Assembly: GCF_000718775.1 (NCBI RefSeq)
Contig: NZ_JOCB01000044.1
Coordinates: 11,531 to 75,530 of the forward strand
Source: Streptomyces sp. NRRL S-31
GTDB lineage: Bacteria; Actinomycetota; Actinomycetes; Streptomycetales; Streptomycetaceae
Length of the DNA stretch: 64,000 nt
Reading direction: 5' to 3'
Below are positions 1 through 64,000 of this stretch, one piece after another. A program made the position numbers and the translations under genes. Position 1 is the first letter of the stretch. Each line of letters begins with the position of its first letter. The notes beneath the pieces are model-generated. The model did no database searches. It was not told the origin of the DNA and worked only from the letters and a program-made list of their open reading frames with translations.

Positions 1-314
1 GCCAGGCCAACTACTCCGCCGCCAAGGCGGGCCTCCAGGGCTTCACCAAGACCCTCGCCATCGAGCTGGGCAAGTTCGGCATCACCGCCAACGCCGTCGC
101 CCCGGGCTTCATCGCCACCGAGATGACCAAGGCCACCGCCGACCGGGTCAAGATGGACTTCGACGACTTCAAGAAGGCCGCCGCCACCCAGATCCCGGTG
201 CAGCGTGTCGGCGAGCCCGAGGACATCGCCAACGCCATCGCCTTCTTCACCGGCGAGGCGGCCGGCTTCGTCTCCGGCCAGGTGCTGTACGTCGCCGGCG
301 GACCGCTCGACTAG
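1..314 (+). CDS. SDR-family oxidoreductase, FabG-like (5' end outside window)
   Basis: Only the C-terminal part is present. The reading frame is open from the window edge to the TAG at 312-314. It begins with the SDR active-site segment YSAAK (Tyr at 12-14, Lys at 24-26). The usual ELGKFGI-ANAVAPGFI-T-M segment and an SGQVLYVAGG C-terminus follow, which in this family form the substrate-binding loop and subunit interface. The expected role is NAD(P)H-dependent reduction of a 3-oxoacyl or related ketone in the cytoplasm. A second SDR starts 22 bp downstream, so the two probably form an operon. The exact substrate cannot be told from this fragment. Confidence 0.9.
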   Translation, partial: QANYSAAKAGLQGFTKTLAIELGKFGITANAVAPGFIATEMTKATADRVKMDFDDFKKAAATQIPVQRVGEPEDIANAIAFFTGEAAGFVSGQVLYVAGGPLD

Positions 315-336
315 GGGATGCGGAGGTAGCACGGAC

Positions 337-1098
337 ATGACTGAACTCCCCGAGCTTTCCGGCAAGGTCGCGATCGTCACGGGCGCGAGCCGCGGCATCG
401 GCTACGGCGTCGCCGAAGCGCTGGTCGCGCGCGGCGACCGCGTCGTCGTCACCGGCCGCACCGAGGACACCCTGAAGGAGGCCGTCGAGCGGCTCGGCGC
501 CGAACGGGTCATCGGCGTCGCCGGCAAGGCCCACGACCTGGACCACCAGACCCAGGTCGTCGAACGCGCCATGGAGACCTTCGGCCGGGTCGACTTCCTG
601 GTCAACAACGCGGGCACCAACCCGGTGTTCGGCCCGCTCGCGGACCTCGACCTGAACGTCGCCCGCAAGGTGTTCGAGACCAACGTGATCTCCGCCCTCG
701 GCTTCGCCCAGAAGACCTGGCACGCCTGGCAGAAGGACAACGGCGGCGCGATCGTCAACATCGCCTCGGTCGCGGGCCTCGCGCCCTCGCCGTTCATCGG
801 CGCGTACGGCGTCAGCAAGGCCGCGATGATCAACCTGACCCAGCAGCTCGCGCACGAGTACGCGCCGCGGGTGCGGGTCAACGCGATCGCCCCGGCCGTG
901 GTCAAGACCAAGTTCGCGCAGGCCCTGTACGAGGGCCGGGAGGAGGAGGCCGCGGCGGCCTACCCGCTCGGCCGGCTCGGGGTGCCCTCCGACATCGGCG
1001 GTGCCGCCGCGTTCCTCACCTGCGCGCAGTCCGACTGGATCACCGGTCAGACCCTCGTCGTGGACGGCGGGATCTTCCTCAACGCGGGCGTGGGCTGA
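337..1098 (+). CDS. SDR-family oxidoreductase (3-oxoacyl-ACP reductase-like)
   Basis: A complete 253-residue classical short-chain dehydrogenase. The nucleotide-binding TGASRGIG is at residues 15-22, a NNAG motif follows, and the catalytic pair is Tyr157/Lys161 in YGVSK. The C-terminal WITGQTLVVDGG is typical of FabG-like reductases. The ATG at 337 was chosen because GGAGG lies at 322-326. It is cotranscribed with the SDR upstream and ends just before a strong hairpin at 1106-1139. Family membership is clear. Whether it serves fatty-acid synthesis or another ketone/alcohol conversion is not shown by the sequence. Confidence 0.93.
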   Translation: MTELPELSGKVAIVTGASRGIGYGVAEALVARGDRVVVTGRTEDTLKEAVERLGAERVIGVAGKAHDLDHQTQVVERAMETFGRVDFLVNNAGTNPVFGPLADLDLNVARKVFETNVISALGFAQKTWHAWQKDNGGAIVNIASVAGLAPSPFIGAYGVSKAAMINLTQQLAHEYAPRVRVNAIAPAVVKTKFAQALYEGREEEAAAAYPLGRLGVPSDIGGAAAFLTCAQSDWITGQTLVVDGGIFLNAGVG

Positions 1099-1105
1099 GC
1101 ACCTC

Positions 1106-1139
1106 CCGGGCGCCGATTTCCGGACGGATCGGCGCCCGG
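1106..1139 (+). terminator. Perfect 12-bp stem hairpin after the SDR pair
   Basis: The arms CCGGGCGCCGAT (1106-1117) and ATCGGCGCCCGG (1128-1139) are perfectly complementary around a 10-nt loop. The hairpin starts 8 bp after the SDR stop. There is no U-run, as is common for Streptomyces terminators. Confidence 0.75.
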
Positions 1140-1283
1140 AACACCCCCGGAGTCCGCACTCCGGACTGACAACGTCGTCATCGCGAAATCGATCAAGAGC
1201 CCTTGTTCCAGGGGAGGTTCAGGCGTCCGAACGCTGCGGTATGGTCTGCCGACCCTTGGTACGGCGGATCGAGGAGCGTGCGC

Positions 1284-2858
1284 GTGTTCAACCGGAACCG
1301 ATTCCTGCGGAGAGTCGCGGCGATCACGTCTCTGTCGCTGGTCACCGGATGCGGCCTGCTGTCCGACGGCGACCCCGACGACCAAGGGCCGATCGTCGTG
1401 GGCACCACCAGCGCCCCCAGCACCCTGGACCCGGCCGGAGCCTGGGACGGCTCCTGGGAGCTGTACCGCAACATCTTCCAGACGCTCGTCGCCTACCCGA
1501 ACGGGGCCACCACCCCCCAGCCCGACGCCGCCGCCGGCTGCGCCTTCTCGGACTCCACCAGCCGCACCTACCGCTGCACACTGCGCGCCGGCCTCAAGTT
1601 CTCCGACGGCGACCCGCTGACCGCCGAGGCCGTGCGGCACTCGATCGACCGCATCCGCGCCATCGACGCCCCCGGCGGCCCCGCCGGGCTGCTCGGCAGC
1701 CTGGACCGCGTCGAGACCTCCGGCGACCGCGTCGTCGTCTTCCACCTCAACCAGCCCGACGCCACCTTCCCCTTCGTGCTGGCCACCCCCGCCATGTCGA
1801 TCGTCGACCCGGACGACTACCCGGCCGGCTCGCTGCGCGAGGACGCCGAGGTGCACGGCTCCGGGCCCTACCGGCTCCGGTCCTACGAGGACGGCCAGGC
1901 CGTCCTGGTCCGCAACGACACCTACCAGGGTTTCGCCAAGCCGAAGAACGACGCGGTGACCATCCGCTACTTCAAGGACTCCGCGGGCATGGTCAAGGCG
2001 CTGCGGGAGAAGCGGATCGACGTCACCTACCGCGGTCTGGGCGCCGACGACATCCTCGCCCTCCAGGAGCACGACAGCCGGAACCTGCAACTGGTCGACG
2101 GCGCCGGCACCGACATCAGCTACCTGGTCTTCAATCCCGAGGACCCCTGGGCCAGGCGGCCCGCCGTACGCAAGGCCGTCGCCCAGATCGTGGACCGGGG
2201 CGCCATCGCGCACAAGGTCTACAAGGACACCGTCGACCCGCTGTACTCCATGGTCCCCAGGGGCCTCACCGGCCACGCCACCGGCTTCTTCGACGACTAC
2301 GGCGACCCCAGCGTCCCCAAGGCCCGCAGGATCCTCGCCGGGGCCGGCATCACCCGGCGCGTCCCGCTCACCCTCTGGTACACCACCGACCGCTACGGCT
2401 CCGAGACGGCCCTGATGTTCCAGGAGCTGAAGAAGCAGCTGGAGGGCTCCGGCCTGTTCACCATCACCCTCAAGAGCCGCCCCTGGAACAGCTACGTGGT
2501 CGGCTACCAGAAGGGCCGGTACCCGGTTTTCGGGCGCGGCTGGTCCCCGGACTTCCCCGACGCCGACAACTTCATCGCCCCGTTCGTCGGCGAGCACAAC
2601 GCCCTCGGCACGCCCTATCCGGCCAAGGAGATCACCGGCCGGCTGCTGCCGCACGCCCGCGGGGAGAGCGACCGCGCCAAGACCGTCGAGGACGTCGAGG
2701 CGGCCCAGCAGATCATGGTGGACGACGCCCGGCTGATCCCGCTCTGGCAGGGCCGGCAGTTCGTGGCGGCCAGCGTCGACATCTCCGGCGGCGAGCAGGC
2801 CCTCGACCCGTCGACGATCATGATGATGTGGATGCTGCACCGCAAGACCAGCTGGTGA
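1284..2858 (+). CDS. ABC transporter substrate-binding lipoprotein, peptide/nickel family 5
   Basis: Extracytoplasmic solute-binding protein of about 524 residues, the usual size for oligopeptide-binding (SBP family 5) proteins. The N-terminus is a lipoprotein signal: basic NRNRFLRR, a hydrophobic stretch, then the lipobox LVTGC. The body shows the family pattern, with VVGTTSAPSTLDPA near the N-terminus, LKFSDGDPLTAEAV, and GSGPYRLRSYEDGQ. The GTG at 1284 sits 7 nt after GAGGAG at 1271-1276. An in-frame ATG at 1203 would put an unlikely extension before the signal peptide. No permease or ATPase genes lie beside it, so it is an orphan binding protein that must share a transporter. Ligand unknown; peptides are likely. 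Confidence 0.9.
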   Translation: MFNRNRFLRRVAAITSLSLVTGCGLLSDGDPDDQGPIVVGTTSAPSTLDPAGAWDGSWELYRNIFQTLVAYPNGATTPQPDAAAGCAFSDSTSRTYRCTLRAGLKFSDGDPLTAEAVRHSIDRIRAIDAPGGPAGLLGSLDRVETSGDRVVVFHLNQPDATFPFVLATPAMSIVDPDDYPAGSLREDAEVHGSGPYRLRSYEDGQAVLVRNDTYQGFAKPKNDAVTIRYFKDSAGMVKALREKRIDVTYRGLGADDILALQEHDSRNLQLVDGAGTDISYLVFNPEDPWARRPAVRKAVAQIVDRGAIAHKVYKDTVDPLYSMVPRGLTGHATGFFDDYGDPSVPKARRILAGAGITRRVPLTLWYTTDRYGSETALMFQELKKQLEGSGLFTITLKSRPWNSYVVGYQKGRYPVFGRGWSPDFPDADNFIAPFVGEHNALGTPYPAKEITGRLLPHARGESDRAKTVEDVEAAQQIMVDDARLIPLWQGRQFVAASVDISGGEQALDPSTIMMMWMLHRKTSW

Positions 2859-2952
2859 GATGCCCTCCCGGCACTGATTGTCAGTGGTCGCCTGTAGGTT
2901 CTGAAGCCTGGAAGTGACCGCACTGGTTGATCGACATCGTGAGGACGTTGAC

Positions 2953-3636
2953 GTGACCGACATCGCCATGCTGCCCGAATCCTGGCGCGGGGTTCTGGGT
3001 GACGAGCTCCAGCAGCCCTACTTCAAGGAGCTGATCGAGTTCGTCGAGGAGGAGCGGGCGAAGGGCCCCGTCTACCCGCCGCGCGAGGAGGTCTTCGCCG
3101 CGCTGGACGCGACGCCGTACGAGCGGGTGAAGGTCCTCGTCCTCGGCCAGGACCCGTACCACGGCGAGGGCCAGGGCCACGGCCTGTGCTTCTCGGTCCG
3201 CCCCGGGGTGCGGACCCCGCCCTCGCTGCGCAACATCTACAAGGAGATGCAGGCGGAGCTGGGCCTGCCGATCCCGGACAACGGCTATCTGATGCCGTGG
3301 GCCCGGCAGGGCGTGCTGCTGCTCAACGCCGTGCTCACCGTCCGCGCCGGCGAGGCCAACTCGCACAAGGGCAAGGGCTGGGAGAAGTTCACCGACGCCG
3401 TGATCCGCGCGGTGGCCTCCCGGCCCGACCCGGCGGTCTTCGTCCTGTGGGGCAACTACGCGCAGAAGAAACTCCCGCTGATCGACGAGACCCGGCACGT
3501 GGTGGTCAAGGGCGCGCACCCCTCGCCGCTGTCCGCGAAGAAGTTCTTCGGCTCCCACCCGTTCACGCAGATCAACGAGGCGATCGCCCGCCAGGGCCAC
3601 GAGCCGGTCGACTGGCGGATCCCGAACCTGGGCTGA
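2953..3636 (+). CDS. ung: Uracil-DNA glycosylase, family 1
   Basis: Removes uracil from DNA as the first step of base-excision repair. The 227-residue protein has both diagnostic motifs: the water-activating GQDPYH (Asp67) and the HPSPLS loop (His189) that intercalates into DNA. The GFCFS-like pocket appears as HGLCFSV. The GTG at 2953 follows GAGG at 2941-2944; an upstream ATG at 2914 is in frame but has a poorer site. Length and motifs are normal for the family. It stands alone between an orphan binding protein and a small hypothetical gene. Confidence 0.96.
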   Translation: MTDIAMLPESWRGVLGDELQQPYFKELIEFVEEERAKGPVYPPREEVFAALDATPYERVKVLVLGQDPYHGEGQGHGLCFSVRPGVRTPPSLRNIYKEMQAELGLPIPDNGYLMPWARQGVLLLNAVLTVRAGEANSHKGKGWEKFTDAVIRAVASRPDPAVFVLWGNYAQKKLPLIDETRHVVVKGAHPSPLSAKKFFGSHPFTQINEAIARQGHEPVDWRIPNLG

Positions 3637-3783
3637 CCCGGGCGGGACGGGGCGGGTGCGAACCGCCCGCCACGGCCCGCAGTTGACCGGCCGCCCGCCG
3701 CGCGACGGCGCCGCCTGACCGGGAATCGCGGCCGCGCCGGTTAGCGTCGGAACGGACGATCGACGACGGCCCGGAGGGACACC

Positions 3784-4296
3784 GTGGCGGAGCGACAGGG
3801 GCAGGAGGCGCCGGACGCCCTGCCGACGCGGATCGGGCAGGTCGTGATGTTGCACCACGGCGGTGACCGCGAGGAGGCCCGCAGCCGTCTCCTCGACCTG
3901 TGGGCGGAGGTCGGCGAGGACGGCGATCCGCTGCACCGCTGCACCCTCGCCCACTACCTGGCCGACACCCAGGACGACCCGGCGGACGAACTCGCCTGGG
4001 ACCTGCGGGCGTTGTCGGCGGCCGAGGAACTGAGCGACGGCCACGCGGGCGGCGACCCGGCCAGCGTCCAGGGCTTCCTCCCGTCCCTGCACCTCAACCT
4101 GGCCGCCGACTACGTCAAACTGGGCCGCGCCGAGGCCGCCCGCAGCCATCTGCGCCGGGCCCGCAGCACCGCGGGCTCCCTGGCCGACGACGGCTACGGC
4201 GACGGGGTCCGGACCGCGATCAGCCGCCTGGCGCTGCGGCTCGACGAGGACGGCGCCCCGGGCGGCGACGGCTGGACACCGCCCCGGCCGCGTTAG
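3784..4296 (+). CDS. Hypothetical helical (TPR-like) protein
   Basis: A 170-residue soluble protein that I do not assign to a function. It is rich in Ala, Leu, Asp and Arg and predicted by eye to be all-helical. Spaced helix pairs, such as HLNLAADYVKLGRAEAARSHLRRAR at about residues 103-127, resemble a tetratricopeptide repeat. The GTG at 3784 follows a GGAGGGAC ribosome site. There is no signal peptide or membrane segment. A 13-bp direct repeat (4301-4326) lies just after the stop. Confidence 0.75.
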   Translation: MAERQGQEAPDALPTRIGQVVMLHHGGDREEARSRLLDLWAEVGEDGDPLHRCTLAHYLADTQDDPADELAWDLRALSAAEELSDGHAGGDPASVQGFLPSLHLNLAADYVKLGRAEAARSHLRRARSTAGSLADDGYGDGVRTAISRLALRLDEDGAPGGDGWTPPRPR

Positions 4297-4417
4297 GACC
4301 CCGCCGGCGTTCCCCGCCGGCGTTCCCCGCCCGCGCTCCGCCGCGCGCGGTGCCGCCGACCGCCGTCCCCGTATGCTTCCGGCAGGGAACACGCAGGCCA
4401 GCGGTGGAGGAGAGCAC

Positions 4418-5329
4418 GTGAAGGTCGGCTGCATCGGACTCGGGGACATCGCACAGAAGGCGTACCTGCCGGTGCTGGGCACGCAGCCGGGGATCGACCT
4501 CCATCTCCAGACCCGCACGCCCGCCACCCTGGACCGGGTCGGCGACACCCTGCACCTGCCCCGCGAACAGCGGCACGCCACCCTGGACTCACTGCTCGCC
4601 GCCGGCCTGGACGCGGCCTTCGTGCACGCGCCCACCGCCGTCCACCCCGAGATCGTCACCCGGCTGCTGGAGGCGGGCGTCCCGACCTACGTGGACAAGC
4701 CGCTCGCCTACGAACTCGCCGACTCCCGAAGGCTCGTGGAACTGGCCGAGGGGCGTGGCGTCTCGCTGTCCGTGGGCTTCAACCGCCGGTACGCCCCCGG
4801 CTACGCCCAGTGCCTGGACCACCCGCGCGAGCTGATCCTGCTCCAGAAGAACCGGGTCGGGCTGCCCGAGGAACCGCGTTCGATGATCCTGGACGACTTC
4901 ATCCACGTCGTCGACACCCTGCGGTTCCTGGTGCCGGGCGACATCGACGACGTCACCGTCCGCGCCCGCGCCGAGGGCGGGCTGCTCCACCACGTGGTGC
5001 TCCAGCTCAGCGGGGACGGCTTCACCGCGCTCGGGGTGATGAACCGGCTCAGCGGCTCCGGCGAGGAGGTCCTGGAGGTGTCCGGACAGGACACCAAGCG
5101 CCAGGTGGTCAACCTCGCCGAGGTGATCGACCACAAGGGACAGCCGACCGTGCGCCGGCGCGGCGACTGGGTGCCGGTGGCCCGCCAGCGCGGCATCGAG
5201 CAGGCGGCCCTCGCGTTCCTGGACGCCGTACGGTCCGGGCGGGTGCTCAGCGCCAGGGACGCGCTGGCGACCCATGAACTGTGCGAGCGGGTGGTGCGAG
5301 CGGTGCACGACCGCCACGGCGCGGCCTGA
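4418..5329 (+). CDS. Gfo/Idh/MocA-family oxidoreductase
   Basis: NAD(P)-dependent sugar/polyol-type dehydrogenase of about 303 residues. The N-terminal Rossmann motif GCIGLGDIAQKAYLP starts at residue 4. The conserved dinucleotide/catalytic strand ends in YVDKPLAYEL, the family's E/D-K-P motif. The second half forms the substrate-binding alpha/beta domain, with FNRRYAPGY in the usual place. The GTG start has GGAGG at 4406-4410. Its last 83 bp overlap the 3' end of the convergent lnt gene, so the two transcripts are antisense to each other there. Substrate unknown. Confidence 0.9.
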   Translation: MKVGCIGLGDIAQKAYLPVLGTQPGIDLHLQTRTPATLDRVGDTLHLPREQRHATLDSLLAAGLDAAFVHAPTAVHPEIVTRLLEAGVPTYVDKPLAYELADSRRLVELAEGRGVSLSVGFNRRYAPGYAQCLDHPRELILLQKNRVGLPEEPRSMILDDFIHVVDTLRFLVPGDIDDVTVRARAEGGLLHHVVLQLSGDGFTALGVMNRLSGSGEEVLEVSGQDTKRQVVNLAEVIDHKGQPTVRRRGDWVPVARQRGIEQAALAFLDAVRSGRVLSARDALATHELCERVVRAVHDRHGAA

Positions 5330-6821
5330 CCGCCCGCACCCCCTCGGCCGCCCCCAGCACGGCCAGCACCAGCAGCGCGCCGGGCACCGGCCAGTCGCCG
5401 TGCCGGACGTACGGCGTGACGCCGTGCGCGAGTGGTACGTCGTACACGCGCGCGGTGCTCGCGCCGGTGCCCAGCCACGGACCGAGGCGCCGGCCGTCCG
5501 GCCCGTACACCGCCGAGACGCCGGTGAGGGTGGCGTGCACCATCGGACGGCCGGTCTCGGCGGCGCGCAGCGCGGCCAGCGAGGCGTGCTGCTCCGGCGC
5601 CCAGCTGTGCTGGAAGGACGAGGTGGAGGACTGGCCGAGGAGGACGTCCGCGCCGTCCTCCGCCAGGTGCCGGCTCATGTCCGGGAACGCGGTCTCGAAG
5701 CAGATCAGCGGACCGACCCGCAGCCCGTGCCCGACGTTCATCACGGTCTGCCCGGTGCCGCGCTGCCGGTCCTCGCCGGCGGCGCGGCCCACGGAGGTGG
5801 CCCAGCCGAACAGCGAACGGGCCGGTATGTACTCGCCGAACGGGACCAGCCGCATCTTGTCGTACCGGTCACCGGTCGGGCCGTGCGGGCCGACCAGCAC
5901 CGAACTCTTGTAGATGCCGGGCCGGTCGGCGCGGCGGGCGTCCACGTTCACCAGCAGGTCGGCGCCGGTCGCCCGGGACAGCGCGGCCAGCCGCCGGGCC
6001 AGGTCGGGCCGGTCGTCGAGGTCGAAGCCGACGCTGGACTCGCCCCACACCACCAGGTCGACGCCCCGCCCGGCGAGCCGCCGGGTCAGCCGCTCCTCCC
6101 GGTCGAACCGCCGGTCGCCGCTGTCCTGTCCGGCCACGACACCCGGCTGCACGACGGCGATCCGCACCCGTCCGTCGACGTCCGGACGCGGCGCCCACAC
6201 CCACGCGGCCGAGGCCGCGGCGGCCGTGGCGAGCAGCGAGGCCAGGGCCGGCAGGCGCGCGGCGCGTACGGCGAAGAGCACCGCCACCGCCACGTTGACG
6301 GCCACCACCAGGAAGCTGAGCAGCCACACCCCGCCGACCGAGGCCAGCCGCAGCGCCGGGTCCACCTGCCACTGGCTGGCGCCCAGCATGCCCCACGGCC
6401 CGCCGAGGCCCTGCCAGGACCGGACCAGTTCCACGGCCAGCCAGGCCGACGGCAGCACCAGCAGCGCGGCGGCACCCCGGCCCGCCGACGGCTCCCCGCC
6501 CAGCAGGCGGCGCACCAGCACCCCCCAGGGCGCCCAGAGCAGGCCCAGCAGCGCGGCTATCAGGAAGATGAACACGTGCAGGCTCGGCAGCAGCCAGTGG
6601 TGGACGGCGAGCAGGAAGCCGAAGCCGCCGCACCAGCCGTCGTACGCGGCCCGCCGGGCGGTCGGCGCGGAGCGGGCCAGCAGGATCCACGGCACCAGGG
6701 CGACGTACGCGAACCACCACAGGGACGGGGCCGGGAACGCGAGTACGGGCAGGGCGCCCGCGAGGGCGGCGGTGGCCGAGCGACGCCAGGGGGAGGCCAG
6801 CCAGTGGTTGATCGTCCTCAT
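5247..6821 (-). CDS. lnt: Apolipoprotein N-acyltransferase
   Basis: Transfers an acyl chain to the N-terminal cysteine of lipoproteins at the membrane. The 524-residue protein has the family layout: several N-terminal transmembrane segments (about residues 15-200), then an extracytoplasmic nitrilase-like domain. The Glu-Lys-Cys triad is visible as VVWGESS (about residue 261), YDKMRLVPFGEYIP (about 322) and LICFETAFP (about 374). The ATG at 6821 follows GGAAGGG. The 3' end overlaps the convergent oxidoreductase gene. The C-terminal tail after the last membrane segment is Arg/Pro-rich. Confidence 0.94.
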   Translation of the reverse strand: MRTINHWLASPWRRSATAALAGALPVLAFPAPSLWWFAYVALVPWILLARSAPTARRAAYDGWCGGFGFLLAVHHWLLPSLHVFIFLIAALLGLLWAPWGVLVRRLLGGEPSAGRGAAALLVLPSAWLAVELVRSWQGLGGPWGMLGASQWQVDPALRLASVGGVWLLSFLVVAVNVAVAVLFAVRAARLPALASLLATAAAASAAWVWAPRPDVDGRVRIAVVQPGVVAGQDSGDRRFDREERLTRRLAGRGVDLVVWGESSVGFDLDDRPDLARRLAALSRATGADLLVNVDARRADRPGIYKSSVLVGPHGPTGDRYDKMRLVPFGEYIPARSLFGWATSVGRAAGEDRQRGTGQTVMNVGHGLRVGPLICFETAFPDMSRHLAEDGADVLLGQSSTSSFQHSWAPEQHASLAALRAAETGRPMVHATLTGVSAVYGPDGRRLGPWLGTGASTARVYDVPLAHGVTPYVRHGDWPVPGALLVLAVLGAAEGVRAVRPRRGGRAPLAPPARTVHGSPARPWR

Positions 6822-6906
6822 AGGGACCCTTCCTACCCAGCTGTGCTTCCAGTGTGCGCCGGTGAACGGTGCCGGTGTCTCCCGCGGTCCCGCCGCGCCG
6901 CGCCGC

Positions 6907-7383
6907 TCACCTCACGGCGGGGCCCTCCGCCGGCAGGCGGCGCCACTTCTCCCGCACCACGACCTCGCGCAGGCGCCAGCCGTCCGGTGTGCGCAGCAGC
7001 CCGAAGTCGTAGCGGCCGCCGCACACCAGGTCCGGTGCGGTGGAACCGGCGGCGCCCGCGAGGCGCATGGGGTTGAGGTAGTCGGCGCGGACGCGGGCGG
7101 TGTCACCGCTGTCCTGGTCCAGGACGCCGAACCGCACCTGCCGGTTGACGATCAGGTGCTGGCGCATGGCGAACGCCGTCAGGCTCTCCGCGAGCCAGGC
7201 GGCGACCCGCTCCGCGTCACCCTCGATGCCGCCCGCCGAACGGTAGTCGGCCCGCCCGTCCGCCGTGAACAGCCCTCGGTACGCCTGCCAGTCACCGTCG
7301 TCCACCGCCACCGCGTACGCGGTGACCAGGTCGTCCACGGCCAGCCGGTCCCTCACGGTCGCGAACTCCGCGCGCTGCGTCAT
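6907..7383 (-). CDS. SnoaL-like / NTF2-fold polyketide-cyclase-type protein
   Basis: A 158-residue small alpha+beta barrel protein. The N-terminus reads D-L-VTAYAVAVDDGDWQAYRGLFTADGRADY, the standard SnoaL_4-type opening in which the Asp/Tyr residues line the pocket. RLREVVVREKWR forms the last strand. Members act as isomerases, cyclases or dehydratase-like proteins, or as ligand-binding proteins of unknown role. The ATG at 7383 fits the domain boundary but has no clear Shine-Dalgarno sequence. It is divergent from the DUF4291 gene. No specific substrate is evident. Confidence 0.82.
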   Translation of the reverse strand: MTQRAEFATVRDRLAVDDLVTAYAVAVDDGDWQAYRGLFTADGRADYRSAGGIEGDAERVAAWLAESLTAFAMRQHLIVNRQVRFGVLDQDSGDTARVRADYLNPMRLAGAAGSTAPDLVCGGRYDFGLLRTPDGWRLREVVVREKWRRLPAEGPAVR

Positions 7384-7477
7384 CGGCACAGTGTTGGGCA
7401 CGGCGGACGCCGAGCCAAGAGGTGTGCGCGGTGAATATTCGGTGGTGCGGGCGGCGGCGTCGGCCGAACCTGTCCTG

Positions 7478-8089
7478 GTGAACGGAGAACACGCCGAGAG
7501 CGAACCCAGGTTCCGTGTCCGCGCCCGCCACACGGACGCCACGGTCACCGTCTACCAGGCATACCGCCCGGGAATCGGCCGCCCGGCCGCCCGCACCGGC
7601 CGCTTCCCGCCGAGCTGGAAGCGGGACCGGATGACCTGGATCAAGCCGTCGTTCCTGTGGATGATGTACCGCTGCGGCTGGGGCACCAAGGCGGGCCAGC
7701 AGACCGTCCTCGCCGTCGAGATCACCCGCGAGGGCTTCGAGTGGGCCCTGCGCCACGCCTGCCTCTCCCACTACGTGCCCGCCCTGCACGCCGACCGGGC
7801 GGCCTGGAAGCGGGAGCTGGCGGCCAGCCCGGCCCGCGTCCAGTGGGACCCGGAGCGGGATCTGCACCACAACCCGCTGCCGTACCGGTCCTTGCAGCTC
7901 GGCCTCGCCGGGGAGGCGGCGGCCCGGTACGCCGACGAGTGGATCACCGGCATCGAGGACGTCACCCCGTTGGCCACGGAGATCCACGCGCTGGTGCGCG
8001 CGGGGGAACGGGAGCGGGCCGGCCGGCTGCTGCCCGAGGAGCGGCCGTATCCGGTGGCCGGCGAAGTGCTCGCGCACCTGCTGGCGTAG
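7478..8089 (+). CDS. DUF4291 family protein
   Basis: A 203-residue conserved protein of unknown function. The diagnostic segments are ATVTVYQAYRPGIG near the N-terminus and RMTWIKPSFLWMMYRCGWGTK at about residues 49-69, followed by VLAVEITREGFEWAL. The GTG at 7478 places the start just before the domain; an in-frame GTG at 7424 is an alternative. Neither has a strong ribosome site. The protein is cytoplasmic and has no visible catalytic signature that I can name. Confidence 0.85.
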   Translation: MNGEHAESEPRFRVRARHTDATVTVYQAYRPGIGRPAARTGRFPPSWKRDRMTWIKPSFLWMMYRCGWGTKAGQQTVLAVEITREGFEWALRHACLSHYVPALHADRAAWKRELAASPARVQWDPERDLHHNPLPYRSLQLGLAGEAAARYADEWITGIEDVTPLATEIHALVRAGERERAGRLLPEERPYPVAGEVLAHLLA

Positions 8090-8119
8090 GGCCGCGCCGG
8101 GGTGCCGGGGGGCCGGGGG

Positions 8120-8299
8120 TCAGGCCGCCTCGATGACCCGGCCGCGCATCGCCGCGGCCCACTCGATCACCAACAGCTCGTACTCCGCGCGCTCCTGGGC
8201 CGACAGGGTGCCGCCCGCACGCAGCCACAGCGCCCGGATCTGCTCGTTCACCTCGGCGGCAGACCGCACGGAACCAGGGGACGGGGAATCGGGGGACAT
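8120..8299 (-). CDS. Small conserved hypothetical protein (59 aa)
   Basis: A short soluble protein with a helix-rich body: SAAEVNEQIRALWLRAGG, then LSAQERAEYELLVIEWAAAMRG. Its composition and two-helix pattern look like a real coding sequence rather than a shadow. An in-frame GTG at 8323 would add eight residues; the ribosome site is weak for both starts. It has no assigned function. Confidence 0.6.
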   Translation of the reverse strand: MSPDSPSPGSVRSAAEVNEQIRALWLRAGGTLSAQERAEYELLVIEWAAAMRGRVIEAA

Positions 8300-8494
8300 G
8301 CGGGACAGCCTAGGGGTAAGCACTGACCGTGCGCTACCAGGCCGCTACGCAGACGGTATGGGGTTGGTCACCGGCGCCGTGCGCCGGACCGTCCGCGACC
8401 GGGAAGTGCCGCGCAACCGCGAGGCGTTGAGCTGGTCACGGGCGCGCGCGGCGGCGCGGGGAGGATGTCCGGAAGCGGGGGTCCGGACGGGCCG

Positions 8495-9370
8495 TCAGCC
8501 CGCCGACTCCGCCGCGTGCGGGCTGAGGACGCCCGCGGTGACCAGGGCGATGATGACGATGCCGAGGGCGACGCGGTACCAGACGAAGGGCATGAAGCTC
8601 TTGTTGGAGATCCACTTCATGAACCACGCGATCACCGCGTAGCCGGAGGCGAACGCGATCACGGTGGCGAACAGGGTGGGCCCCCAGTCCACATGGCCCT
8701 CGCCCACCGAGTCCTTCACCTCGAAGGCGCCGGAGGCGAGGACGGCGGGGATGGCGAGGAGGAAGGAGTAGCGGGCCGCGGCCTCCCGCTTGTAGCCCAT
8801 GAACAGGCCGCCGCTGATGGTCGCACCGGAGCGGGAGACGCCGGGGATGAGGGCGCATGCCTGGCAGAGGCCGAAGATCAGGCCGTCCTTGACGCCGAGG
8901 TTCTCCAGCGTCTTGCGCTGCTTGGGCGCCCGGTGGCGGCGGCCGGTCTCGTCCCGGGCCGCCAGCCGGTCGGCGATGCCGATCACCACGCCGACGACGA
9001 CGAGCATGGTCGCGGTGATCCGCAGATCCCGGAACGGCCCCTCGATCTGGTCCTTCAGCGTCACGCCCAGCACACCGATCGGGATGGAGCCGACGATCAC
9101 CAGCCAGCCCATCTGCGCGTCGTGGTCGTGCCGCATCGACTTGTCGAACAGCGACCGGAACCAGGACACGATGATCCGGCCGATGTCCTTGCGGAAGTAG
9201 ATGAGGACCGCGGCCTCGGTGCCGATCTGGGTGATCGCCGTGAAGGCCGCGCCCGGGTCCTCCCAGCCCGAGAACGCGGCGGTCAGCCGCAGGTGGGCGC
9301 TGGAGGAGACGGGCAGGAACTCGGTCAGCCCCTGGACGAGTCCGAGGACGAGGGATTCAAACCAAGACAT
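8495..9370 (-). CDS. uppP: Undecaprenyl-diphosphate phosphatase (BacA/UppP)
   Basis: Integral membrane phosphatase that recycles undecaprenyl pyrophosphate to the lipid carrier of cell-wall synthesis. It can also confer bacitracin tolerance. The 291-residue protein shows both active-site motifs: GLTEFLPVSSSAHL at residues 14-27 and PGVSRSGATI in the second half. About eight hydrophobic segments are visible. The ATG at 9370 begins the typical MSWFESLVLGLVQGLTEF. It is monocistronic by layout, with a hypothetical gene upstream ending behind a terminator hairpin. Confidence 0.97.
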   Translation of the reverse strand: MSWFESLVLGLVQGLTEFLPVSSSAHLRLTAAFSGWEDPGAAFTAITQIGTEAAVLIYFRKDIGRIIVSWFRSLFDKSMRHDHDAQMGWLVIVGSIPIGVLGVTLKDQIEGPFRDLRITATMLVVVGVVIGIADRLAARDETGRRHRAPKQRKTLENLGVKDGLIFGLCQACALIPGVSRSGATISGGLFMGYKREAAARYSFLLAIPAVLASGAFEVKDSVGEGHVDWGPTLFATVIAFASGYAVIAWFMKWISNKSFMPFVWYRVALGIVIIALVTAGVLSPHAAESAG

Positions 9371-9571
9371 GAAGGTAGGGGGTCCAAGTGCTGGAGAGAA
9401 ATGGTGATCATGTGACGAGGGCAGCGTAGCGGTCCCGGGGGGCGGCGGGGCAACGGGGGCCGGACAGCCGGCCGCCCGGACGGCGGCAGGACGCGCGCAC
9501 GCGGTGCCCCGCGGAGCATGTGCGGGGCGGGCGGACTCGCCAACGCGATGATCCGGGAGGGCGTCTGGGCC

Positions 9572-9593
9572 CCGGCACCCGCCGGGGTGCCGG
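9572..9593 (-). terminator. 9-bp perfect hairpin after the 9.6-10.0 kb gene
   Basis: CCGGCACCC (9572-9580) pairs perfectly with GGGTGCCGG (9585-9593) around a 4-nt loop. It lies immediately downstream of the minus-strand gene that ends at 9600. Confidence 0.65.
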
Positions 9594-9599
9594 CGCCGG

Positions 9600-10043
9600 T
9601 CACCGTGCCATGACCCGCCCGGCGGCGGCGACCAGCTCGTCGGTCGCCGCGATGGCGGCCTCGCGGCGGGCGGCCAGCGCCGTGCGGTCGGCGGCGTCCC
9701 GGAGGCCGAACGCGGCCAGGGCGGCCCTGCGCGCCGGTTCGGCGAGGGCCGGTTCGAGGACGGAGACCGCGACCAGGGGGGCGGTCACGGCCGAGCGGGT
9801 GGCGTGCGACGCCGCCCGGGCCGCCGCGACGGCCTCCTCACCCGCGCCGTTCAGCGCGAGGTCCTCGCGGTGCCACAGGGCGCGCCGGTGGTCCCCGAGG
9901 GCCGCGACCAGTTCGCCCAGCGCCACCCGCAGGGCCTCCGCCCGGCGTTCGGCGCGGGCGTCCCGCTCGCGCCGGATCTGGAGCAGCCCGGCGAGCGCGC
10001 CGCCGAGCAGGGTGCCGGCCACGGCGATGACGCTGGACCACAT
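9600..10043 (-). CDS. Hypothetical membrane-anchored helical protein
   Basis: 147 residues. An N-terminal membrane segment (SSVIAVAGTLLGGALAGLLQ, residues 3-22) is followed by a long, highly charged, Ala/Arg/Glu-rich helical region that looks like a coiled coil facing the cytoplasm. The ATG at 10043 is preceded by GAGGAGAG at good spacing, which settles the start. Proteins of this build are common in Streptomyces and mostly uncharacterised. No catalytic motif is visible. Confidence 0.78.
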   Translation of the reverse strand: MWSSVIAVAGTLLGGALAGLLQIRRERDARAERRAEALRVALGELVAALGDHRRALWHREDLALNGAGEEAVAAARAASHATRSAVTAPLVAVSVLEPALAEPARRAALAAFGLRDAADRTALAARREAAIAATDELVAAAGRVMAR

Positions 10044-10154
10044 CGGACGTCTCTCCTCGGGGACGCGTCTGCCCTGGGCGCGCAGGCGATCAGGGACATG
10101 GCGCACGGCGTGTGGCGCACGGGGGTGTTGCGCGGCGGCGGAGGGCGCGACGGC

Positions 10155-10922
10155 TCAGCGGCCGGCCAGCCGGTGGCGCTTGCGCCACGCCACCACCGTG
10201 CCCGCCAGGGCCGGTACGGCGATGCAGGCCATCGCGATCAGGAAGGCGGGGGAGGTCGGCGTCGAGGCGCGGGCGCCGGCCACCGCGTAGGCGGCCGTGT
10301 TCGGGATCGAGCCCAGGCCGGTCGCCAGCAGGAACGGCAGCCAGCCCATCCGGGAGACGGCCGCGCAGTAGTTCGCCGCCCAGAACGGCACGCCGGGGAA
10401 GAGCCGCAGGGCCAGCATGGACCGGAGCCCGTGCCGGCTCAGCTGTCCGTCGGCCGCCTTCAGCCAGCGGCCCCGCAGCAGTGGGCGCAACGCGTCCTGC
10501 CCGAGCAGCCGGCCCAGCCCGAAGGACACCCCGGCGCCGAACACCGTGCCCGCGAGCGCCGCCGCCAGCCCCAGCTGCGAGCCGAACAGCGCGCCCGCCG
10601 CCAGGTTCAGCAGGGGACGCGGCACGAACGCCACGGTGCACAGCCCGTACGCCGCCGCGAACACGACCGCCGCCGCGACGCCGCCGAGCTGCGCCGGCCA
10701 GCCGTGGGTCAGCAGCCGCTGCGGCTCGCACAGCAGCACGCCCACCGCCGCGCCCGCCAGCAGCGCGAGCAGCAGGGACAGCCGGGCGTAGGGGGAGAGC
10801 AGCAGTCGCGTGCAGCGGACGGACAGTCCTGGGCGGCGCGGTGGGGACGCGGGGACGAGGAGTTGGGTGGCGGCGGCCGGGGGAGCGGCCGTGGCGGTGC
10901 CAGAGCGGTTGGCATCGAGCAT
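10155..10922 (-). CDS. TVP38/TMEM64-family membrane protein
   Basis: A 255-residue multispan membrane protein of the DedA/VTT superfamily. A variable N-terminus of about 45 residues precedes the first hydrophobic segment. The core contains VPRPLLNLAAGALFG and RLFPGVPFWAANYCAAVSRM, the re-entrant-loop segments shared by TVP38 proteins and linked to lipid scrambling or transport. A short basic tail (RKRHRLAGR) ends it. The start at 10922 is uncertain because no clear ribosome site precedes it. A second VTT-type protein (DedA) lies at 34.6 kb. Confidence 0.85.
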   Translation of the reverse strand: MLDANRSGTATAAPPAAATQLLVPASPPRRPGLSVRCTRLLLSPYARLSLLLALLAGAAVGVLLCEPQRLLTHGWPAQLGGVAAAVVFAAAYGLCTVAFVPRPLLNLAAGALFGSQLGLAAALAGTVFGAGVSFGLGRLLGQDALRPLLRGRWLKAADGQLSRHGLRSMLALRLFPGVPFWAANYCAAVSRMGWLPFLLATGLGSIPNTAAYAVAGARASTPTSPAFLIAMACIAVPALAGTVVAWRKRHRLAGR

Positions 10923-11295
10923 CCGGTGACAGTAACCGACAAGCGGGTGTGATCGCCGTATGGTCCGTCTCACCACCGGCGCGGACAGGGCCCCGCCGGA
11001 CCCACCGTTCCGGCGGCCGAACGAGCCCGCCGGAAGGAACCGTTCGCCCGAAAACCATTCGACACCGGACATACCGTCGGCGACGATCGAGGGCACGTTC
11101 CGGTACGCCTTCCTCCTCGGGACACGCGCGGTCGCGGACGTCCCGAAGGCTGCCGTCCCGCTCCTCCCGGCCGCTGTCGACGGCGCCCGAAGCCGACCCT
11201 CCCCGGATCGTCCGGCGGACCCCGCGGCGGGAGGGCCGGCGCGTCACCGGGGTCCCGAACCCTTCGTCACGGCTGAGAGGCTCCGAGGTACAACC
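10923..11295. other. Intergenic region between divergent TVP38-like gene and tuf3
   Basis: 373 bp without a convincing gene. On the plus strand, CCGACA (10936-10941) and TATGGT (10959-10964) spaced by 17 bp are a weak promoter candidate for the EF-Tu gene, giving a leader of about 325 nt. I see no riboswitch or strong hairpin. Confidence 0.35.
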
Positions 11296-12465
11296 ATGTC
11301 CGAAACAGCCCGCGTACGCACCAAGCCGCACCTGAACATCGGCACCATGGGTCACGTCGACCACGGCAAGACCACCCTGACCGCCGCCATCGCCAAGGTC
11401 CTCGCCGAGCGGGGCACCGGCGCCCCCGTACCGTTCCCCCGCGCCGGCCGTGCCCCGCAGGAGTCCGCCCGCGGCACCACCACCGGCGTCGCGCACGTCG
11501 AGTACGAGACCGACACCCGGCACTACGCCCACGCCGACATGCCCGGCCGTCCCGACCACGTCGAGCACATGGTCGCCGGGGCCGCGCGGCTCGACGGGGC
11601 GATCCTCGTCGTCTCCGCGCTCGACGGGGTCATGCCGCAGACCGCCGAACACGTGCTGCTCGCCCGGCAGGTGGGCGTCGACCACCTCGTGGTCGCGCTC
11701 AGCAAGGCCGACGCCGGGGAAGAGGACCTGACCGACCTGGTCGAACTGGAGGTCCGCGACCTGCTCACCGCCCACGGGTACCCGGGCGGCACCGTCCCCG
11801 TCGTCCGCGTCTCCGGGCTGCGGGCCCTGGCGGGCGACCCGCGGTGGACGGCGTCCGTCGAGGCGCTGCTCGACGCGGTGGACACCTACGTGCCGGTGCC
11901 GGAACGGGACCCCGGCGCGCCGTTCCTGCTGTCCGTGGAGGACGTGCTCACCGACACCGGGCGGGGGATCACCGTGACCGGCGCGGTGGAGAGAGGCACG
12001 GTCCGGGTGGGGGACGAGGTCGAGGTGCTCGGCGCCGCGCCGCACGCGGTCGTCACCGGGCTGGAGACGTTCGGCAGGCCGGTGCGGGAGGCGCGGGCCG
12101 GGGACAGCGTGGCGGTGCTGCTGCGGGGGGTGCCCCGGGACGCCGTCCGGCGCGGGCACGTGGTGGCGGCGCCGGGCAGCGTGCTGCCGAGCCGCCGTTT
12201 CACGGCGCGGGTGCACGTGCTGTCCGGGCGTGAGGGCGGCTGCACCACACCGGTCGCCACCGGGCACCGGCCGCGGTTCCACCTCCGGACGGCGGACGTG
12301 GCGGGCGTCGTCGACCTGGGGGAGAGGGGTGTCGCGCGGCCGGGGGAGACGGTCGCCATGAGCGTCGAACTCGGATGTGCCGTGCCCTTGGAGCCGGGTC
12401 TCGGTTTCGCCGTCCGCGAGGGCGGCCGGACCGTGGGCGCGGGGACCGTCCTCACCGTGGGGTGA
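11296..12465 (+). CDS. tuf3: Elongation factor Tu paralogue (EF-Tu3 type), divergent
   Basis: A 389-residue EF-Tu with all three domains. It resembles the third, non-essential EF-Tu known in some streptomycetes. The P-loop GHVDHGKTT is intact (residues 19-27). The switch I insert is altered (PFPRAGRAPQESARGTTTG). Switch II reads DMPGRPDH (residues 81-88), so the catalytic-His position of DCPGHADY is Arg85. The guanine-recognition motif NKxD is SKAD (136-139). The ATG follows GAGG at 11285-11288. It cannot be the main EF-Tu because key GTPase residues have changed. A specialised, stringent-response or degenerating paralogue is likely. The stop codon lies inside a 16-bp tandem duplication. Confidence 0.9.
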   Translation: MSETARVRTKPHLNIGTMGHVDHGKTTLTAAIAKVLAERGTGAPVPFPRAGRAPQESARGTTTGVAHVEYETDTRHYAHADMPGRPDHVEHMVAGAARLDGAILVVSALDGVMPQTAEHVLLARQVGVDHLVVALSKADAGEEDLTDLVELEVRDLLTAHGYPGGTVPVVRVSGLRALAGDPRWTASVEALLDAVDTYVPVPERDPGAPFLLSVEDVLTDTGRGITVTGAVERGTVRVGDEVEVLGAAPHAVVTGLETFGRPVREARAGDSVAVLLRGVPRDAVRRGHVVAAPGSVLPSRRFTARVHVLSGREGGCTTPVATGHRPRFHLRTADVAGVVDLGERGVARPGETVAMSVELGCAVPLEPGLGFAVREGGRTVGAGTVLTVG

Positions 12466-12492
12466 GGGGCCCGTCGGGTGAGGGGCCCGTCG
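12461..12492. repeat. 16-bp tandem duplication spanning the tuf3 stop codon
   Basis: GGTGAGGGGCCCGTCG occurs twice in a row (12461-12476 and 12477-12492) with no mismatch. The first copy contains the TGA stop of the EF-Tu3 gene. Confidence 0.9.
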
Positions 12493-12585
12493 GGAGGGGG
12501 GCGTCGTGACGGGCGGCGGCGAGCGGGCCGGCCGGCGCGCGCCGGCACGGATTCGTCCGCTCCCGGGGCACGTCACAATGAACGG

Positions 12586-13431
12586 GTGACCGAGCAGATA
12601 CCCGTTTCCCGCACCACCGATCACGGCACCGCCAAGCTGATGCCGGATGTCGACCGGGAGCGGGCCTGGCTGCTCACGGTCGACGGGGCGCCGCAGTCGT
12701 ACGTCGACCTGGACGACCCCGCGCACCTGGAGTTCGAGTACGCCCGGCGGCTGGGACACGCGCTGGACACCGCGGCCGAGGCCGGGCGGGCGCTGGACGT
12801 CGTGCACCTCGGCGGGGGCGCGCTGACCCTGCCGAGGTACGTGGCCGCCACCCGGCCCGGCTCCCGCCAGGACGTGGTCGAGGCCGACCGGGGGCTGCTG
12901 GAACTGGTCACCGAGCGGTTGCCGCTCCCGCCCGACTCGGGCGTCACGCTGCACGCCGCCGATGCCCGGGCCTGGCTGGAGGCCGCGCCGGACGACCGTG
13001 CCGACGTGCTGATCGCCGACGTGTTCGGCGGGTCCCGGGTGCCCGCCCACCTCACCACGCTGGCCTACTTCCGCACCGCCGAGCGGGTGCTGCGGCCCGG
13101 CGGGGTCTATCTGGCCAACCTCGCGGACGCGGCGCCCTTCGACTTCCTGCGCTCCCAACTGGCCACCCTCGCGGCGGTGTTCGAAGAGGTGGCGTTGATC
13201 GCCGAACCGGCGGTGCTGCGCGGACGCCGGTTCGGCAACGCGGTGGTCGTGGCCGCGCACCGGCCCCTGGACACCGCCGCACTGGCCCGGCGCACCGCGG
13301 CGGACGCCTTCCCCGCGCGCGTCGAACACGGCCCCGCGGTACGGCGGTTCACCGGGTCGGCACGCCCGGTCGAGGACGCCGACGCCGTACCGTCACCCCA
13401 GCCCCCCGACGGGGCTTTCGGCATCGGCTGA
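12586..13431 (+). CDS. Spermidine-synthase-like SAM-fold protein
   Basis: A 281-residue Rossmann-fold protein of the polyamine-synthase/class I methyltransferase group. The glycine motif VVHLGGGALTLPRYV at about residues 73-87 is in the place of spermidine synthase's GGGDG, followed by VVEADRGLL (acidic residue for the nucleoside) and DARAWL. ADVLIADVFGGSRVPAHLTT matches the catalytic-Asp loop. Polyamine-binding residues are not all present, so true spermidine synthesis is doubtful. Such proteins are common in actinobacteria without known substrate. The GTG at 12586 is the likely start. The last 39 bp overlap the convergent MFS gene. Confidence 0.8.
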   Translation: MTEQIPVSRTTDHGTAKLMPDVDRERAWLLTVDGAPQSYVDLDDPAHLEFEYARRLGHALDTAAEAGRALDVVHLGGGALTLPRYVAATRPGSRQDVVEADRGLLELVTERLPLPPDSGVTLHAADARAWLEAAPDDRADVLIADVFGGSRVPAHLTTLAYFRTAERVLRPGGVYLANLADAAPFDFLRSQLATLAAVFEEVALIAEPAVLRGRRFGNAVVVAAHRPLDTAALARRTAADAFPARVEHGPAVRRFTGSARPVEDADAVPSPQPPDGAFGIG

Positions 13432-14691
13432 GGCGGCCGGGACGGCGGCGGCCCGGTGCGTGCGCCGGGTCAGCCGGCGCACGTCCGGGACCAGCAGCAC
13501 CAGGGCGGTGACCAGGACCACCAGGACGGCACAGCCCCACAGGGCGGCCGTGCGGCCGAAGGCGGTCTCGGCCGGGCCGGCCAGGGCGGTGGCGAGCGGC
13601 ATGAGGGAGACCGAGCCGAACCAGTCGTACGCCGAGACCCGGGAGAGCTTGTCCTCGGGGATCTCCTGGTGCAGCGCCGTCATCCAGGAGACGCCGAACA
13701 CCTCCACCGTCGTACCCGCGGCGAACATCACCGCGTACAGCGCGCCCGGCGGCAGCGGTACGGCCAGCGCGGCGGCGGGCAGCGCCAGCGGGAAGACGCA
13801 CAGCGTGCCGGCGAGCAGCAGACGGCGGGGCTTCCAGCGGGTCATCAGCAGGGCGCCGGCCACGGTGCCCCCGCCGAAAGCGGCCAGGGCCAGGCCCCAG
13901 GGGCCCGCGCCGCCCAGGCTGTCCCGGGCGACGAGCGGCCCGTAGACCGCGTCGGCCGCGCCGACCACCGCGTTGGCGATGGAGAACTGCACGACGATGC
14001 TCCACAGCCAGGGCCGGCCGATGAACTCCCGCCAGCCGTCGCGGAGATCGGCGAGCAGGCCCCCGCCCGGCGGGCGCGGCGGGATGTGGCCGACATCGAG
14101 GAAGGAGCGCAGTGCCGCGGCGACGGCGAAGGCCGCCGCGTCGACGGCGAGCACCCAGCCGGGGCCGACGGCCGCGACCAGGGCGCCGCCGAGCGCGGCG
14201 CCGCCGAGGGCCGCGCCCTGGGTGGCCATGCGGAAGACGGCGAACGCCCGGCCCGCCTGCTCGCCCTGGACGGAGGACATCAGCATGCCCTCGGCGGCCG
14301 GTCCGAAGAACGCCTGGCCGGTGCCGCCGAGCGCGGTGAGCAGCATCATCTGCCACAGCCGGGGCTCACCGGCCAGCACGAGGGCCGCGAACGCCCCCTG
14401 GGAGAGACAGTTGAGGGCGTTGGCGGCGACCATCACGCGGTGCCGGGGCAGCCGGTCCGCGACCGCGCCCCCGATGAGCAGGAACACCACCAGCGGAAGC
14501 GTGCGGGAGGCGGCCACCAGACCCACGTCCCCGCCGTCGCCGCCGGCCTCCAGCACGGCGAACGCGGCGGCGATCAGCGAGCCGTTGGCGCCGAGGCCGG
14601 TCACGACGGCCGCCGCGGTCAGCAGCGAGTAGTTGCGTCCCGCCCAGGCGGGCCTGCGGGCGCGGGCGGAGGAGCCGGGGGTGGAGGTCAC
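13393..14691 (-). CDS. MFS transporter (EntS-like exporter)
   Basis: A 432-residue major facilitator with about 12 hydrophobic segments. The loop between segments 2 and 3 reads GGAVADRLPRHRVMV, the MFS motif A. The mid-protein WREFIGRPWLWSIVVQFSIANA resembles enterobactin/macrolide-type exporters. The GTG at 14691 was chosen; an in-frame TTG at 14727 would add 12 residues. The substrate is unknown. The 3' end overlaps the end of the convergent gene at 13431. Confidence 0.87.
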   Translation of the reverse strand: MTSTPGSSARARRPAWAGRNYSLLTAAAVVTGLGANGSLIAAAFAVLEAGGDGGDVGLVAASRTLPLVVFLLIGGAVADRLPRHRVMVAANALNCLSQGAFAALVLAGEPRLWQMMLLTALGGTGQAFFGPAAEGMLMSSVQGEQAGRAFAVFRMATQGAALGGAALGGALVAAVGPGWVLAVDAAAFAVAAALRSFLDVGHIPPRPPGGGLLADLRDGWREFIGRPWLWSIVVQFSIANAVVGAADAVYGPLVARDSLGGAGPWGLALAAFGGGTVAGALLMTRWKPRRLLLAGTLCVFPLALPAAALAVPLPPGALYAVMFAAGTTVEVFGVSWMTALHQEIPEDKLSRVSAYDWFGSVSLMPLATALAGPAETAFGRTAALWGCAVLVVLVTALVLLVPDVRRLTRRTHRAAAVPAASADAESPVGGLG

Positions 14692-14772
14692 CGGCCGACT
14701 ATCGCCGCGGGGCGGCCGGAACGCCAAGTGGATTTACGGGCCGGTCCCGTCGGGGGAGCGAGCCTGCCGTCC

Positions 14773-14802
14773 GAGTCCGAGTCCGAGTCCGAGTCCGAGT
14801 CC
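14773..14802. repeat. Five tandem GAGTCC hexamers
   Basis: GAGTCC is repeated five times without mismatch in the 120-bp space between the MFS start and the end of the 14813-15865 gene. It is a likely polymorphic simple repeat. Confidence 0.95.
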
Positions 14803-14812
14803 GCGCCCGCGT

Positions 14813-15865
14813 TCACTCCACGACCGGGTCGCCGTTCAGCCGCACCGTGGTGAGGATCTTGTCGACGGTCGCGTCGGACAACTCGTCCTTGACGCCCTTC
14901 GCGCCGTACAGCGTCCAGGAGACGAAGCTGCCCGTGGAGTTCTTGAAGGCGAAGGTGACCGCCTTGCCGTCGGTGGTGCACGCGTTCTTCCGCGGGGCGC
15001 CGGTGACGTACGAGGTGGCGACGCTGCCCTGGACGCCCGAGGCGGTCGTGAAGGGCTTCGCCGTGCCGATGTGCAGGTACTTCTTGGCGGCGTCCGACTG
15101 GTCGGTGTAGCCGCCGAACGCGAAGGTGGCCGAGTCGTTGCGGGCGGTGCTCGCGGTGTCCTTGGCGCCGTTCTCGCCCTTCGTGCCGCTGGCGGCGAGC
15201 GCGTAGGACTCCTTCCTGCCGCCCTTCTCGGAGGTGCAGTGGTCCGGCTTCAGGAACGAGGCCCCGGAGAAGCCGATGTACGGCGAGCCGTCGCCCTTCT
15301 TCTCGTCCTCGAAGAAGGTGAAGACGCCGGGCCGCTCCACCTCCCAGTCGGCGGGGACGTCGAAGGCCGTGCCGTACTTGGGGTTGACCACGACCTTCCA
15401 GCCCGCGACGGTCGGCTTCGCCGTCTCGTTGCCGCGCGGGTCGTCGGTCGCGGACGGGCCGGGCGGCGCGGATGCCGAACCGGCCGTCGGTGACGGGATC
15501 GTGTGCCGTCCGTCCTTGCCGCCGTCCGCCTCGTCGTCCTCGGAGCCGCCGAGCACCAGGAAACCGGTTACGGCGGCGGTGACCACGACGGCCGTCGCCG
15601 CGATGACCGCGATCAGCTTCGTCCGGCCGCCGCCGCCCCGCGGCGGTTCGGGCGCGGGCGCGGAGGGCTGTCCCCACTGCGGCTGCTGCCCGTACGGGCC
15701 CGCCTGCGGGTACTGCTGGTACCCGGGCTGCTGGTACGGGTTGGGCTGCGGGTGACCCGGCTGCTGTCCCGGCTGCTGGTACGGGTTCGGCTGCTGGTAC
15801 GGATTCTGCTGCGGATGGTGCTGCGGGTTCTGCGCGCCCCCTGGCGGCTGCTGATCTGGCCACAT
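14813..15865 (-). CDS. Pro/Gln-rich single-pass membrane protein, extracytoplasmic domain
   Basis: 350 residues in three parts. Residues 1-78 are a Pro/Gln/Tyr-rich cytoplasmic tail with NPYQQP repeats. One membrane segment follows at about 82-105 (LIAVIAATAVVVTAAVTGFLVLG). The rest is an exported domain of about 240 residues, after a Ser/Pro linker, with two cysteines (PDHCTSEK, KNACTTDG) that could form a disulfide. The exported part (YGTAFDVPADWEV...IGFSGASF) is a known but unassigned Streptomyces type. The ATG at 15865 begins MWPDQQPPGG. A role in envelope sensing is possible but not shown. Confidence 0.83.
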   Translation of the reverse strand: MWPDQQPPGGAQNPQHHPQQNPYQQPNPYQQPGQQPGHPQPNPYQQPGYQQYPQAGPYGQQPQWGQPSAPAPEPPRGGGGRTKLIAVIAATAVVVTAAVTGFLVLGGSEDDEADGGKDGRHTIPSPTAGSASAPPGPSATDDPRGNETAKPTVAGWKVVVNPKYGTAFDVPADWEVERPGVFTFFEDEKKGDGSPYIGFSGASFLKPDHCTSEKGGRKESYALAASGTKGENGAKDTASTARNDSATFAFGGYTDQSDAAKKYLHIGTAKPFTTASGVQGSVATSYVTGAPRKNACTTDGKAVTFAFKNSTGSFVSWTLYGAKGVKDELSDATVDKILTTVRLNGDPVVE

Positions 15866-15927
15866 GGCCCGTAACCCTAGTGTGCTTCTCTGGCCAGGCC
15901 AGGCTACTCATGAGTAACATGCCTGCC

Positions 15928-16389
15928 ATGAGCGCAGACCAGATGTCCATCGGCGAGATGCTCGCCGCCACCGTGCCCATGGCCCGGACGCTGAACCTGG
16001 AGTTCCGGGAGACCGCCCCCGACAGGGCCGTGGTGTCCCTGCCGGACCAGGCCGACTACCACAACCACGTGGGCGGCCCGCACGCCGGTGCGATGTTCAC
16101 CCTCGGGGAGTCGGCCAGCGGCGCCATCGTGCTGGCCGCCTTCGGCGACCAGCTCTCGCGCGCCGTCCCGCTCGCCGTGCGGGCCGAGATCGCCTACAGG
16201 AAGCTGGCGATGGGCGCCGTCACCGCGACCGCCACGCTGGGCCGCCCGGCCGCCGAGGTCGTCGCCGAACTGGACGCGGGACAGCGCCCCGAGTTCCCGG
16301 TCGCGGTCGAGATCCGGCGCGCGGACGGCGCGGTGACGGGCGAGATGACCGTGGTCTGGACGCTGCGGCCGACCGACCAGGGGAAGTGA
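15928..16389 (+). CDS. Hotdog-fold protein, DUF4442/PaaI-thioesterase-like
   Basis: A protein of about 153 residues with a single hotdog domain. NHVGGPHAGAMFTLGESASGAI at about residues 43-64 is the central helix with the HxGxxxTLxE pattern of PaaI/DUF4442 thioesterase relatives. AYRKLAMGAVTATATL follows. It probably hydrolyses an acyl-CoA/ACP or binds one. ATG codons at 15910, 15919 and 15928 are all in frame with no decisive ribosome site; the last was chosen as it begins just before the domain. A strong terminator hairpin follows at 16411-16440. Confidence 0.82.
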   Translation: MSADQMSIGEMLAATVPMARTLNLEFRETAPDRAVVSLPDQADYHNHVGGPHAGAMFTLGESASGAIVLAAFGDQLSRAVPLAVRAEIAYRKLAMGAVTATATLGRPAAEVVAELDAGQRPEFPVAVEIRRADGAVTGEMTVVWTLRPTDQGK

Positions 16390-16410
16390 GCGGCGAGAAA
16401 CCGGCCGACG

Positions 16411-16440
16411 CGCCCCGCCCCGCGATGCCGGGGCGGGGCG
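16411..16440 (+). terminator. 11-bp GC-rich hairpin after the hotdog gene
   Basis: CGCCCCGCCCC (16411-16421) and GGGGCGGGGCG (16430-16440) are perfectly complementary with an 8-nt loop, 21 bp after the stop codon. Confidence 0.75.
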
Positions 16441-16937
16441 TGTGGCTGTTCCCGGGTGTCCGTGCCCGGCTCGGGGTCGACGATGTGTACGGCGGTGGGT
16501 GAGGGGCCGGTTCAGGACGGTGGTGGTGGGGCCGAGGGGACCGGTGGGGACGGTGGGGCCGGGCCGGTGGTGCCCGTGACGGCGCGGGGCCTTCTGGCGC
16601 CCGCTCCCGGCGTGCGCCCCGCTCATACGGCGGCGGGCACCGGCCGTACCCGGGCCCTGTCCGTTTCCCGTCGGCCCGGTTCGAGCCACCGGGGCGACGT
16701 CACGCGGAATTTACGGACCGCGGCCGGATGTCCCGGCGTGTGACGTGCCGATGGGTCCACGGTGAAGCGGGCGGATGGTTTGCCGCGCTTGTTCCGGTAC
16801 GCGCTCGGGGGTCGTACGGTCCCGTACTCCCGGCCGTGCGGAGAATGGGCTGATTCGCCGCCTCTGGCCGCCTCTTGCCGTGGATTCGACGGGCTGGCCG
16901 GATCGGCGTCACCGCCGGGGGAAAGGTCGCGGCGTTA

Positions 16938-16967
16938 TTGACCCGCGAGTAATCACCTCGCTAGTTT
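16938..16967 (+). promoter_or_regulatory. Candidate promoter of the PKS operon
   Basis: TTGACC (16938-16943) and TAGTTT (16962-16967) are separated by 18 bp, close to the Streptomyces HrdB consensus TTGACN / TAGNNT. The expected start point is about 65 nt before the first PKS codon. This stretch is also the most AT-rich part of the gap. Confidence 0.55.
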
Positions 16968-17040
16968 CCGGGGGCCCCGCACCAGAGTGTCTCGCCGCAC
17001 ATACCCCCCACCGTGCTGTCACCGATCGTGCCGGAGCCTC

Positions 17041-20000
17041 ATGACCTCGCCTGTGCGTGCCCATGACCTGATCCTGTGCCTCACCCCCTTCGGAGAACCC
17101 GACGCCGGCCTGGCCGCCGCCGCCTCAGCCGCCGGCGCGCTCGGCGTCCTGGACCTGGGCACGGGTGACCGAAGATCCCGTGACCAGCTCTCCCGCCTGA
17201 GCCGGGCCGCCCCGGGCCCCTTCGGCATACGGGTGACCGGGCGCTGTGCCCTCACCCCCGCGGACCTCGGCGACGCCGTGGACACCGTGCTCCTCACCTC
17301 GGACAGCACCTGGAACGCCGACCGGCTCCCGGACGCATGCCGGGTGTTGGTGGAGGTGCATGACCTCGGGCAGGCTCGGGCGGCCGTCCGTGCCGGTGCG
17401 CGGGGGCTGGTCGCCCGGGGAGCCGAGAGCGGTGGCCGGGTCGGCGACCTGACCACCTTCGTCCTGCTGCAACAACTGCTGTCCGACGAGGAGTTGGTCG
17501 ACGTCCCGGTGTGGGCCTGCGGGGGCATCGGGCCCCGTACGGCGGCGGCCGCCGTCGCGGGCGGCGCGGCCGGTGTCGTCCTGGACAGCCAACTGGCCCT
17601 GCTGGCCGAGTCGGAGCTGCCCGAGGAGACCCGGGCGGTGCTGCGCTCCCTGGACGGCTCGGAGACCGTGGTGGTCGGCGGGCACCGGGTGCTGCGGCGA
17701 CGCGGCCCGGACGCCCCCCGGCCGCCCGCCGACACCCCCGAAGCGGTCGCGCCCCTGCTGGGCGCCCGCGCACCACGCGGCCGGCTGCTCCCGGTGGGGC
17801 AGGACGGCTTCCTCGCCGCCCGCTTCGCCGAGCGGTGGCGGGACGTGCGGGGGGTGGTGCGCGGCCTGACGGCGGCGATACGGGAGGTCTCCGGGGCGGC
17901 GGCCGCACCGAGGCCGCCCATGCCGACGACCGCGCCCCCCGCGGTGCCGGTGTCCTCGCCGTCCGAGGCGTCCGTGCGGCCTGTGGTGCCGGTGTCCTCG
18001 TCGTCCGAGGCGTCCGTGCGGCCTGTGGTGCCGGTGTCCTCGCCGTCCGTGGAGGCGTCCGCGCGGTCCGTGGTGCCGAGTGCTGTGGACACGGCCGTCC
18101 TTCCCGCGGAGGCGGAGGCGATACCGTCCGCCGGTACCGGCCCTTGGCCCGTGGCCGCCGTGTCCGGTGCTGACGCCCTGCGGCCCGGGTCGGTGATGAG
18201 CCGTGCGCTGGGCACCCGGCTGCCGGTCGCGCAGGGGCCGATGACGCGGGTCAGCGACCAGGCCGGATTCGCCGCCGCGGTGGCCGAGGACGGGGCGCTG
18301 CCCTTCCTCGCGCTGGCCCTGGCCGACGGGGAACGGGCCCGGGCGATGCTCACCGAGGCGCGTGCCGTGCTGGACGGCCGGGCCTGGGGCGTGGGCGTGC
18401 TCGGCTTCGCGCCCGAGGACGTCAGGAACGCCCAGCTGGACGCCGTACGGGAACTGCGGCCCACGCACGCGATCGTCGCAGGCGGCCGGCCCGCCCAGGC
18501 CCAGGCGCTGGAGCGGGCCGGCATCCGCACCTTCCTGCACGTGCCCTCGCCGGGGCTGCTGCGCCAGTTCCTGGACGCCGGTGTGCGCCGATTCGTGTTC
18601 GAGGGCTCCGAGTGCGGCGGGCACGTCGGGCCCCGGGCCTCCTTCCCGCTCTGGGAGGCACAGCTCGCCGTCCTGGAGGACTTCCTGGCGGACTTCCCGG
18701 CGGACGCCGCCGCGCGTGGCACGGCCGACGGCGCGACCGGCCCCGGCGACGGCGGTGAGGCGCCCCCGCTGGAGGTGTTCTTCGCGGGCGGCATCCACGA
18801 CGAGCGGTCCGCGGCGATGGTCGCCGCCCTGGCCGCACCGCTCACCGCCCGGGGCGCCGCCGTCGGCGTTCTCATGGGCACCGCCTACCTGTTCACCGAG
18901 GAGGCGGTCGCCCGCGGTGCCGTCCGGCCGCTGTTCCAGCGGCAGGTCCTGGCCGCCACCGGGACCGCCCTGCTGGAGACCGCGCCCGGCCATGCCACCC
19001 GCTGTGTGCCCAGCCCTTTCACCCGCGACTACCGCGAGCGGGAGGCCGGGTTGCGTACGGCGGGCCTGCCGGACCGGCAGGTCTGGGAGCGGCTGGAGCG
19101 GCTCAACGTCGGCCGGCTGCGCATCGCCAGCAAGGGCGTGACACGCGCCGAGGGCGGTGAGTTACGGGCCGTCGACGAGGAACGTCAGCTCGGCGAGGGC
19201 CTGTTCATGGCGGGCCAGGTCGCCGTCCTGCGCTCGGCGCCCACCACCGTGGCGGCCCTGCACCACGCGGTGACCGACGGCGCCGCCGACTTCCTGGCCG
19301 CACGCGCCGCGGGGCCCGCCGCCCGCGGGACGGCGCCGAGCCCCCGCGCCGCCGCACACCCGTCCCCGCCCCCGCCTCCGCCGCTCGACATCGCGATCGT
19401 CGGCATGGCGTGCATGTTCCCGCAGGCACCCGACCTCGCCGCCTTCTGGGCGAACATCGTCGCCGGGCGCGACTCCGTCACCGAGGTCCCGCCCGAACGC
19501 TGGGACCCCGCCGTGCACCACGACACCGGCATGACCACGTCGAAATGGGGCGGTTTCCTGCCCGAGATCCCCTTCGACCCGCTGCGCTACGGCATCCCGC
19601 CCGCCTCACTCGGCAGCATCGACCCCGCCCAGCTGCTGTCCCTGGAGGCGGCCCGCAGAGCGCTGGACGACGCCGGGTACGGCGAGCGGGGCCGGTGGTT
19701 CGACCGCTCCCGCACCTCCGTCGTCTTCGGCGCCGAGGCGGGCAGCGACCTGTCCGGCGCGCTCACCCTGCGCACCGTCCTGCCGTCGTACTACGGCGCG
19801 GTCCCCGACGGTCTCGACCAGCAGTTGCCCCGGCTCACCGAGGACTCCTTCCCCGGGATGCTGGCCAACGTCATCTCCGGGCGGATCGCCAACCGCCTGG
19901 ACCTCGGCGGCGCCAACTACACGGTGGACGCCGCCTGCGCCTCCTCCCTCGCCGCGCTGGACGTGGCCTGCAAGGAACTGGTCTGCGGCACCAGCGACAC

Positions 20001-23000
20001 CGTGCTGTGCGGCGGTGCCGACCTGCACAACGGCATCAACGACTACGTCCTGTTCTCCGCCGTGCACGCTCTCTCCCCGACCGGCCGGTCCCGCGCCTTC
20101 GACTCCTCCGCCGACGGCATCGCCCTCGGCGAGGGCGTGGCCTGCCTGGTCCTCAAGCGGCTCGCGGACGCCGAGCGCGACGGCGACCGGATCTACGGCG
20201 TGGTCAAGGGTCTCGGCTCCGCCAGCGACGGCCGCTCCCTCGGCCTGACCGCGCCCCGCCCCGAAGGACAGCGGGCCGCGCTGGAACGGGCGTACCGCAA
20301 CGCCGGGGTGCCGCCGGCCGCGGTCGGTCTGCTGGAGGCGCACGGCACCGGGACCGTCGTCGGCGACCGCACCGAACTCGACGTACTGGGCGAGGTGTTC
20401 GCCGAGGCCGGCGCGGAGACCGGCGGCTGTGCGCTCGGCTCGGTGAAGTCGCAGATCGGGCACACCAAGTGCGCCGCCGGGCTGGCCGGGCTGATCAAGG
20501 CGACGCTGGCGCTGTACACCGGGGTCAAACCGCCCACCCTGCACGTGGAACGGCCCAACCCGGCCTGGACGGCGGGGGAGAGCCCGTTCGCCTTCCACAC
20601 CCGGGCCCGGCCCTGGGCCGTACCGGCCGCCGAACGGGTGGCCGGAGTCAGCGCGTTCGGCTTCGGCGGCACCAATTTCCACGCGGTGCTCGCGGCGTAC
20701 GGTGACGCACCACCGCCCCGGCAGGCCCTGGACGCCTGGCCCGCCGAACTGTTCCTCTTCCGGGGCCGGGACCTGGCGGCCGCCCGCCGGACCGCCGGGG
20801 AACTGCTGCGGGCCGCCGAGTCCGACGGCAGCCCCTGGCGGCTGCGCGACCTCGCCCTGGCGGCGGCCCACCGCGCCGACACCTCGCACGACCCGGTCCA
20901 GGCGGCCGTCGTCGCCCACGACACGGAGGAGCTGATCACCCGGCTCCGGCACGTCCTTGCCGCGGACCCCGCCCCGGCCGCCGGCGTCCACCTCGCCGCC
21001 CCGGCCGGTGGGGGCGACTTTCCGCGCACGGACCCGGGCAAGGTCGCCTTCCTCTTCCCGGGGCAGGGCAGCCAGCGCACCGGCATGCTCGGCGAGCTGC
21101 TGGTGACGCTGCCCGAACTGCGGCACTACCTGCACCTCGGCCGGGCCCACGCCGACCGTCTCTTCCCGCCGGCCGCCTTCGACGACGCCACCGACGAGCG
21201 CCACCGGGCCGCCCTCACCGACACCCGGACGGCACAGCCCGCCCTCGGCATCACGGGCCTGGCCGCCCACGCCTTCCTCACCTCCGCCGGTGTCCACCCC
21301 GACCTGGCCGCCGGGCACAGCTACGGCGAACTCGTCGCCCTCGCCGCGGCCGGCGCCCTCGATCCGGAGACCCTGCTGGAGCTGAGCGCCGAGCGGGCCG
21401 GCGCGATCCTCGCCGCGGCCGGGGACGAGCCCGGCACCATGGCGGCCGTCGGCGCCCCCGCCGAGACCGTCGTACGCGCCCTGCGCACGGCCGGGGCACC
21501 GGAGTCGGTCGTCGTCGCCAACCTCAACTCACCCGAGCAGACGGTGGTCTCCGGACCCACCGCCGATGTCGACACCGCCGTCAAGGCCCTGCGCTCGGCC
21601 GGACTCGGCGCCCGCCGCATCCCGGTGGCCTGCGCCTTCCACAGCCCGCTGGTGGCGGCGGCGGGCGACCGGTTCGCCGAGGTGCTGGCGGACAAGCCGG
21701 TCCGGGCGCCCGAGTTCCCCGTCTGGGCCAACCGCACCGCCACGCCGTACCCGGCCGACCCCGGCGCCGTACGCGCCGGACTCGCCGCCCAGATCGGCGC
21801 CCCGGTGGCGTTCGCCGCGCAGATCGAGGCGATGTACGAGGACGGGGCCCGGATCTTCGTCGAGGCGGGCCCGGGGAAGGTCCTCACCCGCCTCGTCGGC
21901 CAGATCCTCGGCGACCGGCCGCACCGCACCATCGCCTGCGAGCCACGGCCCGACAGCGGTCTGGACGGCTGGCTGGACGCGCTCGCCCGGCTCGCCACGG
22001 CCGGTCAGCCGGTGCGCACCACCTGGCTCTTCCACGGCCGTGACGCCGTCGACGCGCTGCGCACCCCGGCACCCGAGCGGCCCGGCTGGACGGTCGACGG
22101 ACACCTCGTCCGCACGGCCGCCGGAGCCCTCCTGCCCGGTGCCCTCGCGCCGGCCCGACGCGTAGTGGAGACGACTGTGACGACCGCCCAGCCGAACGGC
22201 TCCCCGGCCGACCGGGACGCGTTGATCTCCGAATTCCTGCGCACCAGCCGGGAGATGATCGCCGCCCAGCGGGACGTGCTGCTCACCTACTTCGGCGCCC
22301 CGGCGGACGCGCCCACGCCCGTGTCCCCCCTCGCACCGCCGGTCCCCATGGCACCGCCGGCACCTCTCGCACCGCCGGCGCCTCTCGCGTCGCCGGCTTC
22401 CCCCGCGTCCGCCGTTCCGGCACCGGCCGGGCCGGCCGACGAGCCCGTGCCCGGCCCGGCCGCCGCCTCGGCCGACGACGTGGAGCGGGTGGTACGCGAG
22501 ATCATCAGCGAACGCACCGGCTACCCCGTCGACATGATCGAGCCCGGCCTGGACCTGGAGGCCGACCTGAGCATCGACTCGATCAAGCGCGCCGAGATCG
22601 CCGGTGAACTCGCCCGGCGGCTGGGCATCGCGGGCGGAGCGGAGCTGCTGGCCGACGCCGAGCTGGAGGAGCTGGCCAAGGCGCGCACCGCCGCGGCGGT
22701 CACGACTTGGCTGACGGCACGCCTGGGCGCGGCCGGGGGAGCCTCCGGCCATGCGGCGCGGAACGACGGCACACCGGCACCGGCAGCGGCAGCGGCACCG
22801 GCACGGGCACCGGAAACGGTCCCCGCCGCACCGGCCACGGCTATCGCGATTACCGGTACGCCGACTACCGGTACGCCGACTACCGGTACGCCGATTACCG
22901 GTACGCCGGCTTCCGGTACGTCCGCCCCCGCCGCGCCGCTCCCCGGCACCCCGGCCCCCGCCGCAGCGGACGTCCCCCTCGGCATCGCTCCCCGGCGCTG

Positions 23001-24522
23001 CGAGCTACGGCCCGTTCCGCTGCCCGATCCCGACCCGGACCTCGCCTCCGAACTGGCCGGCAGACGGTTCGTCGTCCTGGGGGACGGCCACGCCGGTGAG
23101 GACGGCGAGGGCGACACCCCCGCCGACGACCAGGGGCACCGCCCCGGCGGCGCGGCAGCCGAGGTCGCGGCACGGCTCGCCCGGTACGGCGCCGACACCG
23201 TACTCCTCGCCCACGACCACCTCCTCACCCCGGCCGACCTCCCCGCGGCGCCGGTCGACGGCGTCCTCTACCTCGGCGCGCTCCCCGGCCCCGACCTCCC
23301 GGTGCTGCCGGACGCGTTCCCGGTGCTGCGGGCGGCGCTGGCCCACGGCCCCCGGCTGCTGCTCGCCGTGCGCGCCGCCGACGGCGCCGGGGCGCTGCGG
23401 GCGGCGGGCCTGGACGGTCTGGTGCGCAGCGTCGGCCGCGAGTACCCGGATCTCTCCGCCCGCGTGCTGGCGGTGACCGACACCGGCCCGGCGGCCGTCG
23501 CCGACGCGGTCCTCGCCGAGCTGTGCGCTCCGCGACCCGCTCCCGTGGTCCTGCGCACGGCGACCGGACACCGGCACGGCCTGGAACTGGTGTCCGCGCC
23601 CCTCGGCCCGCTCGGCACCACCGGAGCCGGACCCGCCGGGGACGGCGCCGCCGAGGCCGCCGCCCTCGGACTCGACCGGGACTCCGTGGTGCTGCTGGTC
23701 GGCGGGGCCCGGGGCATCACGGCGAGGTTCGCGGCCACGCTGGCCGCCGCCTCCCGGTGCCGGATCGAGCTGCTGGGCCGCACCCCCGCGCCCACCGCGC
23801 CCGAGCCCCCGCACATCGCCGCCGCCCGCACTCCCGTGGAACTGCGGGCCGCGCTCGCCGCCGGGCCCGGCGCCCCGCGGCCCGCCGAGGTCAACCGGGC
23901 CGCCGGACTCGTCCTCGCCCAGCGGGAGATCACCACCACGCTCGCCGAACTCGCCGCCCTCGGCAGCCCGGCCCGCTACCGCTCGGTCGACTTCCGGGAA
24001 CGGGACACCGTCCTGCGGGCCGTCAAGGAGATCCACGCCGAACACGGCCGGCTCGACGGCGTGGTCTTCGCCGCCGGGGTGATCGAGGACCGGCTGATCG
24101 CCGAGAAGACCCCCGACTCCTTCCGGCGGGTCTACGGCACGAAGACCGCCGGGGCCGCCGCGCTGTTCGCCGCCCTGGACGAGCTGCCCGCCGCACCGGA
24201 GTTCACCGTGCTGTTCGGCAGCATCGCCGCCGTCCTCGGCAACCGGGGCCAGGCCGACTACGCCGCCGCGAACGACGCGCTGGAGGTGCTCGGCGCGGAC
24301 CGGGCCGCCCGCACCGGCCGGCGCACGCTCACCGTGCACTGGGGTCCCTGGGCCCCGGCCGGCGGCCACACCGGGATGGTCGGCCCGGAACTGGGCCGCG
24401 AGTACGCCCGGCGCGGGGTCGCGCTGATCGACCCGGAGGAGGGCACCGCGGCCCTGCTCCGCGAGCTGGCCTGGGGCGACCCGGCGGCCCGCGCCGTCGT
24501 CTACACCGCGTCGGGCTGGTGA
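17041..24522 (+). CDS. Iterative PKS / PUFA-synthase-like protein: NPD-NPD-KS-AT-ACP-KR
   Basis: A 2493-residue megasynthase. Domains in order: flavin NPD-type barrel 1 (about 5-285), Ser/Pro/Val repeat linker, NPD barrel 2 (about 380-755, PfaD-like enoyl reductase), ketosynthase (781-1224, Cys966, His1101, His1141), acyltransferase (1335-1640, GHSYGE with Ser1427), one ACP (about 1805-1890, LSIDSIKRAEI with Ser1847) and ketoreductase (about 1990-2490, Tyr2407). The DSIK-type ACP and the KR are of the PUFA/enediyne kind, not modular PKS. In barrel 1 the GGH motif is GGR (Arg133); barrel 2 keeps His528, so barrel 2 is probably the active reductase. There is one ACP rather than a tandem array. 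The ATG follows GGAG at 17033-17036. A TTA codon occurs at 19162. The next gene starts 1 bp after the stop. Product unknown. Confidence 0.93.
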   Translation: MTSPVRAHDLILCLTPFGEPDAGLAAAASAAGALGVLDLGTGDRRSRDQLSRLSRAAPGPFGIRVTGRCALTPADLGDAVDTVLLTSDSTWNADRLPDACRVLVEVHDLGQARAAVRAGARGLVARGAESGGRVGDLTTFVLLQQLLSDEELVDVPVWACGGIGPRTAAAAVAGGAAGVVLDSQLALLAESELPEETRAVLRSLDGSETVVVGGHRVLRRRGPDAPRPPADTPEAVAPLLGARAPRGRLLPVGQDGFLAARFAERWRDVRGVVRGLTAAIREVSGAAAAPRPPMPTTAPPAVPVSSPSEASVRPVVPVSSSSEASVRPVVPVSSPSVEASARSVVPSAVDTAVLPAEAEAIPSAGTGPWPVAAVSGADALRPGSVMSRALGTRLPVAQGPMTRVSDQAGFAAAVAEDGALPFLALALADGERARAMLTEARAVLDGRAWGVGVLGFAPEDVRNAQLDAVRELRPTHAIVAGGRPAQAQALERAGIRTFLHVPSPGLLRQFLDAGVRRFVFEGSECGGHVGPRASFPLWEAQLAVLEDFLADFPADAAARGTADGATGPGDGGEAPPLEVFFAGGIHDERSAAMVAALAAPLTARGAAVGVLMGTAYLFTEEAVARGAVRPLFQRQVLAATGTALLETAPGHATRCVPSPFTRDYREREAGLRTAGLPDRQVWERLERLNVGRLRIASKGVTRAEGGELRAVDEERQLGEGLFMAGQVAVLRSAPTTVAALHHAVTDGAADFLAARAAGPAARGTAPSPRAAAHPSPPPPPPLDIAIVGMACMFPQAPDLAAFWANIVAGRDSVTEVPPERWDPAVHHDTGMTTSKWGGFLPEIPFDPLRYGIPPASLGSIDPAQLLSLEAARRALDDAGYGERGRWFDRSRTSVVFGAEAGSDLSGALTLRTVLPSYYGAVPDGLDQQLPRLTEDSFPGMLANVISGRIANRLDLGGANYTVDAACASSLAALDVACKELVCGTSDTVLCGGADLHNGINDYVLFSAVHALSPTGRSRAFDSSADGIALGEGVACLVLKRLADAERDGDRIYGVVKGLGSASDGRSLGLTAPRPEGQRAALERAYRNAGVPPAAVGLLEAHGTGTVVGDRTELDVLGEVFAEAGAETGGCALGSVKSQIGHTKCAAGLAGLIKATLALYTGVKPPTLHVERPNPAWTAGESPFAFHTRARPWAVPAAERVAGVSAFGFGGTNFHAVLAAYGDAPPPRQALDAWPAELFLFRGRDLAAARRTAGELLRAAESDGSPWRLRDLALAAAHRADTSHDPVQAAVVAHDTEELITRLRHVLAADPAPAAGVHLAAPAGGGDFPRTDPGKVAFLFPGQGSQRTGMLGELLVTLPELRHYLHLGRAHADRLFPPAAFDDATDERHRAALTDTRTAQPALGITGLAAHAFLTSAGVHPDLAAGHSYGELVALAAAGALDPETLLELSAERAGAILAAAGDEPGTMAAVGAPAETVVRALRTAGAPESVVVANLNSPEQTVVSGPTADVDTAVKALRSAGLGARRIPVACAFHSPLVAAAGDRFAEVLADKPVRAPEFPVWANRTATPYPADPGAVRAGLAAQIGAPVAFAAQIEAMYEDGARIFVEAGPGKVLTRLVGQILGDRPHRTIACEPRPDSGLDGWLDALARLATAGQPVRTTWLFHGRDAVDALRTPAPERPGWTVDGHLVRTAAGALLPGALAPARRVVETTVTTAQPNGSPADRDALISEFLRTSREMIAAQRDVLLTYFGAPADAPTPVSPLAPPVPMAPPAPLAPPAPLASPASPASAVPAPAGPADEPVPGPAAASADDVERVVREIISERTGYPVDMIEPGLDLEADLSIDSIKRAEIAGELARRLGIAGGAELLADAELEELAKARTAAAVTTWLTARLGAAGGASGHAARNDGTPAPAAAAAPARAPETVPAAPATAIAITGTPTTGTPTTGTPITGTPASGTSAPAAPLPGTPAPAAADVPLGIAPRRCELRPVPLPDPDPDLASELAGRRFVVLGDGHAGEDGEGDTPADDQGHRPGGAAAEVAARLARYGADTVLLAHDHLLTPADLPAAPVDGVLYLGALPGPDLPVLPDAFPVLRAALAHGPRLLLAVRAADGAGALRAAGLDGLVRSVGREYPDLSARVLAVTDTGPAAVADAVLAELCAPRPAPVVLRTATGHRHGLELVSAPLGPLGTTGAGPAGDGAAEAAALGLDRDSVVLLVGGARGITARFAATLAAASRCRIELLGRTPAPTAPEPPHIAAARTPVELRAALAAGPGAPRPAEVNRAAGLVLAQREITTTLAELAALGSPARYRSVDFRERDTVLRAVKEIHAEHGRLDGVVFAAGVIEDRLIAEKTPDSFRRVYGTKTAGAAALFAALDELPAAPEFTVLFGSIAAVLGNRGQADYAAANDALEVLGADRAARTGRRTLTVHWGPWAPAGGHTGMVGPELGREYARRGVALIDPEEGTAALLRELAWGDPAARAVVYTASGW
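17944..18072 (+). repeat. Three in-frame 42-45-bp tandem repeats in the NPD1-NPD2 linker
   Basis: Units start at 17944, 17986 and 18028 and encode VPVSSPSEASVRPV-like 14-15-residue repeats. The first two differ by one base; the third has a 3-bp insertion and several changes. Confidence 0.95.
19162..19164 (+). promoter_or_regulatory. TTA leucine codon in the PKS gene
   Basis: In-frame TTA (Leu708, in GGELRAVDE near the end of NPD2). TTA is read in Streptomyces only by the bldA tRNA, which is limiting until development begins. One such codon can make the whole coupled operon bldA-dependent. I noticed no other TTA in the locus genes. Confidence 0.85.
22852..22920 (+). repeat. 15-bp in-frame tandem repeats after the ACP
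   Basis: Four full copies plus a partial copy of ACCGGTACGCCGACT encode TGTPT repeats in the linker between the ACP and the KR half of the first PKS protein. Confidence 0.95.
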
Positions 24523-24523
24523 C

Positions 24524-27500
24524 ATGACGGAGCCTCAGACGCCGGTCGCCATCGTCGGAATGGCGGTGCTGCTGCCCGGTGCCCGCGGACTGGACGCCTA
24601 CTGGGCCAACCTGCGGGACGGCACCGACGCCATCGGTGACGTCCCCGCCCACCGCTGGGACGCCGACTACTACCGTCCCGGCTCGGCCGCCGGGCCCGCC
24701 GTCGCCGGCCAGGTGTACTGCCGGCGCGGCGGGTTCGTGGACGGCCTGGCCGAGGTGGAGGTCACCCGGCACGGCATCATGCCCGCCGCCGTGGCCGGCA
24801 CCGAACCCGACCAGCTGATCGCCCTCGACGTGGCCGCGACCGCGCTCGCCGACGCCGGCGGTCCGGAGCGGCTGCCCGAACGGCACCGGGTCGGGGTCGT
24901 CCTCGGCCGGGGCGGCTATCTCACCCCCGGCCTGGCCCGGCTGGACCAGCGGGTGCGCACCGCACACCAACTCACCCGCACCCTGGGCGAGTTGCTGCCC
25001 GACCTGGCACCCGCCCAGCTCGACCGGGTCCGCGCGGCGTTCACCGAACGGCTCGGCCCGGACAGCCCCGACGCCGCGATCGGCCTGGTCCCCAACCTCG
25101 CCGCCTCCCGCATCGCCAACCGCCTCGATCTGCGCGGCCCCGCCTACACCGTGGACGCGGCCTGCGCCTCCTCCCTGGTCGCCGTCGACCACGCGGTCAC
25201 CGCGCTCACCACCGGCCGCTCGGACCTGATGCTGGCCGGGGGAGTGCACCACTGCCACGACATCACGCTGTGGAGCGTCTTCTCCCAGCTCCGCGCGCTG
25301 TCCCCGACGGAGCGCATCCGCCCCTTCCACCGCGACGCCGACGGCCTCCTCATCGGCGAGGGCACCGGAGTCGTCGTACTGAAACGGCTCGCGGACGCCG
25401 CACGCGACGGTGACCGCGTCTACGCGGTGATCCGCGGCACCGGCGTGGCCGCCGACGGCCGTACGGCGGGACTCGTCGCCCCCGATCCGGGCGGCCAGGG
25501 CCGGGCCGTGCGCCAGGCCTGGCAGGCCGCCGGGCTCGACCCCGCCGCACCGGACTCGGTCGGCCTGCTGGAGGCCCACGGGACGGCCACGCCCGCCGGT
25601 GACACCGCCGAACTCCGCACACTGGCCGAGGTGTTCGGGCCCGGGGCGAGCGGCCTCCGGGACGAGGGGCGGCCGGTGCTGGGCTCGGTGAAGTCGATGA
25701 TCGGCCACACCATGCCGGCGGCGGGCGTGGCGGGCCTGGTCAAGGCCGCGCTCGCCCTGCACCACCGCACCCTCCTGCCCACGCTGCACTGCGACGACCC
25801 GCACCCCGCCCTCGCCGCCACCCGCTTTTGCACCCTGGACCGGGCCCGGCCCTGGGAGACGGGCACCGGACAGCCGGTCCGGCGGGCCGGGGTGAACGCG
25901 TTCGGGTTCGGCGGGATCAACGCGCACGTGGTGCTGGAGGAGTCACCGGCCGGCCGCCCCGCCCAGGCACCATGGAGGGTTTCCGCACCCGTTGCTGCAC
26001 CCCTGATCGAGTCGCCCGCCACATCCGTCACCGAGTCGTCCGCCGCACCCGTCACCGAGTCGCCCGCCGCATCCGTCACCGAGTCGTCCACCGAGCCATC
26101 CGCCGCGTCGTCCGCCCTGTCGTCCGCCGTGCCGGGTGGTGCGCCGCGCGGGGTGCCACCGGCCCGGCCGCGTGTCATCGAACCCGAGCGGGTCCTGCTG
26201 CTCGCCGCCGGGGACGTGGCCGGGCTCGCCGTCCTCCTCGACCGCGACGACCCGGCCGTGCTCGCCGCCGGGCTCGACCCGGCCCTCCCGCGCACCGGGG
26301 ACGGCCCGGTCCGGCTCGGGATCGTGGACCCGACGGCCAAGCGGCTCGCCCTGGCCCGTCGCACGGTCGCCAAGGGCCGTGCCTGGCACGGGCGCGGTGA
26401 CATGTGGTTCCGGCCGACCCCCCTGCTCGGCCCGGCCGGCGGCCGGCTCGCGTTCGTCTTCCCCGGGCTGGAGGCGGAGTTCACGGCCCGTACCGACGAC
26501 ATCGCCGCCCACTTCGGCCTGCCCCCGGTCGCTGGCACGGAGGTCCGGGTGGGCGACATCGGCCGGCACGGCTTCGGCGTCGTCGGGGTGGGCCGCCTGC
26601 TGGACCAGGCCCTGCGCCGCATGGGCGTGGTACCGGACGCGGTCGCCGGACACAGCGTCGGAGAGTGGACGGCCATGGCCGCCGCCGGACTGTACTCCGC
26701 CGCCCAGGTGGACGCGTTCATGACCGGCTTCGACCCGGACTCGATCACCGTCCCCGGCCTCGCCTTCGCCGCCGTCGGCACCTCCGCCGCCCAGGTCCGC
26801 GCCGCGCTCGCCGCCGCCTGGGCGGGTTCCGGGATCGTGCTCTCCCACGACAACGCGCCCCGCCAGGCCATGGTCTGCGGCCCCGGCCCGGTGGTGGAGG
26901 AGTTCGCGCGGTCCCTGCGCGCCGAGGGCGTGCTCTGCCAGGTGCTGCCCTTCCGGTCAGGCTTCCACACGCCGATGCTGGAACCGTATCTCGGCCCCAT
27001 CAAGGCGTCCGCCGACCGTTTCCGGCTGCACCCGCCGACCGTTCCGGTGTGGTCGGGAACGACCGCGGCACCCTTCCCGGCGGACGAGCCCGCGGTCCGG
27101 GAACTCTTCGTCCGGCATCTGCTGGAGCCCGTCCGCTTCCGCGAGCTGACCGAGGCCATGTACGCCGCCGGGCACCGCGTCTTCGTCCAGACCGGCCCCG
27201 GCCGGCTGACCTCGCTCATCGGCGACACCCTCGGCGAACGCGATCACCTGGCCGTCGCCGCCCACTCGGCCCACCATGACGGGCTGGCCCAGCTCCGGCG
27301 CACGGCGACCGCGCTGTGGACGGCGGGGGCGGTCGTGGCACCGGCGGTTCCGGCCCGGACCCCGGCCCGGACCGAGGCCGGCACCACGGCGGGAACCCCG
27401 GCCGGCCGTCCGGCCGTGGTACGCCCGCCCGTCCGCCTCGACCTGGGCAGCGCCCTGGTGTCACTGGACGGCCCGTCCCGCGAGGCGCTGCGCGCGCAAC

Positions 27501-29515
27501 TGCGCGGGACGCCGCCGGAAGAACGGCCGGGCGAACCACCGACCACACGGTCGGCCACACCGCCGGACGCCTCACCGCCGACGGCCGGATTCCCCCTTCG
27601 GCCCGGTACGCCGGCCGGCCCTTCCGCCACCACCGTCCCCGCGCTCGAACACCTCGCGCGGCACCACCCGGCCGCCGCCGAACTCACCGCCCTCCTGCGG
27701 GACACCGCGCACACGGCGGCGGAACTGATCGCGGCGAGCCGCCCCCCGGGCACCGGAAGCCCCACGCCCCCAGGCACCCACGCCCCCGCCCCCCTCACCT
27801 CCGCCCCTCCCACGGTTCACCCCACCACCACGACCCTCCACGTCTCCGCGCGGACCATGCCCCACCTCCTGGACCACTGCTTCTTCCCGCAGCGTCCGGG
27901 CTGGCCGGACCTGGCCGACCGCTGGCCGGTCGTCCCCGCCACCACGATCGTGCGGCACATGATGGACGCGGCGGAGGCGGCGGCCCCCGGCCTGCGCGCC
28001 GTCGCCGTGCACGGGGCCCGCTTCGACCGGTGGCTCACCGCGACGCCCCCCGTCGAGGTACCGGTCACCGTCACCCCGGCCCCCGACCACCCGCACCGGG
28101 TCACCGTCGCCTTCGGCACGACGGCCCGCGCCGAGATCGAACTCGCCCCGCACCACTGCGCGCCATCCCCGCCGATCCCCTTCCCGGGCGCCCCGGAACA
28201 CCTCCCCGCGCACACCGCGGCCCAGCTCTACCGCGAGCGCTGGATGTTCCACGGCCCGCGGTTCCAGGGCCTGACCGAGCTGACCGCGATCGGCGAGCGG
28301 CACATCCGCGGAGTGATCACCACCCCCGCCGCCCCCGGTGCCCTGCTCGACAACGTCGGCCAGCTGCTGGGCTACTGGATCATGGCGACCCGCTCCGAGC
28401 GGACCGTCGTCTTCCCGGTGCGGCTGGGCACGGCGCGGTTCCACGGACCGGACCCGGCCCCCGGCACCGAGGTGCGCTGCCTGCTGCGGATCACCTCGCT
28501 CACCGACACCCTGCTGGAGGCGGACGCGGAACTGACCGTCGACGGCCGGGTGTGGGCCCGGCTCACCGGCTGGCAGGACCGCCGGTTCGACAACGACCCC
28601 ACCACCCGGCCCGTCGAACGCTTCCCCGAGCGCCACACCCTCTCCACCGCCATGCCCGGCGGCTGGGCCCTGGTGCACGAGCGGTGGCCGGACCTCGCCT
28701 CACGCGACCTGATCATGCGGAACTCGCTGGGCGGCGCCGAGCGCGCCGCGTACGCGCGACGCCCGCCGCGCGGACGCCGGCAGTGGCTGCTCGGCCGTAT
28801 CGCGGTCAAGGACGCGGTACGGCACTGGCTCTGGCAGCAGGGAGAAGGGCCCGTCTTCCCGGCGGAGATCCAGGTCGGCAACGACGAACTCGGCCGGCCC
28901 CGCGTCACCGGAGTGCACGGCCGCGCCCTGCCTCCGCTGGACGTCTCGCTCGCCCACCGAGCCGAGACGGGCGTGGCGATCGTACGGCCGCACCGCCCGT
29001 CGCCCGGTCCCGGCATCGACGTCGAAGAGGTCACCGAGCGCGACCCGGCCACCCTCGCCACCGCGCTCGGTCCCGTGGAACTGCGGTTGCTGCGCGCCCG
29101 GTGCGCGGACGGCGGTGAGACGCCGGCCCTGTGGTTCACCCGGTTCTGGGCCGCCAAGGAGGCGGTCGCCAAGGCCGAGGGCGCCGGATTCGGCGGCCGT
29201 CCCCGGGACTTCACCGTGTTGGAGGCCGCCCCGGACGGCAGCCGGCTGCTGGTCTCCGGCCGGCTGGAGCGCGCCTACACCGTGCACTGCGCGCCGGCCG
29301 CCAACCCGCCCGGCCTGCCGGAACGCGACTACGTGGTGGCCTGGACGACCGGCCCGGGGACCGGCGACGGACGACACGGCGGCGCGGCCGAGGACGGACT
29401 GCACCGCCCCGCGCCCGCCGACGGACGGCACGGCGCCGCAGCCGCCGACGGACCGCCCGGCATCGCACCCGAGGACCGACGACACGACACCGCAGCCGAG
29501 GAGTACCTCCGATGA
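24524..29515 (+). CDS. Second PKS protein: KS-AT-DH-PPTase
   Basis: 1663 residues. KS (1-470) keeps the full Cys214, His352, His395 triad, so it is not a chain-length-factor-type dead KS. AT (about 645-930) has GHSVGE with Ser711 but lacks the usual GQGSQ entry motif (FPGLEAEF). A dehydratase of the polyketide type lies at about 1100-1370 (LLDHCFFP with His1118; second half LLDNVGQLLGYWIM). A fused 4'-phosphopantetheinyl transferase lies at about 1410-1600 (GIDVEEV with Asp1499; FWAAKEAVAK with Lys1545 and Glu1546). The C-terminal tail is a degenerate DGRHG-type repeat. It starts 1 bp after the first PKS and overlaps the ACP gene by ATGA. It should supply dehydration, a second condensing/loading step and self-activation of both ACPs. 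The PPTase fusion recalls enediyne synthases, but the architecture differs. Confidence 0.93.
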   Translation: MTEPQTPVAIVGMAVLLPGARGLDAYWANLRDGTDAIGDVPAHRWDADYYRPGSAAGPAVAGQVYCRRGGFVDGLAEVEVTRHGIMPAAVAGTEPDQLIALDVAATALADAGGPERLPERHRVGVVLGRGGYLTPGLARLDQRVRTAHQLTRTLGELLPDLAPAQLDRVRAAFTERLGPDSPDAAIGLVPNLAASRIANRLDLRGPAYTVDAACASSLVAVDHAVTALTTGRSDLMLAGGVHHCHDITLWSVFSQLRALSPTERIRPFHRDADGLLIGEGTGVVVLKRLADAARDGDRVYAVIRGTGVAADGRTAGLVAPDPGGQGRAVRQAWQAAGLDPAAPDSVGLLEAHGTATPAGDTAELRTLAEVFGPGASGLRDEGRPVLGSVKSMIGHTMPAAGVAGLVKAALALHHRTLLPTLHCDDPHPALAATRFCTLDRARPWETGTGQPVRRAGVNAFGFGGINAHVVLEESPAGRPAQAPWRVSAPVAAPLIESPATSVTESSAAPVTESPAASVTESSTEPSAASSALSSAVPGGAPRGVPPARPRVIEPERVLLLAAGDVAGLAVLLDRDDPAVLAAGLDPALPRTGDGPVRLGIVDPTAKRLALARRTVAKGRAWHGRGDMWFRPTPLLGPAGGRLAFVFPGLEAEFTARTDDIAAHFGLPPVAGTEVRVGDIGRHGFGVVGVGRLLDQALRRMGVVPDAVAGHSVGEWTAMAAAGLYSAAQVDAFMTGFDPDSITVPGLAFAAVGTSAAQVRAALAAAWAGSGIVLSHDNAPRQAMVCGPGPVVEEFARSLRAEGVLCQVLPFRSGFHTPMLEPYLGPIKASADRFRLHPPTVPVWSGTTAAPFPADEPAVRELFVRHLLEPVRFRELTEAMYAAGHRVFVQTGPGRLTSLIGDTLGERDHLAVAAHSAHHDGLAQLRRTATALWTAGAVVAPAVPARTPARTEAGTTAGTPAGRPAVVRPPVRLDLGSALVSLDGPSREALRAQLRGTPPEERPGEPPTTRSATPPDASPPTAGFPLRPGTPAGPSATTVPALEHLARHHPAAAELTALLRDTAHTAAELIAASRPPGTGSPTPPGTHAPAPLTSAPPTVHPTTTTLHVSARTMPHLLDHCFFPQRPGWPDLADRWPVVPATTIVRHMMDAAEAAAPGLRAVAVHGARFDRWLTATPPVEVPVTVTPAPDHPHRVTVAFGTTARAEIELAPHHCAPSPPIPFPGAPEHLPAHTAAQLYRERWMFHGPRFQGLTELTAIGERHIRGVITTPAAPGALLDNVGQLLGYWIMATRSERTVVFPVRLGTARFHGPDPAPGTEVRCLLRITSLTDTLLEADAELTVDGRVWARLTGWQDRRFDNDPTTRPVERFPERHTLSTAMPGGWALVHERWPDLASRDLIMRNSLGGAERAAYARRPPRGRRQWLLGRIAVKDAVRHWLWQQGEGPVFPAEIQVGNDELGRPRVTGVHGRALPPLDVSLAHRAETGVAIVRPHRPSPGPGIDVEEVTERDPATLATALGPVELRLLRARCADGGETPALWFTRFWAAKEAVAKAEGAGFGGRPRDFTVLEAAPDGSRLLVSGRLERAYTVHCAPAANPPGLPERDYVVAWTTGPGTGDGRHGGAAEDGLHRPAPADGRHGAAAADGPPGIAPEDRRHDTAAEEYLR
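26009..26092 (+). repeat. 24-bp in-frame tandem repeats in the KS-AT linker
   Basis: Three copies (26009, 26033, 26057) plus half a copy encode ESPATSVT-like octapeptides at about residue 496 of the second PKS protein. Confidence 0.93.
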
Positions 29516-29838
29516 ATCCCACCCAGCCGGCCCCGGCCCCCGCGCCGCCCACCGCCGAGACCGTGCTCGCCGACATCTCCGGCATGCTCCGCACGGTGCT
29601 GGCGGAGTACGGCGAGGACGACGTGGCGATCGGCATGTCCACGCTTTTCAACCGCGACCTGGAACTGGAGAGCATCGACCTCGTCACCCTGGCGGGCCTG
29701 CTGGAGGAACGGTACGGACAGCGGGTCAACCTCGCCGAGTTCCTGGCCGGTATGGAGTTCGACGAGATCATCGAGCTGACCGTCGGCCGGCTCGTGGAGC
29801 ACGTGGTGCGGAGCCTGAAGACCGGCCGGGCGGGCTGA
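29512..29838 (+). CDS. Discrete acyl carrier protein
   Basis: A 108-residue free-standing carrier protein. The phosphopantetheine site is LELESIDLVTL (Ser54), with ESI in place of the common DSL, followed by an ordinary helix III. A Pro/Ala-rich stretch of about 14 residues leads the domain. The start codon overlaps the stop of the PKS gene (ATGA). It may load the starter, shuttle the chain between the two megasynthase proteins, or carry the chain to the hydrolase. The fused PPTase upstream is the obvious activating enzyme. Confidence 0.93.
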   Translation: MNPTQPAPAPAPPTAETVLADISGMLRTVLAEYGEDDVAIGMSTLFNRDLELESIDLVTLAGLLEERYGQRVNLAEFLAGMEFDEIIELTVGRLVEHVVRSLKTGRAG

Positions 29839-29841
29839 GCC

Positions 29842-30654
29842 ATGGCGATGGTCGACGCCGGCGGCATCCGGCTGCACGTCCAGCGGACCGGCCCCACCGA
29901 CGGCCGCGCCCCGCACGCCACCATCGTCCTGGTGCACGGGCTGCTCACCGACAGTCTGGCCAGCTACTACTTCACCGTCGCCCCCCGGTTCGCGGCGGCC
30001 GGACTCGACGTCGTCATGTACGACCTGCGCGGCCATGGCCGCAGCGAGCGCCCGCCGCGCGGCTACACCCTCGACCACAACATCGACGACCTGACGGCGC
30101 TCCTCGACCGGCTCGGCGTGACCGGTCCCGTGCACCTCGTCGGCAACTCCTACGGCGGCACCATCGCCTTCGGGTACGCGGCCCGCCATCCCGGCCGGGT
30201 GGCCGGCCTGACCCTGATCGAGTCCGAACCGGCGACCGCCGCCTGGGCGGCGAAGCTCGGCCGCATCCTGCACCGGGTGACGACCCAACTCGCCCACAAC
30301 GAACCGGACGCCCTCGCCTGGATCACGGCCCACCGGGGCCACAACACCGCCCGCCTCGCCAAGGGCGCGGCACGGCTCGCCCGCGAGACCACCCTGGGCC
30401 GGGACATCCCCGCCAGCCGGGTGCTCACCGAGGCCCAGATCGGCGCCGTACGCTGCCCGGTCCTCGGTGTGTACGGCGGCGACTCCGATCTGGCGGACCT
30501 GGTGCCGGCGCAGCGGCGGCTGCTGCCGGACTACCGGGCGGTCGTGCTGCCGGGGCACGAGCACTCGGTCCTGGTCGAGGCACCCGGCACGGTCGGCGGA
30601 CACATCCTGGACCACACCCTGGACCGGGTCCGCGCGGGGACGGGCGTCCGGTGA
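29842..30654 (+). CDS. Alpha/beta hydrolase, candidate chain-release thioesterase
   Basis: 270 residues with a complete hydrolase triad pattern: nucleophile elbow GNSYGG (Ser103), GGDSDLAD for the acid, and PGHEHSVLVEAP for the histidine. The oxyanion HG motif is VHGLLTD. It starts 3 bp after the ACP stop, so it is part of the operon. Neither megasynthase protein has a thioesterase domain, so this is the best candidate to free the chain as an acid or ester. An ester hydrolase or editing role is the alternative. Confidence 0.85.
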   Translation: MAMVDAGGIRLHVQRTGPTDGRAPHATIVLVHGLLTDSLASYYFTVAPRFAAAGLDVVMYDLRGHGRSERPPRGYTLDHNIDDLTALLDRLGVTGPVHLVGNSYGGTIAFGYAARHPGRVAGLTLIESEPATAAWAAKLGRILHRVTTQLAHNEPDALAWITAHRGHNTARLAKGAARLARETTLGRDIPASRVLTEAQIGAVRCPVLGVYGGDSDLADLVPAQRRLLPDYRAVVLPGHEHSVLVEAPGTVGGHILDHTLDRVRAGTGVR

Positions 30655-31829
30655 GCGGATTCCTCTTCGTCGTCCCGCCGCTGACCGGGCACGTCAACCC
30701 CGCCGTGGGCGTCGCCGCCCGGCTCGCCGCGCAGGGGCACCGAGTGGCCTGGGCGTGCGCCGATCCGGCGCTGGTGCGGCGGCTCGCGGGTGCCGACGCC
30801 GTGGTGTTCGGGTGCGCCGGTCCGGTGCCGGGCGCCCCGGGTGCCGTACGGCCGCCGGAGCTGCGGGGCGCGGAGGCGCTGCGGTTCCTGTGGGAGTGGT
30901 ACCTGCTGCCGCTGGCCGACGCGATGGCGCCGGGGGTGCGCGCGGCCGTCGCGGCGTTCCGCCCGGACGTGGTCGTCGCCGACCAGCAGGCGTTCGCCGG
31001 CGCCCTGGTGGCCGAGCACCTGGGGTTGCCCTGGGCCACCTCCGCGACCACGTCGGCCGAGTTCAGCGGTGCCTACGACGGTCTGCCCAAGGTCGCCGAC
31101 TGGCTCGGGCGGCGCCTGGCCGAGCTGCGCGCGCGCATCGGGGACCCGGCGGGCACCGCCGACCCGCGTTCCTCGCCCCACCTCCTGCTCGTGTTCAGCA
31201 CACCGGAACTGATCGGGCCGCGGGCGCCGGCGGCACCGCACGTCCACTACGCCGGCCCCTCGCTCACCGGCCGCCCGGCCGGGCCGGACTTCCCCTGGGA
31301 CCGGCTGGACCCCGGCCGAGCCAAGGTCCTGGTGACCCTCGGCACGGCCAACGCCGACGCCGGGACCCGGTTCCTCGGCGAGGCCCGGACCGCGCTGCGA
31401 GCCCGCGCCGACCGGCTCCAGGCGGTGATCGCCGATCCGGCCGGCACCCTGACCGCGGCACCGGACGATGACGTCCTGGTCGTGCCGTCCGTTCCCCAGC
31501 TCCCGCTGCTGGCGCACATGGACGCCGTGGTCTGCCACGCGGGCCACAACACGGTGTGCGAGGCGCTGTGGCACGGCGTCCCGATCGTCGCCGCGCCGAT
31601 CAGGGACGACCAGCCGGTGGTGGCGGCGCAGGTCGTGGACTCCGGCGCGGGCGTCCGGGTCCGGTTCGGCCGGGTCACCGCGGCCCGGCTGGGCGAGGCC
31701 CTCGACACCGTCCTGCGCGACCCGGCCCACCGGCACGCCGCCGCCCGCGTCCGCGACGCGTTCCGCGCGGCGGGCGGCGCCCGGTCGGCGGCGGCCCGCC
31801 TCGCCCGGCTGGCGGCGGAGGGCCGATGA
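30651..31829 (+). CDS. GT1-family glycosyltransferase (MGT/UGT-like)
   Basis: A 392-residue GT-B enzyme. The N-terminal acceptor domain starts FLFVVPPLTGHVNPAVGVAARLA. The C-terminal nucleotide-sugar domain has VLVTLGTANAD and the signature HAGHNTVCEALWHGVPIVAAP, followed by DQPVVAAQVVDSGAGVRV. Relatives glycosylate macrolides, aglycones and carotenoid-like lipids with NDP-sugars. The GTG start overlaps the hydrolase stop (GTGA). No NDP-sugar biosynthesis genes lie in the window, so it probably uses a common sugar such as UDP-glucose or GlcNAc. Confidence 0.92.
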   Translation: MSGFLFVVPPLTGHVNPAVGVAARLAAQGHRVAWACADPALVRRLAGADAVVFGCAGPVPGAPGAVRPPELRGAEALRFLWEWYLLPLADAMAPGVRAAVAAFRPDVVVADQQAFAGALVAEHLGLPWATSATTSAEFSGAYDGLPKVADWLGRRLAELRARIGDPAGTADPRSSPHLLLVFSTPELIGPRAPAAPHVHYAGPSLTGRPAGPDFPWDRLDPGRAKVLVTLGTANADAGTRFLGEARTALRARADRLQAVIADPAGTLTAAPDDDVLVVPSVPQLPLLAHMDAVVCHAGHNTVCEALWHGVPIVAAPIRDDQPVVAAQVVDSGAGVRVRFGRVTAARLGEALDTVLRDPAHRHAAARVRDAFRAAGGARSAAARLARLAAEGR

Positions 31830-31960
31830 CCGACACGCGCGACGAACAGCCCGGTCACCCGCGAGCCCGGTCGCGCCGGGGCACCGCGGGCAGGTCACGG
31901 AAGCCAGGACAGGAAGCCGCAGCGGACGTCCGCGGCGAGGAAGGGGCGGGGAGCCGATGA
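31826..31960 (+). CDS. 44-codon ORF bridging glycosyltransferase and methyltransferase
   Basis: The ATG overlaps the glycosyltransferase stop (ATGA) and its own TGA overlaps the methyltransferase ATG (ATGA). Ribosomes could therefore pass through it by termination-reinitiation. The peptide is charged, Arg/Gly/Glu-rich and probably disordered, with no known motif. It could be a small functional peptide, a coupling leader, or a remnant of the glycosyltransferase tail after a frameshift. Coding status is uncertain. Confidence 0.4.
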   Translation: MTDTRDEQPGHPRARSRRGTAGRSRKPGQEAAADVRGEEGAGSR

Positions 31961-33270
31961 GTGACGCACGTGAGACGCGGGGAGCGGATACGGAGCCGAC
32001 GAGCACCCCGACCGACGAGACGACGGGACCGGTGAGCGACGCGGCGGACCGGACGGCGGGGCGGGTGAGCGGCATGGCGGACCGGGCGGCCGGACCGCTG
32101 AGTGACGCGGTGAGCGAACCGACCGGGCGGGTGCGTGACGTGCGTGAGAAAACAGTGCGTGACGCGCGTGAGAAGGCAGTGCCGGACGCGCGCGAGAAGA
32201 CGGCGCGGGATGCGCGAATGAAGACGGCGCGGGTCGCCGCCCTGCGCTCCGCCTACCGGGCCGACCTGGACGCTGGCACCGACCGCTTCTTCGCGGCCCG
32301 GCGGACCACCTGCCCCTGGTGTTCCTCCGGCCGGATCGGCCCCCGCCTGCGCACCACCGACCTGCTCCAGCACAAGCCCGGCCGCTTCCTCCTCGACCGC
32401 TGCGCCGACTGCGGCCACATCTTCCAGAACCCCCGGCTGACCACCGAGGGGCTGGAGTTCTACTACCGCGACTTCTACGACGGGCTCGGCGAGCAGCGGA
32501 TGAGCGGCACCTTCGGCGGGCGCGGCGCGATGTACCGGGGCCGTGCCGAGGCCATGCTGCCCCACGACCCCGCGCCGAAGACCTGGCTGGACGTCGGCAC
32601 CGGCCACGGCCACTTCTGCGCCGCCGCCCGCACCGTACTCCCCGGCACCGCCTTCGACGGGCTCGACTTCACCGACGGCGTCGAACTCGCCGCCCGCGAG
32701 GGCCGCGTGGACCACGCCTACCGCGGTGCCTTCCCCGACCTGGCACCCGAACTGGCCGCCCGCTACGACGTGGTGAGCATGTTCCACTACCTGGAGCACA
32801 GCACCGACCCCGACCGCGAACTCCGCGCCGCCCACCGCGCCGTACGCCCCGGCGGGCACCTTTTGATCGAGGTACCGGACCCGGAGAGCCGCTACGCCCG
32901 GCTGCTCGGCCGCTGGTGGCTGCCCTGGCTCCAGCCGCAGCACCTGCACTTCGTGCCGGTGGCCAACCTGCGCCACCGGCTCACCGGGCTCGGGTTCACG
33001 GTGGTCGCGGAAGAGCACGCCGAGGCCCATGACCCGGTGGACCTGCTCGCCGCGGTCTGGCTGGCGCTCGACCACACCGCCCCGCGCGAGGACGCGCCCT
33101 GGCTCCCCGAACGCCCCGGCGCCCTCCGCCGCGCCGCGCGCGCCGCGCTCCTGCTGGCGGGCGTCCCCGCGCTGATCACCGCCACGCTCCTCGACCGCTT
33201 CGCCGTACGCCCGTTCTCCCACCGGCTCGGCCTGTCCAACGCCTACCGCCTGGTGGCCCGACGGGACTGA
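31957..33270 (+). CDS. Zinc-ribbon class I SAM methyltransferase
   Basis: 437 residues. The first 95 are low-complexity (VSDAADRTAGRVSGMADRAAG, then four REKTVRDA-like octads) and probably form a helix or coiled coil. A metal-binding ribbon follows: TCPWCSSGRIG, then DRCADCGHIFQNPRLT. Next come the SAM motifs: TWLDVGTGHGHFCAAA (motif I), MFHYLEHSTDPDRELRAAHRAVRPGGHLLIEVPDPES (posts II-III). A hydrophobic stretch near residue 405 (LLLAGVPALITATLL) may contact membrane. Zn-ribbon methyltransferases of this type methylate sugars or small acceptors. Its place after the glycosyltransferase suggests a sugar or product O/C-methylation. It is the last gene of the coupled operon. Confidence 0.88.
   Translation: MSDARETRGADTEPTSTPTDETTGPVSDAADRTAGRVSGMADRAAGPLSDAVSEPTGRVRDVREKTVRDAREKAVPDAREKTARDARMKTARVAALRSAYRADLDAGTDRFFAARRTTCPWCSSGRIGPRLRTTDLLQHKPGRFLLDRCADCGHIFQNPRLTTEGLEFYYRDFYDGLGEQRMSGTFGGRGAMYRGRAEAMLPHDPAPKTWLDVGTGHGHFCAAARTVLPGTAFDGLDFTDGVELAAREGRVDHAYRGAFPDLAPELAARYDVVSMFHYLEHSTDPDRELRAAHRAVRPGGHLLIEVPDPESRYARLLGRWWLPWLQPQHLHFVPVANLRHRLTGLGFTVVAEEHAEAHDPVDLLAAVWLALDHTAPREDAPWLPERPGALRRAARAALLLAGVPALITATLLDRFAVRPFSHRLGLSNAYRLVARRD
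32143..32238 (+). repeat. Four 24-bp in-frame repeats in the methyltransferase N-terminus
   Basis: Units at 32143, 32167, 32191 and 32215 encode REKTVRDA, REKAVPDA, REKTARDA and RMKTARVA. They are diverged at DNA level but regular in length. Confidence 0.85.
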
Positions 33271-33304
33271 CACCGCCGCCGGGCGAGGGGCGGCCGTGCC
33301 CCGC

Positions 33305-34345
33305 TCACACCACCTTCGCGCGGATCAGCGCCGACAGCACCAGGGTCCCCGGCACCAGCGGCACCCAGTCCGTCAGCACCCGGTACCCGATGACGGCCGC
33401 GGTCGCCTCCGCGGGCGTGGTGCCGAAGGCGACCAGCGTCCACACCAGCGCCGCGTCGACCGCGAGTCCGCCCGGCGCGGGCACCGCCCCGACGGCCGTA
33501 CCCGCCGCCAGATGGGCGAGCACCACCCGCTGCCACGGCAGTGCCAGCCCGAGCGAGGCGCCGACGCAGGCCAGCGCCCCGGCCTGCACCAGCGGCAGGG
33601 CGACGGCCCCGCCCCACAGGGCGAGGACCCGGCGCGGCCGGGTGTGCACCGCGCGCGCGTCGGCCAGGGCGGTGCGCAGCAGTGCGGCCACCGGCCGGCG
33701 CACCGGCCGTACCACCGCCATCAGCACCGCGGCCAGCGCGACCGCCCCGGCCGTGACGGCGGCCAGCGGCACCAGTGGCCGGCCGTCCGGCACCAGGTCG
33801 CCAAGGCGCCGCCAGGCCGGCGACGCGGCCAGGAACACCAGCAGGACGGCCGTCTTCGCGGTGGACTTGACCAGCGAGTACAACCCGATCGACGCGGTGG
33901 CCCGCTCCACCGGCACCCCCCGCCCGCGCAGGAAGCGCAGGGTGACGGCGTGGGCGCCGAGCCCGGCGGGCAGCACGTGGTTGGCGGCGCCGGCGGCGAA
34001 CTGCGAGGCCAGCAGCAGCCCCGGCGGGACCCGGTCGGGCAGCGCGCCCTGCCGCACGCAGGAGGCCGCCACCCAGGTCAGACAGGTGAAGCCGGCTCCG
34101 GCCAGCAGCCACCACGGGTCGGCCCCGGCCAGCCGCCGGACCCCCTCGTGGACGACGGGCCGGTTGGCCACGGCCCACCCGGCGGCGAGCAGCAGGGGAG
34201 CCACGCACACGGCCAGCCGCACGGCCCGGCCCGGCCCGCGCGGCGCGGGGCGCGCGTCGACCGTGAGCCCGGAACCGGGCACCGGGGCCGGCGGACAGGG
34301 GTGCGGGACGGGGGACAGCGGGCGGGAGGGGGACAGAGGGGACAC
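33305..34345 (-). CDS. UPF0104 / LPG-synthase-TM-type membrane protein
   Basis: 346 residues. An N-terminal Pro-rich tail of about 40 is followed by about eight hydrophobic segments. The family marks QFAAGAANHVLPAGLGAHAVTLRFLRGRG, SIGLYSLVKSTAKTAVL and the conserved late APGGLAVDAALVWTLVAFG place it with the lysylphosphatidylglycerol-synthase membrane domain (flippase-like) proteins. The GTG at 34345 follows GGAAGGA. It is convergent to the PKS operon with a 34-bp gap. Lipid or polyprenol-lipid translocation is plausible. A link to the PKS product is inference from position only. Confidence 0.85.
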   Translation of the reverse strand: MSPLSPSRPLSPVPHPCPPAPVPGSGLTVDARPAPRGPGRAVRLAVCVAPLLLAAGWAVANRPVVHEGVRRLAGADPWWLLAGAGFTCLTWVAASCVRQGALPDRVPPGLLLASQFAAGAANHVLPAGLGAHAVTLRFLRGRGVPVERATASIGLYSLVKSTAKTAVLLVFLAASPAWRRLGDLVPDGRPLVPLAAVTAGAVALAAVLMAVVRPVRRPVAALLRTALADARAVHTRPRRVLALWGGAVALPLVQAGALACVGASLGLALPWQRVVLAHLAAGTAVGAVPAPGGLAVDAALVWTLVAFGTTPAEATAAVIGYRVLTDWVPLVPGTLVLSALIRAKVV

Positions 34346-34603
34346 GGGGACGTCGTCCTTCCGCGGCGGACCCCTCGGCGGGGCCTTGAGGGAAGCGGGC
34401 CGGGCGAACCGCGTGGGAGCCTTCCCCTCCCGCGTGACACGGGGATGTCCGGAAACGTAAGGCGTGGGGGCGGGACGGTGCCGACCCGCGCGGACGGCCG
34501 AGCGGCCGTTCAGCGCCGACCAGGTAGCCTTCCCTCGGGACGCGTTTTACATGCGGTGACCCGTCAGCCGGAGAGCAAGGTCAGCTACAGGGGAGGAACC
34601 GGC

Positions 34604-35248
34604 GTGCACGTCCAGGAATGGCTCGACTCGGTGCCCGCCGTCGCCGTCTACGCCGTGGTGGCCCTGGTGATCGGCGTGGAGAGCCTGGGCATCCCGTTGC
34701 CGGGCGAGATCGTCCTCGTCTCCGCGGCCCTGATGTCCTCCCAGCACACGGGCGTCAACCCGGTCGTCCTCGGTGCCTGCGCGACCGCCGGCGCGGTGAT
34801 CGGCGACTCCATCGGCTACGCCATCGGCCGCAAGGGCGGACGCCCGCTGCTGGCCTGGCTCGGCGGGAAGTTCCCGCGCCACTTCAGCGCGGGACACGTG
34901 GCCACGGCCGAGCGGTCCTTCGAGAAGTGGGGCATGTGGGCGGTCTTCTTCGGCCGTTTCGTCGCCCTGCTGCGCATCTTCGCCGGCCCCCTCGCGGGCG
35001 TGCTGCACATGCCGTACTGGAAGTTCCTGATCGCCAACGTCCTCGGCGGCATCTGCTGGGCCGGCGGCACCACGGCCGTCATCTACTACATCGGCGTCGT
35101 CGCCGAGGACTGGCTGAAGCGCTTCTCGTACCTGGGCCTGGGCGTGGCCGTGCTGATCGGCCTGGCCTCCCTGCTGATCCTCAAGCGCAAGGCGAAGAAG
35201 GCGCAGGCCGAGCGGCGCGAGGCGGAACCGGTGGGTGCCCGGGACTGA
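34604..35248 (+). CDS. DedA-family (VTT) membrane protein
   Basis: 214 residues. The family motifs are PLPGEIVLVSAALM with the acidic residue in the first membrane region, GYAIGRKGG, and FFGRFVALLRIFAGPLAGVLHMPYWKF with the conserved FGRF..R.G region. Proteins of this family translocate lipids, including undecaprenyl phosphate. The GTG at 34604 follows GGGAGGAA. The C-terminus is basic and charged. It is divergent from the UPF0104-type gene. Confidence 0.93.
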   Translation: MHVQEWLDSVPAVAVYAVVALVIGVESLGIPLPGEIVLVSAALMSSQHTGVNPVVLGACATAGAVIGDSIGYAIGRKGGRPLLAWLGGKFPRHFSAGHVATAERSFEKWGMWAVFFGRFVALLRIFAGPLAGVLHMPYWKFLIANVLGGICWAGGTTAVIYYIGVVAEDWLKRFSYLGLGVAVLIGLASLLILKRKAKKAQAERREAEPVGARD

Positions 35249-35262
35249 GGCGCCCCGGCCGA

Positions 35263-35286
35263 GCGGCGGGCACCCGCCCCCGCCGC
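35263..35286. terminator. Bidirectional hairpin between dedA-type and carbonic-anhydrase-like genes
   Basis: GCGGCGGG (35263-35270) and CCCGCCGC (35279-35286) pair perfectly around an 8-nt loop in the 40-bp gap between two convergent genes. Confidence 0.5.
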
Positions 35287-35288
35287 GC

Positions 35289-35816
35289 CTACCCGTGCAC
35301 CCCGCGGTGCGCCTCGGCCAGCTCCGTGTACAGGGTGCCGTTGAGGGTCACCCCCGCGCGCTCCTCCTCGGTCAGGCTCCGCCGCACCTTGGCCGGCACC
35401 CCCGCCACCAGCGACCCCGGCGGCACCACCATCCCCTGCGGCACCAGGGCCTGGGCCGCGACCAGCGAGCCGGCCCCGATCACCGCGCCGTTGAGCACGG
35501 TCGCCCCCATCCCGACGAGGCAGTCGTCCTCCACGGTGGCCCCGTGCACCACCGCGTTGTGCCCGATGGACACCCGCTCCCCGACGGTCACCGGGAACCC
35601 GGGATCGGCGTGCAGGGTGACGTTGTCCTGCACATTGGCCCGCGCCCCCACGGTGATCCTCTCGACGTCGGCGCGCACGACGGCGCCGTACCAGACACTG
35701 GCCCCGGCATGCAGCGTGACGTCCCCGATCACGGACGCCGTGGGCGCCACGAACGCCTCCGGGTCGATCCGGGGCTCCTTGCCCCCGATACCCGCGATCA
35801 GCGCCTTGTGCGTCAT
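35289..35816 (-). CDS. Gamma-carbonic-anhydrase-like hexapeptide-repeat protein
   Basis: A 175-residue left-handed beta-helix protein. Hexapeptide turns run from ASVIGDVTLHAGASVWYGAVVRAD through GARANVQDNV to VSIGHNAVVHG. Histidines at the metal-site positions are present (TLHAD, IGHNAVVHG). The C-terminal helix packs back on the barrel. Close relatives are annotated as gamma-carbonic anhydrases or PaaY-like thioesterase/transferase proteins; activity varies. The ATG at 35816 was chosen because GAGGAGA precedes it; an in-frame ATG upstream lacks a site. Confidence 0.9.
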   Translation of the reverse strand: MTHKALIAGIGGKEPRIDPEAFVAPTASVIGDVTLHAGASVWYGAVVRADVERITVGARANVQDNVTLHADPGFPVTVGERVSIGHNAVVHGATVEDDCLVGMGATVLNGAVIGAGSLVAAQALVPQGMVVPPGSLVAGVPAKVRRSLTEEERAGVTLNGTLYTELAEAHRGVHG

Positions 35817-35925
35817 CACCGTCTCCTCGTGTCGGCCGTACACGGCACGGTACGACACCGGGTGGGGCAAAGATCACAGCAGCCCGCCCTCTCCGCCGGA
35901 GGCGACCGCTGAGTAACGTGAGCCC

Positions 35926-36690
35926 GTGCCGAAGCGCAAGAACACGTTCTCATCCTGGCGGCGGGGCCTGGCCCAGCGAGCCGTCCACGCGGCCTGGTCC
36001 TGGGCACGGCGCGCCGGGTCCGTCACGGCCGAGCACCCGGCGGGGTTCCGCTTCGGCGCGATCGGCGAGGCCACCCGGCTGGCCTTCCCGCTCGGCACCG
36101 TCTTCGGCGAGCCGTGGATCCGGATCGGCTCCTACTGCATCATCGCCGAGCAGGTCACCCTCACCGCCGGCCTGATGCCCGGCCTCGACCTCGGCCCCGA
36201 CCCGATCCTGCGCATCGGCGACGGCGTGGTCCTCGGCCGCGGCAGCCATGTCATCGCCGACACCACGGTCACCATCGGCCGCGACTGCTACTTCGGCCCG
36301 TACGTCTACGTCACCTCGACCAACCACTCCTACGACGATCCGCACGAGCCCATCGGCAAGCAGTGGCCGCGGATGGAGCCGGTGGTGATCGGACCGGGCT
36401 GCTGGATCGGCACCGGCGCGGTGATCCTGCCGGGGGCGCGGATCGGCCGGAACGTGGTCGTGGCGGCCGGCGCGGTGGTCCGGGGCACGGTGCCCGACCA
36501 CGCCGTGGTGGCGGGGGCGCCCGCCCGGGTCGTACGGCGCTGGACGCCCGACGACGGCTGGCAGCCGCCGCTGCGCACCCCCGCGCCGGTGCCGATCCCG
36601 GACGGCACGACGCCGGAGCAGCTGCGGGCGCTGGCGGACCTGGACGAGGACGCGGTGGCGCGGCTCGCCGCGCTGGACTCCGACGGCTGA
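35926..36690 (+). CDS. Hexapeptide-repeat acyltransferase (maltose/xenobiotic acetyltransferase-like)
   Basis: 254 residues. An Arg-rich N-terminus of about 50 residues is followed by a left-handed beta-helix: IRIGSYCIIAEQVTL, ILRIGDGVVLGRGSHVIADTTVTIGRDCYFGPYVYVTSTNHSYDD and VIGPGCWIGTGAVILPGARIGRNVVVAAGAVVRG. The histidine in TSTNHSYDD sits where the catalytic His of LbH acetyltransferases lies. A basic/acidic C-terminal tail follows. The GTG start at 35926 has only a weak ribosome site. The acceptor (sugar, lipid or antibiotic) is not evident. Confidence 0.88.
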   Translation: MPKRKNTFSSWRRGLAQRAVHAAWSWARRAGSVTAEHPAGFRFGAIGEATRLAFPLGTVFGEPWIRIGSYCIIAEQVTLTAGLMPGLDLGPDPILRIGDGVVLGRGSHVIADTTVTIGRDCYFGPYVYVTSTNHSYDDPHEPIGKQWPRMEPVVIGPGCWIGTGAVILPGARIGRNVVVAAGAVVRGTVPDHAVVAGAPARVVRRWTPDDGWQPPLRTPAPVPIPDGTTPEQLRALADLDEDAVARLAALDSDG

Positions 36691-36828
36691 CCCGGGCGGC
36701 GGCCCGGCCGGAAGGGGAGCCGGGCTGCGGCCCGCGGCCCGGCCCCGCAGTAGAGTTTGCCGGACGACCAGGCGCACCACACCGTAGGTCCGTGGGCTGA
36801 ACCGCGCCGGACCGCGCTGACGAACCCC

Positions 36829-37428
36829 GTGAACTCCCCGGATATTGGACCCAACGTGTCGGACCTCGAACTTCTGACCCAGTCCCTGGCGCGCAACGTC
36901 AGGCACTGGCGCTCGGTGCGCGGCTTCACCCTGGACGTGCTCGCCGCCCGGGCCGGTGTCAGCCGCGGCATGCTCATCCAGATCGAGCAGGCCCGCACCA
37001 ACCCCAGCATCGGCACGGTCGTCAAGATCGGTGACGCGCTCGGCGTCAGCGTCACCACGCTCCTCGACTACGAGCGGGGCCCGAAGGTCCGCGTCGTCCC
37101 CGCCGAACGGGCCGTACGGCTCTGGCACACGGACGCCGGCAGCTACAACCGGCTGCTCGCCGGTACGGAGGCGCCCGGACCGCTGGAGATGTGGGACTGG
37201 CGGCTGATGCCGGGGGAGCACAGCCCCTCCGAGCCGCACCCCGCCGGCACGGTCGAGCTGGTGCATGTCACCACCGGCGAGCTGACCCTCAGCGTGGACG
37301 GCGCGGAGTACCGCGTGCCGGCCGGCGCGAGCGCCTCCTTCGAGGCCAACGTCCCGCACCGGTACGAGAACCGGGGCGAGACGCCGATGGAGATGGTGAT
37401 GGCGGTGTCCGTACCGCCCGTGCCGTGA
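36829..37428 (+). CDS. XRE-family regulator with C-terminal cupin domain
   Basis: 199 residues. The N-terminal helix-turn-helix is clear: VRHWRSVRGFTLDVLAARAGVSRGMLIQIEQARTNPSIGTVVKIGDALGV. The C-terminal cupin barrel has MPGEHSPSEPHPAGTVELVHVTTGELTLSVDG and PAGASASFEANVPHRYEN, a small-molecule or metal-binding fold. It represses or activates target genes in response to a ligand. GTG codons at 36829 and 36856 are both possible starts; no strong ribosome site decides. The target is unknown. The YbaK-like gene 43 bp downstream could be cotranscribed. Confidence 0.9.
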   Translation: MNSPDIGPNVSDLELLTQSLARNVRHWRSVRGFTLDVLAARAGVSRGMLIQIEQARTNPSIGTVVKIGDALGVSVTTLLDYERGPKVRVVPAERAVRLWHTDAGSYNRLLAGTEAPGPLEMWDWRLMPGEHSPSEPHPAGTVELVHVTTGELTLSVDGAEYRVPAGASASFEANVPHRYENRGETPMEMVMAVSVPPVP

Positions 37429-37471
37429 GACGCCGGTACGGCGGGCGGGCGGACCTTGCTAGCGTGCGGCC

Positions 37472-38029
37472 ATGCGCGCACCCATCGGCGACTTCGACAC
37501 CGCCACCCCCGCCCCGGACTGCCTGGACGAGCTGACCGCCCCCGTCGCCGACGCGGTGCGCGACTGGCAGGGCACGGTCCCCGCCGACCGGATCCTCTAC
37601 GTCGACACCGACCCGCGCTGGGCCGACACCGCCGTCTTCGTCGAGCACTACGGCCGCGATCTGCTGGAGCGGTCGGCGAACTGCGTGGTGGTCGCGGGCA
37701 AGCGGGCCGGCGAGACCAGGCTCGCCGCCTGCGTGGTGCTCTCCACCACCCGGGCCGACGTCAACGGCGTCGCCCGCCGCCAACTGGGCGCCCGCAAAGC
37801 CTCGTTCGCCTCCATGGAGACGGCGACCGGCGAGACCGGCATGGAGTACGGCGGCATCACGCCGCTCGGCCTGCCCACGGGCTGGCCGGTGCTGGTGGAC
37901 GCGGCCGTCGCCGACCTGCCCTACGTCCTGGTCGGCAGCGGGCGCCGGCGCGGCAAGCTCCTGGTGCCCGGCAAGGCGCTGGCCGAACTGCCCGGCGCCG
38001 TGGTGCTGGAGGGGCTGGGCGTCGCCTGA
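37472..38029 (+). CDS. YbaK/EbsC-type aminoacyl-tRNA deacylase-like protein
   Basis: 185 residues with the YbaK/ProRS-editing fold: NCVVVAGKRAGETRLAACVVLSTTRADVNGVARRQLGARKASFAS, then EYGGITPLGLPTGWPVLVD. The Lys in LGARKASF and the GGITPLG loop are the conserved catalytic/binding residues of trans-editing proteins that remove mischarged amino acids from tRNA. The ATG at 37472 is followed at once by domain sequence. It is convergent to pobA across a GC-rich hairpin. Confidence 0.88.
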   Translation: MRAPIGDFDTATPAPDCLDELTAPVADAVRDWQGTVPADRILYVDTDPRWADTAVFVEHYGRDLLERSANCVVVAGKRAGETRLAACVVLSTTRADVNGVARRQLGARKASFASMETATGETGMEYGGITPLGLPTGWPVLVDAAVADLPYVLVGSGRRRGKLLVPGKALAELPGAVVLEGLGVA

Positions 38030-38048
38030 CCCCACCGTGCGTGGCCGG

Positions 38049-38095
38049 CCGGCGCGCGCCGCGGGCCCGCCACGCCCGGGACCGGCGCGCGCCGG
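38049..38095. terminator. 13-bp GC-palindromic hairpin between convergent genes
   Basis: CCGGCGCGCGCCG (38049-38061) pairs with CGGCGCGCGCCGG (38083-38095) across a 21-nt loop. It lies between the ybaK-like gene and pobA and could stop transcripts from both sides. Confidence 0.55.
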
Positions 38096-38100
38096 AGCGC

Positions 38101-38180
38101 CGCCCGTTCGGTACGCGCCGGTCATGCCGAGGTGCCGCGGCGACGCCCGTTCAGTACGTGTCGGCCGTGCCGAGGTACTG
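38101..38180. repeat. Diverged 37-bp direct duplication of the pobA 3' end
   Basis: 38101-38137 repeats 38144-38180, the end of pobA including its stop codon, with 30 of 37 positions identical. It is an older version of the stop-codon duplications seen elsewhere in the window. Confidence 0.7.
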
Positions 38181-39371
38181 CTCGGCGAAGGCCGCCGCCG
38201 CGGCCGGTGAGGAGAACAGTCGGCGCAGCCGGGCCAGCGTGGTGCCGGCCCGGTAGGGGTCGCCGTCGGACACCCCGTGGAAGATCTCGGCGAGCCACCG
38301 CGAGAAATCCTGGTACTCCCACACCCGCCGCAGGCACCGCGCCGAGTAGCCGTCCAGGCCCGAGTCGTCGCCCTCGGCCAGGTGCGCGACGAGGGCGTCG
38401 CCGAGGAGGAACGCGTCGTTCAGGGCGAGGTTCATGCCCTTCGCGGCGATCGGCGCGACGAGGTGTGCCGCGTCACCGGCCAGGAAGAGACGGCCGAACA
38501 CCATGGGTTCGACCACGTAGTCGTGCATGTCCAGCACCCGCTTCTCCAGCAGCGGGCCCTCCGTCAGCGGCGGGCGGTCCGCCGCCCGCAGGCGCCGCTG
38601 GAGCTCCGCCCAGACCCGCTCGTCGGGCCAGTCGGCCGGGTCGTCGCCGGGCGGGCACTGGAGGTAGTAGCGGGTGAGCCGGGAACTGCGGGGCATCTGC
38701 CCGGCGAACCCGCCCGGGTGCATGCCGAACAGCACGCGGTCCGCGCACGGCGGGGCCTCGGCCAGCAACGCCAGCCAGCCGATGCCGTAATCGTGCCGGG
38801 AGGTCCGCGCCCGCGCCGGCAGCGCGGCCCGGCTCACCCCGCGCGGTCCGTCGCAGCCGGCGATGAAGTCACAGTGGACCAGGCGCCGTTCACCGGTGTC
38901 CGGGTCGGTGTACGAGACGGCGGGCCGGTCCGAGTCCGGCTCGTGCAGGCGCACGTCCCGCACCCCGAAGCGGATGTCCCCGCCGCGCACGTCGGCGTAC
39001 TCCCGCACCAGGTCGGTCACCAGCAGGGGCTGCGAGTAGACCCAGTGATGACGGCCCGTCAGCTCTGTGTGGGCGAAGCGGTGGGCCCGGCCGTCGAAGC
39101 GGAACTCGCACTCCGAGTGGCGTTCCGCGCGCTCCAGCAGCCGGTCGGCCAGACCGCGTCGTTCCAGGCCGCGCACGGCCCATTCCTCGATGACCCCGGC
39201 GCGCGGCCGCTGTTCGATGAACTCGCGGGTCCCGGCCTCCAGGACCAGGCAGTCGACACCGGCCGCCCGCAGGATGTTGCCGACGGTCAGGCCGGCCGGT
39301 CCGGCACCCACGACGACCACCGGGAAACGTTCGGCGGAAGGGGAGTTGAAGGGGGAGGGAGCAGACGTCAC
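38151..39371 (-). CDS. pobA: 4-hydroxybenzoate 3-monooxygenase
   Basis: Flavoprotein hydroxylase that turns 4-hydroxybenzoate into protocatechuate, the entry to the beta-ketoadipate pathway. The 406-residue protein has the FAD motif VVVVGAGPAGLTVGNIL (residues 17-33), the substrate segment EFIEQRPRAGVIEEWAV typical of PobA, FIAGCDGPRG and the second FAD motif GRLFLAGDAAHLVAPIAAKGMNLALNDA. The GTG at 39371 lies next to a CATAAT-like -10 sequence that would make a leaderless message. A perfect 15-bp inverted repeat lies just upstream. The APC permease upstream on the same strand could import an aromatic substrate, but this is only inferred. Confidence 0.95.
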   Translation of the reverse strand: MTSAPSPFNSPSAERFPVVVVGAGPAGLTVGNILRAAGVDCLVLEAGTREFIEQRPRAGVIEEWAVRGLERRGLADRLLERAERHSECEFRFDGRAHRFAHTELTGRHHWVYSQPLLVTDLVREYADVRGGDIRFGVRDVRLHEPDSDRPAVSYTDPDTGERRLVHCDFIAGCDGPRGVSRAALPARARTSRHDYGIGWLALLAEAPPCADRVLFGMHPGGFAGQMPRSSRLTRYYLQCPPGDDPADWPDERVWAELQRRLRAADRPPLTEGPLLEKRVLDMHDYVVEPMVFGRLFLAGDAAHLVAPIAAKGMNLALNDAFLLGDALVAHLAEGDDSGLDGYSARCLRRVWEYQDFSRWLAEIFHGVSDGDPYRAGTTLARLRRLFSSPAAAAAFAEQYLGTADTY

Positions 39372-39381
39372 CCCAGCATTA

Positions 39382-39420
39382 TGACGGTGTCCCGTCAGTC
39401 GAGCCGACGGGACACCGTCA
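39382..39420. promoter_or_regulatory. Perfect 15-bp inverted repeat between the APC permease and pobA
   Basis: TGACGGTGTCCCGTC (39382-39396) and GACGGGACACCGTCA (39406-39420) are exactly complementary with a 9-nt spacer. On the minus strand the right arm ends next to CATAAT, a good -10, six bases before the pobA GTG. It can serve as an operator for pobA (for example an IclR-type PobR) and/or as a terminator for the permease gene. Confidence 0.7.
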
Positions 39421-39437
39421 GGGCGGCGCGGTACGGG

Positions 39438-41072
39438 TCAGTGCGCGGGCATGTCCGTGACCACGACCTCGTCGATGCTGCGCTCGATCGCCTCGGGCCG
39501 CGACGCGGTGGCCTTGGCCCAGTAGTAGACGGCCAGCGAGAAGACCGCGACGACCAGGATGTCCCACCACAGCGGAATGGTGCCCCGGCCGCCGAAGCCG
39601 CCCAGCCAGGAGATCAGGCCCAGGCCCACCAGGTAACCGGGCAGCCACTGCGCGGCCCTGAAGTCCAGCCGGGGCGCGTCGGGCAGCCGCTTGCGCGTGG
39701 CGTACCAGGCGTAGGAGCCGAGGAGCACGTAGCCGAGCAGGATCGCGAAGCCCAGCCGCCACAGGGTGTTCCAGCCGGACCAGTAGATGATGAGGTCGGC
39801 GACCACGAAGGACAGCGGCGAGACGACCTTGCCGCCGGGCAGCCGGTACGGGCGCTCCCGGTGCGGCAGCCGGTCGGCGAAGACGCCGTAGGCCAGCGGA
39901 GCGCCCGCGTACATCAGCACGCTCGCCGAGGTGATGAAGCCGACCAGTTCCTGCCAGCTCGGGAACGGCAGGAAGCAGAACACGCCGGTGACGAACGACA
40001 TGAGCAGGCCGAACCACGGCACGCCACGCTTGTCGGTCAGGGCGAACGCCTTCGGCGCGTAGCCGTTCCTGGCCAGGCCGAAGGAGACGCGCGAGGTGGC
40101 GGTGGTGTAGATCAGGCCGGTGCCGCCGGGGGAGATGATCGCGTCGATGTAGAGCACCCAGCCGAGCCAGCCCAGGCCCACGATGGTCGCCAGGCCCGCC
40201 CAGGGGCCGCTGATGCCCGCGAAGTCGAGCTTGGCCCAGCCGTGCGCGAAGGAACCGTGCGGCAGCGCGGCGATGAACACGACCTGGAGCAGGATGTAGA
40301 TCACGGCGCCGATCGCCACCGAGCCGAGGGTCGCCCGCGGCAGGTCGCGCTTGGGGTTGCGGCTCTCGCCCGCCAACTGGATCGCCTGCTCGAAGCCGAG
40401 CAGCGCGAAGATGATGCCGCTGGTGCTGATCGCGCCGAGGACGCCCTTGGCGCCGAACGGGGCGAAGCCCTCGGAGGTGAAGTTGCCCGGGTGGAAGTTG
40501 CCCGCGGCGATGATGAAGATCGCCCCGAGCGGGACGGCGATCTTCCACCAGGTGGCGGCGCTGTTGGTGTGGGCCAGGGCCCGGACGCCGAAGAAGTTGA
40601 CCCCGACGAAGACCGCCATCAGCAGCACGGCCGTGAGGAAACCGCTGGGCGTCAGCGTTCCGTCGGTGTGCTGGAGGCTCTGGGCCCACTGCCAGTGACC
40701 GGCGTAACCGATCATGGCCTCGACCTCGATCGGCGCGACGGTGGCGGCCTGGAGCCAGGAGAACCAGCCGAAGGACATGCCGGCCAGACCGCCGAAGGCG
40801 TAGTGCGGGTAGCGGGCCGTGCCGCCCGCCACCGGGAACATGCCGCCCAGCTCGGCGTGCACGAGCGCGAGGAGCACGATGGCCACCGCGCCGATCACCC
40901 AGGAGATGACCGCCGCGGGGCCGGCCACCACGACCGCCTTCTCGGCGCCGTACAGCCAGCCGGAGCCGATGATCGAGCCCACCGAGGCCCACATCAGTCC
41001 GATCAGCCCGACATCCCGGCGCAGACCGCCGGACTCCGTCGTGGCCTGTGGCAAGGCGTCGACTTTCGCCAT
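39438..41072 (-). CDS. APC-superfamily amino acid/amine permease
   Basis: A 544-residue permease with about 12 membrane segments. The first, GLIGLMWASVGSIIGSGWLYGAEKA, carries the GSGW variant of the APC motif. FALLGFEQAIQLAGESRNPKRDLPRATLGS is the conserved segment after TM6. The ATG at 41072 follows GAGAGG; a longer in-frame start at 41108 has no site. The substrate is an amino acid, amine or related organic acid. It is followed by the inverted repeat and pobA, so an aromatic-acid link is possible. Confidence 0.92.
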   Translation of the reverse strand: MAKVDALPQATTESGGLRRDVGLIGLMWASVGSIIGSGWLYGAEKAVVVAGPAAVISWVIGAVAIVLLALVHAELGGMFPVAGGTARYPHYAFGGLAGMSFGWFSWLQAATVAPIEVEAMIGYAGHWQWAQSLQHTDGTLTPSGFLTAVLLMAVFVGVNFFGVRALAHTNSAATWWKIAVPLGAIFIIAAGNFHPGNFTSEGFAPFGAKGVLGAISTSGIIFALLGFEQAIQLAGESRNPKRDLPRATLGSVAIGAVIYILLQVVFIAALPHGSFAHGWAKLDFAGISGPWAGLATIVGLGWLGWVLYIDAIISPGGTGLIYTTATSRVSFGLARNGYAPKAFALTDKRGVPWFGLLMSFVTGVFCFLPFPSWQELVGFITSASVLMYAGAPLAYGVFADRLPHRERPYRLPGGKVVSPLSFVVADLIIYWSGWNTLWRLGFAILLGYVLLGSYAWYATRKRLPDAPRLDFRAAQWLPGYLVGLGLISWLGGFGGRGTIPLWWDILVVAVFSLAVYYWAKATASRPEAIERSIDEVVVTDMPAH

Positions 41073-41124
41073 GTCTAGGGGCCTCTCAGTTCGTGAACGC
41101 TCGATCAACGAGCAATGAGGCCAC

Positions 41125-41152
41125 AGGCTAGAAACGCGTTCCCCGTCGGCAA
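41125..41152 (-). promoter_or_regulatory. Candidate promoter of the APC permease gene
   Basis: On the minus strand, TTGCCG (41147-41152) and TAGCCT (41125-41130) are spaced by 16 bp, giving a leader of about 45 nt. An imperfect palindrome (GGATCT at 41179-41184 with AGATCC at 41199-41204) lies upstream and could bind a regulator. The region is unusually AT-rich for this genome. Confidence 0.4.
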
Positions 41153-41274
41153 AAGACTGTTTCCCAAAACTTGACCGAGGATCTTACCGTCCTTGGGTAG
41201 ATCCTTCCCGCAGGTCAGATGGGTGCGGAGAATGTCAATATTCAGCGTGGAATTGTGATGAAGGAGAATTGACA

Positions 41275-41682
41275 CTAGGTCAGGCGGGGAATTTCGATCG
41301 CCGGGCACCGGTCCATGACCATGTCGACACCGGCCGCCCCGGTCCGCTCGTAGGCCGCCTCGTCGACGACCCCCAGCTGGAACCAGACCCCGCGCGCGCC
41401 CTTGCGCACCGCCTCGTCCGCCACCGCGCCGGCCAGCTCGCTGTTCACGAAGACGTCCACCACGTCCACGTCGAAGGGGATGTCCGCGAGGGAGGCGTAG
41501 CCCCGCTCCCCGTGCACGGTCTCCGCCTTCGGGTGGACCGGCACGATCCGCTTGCCGAACCGCTGGAGCGTCCGCGCCACGCCGTACGCGGCCCGGTTCT
41601 CGTTCGAGGACAGCCCGACCACCGCCCAGGTGTCGCCCAGCTCGGTCAGTATCCTGCGGGTCGTCGCGTCGTCGCCGTACAT
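41275..41682 (-). CDS. CoA-binding (YccU-like) protein
   Basis: 135-residue Rossmann-fold protein of the CoA_binding_2 family. Typical features are ILTELGDTWAVVGLSSNENRAAYGVARTLQRFGKRIVPVHP at residues 10-50, then VDVVDVFVNSELAGAVADEAVRKGARGVWFQLGV and a late MDRCPAIEIPRL. Relatives resemble the CoA-binding domain of succinyl-CoA synthetase; the cellular role is unclear. The ATG at 41682 follows GAGGAGG. It is divergent from the CysS-like gene and ends 202 bp before the permease start. Confidence 0.9.
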   Translation of the reverse strand: MYGDDATTRRILTELGDTWAVVGLSSNENRAAYGVARTLQRFGKRIVPVHPKAETVHGERGYASLADIPFDVDVVDVFVNSELAGAVADEAVRKGARGVWFQLGVVDEAAYERTGAAGVDMVMDRCPAIEIPRLT

Positions 41683-41835
41683 CGGCCGCCTCCTCGGGCT
41701 GGGGGACTGCGGGGGGTTTCCGCGCGTCGGCACAACATCGTCCGCATGCGCGCGGATTCCCGCCGTACCCCGCCACGCTGTCCGGAATCGGCGCAAGCCG
41801 CTGCGTACGACGGCCCGCCCGCCTACGCTCGCCCC

Positions 41836-42666
41836 GTGCTGCACATCCTCGACGCCCGAACCGGTGAGCCCGTCCCCGCCGCGCCCGCCCGCCGCGCCCT
41901 GACCCGTATCGAGGCCCACGCCGGCGGCCTCGACCCGACGGCCCTGCGGGTGCTGCTCACCGCCGACCTGCTCGTCCGCGCCCTGGAACTGGGCGGCACC
42001 CCGGTATGGACGATCCTCACCGCCCCGCGCGGCCAGCCGGAGCTGCGCACCGCCGCCACCCGGCTCGCCATCCGCCCCTTCGAGGACGCCCGCGACTTCG
42101 CGTCCGGCCTCGGCGAGGCCCAGGCCATCCACGTGACCCAGCGCGCCCCCGGCCGCCCGCCGGGGGAGGGCCCGGTGCTCGAGGTGGCGCCGGTGGAGTG
42201 GTCGGAGGGGACGGGACGCCCGGGCAGGGCGGCGGCGCCCGGTGCCGGGGGCGACGGAGAAGGTGGGGAGTGTGTCGTCGCGGACGGCGGCCCCGCCGCG
42301 GCCGGTGTGCTCCCGGTGCTGCTCGCCGACCCCCCGGTCCTGCGGCTCGCCCTGCTCGCCGTCCCGCGCGGCGAACCCGCGCGGCTGGACCCCGCCGTGC
42401 TGGACGACGCCGCGCGGCGCCTCGCCCGGTGGCGGCGGGCCGTCGCCGGCTGGGCGCGGCAGCCCTCGAGACCGGTCCCCGGCGAGGTCCGCGAGCGGCT
42501 GCGGGCCGCTTGGGAGGACGACCTCGACCTGCCCGCGGTGCTCGGCGTGCTGCGGGACGTGGAGAGCGCGCCCGGTATCCCGGACGGCGCTCGCTTCGAG
42601 ACCTACGCCTACGTCGACCGCCTGCTCGCCCTCGACCTCGCGCGCGACCTCGGGGCCCTCGCGTGA
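41836..42666 (+). CDS. Degenerate cysteinyl-tRNA-synthetase-like protein
   Basis: 276 residues. The N-terminus (LHILDARTGEPV) and a later segment (RLRAAWEDDLDLPAVLGVLRDV... ARFETYAYVDRLLALDLARDLG) look like the start and the catalytic-domain end of CysS/MshC-type enzymes. In CysS the latter reads roughly DDLNTP-AL--L and leads to the KMSKS/anticodon part. The ATP motifs HIGH and KMSKS and the zinc cysteines are absent, so it cannot be a normal aminoacyl-tRNA synthetase. A Gly-rich insert sits in the middle. The assignment is by eye and tentative. The stop overlaps the start of the next gene (GTGA). Confidence 0.6.
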   Translation: MLHILDARTGEPVPAAPARRALTRIEAHAGGLDPTALRVLLTADLLVRALELGGTPVWTILTAPRGQPELRTAATRLAIRPFEDARDFASGLGEAQAIHVTQRAPGRPPGEGPVLEVAPVEWSEGTGRPGRAAAPGAGGDGEGGECVVADGGPAAAGVLPVLLADPPVLRLALLAVPRGEPARLDPAVLDDAARRLARWRRAVAGWARQPSRPVPGEVRERLRAAWEDDLDLPAVLGVLRDVESAPGIPDGARFETYAYVDRLLALDLARDLGALA

Positions 42667-43202
42667 GCGGGCCGGACGAGGTGCCGCTGCGCCGGCTGGT
42701 GGTGCTGCGGCACGCCAAGTCCGCCTGGCCCGAGGGTGTCGAGGACCGGCTGAGGCCGCTCTCGCCGCGCGGTCTCCGGGACGCCCCGGCCGCCGGACGC
42801 GTCCTCGCCGCCGGCGGCCCCCTGCCCGATCTCGTCCTGTGCTCCACCGCCGTACGCGCCCGCCGGACCTGGGAGCTGGTCGCCGCCGAGTGGGCCACCC
42901 CGCCGCCCGTCCGCTACGACCGGCGGCTGTACGCGGCCGACGTGGAGGAGCTGCTCGCGGTCGTGCGCGAGGTGCCGGCGGACGTGCGGACGCTGCTGCT
43001 CGTCGGGCACAACCCCGGCCTCCAGGAGCTGGTGTCGGCGCTCGCCGCGGACGGCCTCGACGACACGCTGGTACGGGTGCGGGCCAAGTTCCCGACCGCC
43101 GCGGTCGCCGTGCTCACCTGGCACGGACCCGGCTGGCCGGCCCTCGCGCCCGGCGCGGCCCTGCTCACCTCGTTCACGGTCCCGCGCGGGGAGAAGGGGT
43201 AG
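42663..43202 (+). CDS. SixA-like histidine phosphatase
   Basis: A 179-residue phosphoglycerate-mutase-fold phosphatase. The catalytic RHAKS motif is at residues 16-20 and the second histidine is in LLVGHNPGLQEL. LSPRGLRDAPAAG and LVLCSTAVRARRTWE match SixA proteins, which dephosphorylate phosphohistidine on proteins. The GTG start overlaps the stop of the CysS-like gene. It lies 36 bp before yigZ and is probably cotranscribed. Confidence 0.92.
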   Translation: MSGPDEVPLRRLVVLRHAKSAWPEGVEDRLRPLSPRGLRDAPAAGRVLAAGGPLPDLVLCSTAVRARRTWELVAAEWATPPPVRYDRRLYAADVEELLAVVREVPADVRTLLLVGHNPGLQELVSALAADGLDDTLVRVRAKFPTAAVAVLTWHGPGWPALAPGAALLTSFTVPRGEKG

Positions 43203-43238
43203 CCGGGCGGCCCGGCGGCGCTCGCATAGGCTGGCGTG

Positions 43239-43865
43239 ATGCAGGACGAGTACCGCACAGTCGCCCGCGCGGGCGTGCACGAGACCGAGATCAACCGCTC
43301 CCGCTTCCTGTGCGCGCTCGCCCCGGCCGCCACCGAGCGGGAGGCCCAGGACTTCATCGCCGCGGTGCGCAAGGAGCACGCCGACGCCACCCACAACTGC
43401 TGGGCGTACGTCATCGGCGCCGACGCCTCCGTGCAGAAGGCCAGCGACGACGGCGAACCGGGCGGCACCGCGGGCGTGCCCATGCTCCAGATGCTGCTGC
43501 GCCGCGACATGCGGTACGTGGTCGCCGTCGTCACCCGCTACTACGGCGGCGTCAAGCTCGGCGCGGGCGGACTCATCCGCGCCTACGGCGGCTCGGTCGG
43601 CGAGGCCCTGGACACGCTCGGCACGATCACCCGGCGCCGTTTCCGGCTGGCCACGGTGACCGTCGACCACCAGCGGGCGGGCAAGGTGCAGAACGACCTG
43701 CGCGCCACCGGGCGCGAGGTGCGCGACGTCCGCTACGGAGAGGCCGTCACCATCGAGATCGGCCTGCCGGACGCCGACGTGGCCGCCTTCCGCGGCTGGC
43801 TCGCCGATGTGACGGCGGGCACGGCCGGCCTCGAACTGGGCGGCGAAGCCTACGGAGACGCCTGA
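43239..43865 (+). CDS. YigZ/IMPACT-family protein
   Basis: 208 residues. The conserved block is THNCWAYVIGADASVQKASDDGEPGGTAGVPMLQMLLRRDMRYVVAVVTRYYGGVKLGAGGLIRAYGGSV, typical of the UPF0029 domain. DUF1949 follows at the C-terminus. Eukaryotic IMPACT inhibits the Gcn2 pathway; bacterial YigZ binds nucleic acid or ribosomes but its role is not settled. The ATG at 43239 starts just before the domain. Confidence 0.94.
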   Translation: MQDEYRTVARAGVHETEINRSRFLCALAPAATEREAQDFIAAVRKEHADATHNCWAYVIGADASVQKASDDGEPGGTAGVPMLQMLLRRDMRYVVAVVTRYYGGVKLGAGGLIRAYGGSVGEALDTLGTITRRRFRLATVTVDHQRAGKVQNDLRATGREVRDVRYGEAVTIEIGLPDADVAAFRGWLADVTAGTAGLELGGEAYGDA

Positions 43866-43982
43866 CAGGCACCCCTCGAAAGTAACCAAACGGACATAAC
43901 GGTCCGGTGTGGTGCGGGGCGTGGCGGGGCGGTGCGGGAACGGCCGCCGCGCTGTCGTACCCGGCCGTTAGTCTCGGGGCCC

Positions 43983-45146
43983 ATGAGACTCCTGCACACG
44001 TCCGACTGGCACCTCGGCCGGGCCTTCCACCGGGTGGACCTGCTCGGGGCCCAGGCCGAGTTCATCGGTCATCTCGTCACCACCGTGCGTGAGCGCGCGG
44101 TGGACGCGGTGGTCGTGTCGGGCGACGTGTACGACCGCGCGGTGCCCCCGCTCGCCGCGGTGGAGCTGTTCGACACCGCCCTGCACCGGCTCGCCGGCCT
44201 CGGCGTGCCCACGGTGATGATCTCCGGCAACCACGACTCGGCCCGCCGCCTCGGCGTCGGCGCCGGACTCATCGACCGCGCGGGCATACACCTGCGCACC
44301 GAGCCCTCCGCCGCCGGCACCCCGGTGGTCCTCCGGGACGCCCACGGCGACGTCGCCTTCTACGGGGTGCCGTACCTCGAACCGGCTCTGGTGAAGGACG
44401 AGTTCGCCGTCGACAAGGCAGGCCACGAGGCCGTCCTCGGCGCCGCCCTGGACCGCGTCCGCGCCGACCTCGCCACCCGCGCGCGGGGCACCCGTTCCGT
44501 CGTCCTCGCCCACGCCTTCGTCACCGGCGGCCAGGCCAGCGACAGCGAACGGGACATCACCGTCGGCGGAGTGGCCGCCGTACCGGCCGGGATCTTCGAC
44601 GGCGTCGACTACGTGGCGCTCGGCCATCTGCACGGCTGCCAGACCATCACCGAGCGCGTGCGCTACTCGGGCTCGCCGCTCGCCTACTCCTTCTCCGAGG
44701 CCGACCACCGCAAGAGCATGTGGCTGATCGACCTGGACGCGGACGGCACGGTCGCCGCCGAGCGCGTCGACTGCCCGGTGCCGCGCCCGCTCGCCCGCCT
44801 CCGCGGCACCCTGGACGACCTCCTCGCCGACCCCGCGCTCACCCGTCACGAGGACGCCTGGGTCGAGGCCACCCTCACCGACCCGGTCCGCCCCGCCGAC
44901 CCGCTGGCCCGGCTCGCCCAGCGCTTCCCGCACACCCTCAGCCTGGTCTTCGCCCCCGAACGGGCCCCGGACGACCCCCGCGTCTCCTACGCCCGGCGGC
45001 TCGCGGGCCGCAGCGACCAGGAGATCGCCCAGGACTTCGTCGCCCATGTGCGCGGCGCCGGGCCCGACGCCCACGAGACGGCCGTGCTGCGCGAGGCGTT
45101 CGACGCCGTACGCGCCGACCACGCCGTGCGGGAGGTGGCCCGGTGA
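43983..45146 (+). CDS. sbcD: Exonuclease SbcCD, nuclease subunit D
   Basis: The Mre11-type nuclease of the SbcCD complex, which opens hairpins and degrades blocked DNA ends. 387 residues. All metal-site motifs are present in order: SDWHLG (7-12), SGDVYDR, SGNHDS and GHLHG. A C-terminal capping domain follows. It is translationally coupled to sbcC (GTGA overlap). Confidence 0.96.
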   Translation: MRLLHTSDWHLGRAFHRVDLLGAQAEFIGHLVTTVRERAVDAVVVSGDVYDRAVPPLAAVELFDTALHRLAGLGVPTVMISGNHDSARRLGVGAGLIDRAGIHLRTEPSAAGTPVVLRDAHGDVAFYGVPYLEPALVKDEFAVDKAGHEAVLGAALDRVRADLATRARGTRSVVLAHAFVTGGQASDSERDITVGGVAAVPAGIFDGVDYVALGHLHGCQTITERVRYSGSPLAYSFSEADHRKSMWLIDLDADGTVAAERVDCPVPRPLARLRGTLDDLLADPALTRHEDAWVEATLTDPVRPADPLARLAQRFPHTLSLVFAPERAPDDPRVSYARRLAGRSDQEIAQDFVAHVRGAGPDAHETAVLREAFDAVRADHAVREVAR

Positions 45147-48064
45147 GGCTGCACCGGCTCGACATCACCGCCTTCGGTCCCTTCGGCGGCACCCAGACCG
45201 TCGACTTCGACGCGCTGTCCACCGCCGGGCTGTTCCTGCTGCACGGCCCGACCGGAGCCGGCAAGACCTCCGTCCTGGACGCCGTCTGCTACGCCCTGTA
45301 CGGCTCCGTGCCCGGCGCCCGGCAGAGCGGCCAGAACCAGAACCCGCGCAGCGACCACGCCCACCCCGGCACCCGCACCGAGGTCCGCCTCGACCTCACC
45401 GTCGCCGGCCGCCGCCTGGAGATCACCCGGCAGCCCTCCTGGGAGCGGCCCAAGCTGCGCGGCAAGGGCACCACGGTCGACAAGGCCCAGACCTGGCTGC
45501 GCGAGTACGACGCCCCGGCCGGCGCCTGGAAGGACCTCAGCCGCTCCCACCAGGAGATCGGCGCCGAGATCGAGCAGCTGCTCGGCATGAGCCGCGAACA
45601 GTTCTGCCAGGTCGTCCTGTTGCCCCAGGGCGACTTCGCGCGCTTCCTGCGCGCCGACGCCGAGGCCCGGGGCAGGCTGCTCGGCCGGCTCTTCGACACC
45701 CAGCGCTTCGCCGACGTCGAGAAGCGCCTCGCCGAACGCCGCCGCACCACCGAGGCACGCGTGCGCGAGGGCGACGCGGCCCTGCTCGCCGATGCCCACC
45801 GCATGCAGCAGGAGGCCGGCGACGCCATGGAGCTGCCCGAGCTGGCGCCCGGCGACCCCGGCCTGGCCGAGGCCGTCCTCGGCGCCGCCGCCGTCGCCCG
45901 CAGCACCGCCCGGGAGCACCTCACCCTCGCCCACTGCCGTCTCACCGCCGCCGAGTCCGCCCACACCGCCGCCCGGCGCGCCCTGGACGACGTGCGCGAA
46001 CTCGCCCGGCTCCAGGCCCGGTCCGCCGAGGCCCGGCAGCGCGCCGAGCGCCTCCGGGAGCGGTCCGGCGCCCACCGCGAGGACCGGGAGCGGATGGAGC
46101 GGGCCCGCAAGGCCGAGGCGGTCGCGCCCGCGCTGGAGCTGCGCGAGGCCGCCGAGGCGGAACACCGCCGGGCCGCCGCGGCCGAGGCCCATGCGCGCGG
46201 ACTGCTCCCCGGCTCCGACGCCGGCGCGGAGGCCGGCCTGCTCGCCGCCGCCGCCCGCCGGGCCGCCGAGGAGCTGGGCGGCCTGGACGCGGCCCGGCGC
46301 GCCGAACGCCGGCTCGCCGAACTCACCGCGGAGCGCGCCGGACTCGACCGGCAGGAGCACGCCGACGAGGACGTCCTGCGCGAGGCGGACGCCTGGCTCG
46401 CCGACTGGGACGCCTCCCGCACCGCCCTGCGGACCCGCGTCGACTCCGCCCAGGAGGCCACCACCCGCGCCGAGCAGCTCGCCGTCCAGCGCGCCCCCGC
46501 CCGGCGGCGGCTCGACGCGGCCCGCACCCGCGACCGGCTCGCCGCCGACCTCGAACAGGCCGGGCAGCGCGCGCGTGCCGCGCGGCAGGATGCCGCGGAC
46601 GCCCGCGCCCACTGGCTCGACCTCAAGGAACAGCGGCTGGCCGGCATCGCCGCCGAACTGGCCGCCCACCTCACCGACGGCGACCCCTGCGCGGTGTGCG
46701 GAGCCACCGAGCACCCCGCCCCGGCGCGCAAGGTCGCCGGGCACGTCGACCGCGAGACCGAGGACCGCGCCCTCGCCGCCTACCAGCGGGCCGAGGAACT
46801 GCACGCCGCGGACGAGCGGCGCCTCGGCACCGTCCGCGAGGCGCTGGCCGCCGCCACCGCCGAGGCCGGCGACACCCCCGCCGACCGGCTCGCCGCCGAG
46901 ATGGACCAGCTGGAGCGGGAGTACGCCCGCGCCCGCCGCGACGCCTCCGCCCTGCACGCCGCCCAGGAGGAGCTGCGGCACGCCGAGCGGGAGCGCGAGC
47001 AGCGGCTCGCCGACCGCCAGCAGGCGGCCGTCCGGGCCGCCTCCCGGCTCACCCGCCGGGACACCCTGGAACGCGAACAGGCCCAACTGGAAGCCGAGTT
47101 GCGGCAGGCGCGCGGCGACGCGGAGAGCGTGGCCGCGCGCGCCGCGCAGTTGGAGCGGCGCGCGGCCCGGCTCACCGGGGCCGCCGACGCCGCACGGGTC
47201 GCACAGGACGCCGCCCAGCGGCTGAAGGACGCCGACGCCCGCCTCGCCGACGCCGCCTACCGGGCCGGTTTCGACACCCCGGCAGCCGCCGTCGCGGCCC
47301 TGCTGGACCCGGCCGCCCACCGCGAGCTCCAGCACCGCCTGGACGCCTGGCAGCAGGAGGAGGCCGCCGTCCGGGCGGTCCTCGCCGAGCCCGGTACCGC
47401 GGCCGCCGCCGAACGGCCGCCCGCCGACCCGGCCGCCGCCGAGCACACGGCGGCCGACGCCGAACGACGGCGGCGCCCGGCCGGCCCCCCCCCCGCCCCC
47501 GGCCCCCGGCCCCGCCCCCGCCTGGGCCCGCTCCCCGCCGCCCTCACCGCCGGCACCTCCGCCGACAACGAACGCAGGATGCGCCTGGAGTCGTACGTCC
47601 TGGCGGCGCGTCTGGAACAGGTCGCCGCCGCCGCGACCGCCCGCCTGACGCGCATGTCGGCCGGCCGCTACACCCTCGTCCACTCCGACGACCGCACCGG
47701 GCGCGGGCGCAGCGGGCTCGGGCTGCACGTGGTCGACGCCTGGACCGGACGGGAACGGGACACCGCGACCCTCTCCGGCGGCGAGACCTTCTTCGCCTCC
47801 CTCGCGCTCGCCCTCGGCCTCGCCGACGTCGTCACCGACGAGGCGGGCGGCGTGCGCCTGGACACCCTCTTCATCGACGAGGGCTTCGGCAGCCTCGACG
47901 AGCAGACCCTGGACGAGGTCCTGGACGTCCTCGACTCCCTGCGCGAACGCGACCGCAGCGTGGGCATCGTCAGCCACGTCCCCGACCTGCGCCGCCGGGT
48001 CCACGCCCAGCTGGAGGTGGTCAAGGGCAGATCCGGTTCGACGCTGCGGCAGCGGGGGGTCTAG
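45143..48064 (+). CDS. sbcC: Exonuclease SbcCD, ATPase subunit C
   Basis: The Rad50-type ATPase partner of SbcD. 973 residues. N-terminal Walker A GPTGAGKT starts at residue 35, then a long coiled coil, the zinc hook CAVC (Cys516, Cys519) near the middle, a second coiled coil, the signature LSGGETFFASLALALG (877-892) and Walker B LDTLFIDEGFGSLDEQ (about 903-918). Odd: at about residues 770-805 the coiled coil gives way to a Pro/Arg stretch encoded by a C-rich tract with a run of ten C (47485-47494). This is shorter and chemically unlike the expected helix. The last 44 bp overlap the convergent Lrp gene. Confidence 0.94.
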   Translation: MRLHRLDITAFGPFGGTQTVDFDALSTAGLFLLHGPTGAGKTSVLDAVCYALYGSVPGARQSGQNQNPRSDHAHPGTRTEVRLDLTVAGRRLEITRQPSWERPKLRGKGTTVDKAQTWLREYDAPAGAWKDLSRSHQEIGAEIEQLLGMSREQFCQVVLLPQGDFARFLRADAEARGRLLGRLFDTQRFADVEKRLAERRRTTEARVREGDAALLADAHRMQQEAGDAMELPELAPGDPGLAEAVLGAAAVARSTAREHLTLAHCRLTAAESAHTAARRALDDVRELARLQARSAEARQRAERLRERSGAHREDRERMERARKAEAVAPALELREAAEAEHRRAAAAEAHARGLLPGSDAGAEAGLLAAAARRAAEELGGLDAARRAERRLAELTAERAGLDRQEHADEDVLREADAWLADWDASRTALRTRVDSAQEATTRAEQLAVQRAPARRRLDAARTRDRLAADLEQAGQRARAARQDAADARAHWLDLKEQRLAGIAAELAAHLTDGDPCAVCGATEHPAPARKVAGHVDRETEDRALAAYQRAEELHAADERRLGTVREALAAATAEAGDTPADRLAAEMDQLEREYARARRDASALHAAQEELRHAEREREQRLADRQQAAVRAASRLTRRDTLEREQAQLEAELRQARGDAESVAARAAQLERRAARLTGAADAARVAQDAAQRLKDADARLADAAYRAGFDTPAAAVAALLDPAAHRELQHRLDAWQQEEAAVRAVLAEPGTAAAAERPPADPAAAEHTAADAERRRRPAGPPPAPGPRPRPRLGPLPAALTAGTSADNERRMRLESYVLAARLEQVAAAATARLTRMSAGRYTLVHSDDRTGRGRSGLGLHVVDAWTGRERDTATLSGGETFFASLALALGLADVVTDEAGGVRLDTLFIDEGFGSLDEQTLDEVLDVLDSLRERDRSVGIVSHVPDLRRRVHAQLEVVKGRSGSTLRQRGV

Positions 48065-48506
48065 CGGCCAGGGGCCGGCGGGGCAGGGGGGAGGAGTAGA
48101 CCACGCTGGTGGTCACCGAACCCAGCGCGCCGATCCGCCCCGCGATCTCCTCCAGATGGGACATGGAGCGCGCGGAGACCTTGATGACGAAGCAGTCGTC
48201 GCCCGTGACGTGGTGCGCCTCCAGGATCTCGGGTGTCGCCGCCACCAGGTCGTGGAACGGCCGGTAGTTGCCGTTCGGATACCGCAGGCGCACGAACGCC
48301 AGGATCGGCAGGCCCAGTCGCTCGGGGTCGACCACCGCCGCGTACCCCTGGATCACGCCCGCCTCCTCCAGCCGCCGCACCCGCTCGGTCACGGCGCTCG
48401 GCGACATGGACACCGCGCGCGCCAGCTCGGCGTAACTGGCCCGCCCGTCGCGCTGGAGGACTTCGAGGATGCGCCAGTCGGTGGCGTCCGGGGAATACAC
48501 GGTCAT
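48021..48506 (-). CDS. Lrp/AsnC-family transcriptional regulator
   Basis: 161 residues. The N-terminal HTH reads DWRILEVLQRDGRASYAELARAVSMSPSAVTERVRRLEEAGVIQGYAAVVDPERLG. The C-terminal RAM ligand domain includes HHVTGDDCFVIKVSARSMSHLEEIAGRIGALGSV. The protein senses amino acids or related compounds. The C-terminal tail (PRRPLAARPPAAAASNRICP) runs into the convergent sbcC 3' end. It is divergent from the rhodanese gene, which is its likely target. No ribosome site is clear at the ATG. Confidence 0.93.
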   Translation of the reverse strand: MTVYSPDATDWRILEVLQRDGRASYAELARAVSMSPSAVTERVRRLEEAGVIQGYAAVVDPERLGLPILAFVRLRYPNGNYRPFHDLVAATPEILEAHHVTGDDCFVIKVSARSMSHLEEIAGRIGALGSVTTSVVYSSPLPRRPLAARPPAAAASNRICP

Positions 48507-48600
48507 CCCGGATGGATAGCAGGGAAATCCCCGGCGGGACAAGGGTGAGCCCGTGGATCGTCCGTTCCCGGACCGGCCCGCCGACCATAGATTTCCGGTC

Positions 48601-49077
48601 ATGACCGAAACGACCCGCCACAATCCCGTCCTGCGCGTCGCGCCCGCCGCCCCCGCCGCGGCGGCCGCCCACTTCCGGGCCCGCCTCGCCTTCCACACCG
48701 ACGTCTCCGACGTGGCCGCCGCGCTGGCGGCCGGCGGCGACCCCGGCTTCGTCGTCGTGGACTCCCGCTCCACCGCCTCCTGGGACCAGGGCCATGTCCC
48801 CGGTGCCGTCCACCTGCCGACCGCGCTCGTCCCCGAGCTGGCCGAGCGACTCCTCGACAAGTCCGTGCCGGTGGTGACGTACTGCTGGGGCCCCGGCTGC
48901 GACGGCGCCACCCGTGCCGCGCTCGCCCTCGCCGAACTCGGCTACCGGGTCAAGGAGATGCTCGGCGGCTTCGAGTACTGGGCGCGCGAGGGCCTCGGTT
49001 ACGAGACCTGGCGGGGCCCGGCACGCCGGGACCCCGATCCGCTGACCGCCCCGGTCGCGGGCGAGTGCGGCTGCTGA
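48601..49077 (+). CDS. Rhodanese-like sulfurtransferase
   Basis: 158 residues with one rhodanese domain: FVVVDSRSTASWDQGHVPGAVHLPT, then the active-site loop TYCWGPGCDGATRAAL with the catalytic cysteine, and EMLGGFEYWAREG. It transfers sulfane sulfur from thiosulfate or persulfide donors. The C-terminus has GECGC. It is divergent from an Lrp/AsnC regulator and lies 26 bp before the Imm21-like gene. Confidence 0.92.
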   Translation: MTETTRHNPVLRVAPAAPAAAAAHFRARLAFHTDVSDVAAALAAGGDPGFVVVDSRSTASWDQGHVPGAVHLPTALVPELAERLLDKSVPVVTYCWGPGCDGATRAALALAELGYRVKEMLGGFEYWAREGLGYETWRGPARRDPDPLTAPVAGECGC

Positions 49078-49103
49078 GCGGCGCCCGTGTAGGTTCTTGG
49101 CCC

Positions 49104-49613
49104 ATGGCTCGATGCGCGGATACCGGCGGACCGGAGTGGGTGGAGTCGGGCGGCGGCCCGCTGATCGCGGTCCCCGAGGCGGTGCCGGCGTTCTGGGCGG
49201 GCGCCGACAGCGAGGAACTCGACACGGACTACGACCGGGCGTGCGAGGGCGGCGGCCGGGTCGGGCTGCTGCCGGTCGGCGACAGCGCGGCCCTGGTGTT
49301 CGGTGACGAACCCGACGCCACCTCCTTCCTGCCGGACCACGGCACCTTCGTCCGCCGCCCCGCCCACGACGCCGCCCCGCTCACCGGTGTCGGCGCCGCC
49401 CTCGACAGCGCGGTGTGGGGGAGCGAGGTGCGCTGGCGCGTGCCCGGGCCGGTGCTGCTGTTCGACGCGGCCCGGCCGGGCCGGGACGCGGGCCGGGCCG
49501 CGCATCTGCGGGTGCCGCTGCGGGCGGGCACGTACGCGGTGCGCGCCGCGTCCGTGCGGCCGGAGCCCGGCACCTCCCTCGGCCTGGTACGGCTCAGCCC
49601 GCTCGCGCCCTGA
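49104..49613 (+). CDS. Imm21-like immunity-family protein (orphan)
   Basis: 169 residues. The segments PEWVESGGGPLIAVPEAVPAFW at residues 9-30, DYDRACEGGGRVGLLPVG and ALVFGDEPDATSFLP resemble the Imm21 family, predicted immunity proteins of polymorphic toxin systems. No toxin, WXG100 or secretion gene is nearby. It may act on a distant toxin or have another role. The ATG at 49104 begins MARCADTGG. The assignment is by motif memory and could be wrong. Confidence 0.7.
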   Translation: MARCADTGGPEWVESGGGPLIAVPEAVPAFWAGADSEELDTDYDRACEGGGRVGLLPVGDSAALVFGDEPDATSFLPDHGTFVRRPAHDAAPLTGVGAALDSAVWGSEVRWRVPGPVLLFDAARPGRDAGRAAHLRVPLRAGTYAVRAASVRPEPGTSLGLVRLSPLAP

Positions 49614-49630
49614 CCCGGCACCCGCCCCGC

Positions 49631-49668
49631 CCGGCGGCTCAGTCCAGCCCCGGCGGCTCAGTCCAGCC
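49631..49668. repeat. 19-bp perfect tandem duplication spanning the P450 stop codon
   Basis: CCGGCGGCTCAGTCCAGCC occurs twice (49631-49649 and 49650-49668). The second copy holds the stop codon and last codons of the cytochrome P450 gene. Confidence 0.95.
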
Positions 49669-50896
49669 CGTCGAAGGCGACGCGCAGATGCCGGGGCCCG
49701 CGCAGCACGGCGTTCGGCCGGTACGGCGGCGGGTCCTCGACCAGGCGCGGGTCCACCAGCCGCCGGGCCAGCTCGGAGAGCGCGACCTGGGCCTCCAGCC
49801 GGGCCAGCGGAGCGCCGAAACAGCTGTGGATGCCGCTGCCGAAGCCGAGGTGCTGGAGGTCCTCGCGGTCCGGGTCGAACCGCTCCGGGTCCTTGAACCG
49901 CTCCGGGTCCCGGTTCCCCGCGGCGAGCACCAGCCAGATCCGCGAGCCCTTCGGGATCGTCACCCCGCGCACCTCGACATCGGTGATGCAGGTGCGCTGC
50001 GGCACGAGCTGCACCGGCGGTTCGTAGCGCAGCAGTTCCTCCACGACCCTGACCGACAGCCCCGGATCCCGACGCAGCCGCCGCAGGTGCTCGGGGTGGC
50101 GCAGGAGGGTGAGCATGCCGTTGGTGATCAGGTTGACCGTCGTCTCGTGCCCGGCGATCAGCAGCAGCACCGAGGTGCTGAGCACCTCCATCATCGTCAT
50201 CGCGCCGTCCGGGCCACGGCTGTTCACCAGGTCGGACAGCAGGTCGTCGCGCGGCTCCCTGGCCCGCTCCTCGACCAGCCCGGCCAGATACATGCCGAGC
50301 TGCATACGGGCCTCCTGCGCCGTCTTGTGCGACGCGGGGCCGCCGCCCTGGCCCGGGTCGGGCTCGAGGCTCGCCACCAGCGGGTCGACCCAGGTGCGGA
50401 ATCTCGGCTCGTCCTCCCGGGGCACCCCGAGCAGCCGGCAGATCACGGTCACCGGGAACGGATAGGCGAACCGGTCCACCAGGTCGATCTCGCGCGCGTC
50501 CCCGAAGCCGTCGATCAGCGCGGTGACGATCTCCCGCATCTCGCCCCGCATGCCCTCGACCCGGCGCGGCCGGTGTGGCGGTCCGAAGCCGCGGTTGGCC
50601 ATCCGCCGCAGCCGGTCGTGCTCGGGCGGGTCGAGGCGCAGGAAGGACGGCGGCAGCCCGCCCGTCTCCTCCGTCCGCCCCAGCTCGCCGTCGCCCGCGG
50701 CGGCCAGGTTGGCCGCGTCGGAGCTGATCCGCGGATCGTGCAGCAGGGCCTCGATGTCGTAGAACGAGCTGATGAGGTAGGGGCCGCCCTCCTCCTCGTG
50801 CAGGACCGGTGTCCTGCGGAGTTCCTCGTACAGCGGGTACGGGTCGGCGCGGTTCGCGAAGTCGGTGATCCGGTGCATCATCGAGGCTTGCGGCAT
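49658..50896 (-). CDS. Cytochrome P450 monooxygenase
   Basis: A 412-residue bacterial class I P450. I-helix oxygen motif AGHETT, K-helix ExxR in EELLRYEPP, and the heme loop FGSGIHSCFGAPLAR with Cys359 as the iron ligand. It is the last gene of a three-gene operon with its own ferredoxin and ferredoxin reductase. Its substrate is unknown. The gene has a tandem duplication across its stop codon. Confidence 0.96.
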   Translation of the reverse strand: MPQASMMHRITDFANRADPYPLYEELRRTPVLHEEEGGPYLISSFYDIEALLHDPRISSDAANLAAAGDGELGRTEETGGLPPSFLRLDPPEHDRLRRMANRGFGPPHRPRRVEGMRGEMREIVTALIDGFGDAREIDLVDRFAYPFPVTVICRLLGVPREDEPRFRTWVDPLVASLEPDPGQGGGPASHKTAQEARMQLGMYLAGLVEERAREPRDDLLSDLVNSRGPDGAMTMMEVLSTSVLLLIAGHETTVNLITNGMLTLLRHPEHLRRLRRDPGLSVRVVEELLRYEPPVQLVPQRTCITDVEVRGVTIPKGSRIWLVLAAGNRDPERFKDPERFDPDREDLQHLGFGSGIHSCFGAPLARLEAQVALSELARRLVDPRLVEDPPPYRPNAVLRGPRHLRVAFDGLD

Positions 50897-50932
50897 GGCG
50901 GGTCCTTGGGGAGCGTCGGGCCGGGGCGGCGG

Positions 50933-52324
50933 TCAGTGACGGGAGGGGTGGAAGACCAGCTGCTGGTCGGCCGGCGAGTAACCGGTGAGGGTCACCATGG
51001 GGCCGTGGGTCGGCAGGGACGGGTCCGGGAACCCGGCCGGCACCGGCCGCCGGCCCTCGGGACGCCGGTCCATCGTCGGGAACTCCACCGGGAACGGGGC
51101 GCCCCGCTCGATCTGCCGCTGGTAGAACTCCAGCCAGCGTGTGTGGTCGAAGGTCACGGCGGCCACGATCCGGCCCTGGTAGCCGTAGACGCCGGCGAAC
51201 CGGCGCTCGGCCAGCGAGCCCTGCGTGATCATGAGCTGCTCGCCCATGGGCGGCACCCCCACCGACTTGACGTTGACCCCGAACATCGACGACCAGAAGG
51301 CCGGCATCCACAGGTGGGGCCGCCGGTCGGCGGGCGCGCAGATCATGTTGTGCGCGGCCGTCTCCGCCTGCGCGACGGCGTTGCCCCAGTGCTCCAGCGA
51401 GAGGAACTGGTACCCGAACAGGGCGTGCGGGGAGCGCGCCACGTCACCCGCGACGAACACGTCGTCCGTGACGATGCCCCGGAAGTCGAAGGCACGGCAG
51501 CCCGCGTCACAGGCGATGCCCCGGGGCCCGGCGCCCAGTCCCGACCCGGTCAGCCACTCGGTGTTCCGCAGCGAGCCCAGCGAGACCACGACCACGTCCG
51601 CCTCGACGACCGTCTCGTCGGACAGATGGACCGCCCGCACCCGGCCGGCCGAGTCGCCCTCCAGCGCGGTCACCGTGACATGGGTGCGCAGGTCCACGCC
51701 GTTCTCCACGGCGAGGTCGGCCGCGACCGCGCCGATCACCCCGCCGAGCGCGCCCACCAGCGGCGCCCCCGCACGCTCCGCCACGGTCACCGGCACGCCC
51801 ATCTCCCGGCAGGCCGAGGCGACCTCCGTACCGGCGAACCCGGCGCCGATCACGAACACCCGACGCGGCCCCGCCCGCAGCCGCCGGACCAGGTCGGCCG
51901 CGTCCTCGCGGGTGCGCAGCAGACAGACGCCGTCCAGCCGGGCCTCCTCCTCCTTCGGCCACGGCCGGGCGCGCACACCGGTCGCGATCAGCAGCCGGTC
52001 GTACTCCACCTCGTCCCCGTCGGCCAGCCTGACCCGCCTGGCCGGCAGATCCAGACCGGTCGCCGCGACACCCAGCCGCCACTTGGCGTCCGTCTCCCTG
52101 CGGTGCGGCAGCTCGGTGTGGTGCGGCGACGCCCTCCCCAGCAGCACCGCCTTGGACAGCGGCGGCCGGTCGTACGGCTCGTACGGCTCGTCACCGATCA
52201 GGGTCAGCTCCCCGGCGAACCCCTCGGCGCGCAGCGTCTCGGCGGCCCGCAGGCCCGCCAGCGAGGCGCCCACGATCACGATCCGCCCCTCGCGCCTGAG
52301 CCGTTCCACGTGGTCAGCGGCCAT
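50933..52324 (-). CDS. FAD-dependent ferredoxin reductase
   Basis: 463 residues. FAD motif IVIVGASLAGLRAAETLRAEG (residues 15-35), NAD(P) motif VFVIGAGFAGTEVASACREMG, and the late VFVAGDVARSPHALFGYQF typical of putidaredoxin-reductase-like enzymes. It passes electrons from NAD(P)H to the ferredoxin next to it for the P450. The ATG overlaps the end of the ferredoxin gene by 11 bp. Confidence 0.95.
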   Translation of the reverse strand: MAADHVERLRREGRIVIVGASLAGLRAAETLRAEGFAGELTLIGDEPYEPYDRPPLSKAVLLGRASPHHTELPHRRETDAKWRLGVAATGLDLPARRVRLADGDEVEYDRLLIATGVRARPWPKEEEARLDGVCLLRTREDAADLVRRLRAGPRRVFVIGAGFAGTEVASACREMGVPVTVAERAGAPLVGALGGVIGAVAADLAVENGVDLRTHVTVTALEGDSAGRVRAVHLSDETVVEADVVVVSLGSLRNTEWLTGSGLGAGPRGIACDAGCRAFDFRGIVTDDVFVAGDVARSPHALFGYQFLSLEHWGNAVAQAETAAHNMICAPADRRPHLWMPAFWSSMFGVNVKSVGVPPMGEQLMITQGSLAERRFAGVYGYQGRIVAAVTFDHTRWLEFYQRQIERGAPFPVEFPTMDRRPEGRRPVPAGFPDPSLPTHGPMVTLTGYSPADQQLVFHPSRH

Positions 52325-52544
52325 CGGAGCCCCCCTGGACCCCGCCCGTGCCGTCCAGCCCGTCCGCGGTGATCGCCTGTACCGGGCACGCGGCGACGGC
52401 CCGCGCCAGCCGCTCCCGCTGCTCCTCGTCCGCGCGCGGGTCGTAGAGCAGCGACTCCTCGCCGTGCATGGCGAAGACGTCGGGCGCGAGGAACGCGCAC
52501 TGCGCGTACCCCTGACACTTGTTGAGATCGACGACGAGCCTCAT
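52314..52544 (-). CDS. [3Fe-4S]-type ferredoxin
   Basis: A 76-residue small ferredoxin with three cluster cysteines: Cys10 and Cys16 (KCQGYAQC) and Cys53 (ACPVQAI). The C-x5-C spacing with no middle cysteine is the pattern of Streptomyces P450 partner ferredoxins. A GGAG site precedes the ATG. It is the first gene of the P450 operon. The acidic surface fits a redox partner. Confidence 0.93.
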   Translation of the reverse strand: MRLVVDLNKCQGYAQCAFLAPDVFAMHGEESLLYDPRADEEQRERLARAVAACPVQAITADGLDGTGGVQGGSDGR

Positions 52545-52680
52545 CGACGCTCCGCCCTTCGGTGGCCAGGTCCGGTGCGCCGCACACGGCTCGCGCGGGC
52601 GGCTGTCGGACGGCGGTCGTCCCCCGTCCGCCAGCATGCGAGGGCGGACGGGGTGCCCGCGCGCCGGGCACGCCGATCGA

Positions 52681-52708
52681 GTGAGGCGCCGCGCGGGGCG
52701 CACCTCAC
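52681..52708 (-). terminator. Possible hairpin at the end of the 52.7 kb membrane gene
   Basis: GTGAGG (52681-52686) pairs with CCTCAC (52703-52708), and CGCC/GGCG pairs inside. The arms cover the stop codon. It is short and only moderately convincing. Confidence 0.35.
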
Positions 52709-53382
52709 CCGGCCGCGGCCGGCCGGGGCCGGTCCCGCGGGCCCACCGCCAGGATGTGCGCGCTGAGCAGGAGCGACCAGGCCGGGAAGACGAGTTCGGC
52801 CCAGGGCACGTTCGACGACAGGAAGAGCAGCGTCAGGGCGGTGAGGAAGCCCACGACGCTGAGCCACCGGGGCAGGACGCCCAGCCGGTGGCCGATCACC
52901 GACATGGACGACACGAACACGGCCGCCATCCGCATGGCGTACTCCGTCATCAGCGCGTACGTGAAGTGGCGGCCGAAATCCCAGCCGGCCGGCAGCGGCG
53001 GCGGGCCGGCCGGGTGGGCCACGGCGAGCACCGCGCCCGCCGCCGCGGCGGCACCGAAGATCGTGGCGGTGAAGACCAGGCCGCTGCCCAGGAAGGCGGT
53101 GGCGAGGAACTTGTCCTCCACGGCGCCGATGTGCGCGCGGACCGCGCCGATGAACCACAGGAAGAAGATCCCGGCGAACGGCACCAGCGCGAGCGCCGCG
53201 CGCAGTGCCTCGCGCCGCCCCGGGTCCGTGGAGACCCGCGGGGCCGCCGCGTCGGCCCCTTCCGGAATCCCCAGCCTGACCAGGACCATCGCCGCCGCCA
53301 GGAGCAGCGCGAAGACGACTCCGGCCAGCCCCGCGGCGCGGGGGGCCCGCAGCGCCTCCTGCCCCGGCCCCTGTTCCGGCAT
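52705..53382 (-). CDS. Hypothetical integral membrane protein
   Basis: 225 residues with about six hydrophobic segments, for example GVVFALLLAAAMVLVRLGI, PFAGIFFLWFIGAVRAHIG and VFTATIFGAAAAAGAVLAV. DKFLATAFLGSGLVFTATIFG resembles a family of uncharacterised actinobacterial membrane proteins. No transport or enzyme motif is visible. The ATG at 53382 was chosen over a longer Pro/Arg-rich extension. It lies 160 bp before the P450 operon on the same strand. Confidence 0.75.
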   Translation of the reverse strand: MPEQGPGQEALRAPRAAGLAGVVFALLLAAAMVLVRLGIPEGADAAAPRVSTDPGRREALRAALALVPFAGIFFLWFIGAVRAHIGAVEDKFLATAFLGSGLVFTATIFGAAAAAGAVLAVAHPAGPPPLPAGWDFGRHFTYALMTEYAMRMAAVFVSSMSVIGHRLGVLPRWLSVVGFLTALTLLFLSSNVPWAELVFPAWSLLLSAHILAVGPRDRPRPAAAG

Positions 53383-53848
53383 GCCGGCCCGCCTTCCCGT
53401 GTCGGCCCCCGGCACCAGCCAGCCACCCACCCCGGGCCCACGCCACCGGGAGACGGCCGTACGGCCGATGGGATACCGGTGCGCGGGTGGCGGGACCGCG
53501 CCCGCCACCGCCGGCCACCGTCGACGCCCCGCCGACGAGCGGATCGCCCGGGTCGGCTCCCCGGCCGGTGGAGCCCCGGCAGGGCGACGCACGCGGGGCG
53601 GCGGGCGACCCCGCCGCCACGCGCCGGGGACCGGGGCACGGGGTCCCCGTTCGAGGCGGAGCCGGGGACCGGAGCGTCGGCCCTCTGTGTGGGGCGGGGC
53701 CGGGACCGGGGTGTCGGCCCCCCTCGTGTGGGGCGGGGCCGGGTCCGGGGTGTCGGCCCCCCTCGTGCGGGGCGGAGCCGGGTCCGGGGTGTCGGCCCCC
53801 GTGCGGGGCGGAGCCGGGGAGGACCGGGGAACGGGGTCCCCGTACGGG
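53383..53848. other. Gene-free region with tandem repeats
   Basis: 466 bp between two minus-strand genes. The right half is the 39-bp repeat array. The left half is GC-rich and holds no convincing gene. Confidence 0.6.
53652..53835. repeat. 39-bp tandem repeat array flanked by identical palindromes
   Basis: Units begin at 53687, 53726 and 53765, with a shorter one at 53801 and a decayed one from about 53652; the core is GGGGCGGGGCCGGG..GTGTCGGCCCC. The palindrome ACGGGGTCCCCGT lies at 53638-53650 and again at 53831-53843. The unit resembles the 3' end of the DUF885 gene next to it. Confidence 0.85.
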
Positions 53849-55540
53849 TCAGAGCCGGGACAGCTCGTCCACCAGGTCGTCCAGCCCCAGCGACCCCTGC
53901 GACAGCGCCGCCATGTGCCAGGACTTCAGGTCGAACGCGTCGCCGTGCCGCTCGCTCGCCTTCTCCCGGCCCAGCAGCCAGGCCCGCTCGCCCAGCTTGT
54001 AGCCGATCGCCTGGCCCGGCATGGTCAGGTACCGGGTCAGCTCGCTCTCCACGAAGTCCGCCGGGCGGCTGCTGTGCGCGCCGAAGAACTCCTGCGCCAG
54101 CTCCGGGGTCCAGCGCTCACCCGGGTGGAACGGGGAGTCGGCCGGGATCTCCAGCTCCAGGTGCATGCCGATGTCGATGATGACCCGGACCGCGCGCATC
54201 ATCTGCGCGTCCAGGTAGCCCAGCCGCTCCTCCGGGTCGCCGAGGTAGCCCAGCTCGTCCATCAGCCGCTCCGCGTACAGCGCCCAGCCCTCGGCGTTGG
54301 CGCTGACGATGCCGACCGTCGCCTGGTAGCGGGACAGGTCCTCGGCCACGTGCGCCCACTGCGCGAGCTGGAGGTGGTGGCCGGGCACACCCTCGTGGTA
54401 CCAGGTCGAGACCAGGTCGTAGACCGGGAACCGGGTCAGGCCCATCGTGGGCAGCCAGGTGCGGCCGGGCCGGGAGAAGTCCTCCGACGGGCCCGTGTAG
54501 TACGGGGCCGCCGCGCCGCCGGGCGGGGCGATCCGCGACTCCACCCGGCGCACCCGCTCGGCGAGTTCGAAGTGGGTGCCGTCCAGCTCCCGGATCGCCT
54601 TGTCCATCAGGTCCTGGAGCCACTGGCGGACCTCGTCCACGCCCTCGATGTGCCGCCCGTGCTCGTCCAGGTGGGCGAGCGCGGCCCACGGCGTCGCGGC
54701 GCCGGGCAGGATCTTCTCCGCCTCCCGCTCCATCTCGCCCAGGATCCGGTGGAACTCCGCCCAGCCGTAGGCGTACGCCTCGTCCAGGTCCAGGTCGGTG
54801 CCGTTGAAGTAGCGCGACCAGCGCGCGTACCGCTCCCGGCCGACCACGTCCGGGGCGCCCTCGATCGCCGGCGCGTACACGTCCCGCAGCCAGTCCCGCA
54901 GTTCCACCAGGGCGGCGGTCGCCGACCGCGCCGCCTCGTCCAGCTCCGTGCGCAGGCCCTCGGGTCCCGCGGCGGCGAAGTCCTCGTACCAGCCGCGGCC
55001 CCCGCCGTCCGGACCCGCCCACTCGGTGAGCTGGCCGATGAAGGTGGCGGTCGGCCGCGGCGGCGCGAACAGCTTGCGCTCCAGACCGGCTTCGAGCGAC
55101 GCGCGGTAGCCGGCGAGCGCGCCCGGTACCGCCCGCAGCCGCTCGGCGATCGCCGCCCAGTCCTCGTCCGTCTCCGCCGGGGTGACCGTGAAGATCTCCC
55201 GCACCGCGTGGCCGGGCGTGTGCATGTTGCCGACCTCACGCAGGTGTTCACCCGCCTCGTGCATCGCCAGCGCGGCGGTCAGCCGCTCCCGCAGCAGCCG
55301 CCCGCAGCGCCGCTCCACATCGCTGTCGGCACCGGGCCGCCGCTCCGCCTCGTCCAGCTTCGCCAGCGTCTCCCGCGCCAGCCGCGCCTGCGCCTCCGCG
55401 CCCGCGGGCGAGTAGTCGGGCAGCTTGCTCGAACTCTCCGGCACCCCGAGGTACGTGCCGGTGACCGGGTCGAGGGCGATGAGGTCGTCCACGTATGCGT
55501 CGGCGACCTGACGGGGCAGCGGGATCTGGGTCTCAGACAT
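53849..55540 (-). CDS. DUF885-family metallopeptidase-like protein
   Basis: 563 residues, the usual length for this family. The zinc motif is STWYHEGVPGHHLQLAQ (HExxxGHH type) at about residue 376. NAEGWALYAERLMDELG follows with the third ligand Glu. LPTMGLTRFPVYDLVS and PGQAIGYKLGERAW are further family marks. A cytoplasmic carboxy- or dipeptidase activity is likely but the substrate is unknown. The ATG at 55540 follows GAGG at acceptable spacing. Confidence 0.9.
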   Translation of the reverse strand: MSETQIPLPRQVADAYVDDLIALDPVTGTYLGVPESSSKLPDYSPAGAEAQARLARETLAKLDEAERRPGADSDVERRCGRLLRERLTAALAMHEAGEHLREVGNMHTPGHAVREIFTVTPAETDEDWAAIAERLRAVPGALAGYRASLEAGLERKLFAPPRPTATFIGQLTEWAGPDGGGRGWYEDFAAAGPEGLRTELDEAARSATAALVELRDWLRDVYAPAIEGAPDVVGRERYARWSRYFNGTDLDLDEAYAYGWAEFHRILGEMEREAEKILPGAATPWAALAHLDEHGRHIEGVDEVRQWLQDLMDKAIRELDGTHFELAERVRRVESRIAPPGGAAAPYYTGPSEDFSRPGRTWLPTMGLTRFPVYDLVSTWYHEGVPGHHLQLAQWAHVAEDLSRYQATVGIVSANAEGWALYAERLMDELGYLGDPEERLGYLDAQMMRAVRVIIDIGMHLELEIPADSPFHPGERWTPELAQEFFGAHSSRPADFVESELTRYLTMPGQAIGYKLGERAWLLGREKASERHGDAFDLKSWHMAALSQGSLGLDDLVDELSRL

Positions 55541-55592
55541 GCGGCCCATCCTCGTACGAGAAGGATCTCCGCGTCACCCACGTTCCGGGGAT

Positions 55593-56078
55593 TCAGCTCT
55601 CGGCGTGGCCGGGCGGCAGCAGCGGTCCGCACTCCCACTGCTGGAAGATCAGCCGGGTCTCCACCCGGGCCACCTCGCGCCGCGCCGTGAACTCGTCCAG
55701 CACCAGCCGCTGGAGATCGGCCATGTCCGCGACCGCCACGTGCACCAGATAGTCGTCGGGCCCGGTCAGATGGAACACCGTCCGCGCCTCCGGCAGCGCC
55801 CGGACGCGCTCCACGAACGGTCCCACCAGCTCGCGCCGGTGCGGCCGTACCTGCACCGACAGCAGCGCCTGGAGGCCGCGGCCGAGTCTGGCGGGGTCGA
55901 GTTGCAGCCGGTGGCCGAGGATCACGCCCGAGCGGCGCAGCCGGGCCACCCGGTCCAGGCAGGTCGACGGCGCCACGCCCACCTGCGCGGCGAGGTCGCG
56001 GTAGGTGGTCCGGGCGTCGTTCTGCAACAGCCGCAGCAGACGCAGATCCACCGGATCCAGTACGACGGAATCGGACAC
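55593..56078 (-). CDS. Lrp/AsnC-family transcriptional regulator
   Basis: 161 residues with HTH (LDPVDLRLLRLLQNDARTTYRDLAAQVGVAPSTCLDRVARLRRSGVI) and RAM domain (VFHLTGPDDYLVHVAVADMADLQRLVLDEF). It is divergent from the trans-sulfuration enzyme gene with a gap of 60 bp, so it probably controls that gene and responds to a sulfur amino acid or product. The start codon is GTG at 56078. Confidence 0.94.
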   Translation of the reverse strand: MSDSVVLDPVDLRLLRLLQNDARTTYRDLAAQVGVAPSTCLDRVARLRRSGVILGHRLQLDPARLGRGLQALLSVQVRPHRRELVGPFVERVRALPEARTVFHLTGPDDYLVHVAVADMADLQRLVLDEFTARREVARVETRLIFQQWECGPLLPPGHAES

Positions 56079-56138
56079 CGGCCGAACGTAGCACGGCGTT
56101 CACGCCCCCGGAACCGTCCGATGTTCACCCTTCCCGTC

Positions 56139-57341
56139 ATGGACACAGCGAGCACGAGTGCCTACGACGACGTACGCACCGCACCGAGAGCCCTGGCCAC
56201 CGAGGCCGTGCACGCCGGCCGCGACGACCTCGCCCGCCAGGGCCTGCACGCCCCGCCGATCGACCTGTCCACCACCTATCCCTCCTACGACAGCCGGGCC
56301 GAGGCGGCCCGGATCGACGCCTTCGCCACCGACGGCGCCGACCCGGCCGGCCCGCCCGTCTACGGCCGCCTGGGCAACCCGACCGTCGCCCGCTTCGAGA
56401 CCGCCCTCGCCCGGCTGGAGGGCACCGAGTCCGCGGTCGCCTTCGCCAGCGGCATGGCCGCGCTCAGCGCCGTGCTCCTCGCCCGGTCGGCCGTGGGCCT
56501 GCGCCATGTCGTCGCGGTACGGCCGCTGTACGGCTGTAGCGACCACCTGCTGACCGCAGGGCTGCTCGGCACGGAGGTCACCTGGACCGACCCGGCCGGC
56601 ATCGCGGACGCCATCCGCCCGGACACGGGTCTGGTGATGGTCGAGTCGCCGGCCAACCCGACCCTCGCCGAACTCGACCTGCGGGCCGTCGCCCACTCCT
56701 GCGGCTCGGTGCCGCTGCTCGCCGACAACACCTTCGCCACACCCGTGCTCCAGCGCCCGGCGGAGCGGGGCGCGCGGCTGGTGCTGCACAGCGCCACCAA
56801 GTACCTCGGCGGCCATGGCGACGTGCTGGCCGGAGTCGTCGCCTGCGACGAGGAGTTCGCGGGCCGGCTGCGGCAGATCCGGTTCGCCACCGGGGGAGTC
56901 CTGCACCCGCTGGCCGGGTACCTGCTGCTGCGCGGCCTGTCCACGCTGCCGGTCCGGGTGCGGGCGGCGTCCGCGAACGCCGCCGAACTGGCCCGCCGGC
57001 TCACCGCCGACCCGCGGGTGGCCCGGGTGCGGTACCCGCGGCTCGGCGGGGCGATGGTCGCCTTCGAGGTGCACGGCGACCCGCACGAGGTGATCTCCCG
57101 GGTCCGGCTGGTCACCCCGGCGGTGAGCCTGGGCAGCGTCGACACGCTCATCCAGCACCCCGCGTCGATCAGCCACCGCATCGTGGACGCCGAGGACCGG
57201 CGCGGAGCGGGGGTGAGCGACCGGCTGCTGCGGCTGTCGGTCGGCCTGGAGGACGTGGACGACCTCTGGGCGGACCTGGACCAGGCCCTGGGCGCCCCCC
57301 GGGAACGCCAGGTGGCACCCCTCCGCGAGGCGATCCGCTGA
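56139..57341 (+). CDS. Trans-sulfuration PLP enzyme (cystathionine/methionine gamma-lyase-like)
   Basis: 400-residue Cys/Met-metabolism PLP enzyme. Family marks are YGRLGNPTVARFETALARLEGTESAVAFASGMAALSAVLL, ESPANPTLAELDLRAV, LADNTFATPVLQRP and the PLP lysine Lys221 in HSATKYLGGH. It is divergent from an Lrp/AsnC regulator. Alpha,gamma-elimination on methionine or homocysteine, or cystathionine lysis, is expected; which one is not resolved. An in-frame ATG at 56121 would add six residues. Confidence 0.93.
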   Translation: MDTASTSAYDDVRTAPRALATEAVHAGRDDLARQGLHAPPIDLSTTYPSYDSRAEAARIDAFATDGADPAGPPVYGRLGNPTVARFETALARLEGTESAVAFASGMAALSAVLLARSAVGLRHVVAVRPLYGCSDHLLTAGLLGTEVTWTDPAGIADAIRPDTGLVMVESPANPTLAELDLRAVAHSCGSVPLLADNTFATPVLQRPAERGARLVLHSATKYLGGHGDVLAGVVACDEEFAGRLRQIRFATGGVLHPLAGYLLLRGLSTLPVRVRAASANAAELARRLTADPRVARVRYPRLGGAMVAFEVHGDPHEVISRVRLVTPAVSLGSVDTLIQHPASISHRIVDAEDRRGAGVSDRLLRLSVGLEDVDDLWADLDQALGAPRERQVAPLREAIR

Positions 57342-57462
57342 GCCCCGTCGCCCGGCGTCGACGAGAGCACGGGGGCGTGCGCGCCGGTGTGCCACTGCGC
57401 CCCGGCCCGGGCCGGCGCACGGGCGGTTCGCGTCACCGGGCTTCGGCACGGTAGGGGGTTGT

Positions 57463-57520
57463 GCCGAGCCGGGCCGGGCCGTCCGGTGTCGCGGGCCGGG
57501 CCGGGGTGGCCCGGCTCGGC
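57463..57520. terminator. Perfect 13-bp hairpin between convergent genes
   Basis: GCCGAGCCGGGCC (57463-57475) and GGCCCGGCTCGGC (57508-57520) are exactly complementary, with a 32-nt GC-rich loop that can fold further. It can serve both the PLP enzyme gene and the convergent GNAT gene. Confidence 0.7.
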
Positions 57521-57564
57521 GGTGGGCTTCGGTCCGTGGTGTGACCGGGGCGCGGGCGGTTGGT

Positions 57565-58986
57565 TCAGGTGAGGTGCGGGGGCTGGGACCGGGGTGCCGT
57601 GGGGACCGGGGCCGGGTCCAGGCGGGCCGTGATGACCAGCGTGCCCTCCTCGACCTGGTAGTCCAGCGGCAGCCCGAGGCCGCGCATCGCGGCGACCATG
57701 CCGGTGTTGGACGCCTTGGTCACGGCGTACACGCTCGCGCACCCGGCCTCGGCCGCCATCGCCACCAGCCGGCCGAGCAGTTCGCCGCCGACGCCGCGCC
57801 GCTGCCACTCGTCCTCGACCAGCAGCGCCACCTCCGTCTCGTCCCCGTCCCACAGCAGGTGCCCGAGGCCCACGATCCGGCCGGAGGCGGTCTGCGCGGC
57901 CAGGGTGCGGCCGTAGCGGGGGCTGAGCAGGTGGTTCAGATAGCGGTCCGCGTCACCGACCGGGCCGTGGTAACGCAGCCCGAGGGTGCGCGACGAGCAC
58001 CGCTCGTGCATCTCCCGGGCCGCGGCCAGGTCCCCGGTGTCGACCCGGCGCACGGTGATGTCGTCGCCCTCGGGCAGCGTCAGCACGTCCTGGCTCTGCG
58101 GGATGCGCGGACCGAGCCGCCCGTCCAGCTCCACCAGCGCCCGGGCGCGCGCGAACTCCGTCGGGGTGAACGGCAGGTACGGCCGCTCCACGGTGAGCAC
58201 ACCGCCCTCGGGCGCCGGCAGCCGCATCACGGTGTCCTCCAGGACCCCCTCGGCCGGCACCGGCTCCGGGCCCCGGCCCCCGCCGGACGATGTGCCGGGC
58301 AGCGACCAAATCGTGCAGCGGCCCAGCAACTGGCGCAGCGCCAGCGGCAGTTCGGAGGTGTCCAGGGCGGTACGGGTGGCGAGCGCGAGCACCCGGGTGG
58401 GCGCGTCGACCAGATCGTGGGCGTCGGCGCGCTCGATCCAGGTGGAGGTACCCCCGGCCAGCGCGACCGCCCGGGTCAGCTCGGCCGCCCCCAGCGCGCC
58501 CGGGGCCCGCAGCAGGAACTCGTCCACCGTGCCGTCGGCCAGCGGATGCGTCTGGAGGCTCAGGATGTCCACGTGGTGCTCGGCGAGCGCCGTGCACAGG
58601 GCGGCCAGGGAACCCGGCTCGTCCTTCACCGTCGTCCGCATCCGCCACAGCACGCCGGCGACCTCGTCGGCGGCGGACCTCCCGGACCGTTCGGACTGCC
58701 CGGCCGGCCGCGTCTCGGCGGCCGGCCGGGCACCGGTATCGCTCACCGGCGGCGCGTGTCCGTGGCGGCGTGCCCACCACACGTGGAAGCCGGCCGTCGC
58801 GGCCAGCACGATCGCCGAGATCATGAGCAGGGCCGGGCCGTCCGGCCCGTGCCCGATCAGGTTCGCCACCGCGTCCGCGACGGCCACCGCAGTGAAGAGC
58901 GCGGCGAGTTCGACGACGTCCCGCCGCCAGTGGTGCACGGGCCGCCCGTGCCTCGCCCGGGTCACGTCAGGCATGTCTGGAGTCAT
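57565..58986 (-). CDS. Membrane-anchored ACT-GNAT fusion protein
   Basis: 473 residues. Residues about 20-75 hold two hydrophobic segments (VVELAALFTAVAVADAVANLI, ALLMISAIVLAATAGFHVWWA). An ACT-like segment follows (MRTTVKDEPGSLAALCTALAEHHVDILSLQTHPLADGTVDEFLLRAPG), then a linker, then a GNAT acetyltransferase domain (ITVRRVDTGDLAAAREMHERCSSRTLGLRYHGPVGDADRYLNHLL, VEDEWQRRGVGGELLGRLVAMAAEAGC with the Q/R-x-x-G-x-G/A acetyl-CoA motif). The ACT domain suggests amino-acid control of the acetylation. Substrate unknown. Confidence 0.87.
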   Translation of the reverse strand: MTPDMPDVTRARHGRPVHHWRRDVVELAALFTAVAVADAVANLIGHGPDGPALLMISAIVLAATAGFHVWWARRHGHAPPVSDTGARPAAETRPAGQSERSGRSAADEVAGVLWRMRTTVKDEPGSLAALCTALAEHHVDILSLQTHPLADGTVDEFLLRAPGALGAAELTRAVALAGGTSTWIERADAHDLVDAPTRVLALATRTALDTSELPLALRQLLGRCTIWSLPGTSSGGGRGPEPVPAEGVLEDTVMRLPAPEGGVLTVERPYLPFTPTEFARARALVELDGRLGPRIPQSQDVLTLPEGDDITVRRVDTGDLAAAREMHERCSSRTLGLRYHGPVGDADRYLNHLLSPRYGRTLAAQTASGRIVGLGHLLWDGDETEVALLVEDEWQRRGVGGELLGRLVAMAAEAGCASVYAVTKASNTGMVAAMRGLGLPLDYQVEEGTLVITARLDPAPVPTAPRSQPPHLT

Positions 58987-59095
58987 GCAGCCACTGTGGA
59001 GCAGAGGTGTTGCGTGATCACGAACTGCTTGTGACCGATGGGTAAAGCATGCTCCGTCCCATTTATCGGGCTTTCAACGGACGCCCCGCCTGTCG

Positions 59096-60679
59096 CTACT
59101 GCCCGACCCGTCCCGGCTTCAGCGTCCGGGTGAACAGTACCGTGCCGTCCTGCTCCCGCAGCCGTACCGTCAGCTCGCCGCTGCCGCCGTCGATGTCGAC
59201 CTCGCCGAAGAACTGGTAGCCGCCCGCGGGCGAGACGTTCGACGCGGTGGGCGCCTTCACGAACACCCGTTCCGGGCCGAAGGTCGCGTCCAGCGCGCTG
59301 GCCGGGAAGGCGCCCGCGTTCAGCGGTCCGGAGACGAACTCCCAGAATGGCTCGAAGTCGGTGAACGCGGCCCGGGACGGCTGGTAGTGCTGGGCCGAGG
59401 TGTGGTGCACGTCCGCCGTCAGCCACAGCGTGCCGGTGATCCGCCGGTGCTTGATGAACCGCAGCAGCTCGGCGATCTGGAGCTCCCGGCCGAGCGGCGC
59501 GCCCGGGTCGCCCTGGGCCACCGCCTCGAAGTTCGGCTCGTTCTCCGTGGTGTCGGGCACCACGAGACCGATCGGCATGTCGGCGGCGATCACCTTCCAC
59601 ACCGCGCGCGACCGGGCCAGCTCCCGCTTGAGCCACTCCAGCTGCTCCCGGCCGAGGATGCCCTGCGGGTCCACGGTCTGGTCGTCGGGGGAGTTGGCGT
59701 TGCGGTAGGTCCGCATGTCGAGCACGAACACGTCCAGCAGCGGGCCCTGGCGCAGCACCCGGTAGACGCGGCCGTCCTTCGCCCCGGGCCGCAGCGTGGA
59801 GACCGGGAAGTACTCGCCGAACGCCCGCCGGGCGCGCGCGGCGAGCACGTCGATGCTCTTCTCGGTGTAGCGGGTGTCGGAGGAGGCGATCACCTCGCCC
59901 GGGTACCAGTTGTTGCGCACCTCGTGGTCGTCCCACGAGATGACCGACGGCACCTGGGCGTTGAACCGCCGGAGGTTGTCGTCCAGCAGGTTGTACCGGA
60001 AGTTGCCCCGGTACTCGGCGAGGGTCTCGGCGACCTTCGCCTTCTCCTCGGTGGTGATGTTCCGCCAGGTGCCGCCGTCGGGCAGCGCCTGGGTGGCGGT
60101 GATCGGGCCGTCGGCGTAGATGTTGTCGCCGCTGCACAGGAAGAAGTCGGGGTCCAGCCTGGCCATGGCGTCGTAGATGCGGTAGCCGCCGCGGTCTGGG
60201 TTGATGCCCCAGCCCTGGCCGGCCAGGTCGCCCGACCACAGGAAGCGCACGCCGTCCCGGCGGCGCCGGGCAACCGTGCGGAAGGTGCCGGTCACGGGCT
60301 CGCCGGTGCGGCGCGGGTCGTCCGGGTCGGCGAGCAGGACGCGGTAGTGGATCTGCTCGCCGGACGGCAGGCCGTGCAGCCGGGTGGTGCCGGTGAAGTC
60401 CGTGTCGGCGCCCAGCAGCGGGCCCTGCCACCTGCGCGGGTCGCGGAACGACTCGGTGGCCGCGGTCTCCACGATCATCCGGGCGGGCCGGTCCGCGCGC
60501 ACCCACACCAGGCCGGAGTCGGCGGTCACGTCACCGGTCTGGACGCCCCAGCCGGCGCCGGGGCGTCCGGAGCGGGCGAACGCCGGGGCCGCGCCCAGAC
60601 CGACGGGCAGGGTCAGGGCCGCCGACGTGGCGAGGGAGCCGCGCAGCACGCTGCGACGGCCGAACGAACGGTGGGACAT
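59096..60679 (-). CDS. phoD: PhoD-type alkaline phosphatase/phosphodiesterase, Tat-exported
   Basis: 527 residues. A twin-arginine signal (SFGRRSVLRGSLATSAALTLPVGLGAAPAFA) directs folded export. The PhoD body has WSGDLAGQGWG, FFLCSGDNIYADGPI, SVISWDDHEVRNNW and WLTADVHHTSA, the calcium/iron-binding motifs of the family. It releases phosphate from esters or diesters outside the cell. A PHO-box-like sequence lies 66 bp before the ATG, which points to control by PhoP under phosphate limitation. Confidence 0.95.
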   Translation of the reverse strand: MSHRSFGRRSVLRGSLATSAALTLPVGLGAAPAFARSGRPGAGWGVQTGDVTADSGLVWVRADRPARMIVETAATESFRDPRRWQGPLLGADTDFTGTTRLHGLPSGEQIHYRVLLADPDDPRRTGEPVTGTFRTVARRRRDGVRFLWSGDLAGQGWGINPDRGGYRIYDAMARLDPDFFLCSGDNIYADGPITATQALPDGGTWRNITTEEKAKVAETLAEYRGNFRYNLLDDNLRRFNAQVPSVISWDDHEVRNNWYPGEVIASSDTRYTEKSIDVLAARARRAFGEYFPVSTLRPGAKDGRVYRVLRQGPLLDVFVLDMRTYRNANSPDDQTVDPQGILGREQLEWLKRELARSRAVWKVIAADMPIGLVVPDTTENEPNFEAVAQGDPGAPLGRELQIAELLRFIKHRRITGTLWLTADVHHTSAQHYQPSRAAFTDFEPFWEFVSGPLNAGAFPASALDATFGPERVFVKAPTASNVSPAGGYQFFGEVDIDGGSGELTVRLREQDGTVLFTRTLKPGRVGQ

Positions 60680-60744
60680 GACTGCGCCTCCAGGGACGGG
60701 ATCCGGCCAATGTGCACAGCCACACCTACTGGTGCGCTGCGGCG

Positions 60745-60766
60745 CGCACGCGAACCGGAGGTGAAC
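60745..60766 (-). promoter_or_regulatory. PHO-box-like direct repeat upstream of phoD
   Basis: On the minus strand, GTTCACCTCCG (60756-60766) is followed by GTTCGCGTGCG (60745-60755). The first fits the 11-nt PhoP direct-repeat unit GKTCAYYYRSG almost exactly (one unmatched position); the second is a weaker unit. A TAGGTG -10-like hexamer lies 16 nt downstream. Confidence 0.6.
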
Positions 60767-60809
60767 AACCGGCCGTGACGGGGTACGACCGGTCGTGCCC
60801 GCCGCCGGA

Positions 60810-60891
60810 GGGGCGTCGTCAGTCCGCTGGGCGGCTGCCGTCCCGGATGAGGGGCGCCGTCAGTCCGCCCGGCGGCTGCCGTCCAGGATGA
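60810..60891. repeat. 41-bp tandem duplication of the 3' end of the alpha/beta hydrolase gene
   Basis: 60810-60850 repeats 60851-60891 with four mismatches. The second copy contains the stop and last codons (ILDGSRRAD); the first is an untranslated copy (would read IRDGSRPAD). Confidence 0.92.
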
Positions 60892-61699
60892 CCCGGGCGA
60901 CCAGGGCCGGGTCGTCGTTCATCGGGACGTGGCCGCAGCCGGGCAGTCGCACCAGCCGGGCGTGCGGGATGAGCCGCTTGGCGCGGATGCCCTGGCGCCG
61001 CACGAGGATGCGGTCCCGGGTGCCCCACGCCACCGTGACCGGCAGGCCCGGCAGGTCGTCGGTGAACCGGACGCCGGTGCCGGCCCGCAGGGTCGCCCCG
61101 AAGCCGGGGGCCGTGGCGAGCGCGAGCGTCTCGGCGACCACGGCGTCCGGCGAACGGCGTCCGGGCCGCGCGTAGATGGTGCTGGTCAGTGCGGTGCGGC
61201 CGGCCGCGGTGCGGGACAGCCGCCGCACCAGCGGCAGCGGCAGCCGCTGGGCGATGCCTCGCATCGCGAGCAGTACCGTGAAGGCGTACCGCCGCTCCGC
61301 CTCGGTCCAGAAACCGGCGGGGGACAGGACGGTGACGGACCGTGCGAGCTTCTCGTGGCCCAGCTCGAGCGCGAGCAGGCCGCCCAGCGAGTTGCCGGCG
61401 ACGTGCGGCCGGTCCAGTTCCAGCGCCTCGAACAGCGCGCCGAGCACGGCGTTGGTGGTCGGCAGGTCGTAGGCCAGGCCGTCCGGCAGTCCGGGGGAGG
61501 CGCCGAAGCCCGGCAGGTCTACGGAGATCACCTCGCGCTCGGTGGCCAGGATGTCCACGACCGGGTCCCAGGCCTGGAGGTGGTGGCCGATGCCGTGCAG
61601 CAGGACCAGCGGTTCGCCGCGGCCCACGCGCGCGTAGGAGACGGTCACGTCGCTCGGACCGTGCGGGGCGGGGACCTTGAAGGAGACGGTGGCGGACAT
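60860..61699 (-). CDS. Alpha/beta hydrolase
   Basis: 279 residues. LVLLHGIGHHLQAWDPVV carries the oxyanion HG, VAGNSLGGLLALELG the nucleophile serine, WGTRDRILV the acid and GCGHVPMNDDP the histidine. It is a typical esterase/lyase/haloalkane-dehalogenase-like fold with no exact substrate visible. GAGGAG precedes the ATG at 61699. It is divergent from the ECF41 sigma gene and may be one of its targets. Confidence 0.9.
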   Translation of the reverse strand: MSATVSFKVPAPHGPSDVTVSYARVGRGEPLVLLHGIGHHLQAWDPVVDILATEREVISVDLPGFGASPGLPDGLAYDLPTTNAVLGALFEALELDRPHVAGNSLGGLLALELGHEKLARSVTVLSPAGFWTEAERRYAFTVLLAMRGIAQRLPLPLVRRLSRTAAGRTALTSTIYARPGRRSPDAVVAETLALATAPGFGATLRAGTGVRFTDDLPGLPVTVAWGTRDRILVRRQGIRAKRLIPHARLVRLPGCGHVPMNDDPALVARVILDGSRRAD

Positions 61700-61754
61700 G
61701 GTGTGCTCCTCGTCTGGGCGGCCGGCGGAATCCGTAGACAGCTTGTCAGTAATT

Positions 61755-61770
61755 GCTACCAGCGGGTAGC
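61755..61770. promoter_or_regulatory. Small inverted repeat between hydrolase and sigma gene
   Basis: GCTACC (61755-61760) and GGTAGC (61765-61770) are perfectly complementary with a 4-nt spacer in the divergent intergenic region. It is a possible operator. I did not find a clear ECF41-type promoter. Confidence 0.35.
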
Positions 61771-61836
61771 CCCCGGGCGGCCGGACCCGCGGAGCCGGAT
61801 GCTCCGGGGTGGACACCGCGGGGCCCGTCGGATGGG

Positions 61837-62730
61837 ATGGACCCCGTGACCGCCGACCTCGCCACGGACGTCTTCGAAGAGCACCGGCCCCTGCTGACGG
61901 GCGTCGCGTACCGCATGCTCGGCCGGGTCGCCGACGCCGAGGACGTGGTGCAGGAGGCATGGCTGCGCTGGTACCACGCCGACCGCGCGGAGGTCCGCGA
62001 ACCCCGCGCCTACCTGGTACGCGTCACCACCCGGCTGGCCATCGACCGGCTGCGCCAGGTGCGGGCGCGCGGCGAGGCGTACCCCGGGCCGTGGCTGCCG
62101 GAGCCCTACCTCACGGAGTTCGCCGACACCGCCCCGGACTCCGCCGAGCGCGCCGTCCTGGCCGACACCGTCTCCCTCGCCGTCCTGATCGTCCTGGAGT
62201 CGCTGTCCCCGCTGGAACGGGCGGTCTTCGTGCTCAGGGAGGCGTTCGGTTACCCGTATGCCGAGATCGCCGCGCTGCTGGACCGGGCGGAACCGGCGGT
62301 ACGGCAGCTCGCCGGGCGGGCCCGCCGGCACGTGGCGGAGCGGCGCCCGCGGTACGAGGTGGACCCCGCCCGGCGCCGGGACCTGACGGAACGTTTCCTT
62401 GCCGCCGCGGGCGAGGGCGACCTGGCGGGGCTGATGTCCCTGCTCGCCCCGGACGTCCGGCTCGTCGGCGACAGCGGCGGCAAGGCCAAGGCGCCGGTAC
62501 GCGTCCTGCGCACCGCCGACAAGGTGGGCCGTTTCCTCGTCGGTGCCGCGCGTTCGGCCCCGGCGGACCTCTCCTTCCGCGTCCTGGAGGTCAACGGAGG
62601 TCCCGCCCTGCTGCTCCTGTCCGGTGGCAAGCCCGACAGCCTGGTCCAGGTGGACATCGCCGACGGCCGGGTCACGTCCGTGTACGTCCTCCGCAACCCG
62701 GACAAACTCCGGTACCTCGCCGACCGGTGA
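61837..62730 (+). CDS. ECF41-type RNA polymerase sigma factor
   Basis: 297 residues. Sigma region 2 (AYRMLGRVADAEDVVQEAWLRWY) and region 4 (LSPLERAVFVLREAFGYPYAEIAALL) are followed by a SnoaL-like C-terminal extension with the ECF41 marks GDSGGK and NPDKLRYL. In ECF41 factors this extension, rather than a separate anti-sigma factor, tunes activity. The ATG at 61837 was chosen; an ATG at 61832 is out of frame. The usual ECF41 partners (carboxymuconolactone decarboxylase, oxidoreductase or epimerase) are not next to it. The divergent alpha/beta hydrolase is the neighbour. Confidence 0.94.
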   Translation: MDPVTADLATDVFEEHRPLLTGVAYRMLGRVADAEDVVQEAWLRWYHADRAEVREPRAYLVRVTTRLAIDRLRQVRARGEAYPGPWLPEPYLTEFADTAPDSAERAVLADTVSLAVLIVLESLSPLERAVFVLREAFGYPYAEIAALLDRAEPAVRQLAGRARRHVAERRPRYEVDPARRRDLTERFLAAAGEGDLAGLMSLLAPDVRLVGDSGGKAKAPVRVLRTADKVGRFLVGAARSAPADLSFRVLEVNGGPALLLLSGGKPDSLVQVDIADGRVTSVYVLRNPDKLRYLADR

Positions 62731-62766
62731 GCCACCGCCCCACCTCGTGAGCCACCGCCCCACCCC
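62727..62766. repeat. 20-bp tandem repeat starting at the sigma-factor stop codon
   Basis: GTGAGCCACCGCCCCACCTC (62727-62746) is repeated at 62747-62766 with one mismatch, and a third partial copy follows. The first copy contains the TGA stop. Confidence 0.93.
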
Positions 62767-62768
62767 GT

Positions 62769-62794
62769 GAGCCCCCGTCGTCCGGCGGGGGCTC
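62769..62794 (+). terminator. 8-bp hairpin after the ECF41 gene
   Basis: GAGCCCCC (62769-62776) and GGGGGCTC (62787-62794) pair around a 10-nt loop, just after the repeats. Confidence 0.65.
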
Positions 62795-62900
62795 CGGCGT
62801 GCGACGAGGACTTTGCCGCGATGTCACAGACGCCGTCGCGCGCGAACGCCACGTGAACGCTTCGCCGCCGGACGGCCGAGTACCGGCGAGGCGACGAGGA

Positions 62901-62914
62901 TTGGTCTTGACCAA
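62901..62914. promoter_or_regulatory. dre-like operator overlapping the -35 of the GntR gene
   Basis: TTGGTCTTGACCAA is a palindrome with one centre change from the DasR-element core TGGTCTAGACCA. It covers the -35 hexamer TTGACC, where a bound repressor would block RNA polymerase. Confidence 0.65.
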
Positions 62915-62935
62915 GGGTGGCGGTCGCCCTATGGT
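62907..62935 (+). promoter_or_regulatory. Promoter of the GntR/UTRA gene
   Basis: TTGACC (62907-62912) and TATGGT (62930-62935) are 17 bp apart, close to the sigma70 consensus. The leader is about 70 nt and unusually AT-rich (ACCTTTAATAAACAAGG). Confidence 0.65.
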
Positions 62936-63010
62936 CGCAGATAAGTGCAACAACCTTTAATAAACAAGGGCGCCAAAAACCGCCGGACCACGGCTCTTGC
63001 GGAGGACAGG

Positions 63011-63772
63011 GTGGGGACCACGCAGCTGGACTCGGTACCGGAACCGAAGTACTGGCATCTCAAGACCGTGCTGAGCGAGGCACTCGACTCCGAGTTCTCG
63101 GTCGGCGAGATCCTGCCCAACGAACGTGAGCTGGCCGCCCGTTTCGGCGTGGCCCGCGCCACGCTGCGCCAGGCCCTCGAACAGCTGGAGCTGGAAGGCC
63201 GGCTCCAGCGCCGCCGCGGGGTCGGCACGACCGTCGCGCCCCCGCGCGTGGGCGTGGCCGTCGGCACGGAGCAGCACGCCTGGCCGGGCGCCGCCGGAGA
63301 CGCCTGGCAGCCCGTCGACTGCGCCCAGGCCACGCCGCCCGCCGCGGTCGCCGCGGCGCTGGAGACCGGCGCGGACGAGACGGTGCACGCCGTGCGCCGT
63401 TCGCGTATGTCGCACGGCCAGCAGGTCGCCACCGAACTCCTCTACATCCCGGTGGCCTCGGTGCCCGGTCTGACCGCGATCGACGCACCGTCCGGCGCGG
63501 CACGCGCGCGTGCCGTGCTGCGCGAACTCCAGCACCTGACGCTGGATGGAGAGGAGCGCGCCGTCGAACTGGGCTCCGCGCGCGCGGACGACGCCCGGCA
63601 ACTCGACCGGCTGCCCGGCTCGCCCGTGCTCGTGGTCACCACCCGCTTCCTCGTCCAGGGCCGCACCGCGGCCCTCTCGGTGGCCACCTATCGCGCCGAC
63701 ACCTGCCGGCTGACGTTCGGTGAGTCGGCGGACGTGGAGATACACCACGACCCGGAACAGCGGGCTTCCTGA
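63011..63772 (+). CDS. GntR-family regulator, HutC/DasR subfamily (UTRA domain)
   Basis: 253 residues. The winged-helix DNA-binding domain is at about residues 12-80 (KYWHLKTVLSEALDSEFSVGEILPNERELAARFGVARATLRQALEQLELEGRLQRRRGVGTTV). The UTRA ligand-binding domain follows, ending in LPGSPVLVVTTRFLVQGRTAALSVATYRADTCRLTFGE. The GTG at 63011 was chosen because GGAGGACAGG precedes it. It is a DasR-like sugar-sensing regulator. The dre-like site in its own promoter suggests autoregulation or control by DasR itself. Confidence 0.93.
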   Translation: MGTTQLDSVPEPKYWHLKTVLSEALDSEFSVGEILPNERELAARFGVARATLRQALEQLELEGRLQRRRGVGTTVAPPRVGVAVGTEQHAWPGAAGDAWQPVDCAQATPPAAVAAALETGADETVHAVRRSRMSHGQQVATELLYIPVASVPGLTAIDAPSGAARARAVLRELQHLTLDGEERAVELGSARADDARQLDRLPGSPVLVVTTRFLVQGRTAALSVATYRADTCRLTFGESADVEIHHDPEQRAS

Positions 63773-63887
63773 CGGCTCCGTGCTCCCCGGGCGGCGTCAC
63801 CGGCACTGAACGGGACCGCCGGCCCGGGGCACGGGACCGTACGGCGCGCGGCTCCCCGCGCGGCCGGAACCAGCCGGGCGCCCTGTG

Positions 63888-63939
63888 CCCCAGGTGCCCC
63901 GACCGGGCCTACGACGGTGCCGTGCCGGGGCACCCGGGG
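63888..63939 (+). terminator. 14-bp hairpin downstream of the GntR gene
   Basis: CCCCAGGTGCCCCG (63888-63901) pairs with CGGGGCACCCGGGG (63926-63939) with one mismatch and a 24-nt loop, about 115 bp after the stop codon. Confidence 0.5.
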
Positions 63940-64000
63940 TGCCGCCCCGGACGCACGGCGCCCGCGCCGCCGAGTGCCCCCGCGCCGCCCCCGCCACGCC

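Follow-up and report, generated by a model that had tools for sequence, protein, structure and literature searches.

What kind of synthase occupies positions 17041-33270 of a 64,000-nucleotide stretch of the Streptomyces sp. NRRL S-31 genome (the window), and what does it make? The initial annotation saw a coupled operon that shared pieces with polyunsaturated fatty acid (PUFA) and enediyne synthases, matched neither, and might make a glycosylated, methylated polyene or partly reduced acyl chain. All the domains and genes that it listed are present, as judged by Pfam and by HMMs built from relatives (Table 1), and PKS1, PKS2, a free ACP, an alpha/beta hydrolase, a GT1 glycosyltransferase and a Zn-ribbon methyltransferase form a six-gene cassette. 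The coupling is also borne out, with junctions from PKS1 through the glycosyltransferase between a 4-base overlap and a 3-base gap; 127 bases, with a small ORF in between, separate the glycosyltransferase from the methyltransferase. PKS1 has an alternative in-frame GTG start at 16987. No Rfam family at gathering score and no sigma-70 or terminator pattern was found in the cassette region. We consider it rather probable, from sequence, that this operon encodes an iterative, Pfa-like synthase for a secondary lipid, with the Type M layout as that type is described in print and with glycosyl and methyl tailoring.

Table 1 Genes and domains of the cassette, in window coordinates
Feature	Position	Strand	Evidence
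PKS1 (NPD1-NPD2-KS1-AT1-ACP-KR)	17041..24522	+	Pfam; relatives' domain HMMs; match in 80/80 kept relatives
NPD1, FabK-fold domain without catalytic His	17056..17790	+	
NPD2, FabK-like enoyl reductase, His intact	18202..19350	+	
KS1, PfaA-side ketosynthase	19378..20760	+	Cys-His-His invariant (n = 63); tree
AT1, malonyl-type acyltransferase	21073..22020	+	Gln and Arg retained 63/63
ACP domain of PKS1, DSIKR motif	22483..22710	+	Ser 63/63
KR region	22993..24510	+	Ser, Tyr, Asn each 63/63; Pfam KR
PKS2 (KS2-AT2-DH-PPTase)	24524..29515	+	Pfam; domain HMMs; match in 80/80 kept relatives
KS2, PfaC-side ketosynthase	24533..25963	+	Cys and both His 81/81; tree
AT2, PfaB-like acyltransferase	26411..27343	+	Active-site residues
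Dehydratase, PS-DH type	27791..28693	+	PF14765; His and Asp 81/81
PPTase domain	28706..29338	+	PF01648; Asp 76/81, Lys-Glu 77/81
Free ACP	29512..29838	+	PP-binding; Ser 78/78 aligned
Alpha/beta hydrolase	29842..30654	+	Abhydrolase; nucleophile Ser 71/77, Cys 6/77 aligned
GT1 glycosyltransferase, macrolide GT type	30651..31829	+	UDPGT, EryCIII-like_C, TIGR01426 (under cut-off)
44-codon ORF	31826..31960	+	Outside conserved set
Zn-ribbon SAM methyltransferase	31957..33270	+	Methyltransf_23

The listing of homologues covers 120 of 7985, and the related loci retained are the 80 best of 577 stretches that were confirmed. PKS1 and PKS2 match in every one of these 80, and all six genes occur in one order and on one strand in 54 of 83 loci (the 80 best of 577 relatives, two plasmids and the window), so the cassette is not a chance grouping. 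On both plasmids the six genes stand in a row, which suggests the cassette limits, and an IS3 transposase follows them 0.3-0.9 kb farther downstream; the two copies may represent one event, given that their ACP and hydrolase accessions are identical. The YbhN-like, DedA and hexapeptide genes that flank the cassette were rejected as system members, being matched in just 19-20 of the 80 best of 577 relatives; nor does the PLSDB gene table, which is incomplete, annotate them near the cassette on either plasmid. The NPD1 domain was found in 38 of 101 Streptomyces genomes sampled.

In PKS1, Pfam matches (NMO, ketoacyl-synt N and C, Acyl_transf_1, PP-binding and KR) and the relatives' HMMs resolve the order NPD1-NPD2-KS-AT-ACP-KR. 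NPD1 has a FabK fold and retains the catalytic His in 0 of 63 sequences, a combination that is new here, and it is predicted to be a dead enoyl reductase. Structure models (42 sequences each) place the NPD2 fold nearer FabK than PfaD, and the sole basis for a suggested packing of NPD1 against NPD2 is a pTM of 0.85. Other chemistry for the NPD domains, with NPD2 acting as a FabX-like dehydrogenase/isomerase or a nitronate monooxygenase, is highly improbable in our judgement; the FabX-like option was tried and rejected. The window PKS1 carries one ACP, a trait first taken to divide it from PUFA synthases. This line does not hold, given that 14 of 94 related PKS1 frames carry two or three, and such tandem ACPs among the relatives are a new observation.

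PKS2 reads as KS-AT-PS-DH-ACPS/PPTase by Pfam and domain HMMs, and the latter show neither a CLF behind KS2 nor a second KS between KS2 and AT2. The AT2 Ser and His are present in 81/81 sequences and the malonyl-binding Gln and Arg in 0/81; the GHSxG His is present in 79/81, unlike in bacterial PfaB. Residue counts, together with the accessible part of PMC12895367, define the call of AT1 as malonyl-type versus AT2 as PfaB-type, and a PfaB-like AT2 that has lost both malonyl-binding residues is a new observation here.

Tailoring genes beside an iterative Pfa-like synthase, as initially proposed, are supported by the GT1 and methyltransferase genes. The His of the GT1 GH-NP motif is found in 73/73 aligned sequences and each of the four methyltransferase Cys in 58/58, the methyltransferase being matched in 55 of the 80 best of 577 relatives. 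The alpha/beta hydrolase is a probable releasing thioesterase. All five loci without a glycosyltransferase have a sulfotransferase directly 3' of the hydrolase, a replacement that is also new. In one of the two loci that, among 78 uncut by a contig end, have neither enzyme in that place, the glycosyltransferase lies directly 3' of the ACP. The 44-codon ORF, initially counted as an operon member, was rejected as a conserved gene, because in 43 of 51 loci the methyltransferase begins there, its own start codon overlapping the glycosyltransferase stop. The window is among the 8 exceptions, and its small ORF is a local oddity, a relic or coupling ORF.

In the fuller KS tree, KS1 is sister to the PfaA-type KSs and KS2 to the PfaC-type KSs, each outside the clade that it adjoins, and the enediyne (PKSE) KSs form their own 100/100 clade apart from both. 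The KS trees held 23 KS1 and 23 KS2 rows, picked for spread, without named Type M, HglE or marine PfaA sequences, and the labels PfaA-type, PfaC-type and Type L on unnamed references were assigned here by domain order. KS2 did not join the PfaC-type KSs in the first quick tree (98 rows); 14 rows (13 loci) were removed between the first and second trees, and the clade tests were picked after the first had been viewed. In AU tests every alternative tried survives, among them KS1 with PKSE (p 0.10), KS2 with PKSE (p 0.19) and a grouping of KS1 with PfaA that leaves out Beijerinckia (p 0.35). In the KS phylogeny, proposed as a check, neither KS falls inside the PfaA-type, PfaC-type or PKSE clade, but the AU tests leave alternatives standing. 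Candidate enediyne references L140-L144 were rejected as other KS-AT proteins, the end of L141 reading as aminotransferase-like without a family call. We found no papers on the PDB entries nearest the KSs.

A true PUFA synthase making a membrane fatty acid, with glycosyltransferase and methyltransferase incidental, could explain why PfaA is the best NCBIfam model for both PKSs (858 and 474 bits, under the cut-off of 1010), as well as the DSIKR ACP motif and the tandem ACPs of some kin. We think it unlikely. Neither KS falls within the PfaA-type or the PfaC-type clade; of 78 loci uncut by a contig end, 76 have a glycosyltransferase or sulfotransferase next after the hydrolase (a figure that would be lower without the plasmids and the window); and a CLF is missing among the Pfam matches of PKS1 and PKS2, as is the FabA family, the latter absence having been noted from the start. 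The cassette does resemble PfaA-PfaD in its iterative KS-AT-ACP-KR, DSIKR ACPs, KSs adjoining the PfaA and PfaC branches and PfaB-like second AT; it differs in the lack of a KS-CLF pair and of FabA-like dehydratases by Pfam and the HMMs, in the single PS-DH type dehydratase, in the one ACP of the window PKS1 where PUFA synthases have several, in the FabK-like tandem ER and in the clustered glycosyltransferase and methyltransferase.

DH and PPTase domains follow KS-AT-(ACP-KR) parts as in enediyne synthases, only divided between two chains, and this and the AU results would suit a split enediyne-like synthase whose fully conjugated polyene is then glycosylated. We think this reading unlikely. 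Enediyne synthases are single KS-AT-ACP-KR-DH-PPTase chains, whereas here there are two chains, an extra KS and AT, and two NPDs, one of them an intact enoyl reductase fused to the synthase; the KSs fall in another clade in the fuller tree; the family DH model matches 0/5 PKSEs and the PPTase model 2/5, at 20 and 11 bits; and, as first reported, there are no E3, E4, E5 or E10 genes by a scan of 10 window proteins around the operon. The resemblance appears to be one of layout, although the AU tests do not reject grouping with either KS.

What the layout does fit is the printed description of Type M. The available text of PMC13291983 gives the Renibacterium salmoninarum secondary lipid synthase as a fused pfaDA plus a pfaBC with PPTase, and that of PMC3098273 names Frankia, Actinosynnema mirum, R. 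salmoninarum and Streptomyces avermitilis as Type M hosts. Compared by published description alone, the likeness lies in actinobacterial hosts, in a PfaD-type reductase fused to PfaA (the PKS1 chain, though the NPD2 fold is FabK-like) and in a PfaBC-type protein with PPTase (PKS2, its KS2 sister to PfaC in the fuller tree, though not in the first). The synthase layout is therefore already catalogued and not new, and the claim that it matches neither known type stands only as a distinction from canonical PUFA and enediyne synthases. The dead NPD1, PfaB-like AT2 and tailoring genes are absent from the accessible published text on Type M. In the open-access literature searched, as far as accessible, we recognised no product for this gene set, and the part of PMC3848822 available has nothing on the cluster. 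Macrodiolide glycolipids (fattiviracin, cycloviracin, glucolipsin) as the product were a passing idea that was rejected; the literature search found no titles on their gene clusters.

Two other systems offer partial parallels in the text available. HglT glycosylates heterocyte glycolipids, a precedent for capping the product of a Pfa-related synthase (PMC11804610), and the GT1 gene here has the corresponding predicted role; hgl islands, however, have a thioester reductase and an ABC exporter, whereas the cassette has probable hydrolase release, no linked exporter and no Pfam match to a thioester reductase domain in PKS1 or PKS2. The thraustochytrid PUFA synthase likewise has two TIM-barrel ER domains, an ERb/ERc heterodimer in which the partner ER is needed for stability and FMN binding (PMC13311796), but both keep the catalytic His, whereas NPD1 lacks it and is fused in tandem to NPD2.

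Under the Type M-like reading, the product of the cassette is very likely a fatty-acid-like chain to which a sugar, and probably also a methyl group, is added; all activities, their order, chain length, the sugar and the methylation site are predicted. The PPTase domain would activate the ACPs, AT1 load malonyl units, KS1 and KS2 elongate, and KR and DH process the cycles, with NPD2 reducing the enoyl in some or all of them beside NPD1, which would serve as a catalytically inactive structural partner within the same polypeptide. KR and DH are accompanied by one enoyl reductase that is intact, so the degree of reduction is not fixed by the domains, and a polyene product is not borne out. AT2 may transfer the finished chain, perhaps onto the free ACP, for release by the hydrolase; GT1 would then place a sugar on a chain hydroxyl, where five related loci have a sulfotransferase, and in many strains the methyltransferase would add a methyl group. 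Our best reading is thus of a chain that retains a hydroxyl, glycosylated here, sulfated elsewhere and often methylated. The first KS tree, the AU tests that reject nothing, the AT2 GHSxG His, the FabK-like NPD2 and the possibly single plasmid event count against it.

More tentatively, the cassette may define an unrecognised class of actinobacterial secondary lipids with a conserved aglycone and a sugar (most lineages) or sulfate (Micromonosporaceae type) head group, in which dead NPD1 is the obligatory partner of live NPD2 and may help to set which cycles reduce. The dead NPD1, the PfaB-like AT2 and the glycosyltransferase/sulfotransferase swap each give a sharp prediction on Pfa-like synthase programming and product capping, and the cassette is of a size that permits its whole transfer to a laboratory host. 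Since roughly one in three of the sampled Streptomyces genomes has the synthase, the best-studied antibiotic producers may make a common lipid or glycolipid that has been overlooked.

The operon is a single co-directional gene run (17041-33270), in which the junctions from PKS1 (NPD1-NPD2-KS1-AT1-ACP-KR) to the glycosyltransferase (GT) lie between 4-base overlaps and a 3-base gap. Its earlier domain assignments were borne out by Pfam and NCBIfam, and the top NCBIfam model for both PKS1 and PKS2 (KS2-AT2-DH-PPTase) is PfaA (TIGR02813), at 858 and 474 bits, below the cut-off of 1010. Elsewhere in the window, a cytochrome P450 gene adjoins a pyridine-nucleotide-disulphide (ferredoxin-reductase-type) gene (49658-52324).

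Genes of the operon and their positions in the window
Feature	Position
PKS1	17041-24522
PKS2	24524-29515
Free ACP	29512-29838
Alpha/beta hydrolase	29842-30654
GT1	30651-31829
44-codon ORF	31826-31960
Methyltransferase (Zn-ribbon)	31957-33270

Type M clusters, secondary lipid synthases with no identified product, are described from Frankia, Actinosynnema, Renibacterium and S. avermitilis (PMC3098273), and fused pfaDA and pfaBC-with-PPTase genes have been compared to the Renibacterium cluster (PMC13291983). The window matches the passages describing this fused arrangement, an already catalogued layout; by architecture and host range, the cluster fits Type M as outlined there. Further Pfa-like layouts, many with a single ACP, occur in Streptomyces and other actinomycetes (L129, L130, L132-L134, L155, L156, L166-L168).

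The KS phylogeny proposed beforehand was referenced to tandem-ACP and other Pfa-like clusters of actinomycete genomes, a Persicobacter plasmid (five tandem ACPs, two KS-type domains in the second protein), modular PKSs from this same genome and a set of five enediyne PKSs (PKSEs). Of these five, three lie beside genes annotated as enediyne biosynthesis protein, CRTAC1 or ASPIC/UnbV protein and thioesterase; L157 was recognised by an adjoining 4HBT-type thioesterase and L171 by similarity. In the fuller tree (88 KSs), the KS1 sequences form a 100/100 clade, are joined by a Beijerinckia relative (99/93) and together with it make up the sister group of the PfaA-type KSs (100/96). KS2, likewise a 100/100 clade, has the PfaC-type KSs as its sister group (97/82), and the PKSEs (100/100) join the modular PKSs (100/96); neither KS therefore falls inside the sampled PUFA-type or enediyne clades. 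Against this placement, a quick first tree (98 rows, one PKSE) did not unite KS2 with the PfaC-type KSs, and none of the groupings KS1+PKSE (p 0.10), KS2+PKSE (0.19), KS1+KS2 (0.27) and KS1+PfaA without Beijerinckia (0.35) was rejected by AU tests.

Enediyne-type PKS genes are common on Streptomyces linear plasmids (L169, L170, L172 and other records), and 47 plasmid records from all hosts hold a stretch that spans 80% or more of the L157 PKSE query. Three alphaproteobacterial plasmids (L153, Beijerinckia pBIND02; L173 and L174, Methylosinus pMSC49a and Rhodobacteraceae SC52) encode NPD-NPD-KS-AT-ACP-KR proteins, the DH-PPTase or AT-DH-PPTase partner being separate; pBIND02 and pMSC49a also carry KASIII-type and ABC/RND-adaptor export genes.

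Across 63 PKS1 and 81 PKS2 aligned sequences, the catalytic residues of KS1, KS2, AT1, AT2 (Ser, His), ACP, KR and DH never vary, and the PPTase motif residues are retained in 76-77 of 81. AT1 has the malonyl-binding Gln and Arg in 63/63, and AT2 has neither of the two in any of 81, the replacements being Gly (78/81) and Phe (74), Tyr (3), Ala (2) or Leu (2). Because the same pair is lost in PfaB, described as a terminal acyltransferase (PMC12895367), AT2 is read as a putative PfaB-like domain that moves acyl chains, although, unlike bacterial PfaB, it retains the His of GHSxG in 79/81. A single ACP does not define the family: 14 of the 94 PKS1 frames containing NPD2, KS and KR have two (12) or three (2) ACPs, the other 80 having one.

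A search of genome contigs gave at least 577 confirmed PKS2-related stretches. Among the best 80, PKS1 and PKS2 are matched in 80 each, ACP in 75, hydrolase in 74, GT in 71 and methyltransferase in 55, and the genes beyond it in just 19-20. Those next to the operon in the window (33305-36690) encode a YbhN/MprF-like membrane protein, a DedA protein and two hexapeptide-repeat proteins. The gene order, for which a genome search had been suggested, recurs with all six genes in a single order and strand in 54 of 83 loci (80 relatives, two plasmids and the window); the methyltransferase is missing at that place in 17, GT and methyltransferase in four, only PKS1-PKS2 is visible in five because the contig ends, and three are irregular. 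Relative L147 has a second glycosyltransferase copy shortly after the first.

PKS1-PKS2-ACP-hydrolase-GT-methyltransferase stand consecutively on two mobilizable linear plasmids of Streptomyces, followed 0.3 and 0.9 kb later by an IS3 transposase; the two plasmids may represent a single event, as their ACP and hydrolase accessions are identical. NPD1, a predicted dead enoyl reductase, is the most specific part of the family. It occurs at E <= 1e-30 in 38 of 101 Streptomyces genomes (own genome counted), and at only 1e-11 to 1e-12 in five more (frames of 331-571 residues); the own genome has one match at E <= 1e-10 and therefore one copy. In the wider class, domain HMMs place nine additional loci, from six group codes, in the family (one a fragment, two with PKS2 split over frames); downstream of four of these, ACP (4/4), hydrolase (4/4) and GT (3/4) were found, and methyltransferase in 0/4.

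The 44-codon ORF had been counted as an operon gene. In 43 of 51 loci with both GT and methyltransferase, the methyltransferase itself begins at the start codon that overlaps with the stop codon of GT, which speaks against this; the window is among the eight exceptions, its methyltransferase frame having its first start 128 bases beyond the GT stop, ahead of a repetitive N-terminal stretch. The preferred reading of the 44 codons is a relic or a coupling ORF.

Five of 87 loci (the 83 plus four of the wider class) are uncut yet lack a GT, four being actinomycetes of Micromonospora kind. Exactly these five have a sulfotransferase directly after the hydrolase, seen in no other locus examined (L161-L165 were left out). 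This swap for GT1 suggests a hydroxyl on the chain as acceptor, in which case at least one KR product would escape dehydration. Against the rival reading of a true PUFA synthase serving membranes, with GT and methyltransferase incidental, stands the match of GT in 71 of 80 relatives; among the nine without it, the contig breaks off in five, and the sulfotransferase is present in the other four.

In the glycosylated-lipid pathway we propose, malonyl units would enter through AT1, KS1/KS2, KR, DH and NPD2 would build the chain iteratively, and AT2 would pass it on, with the free ACP as a possible recipient. The hydrolase would release the chain, GT1 (a sulfotransferase in other loci) would cap a hydroxyl on it and the methyltransferase would add a methyl. 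The synthase class is assigned with good confidence, the order of the late steps with low confidence; double bonds may or may not remain in the chain.

The cassette is real, well conserved and biosynthetic, and belongs to a catalogued kind; new here are the predicted dead NPD1, the PfaB-like AT2, the cassette limits, the head-group swap and the prevalence. It would gain in interest if its product turned out to be a class of lipids common among actinobacteria.
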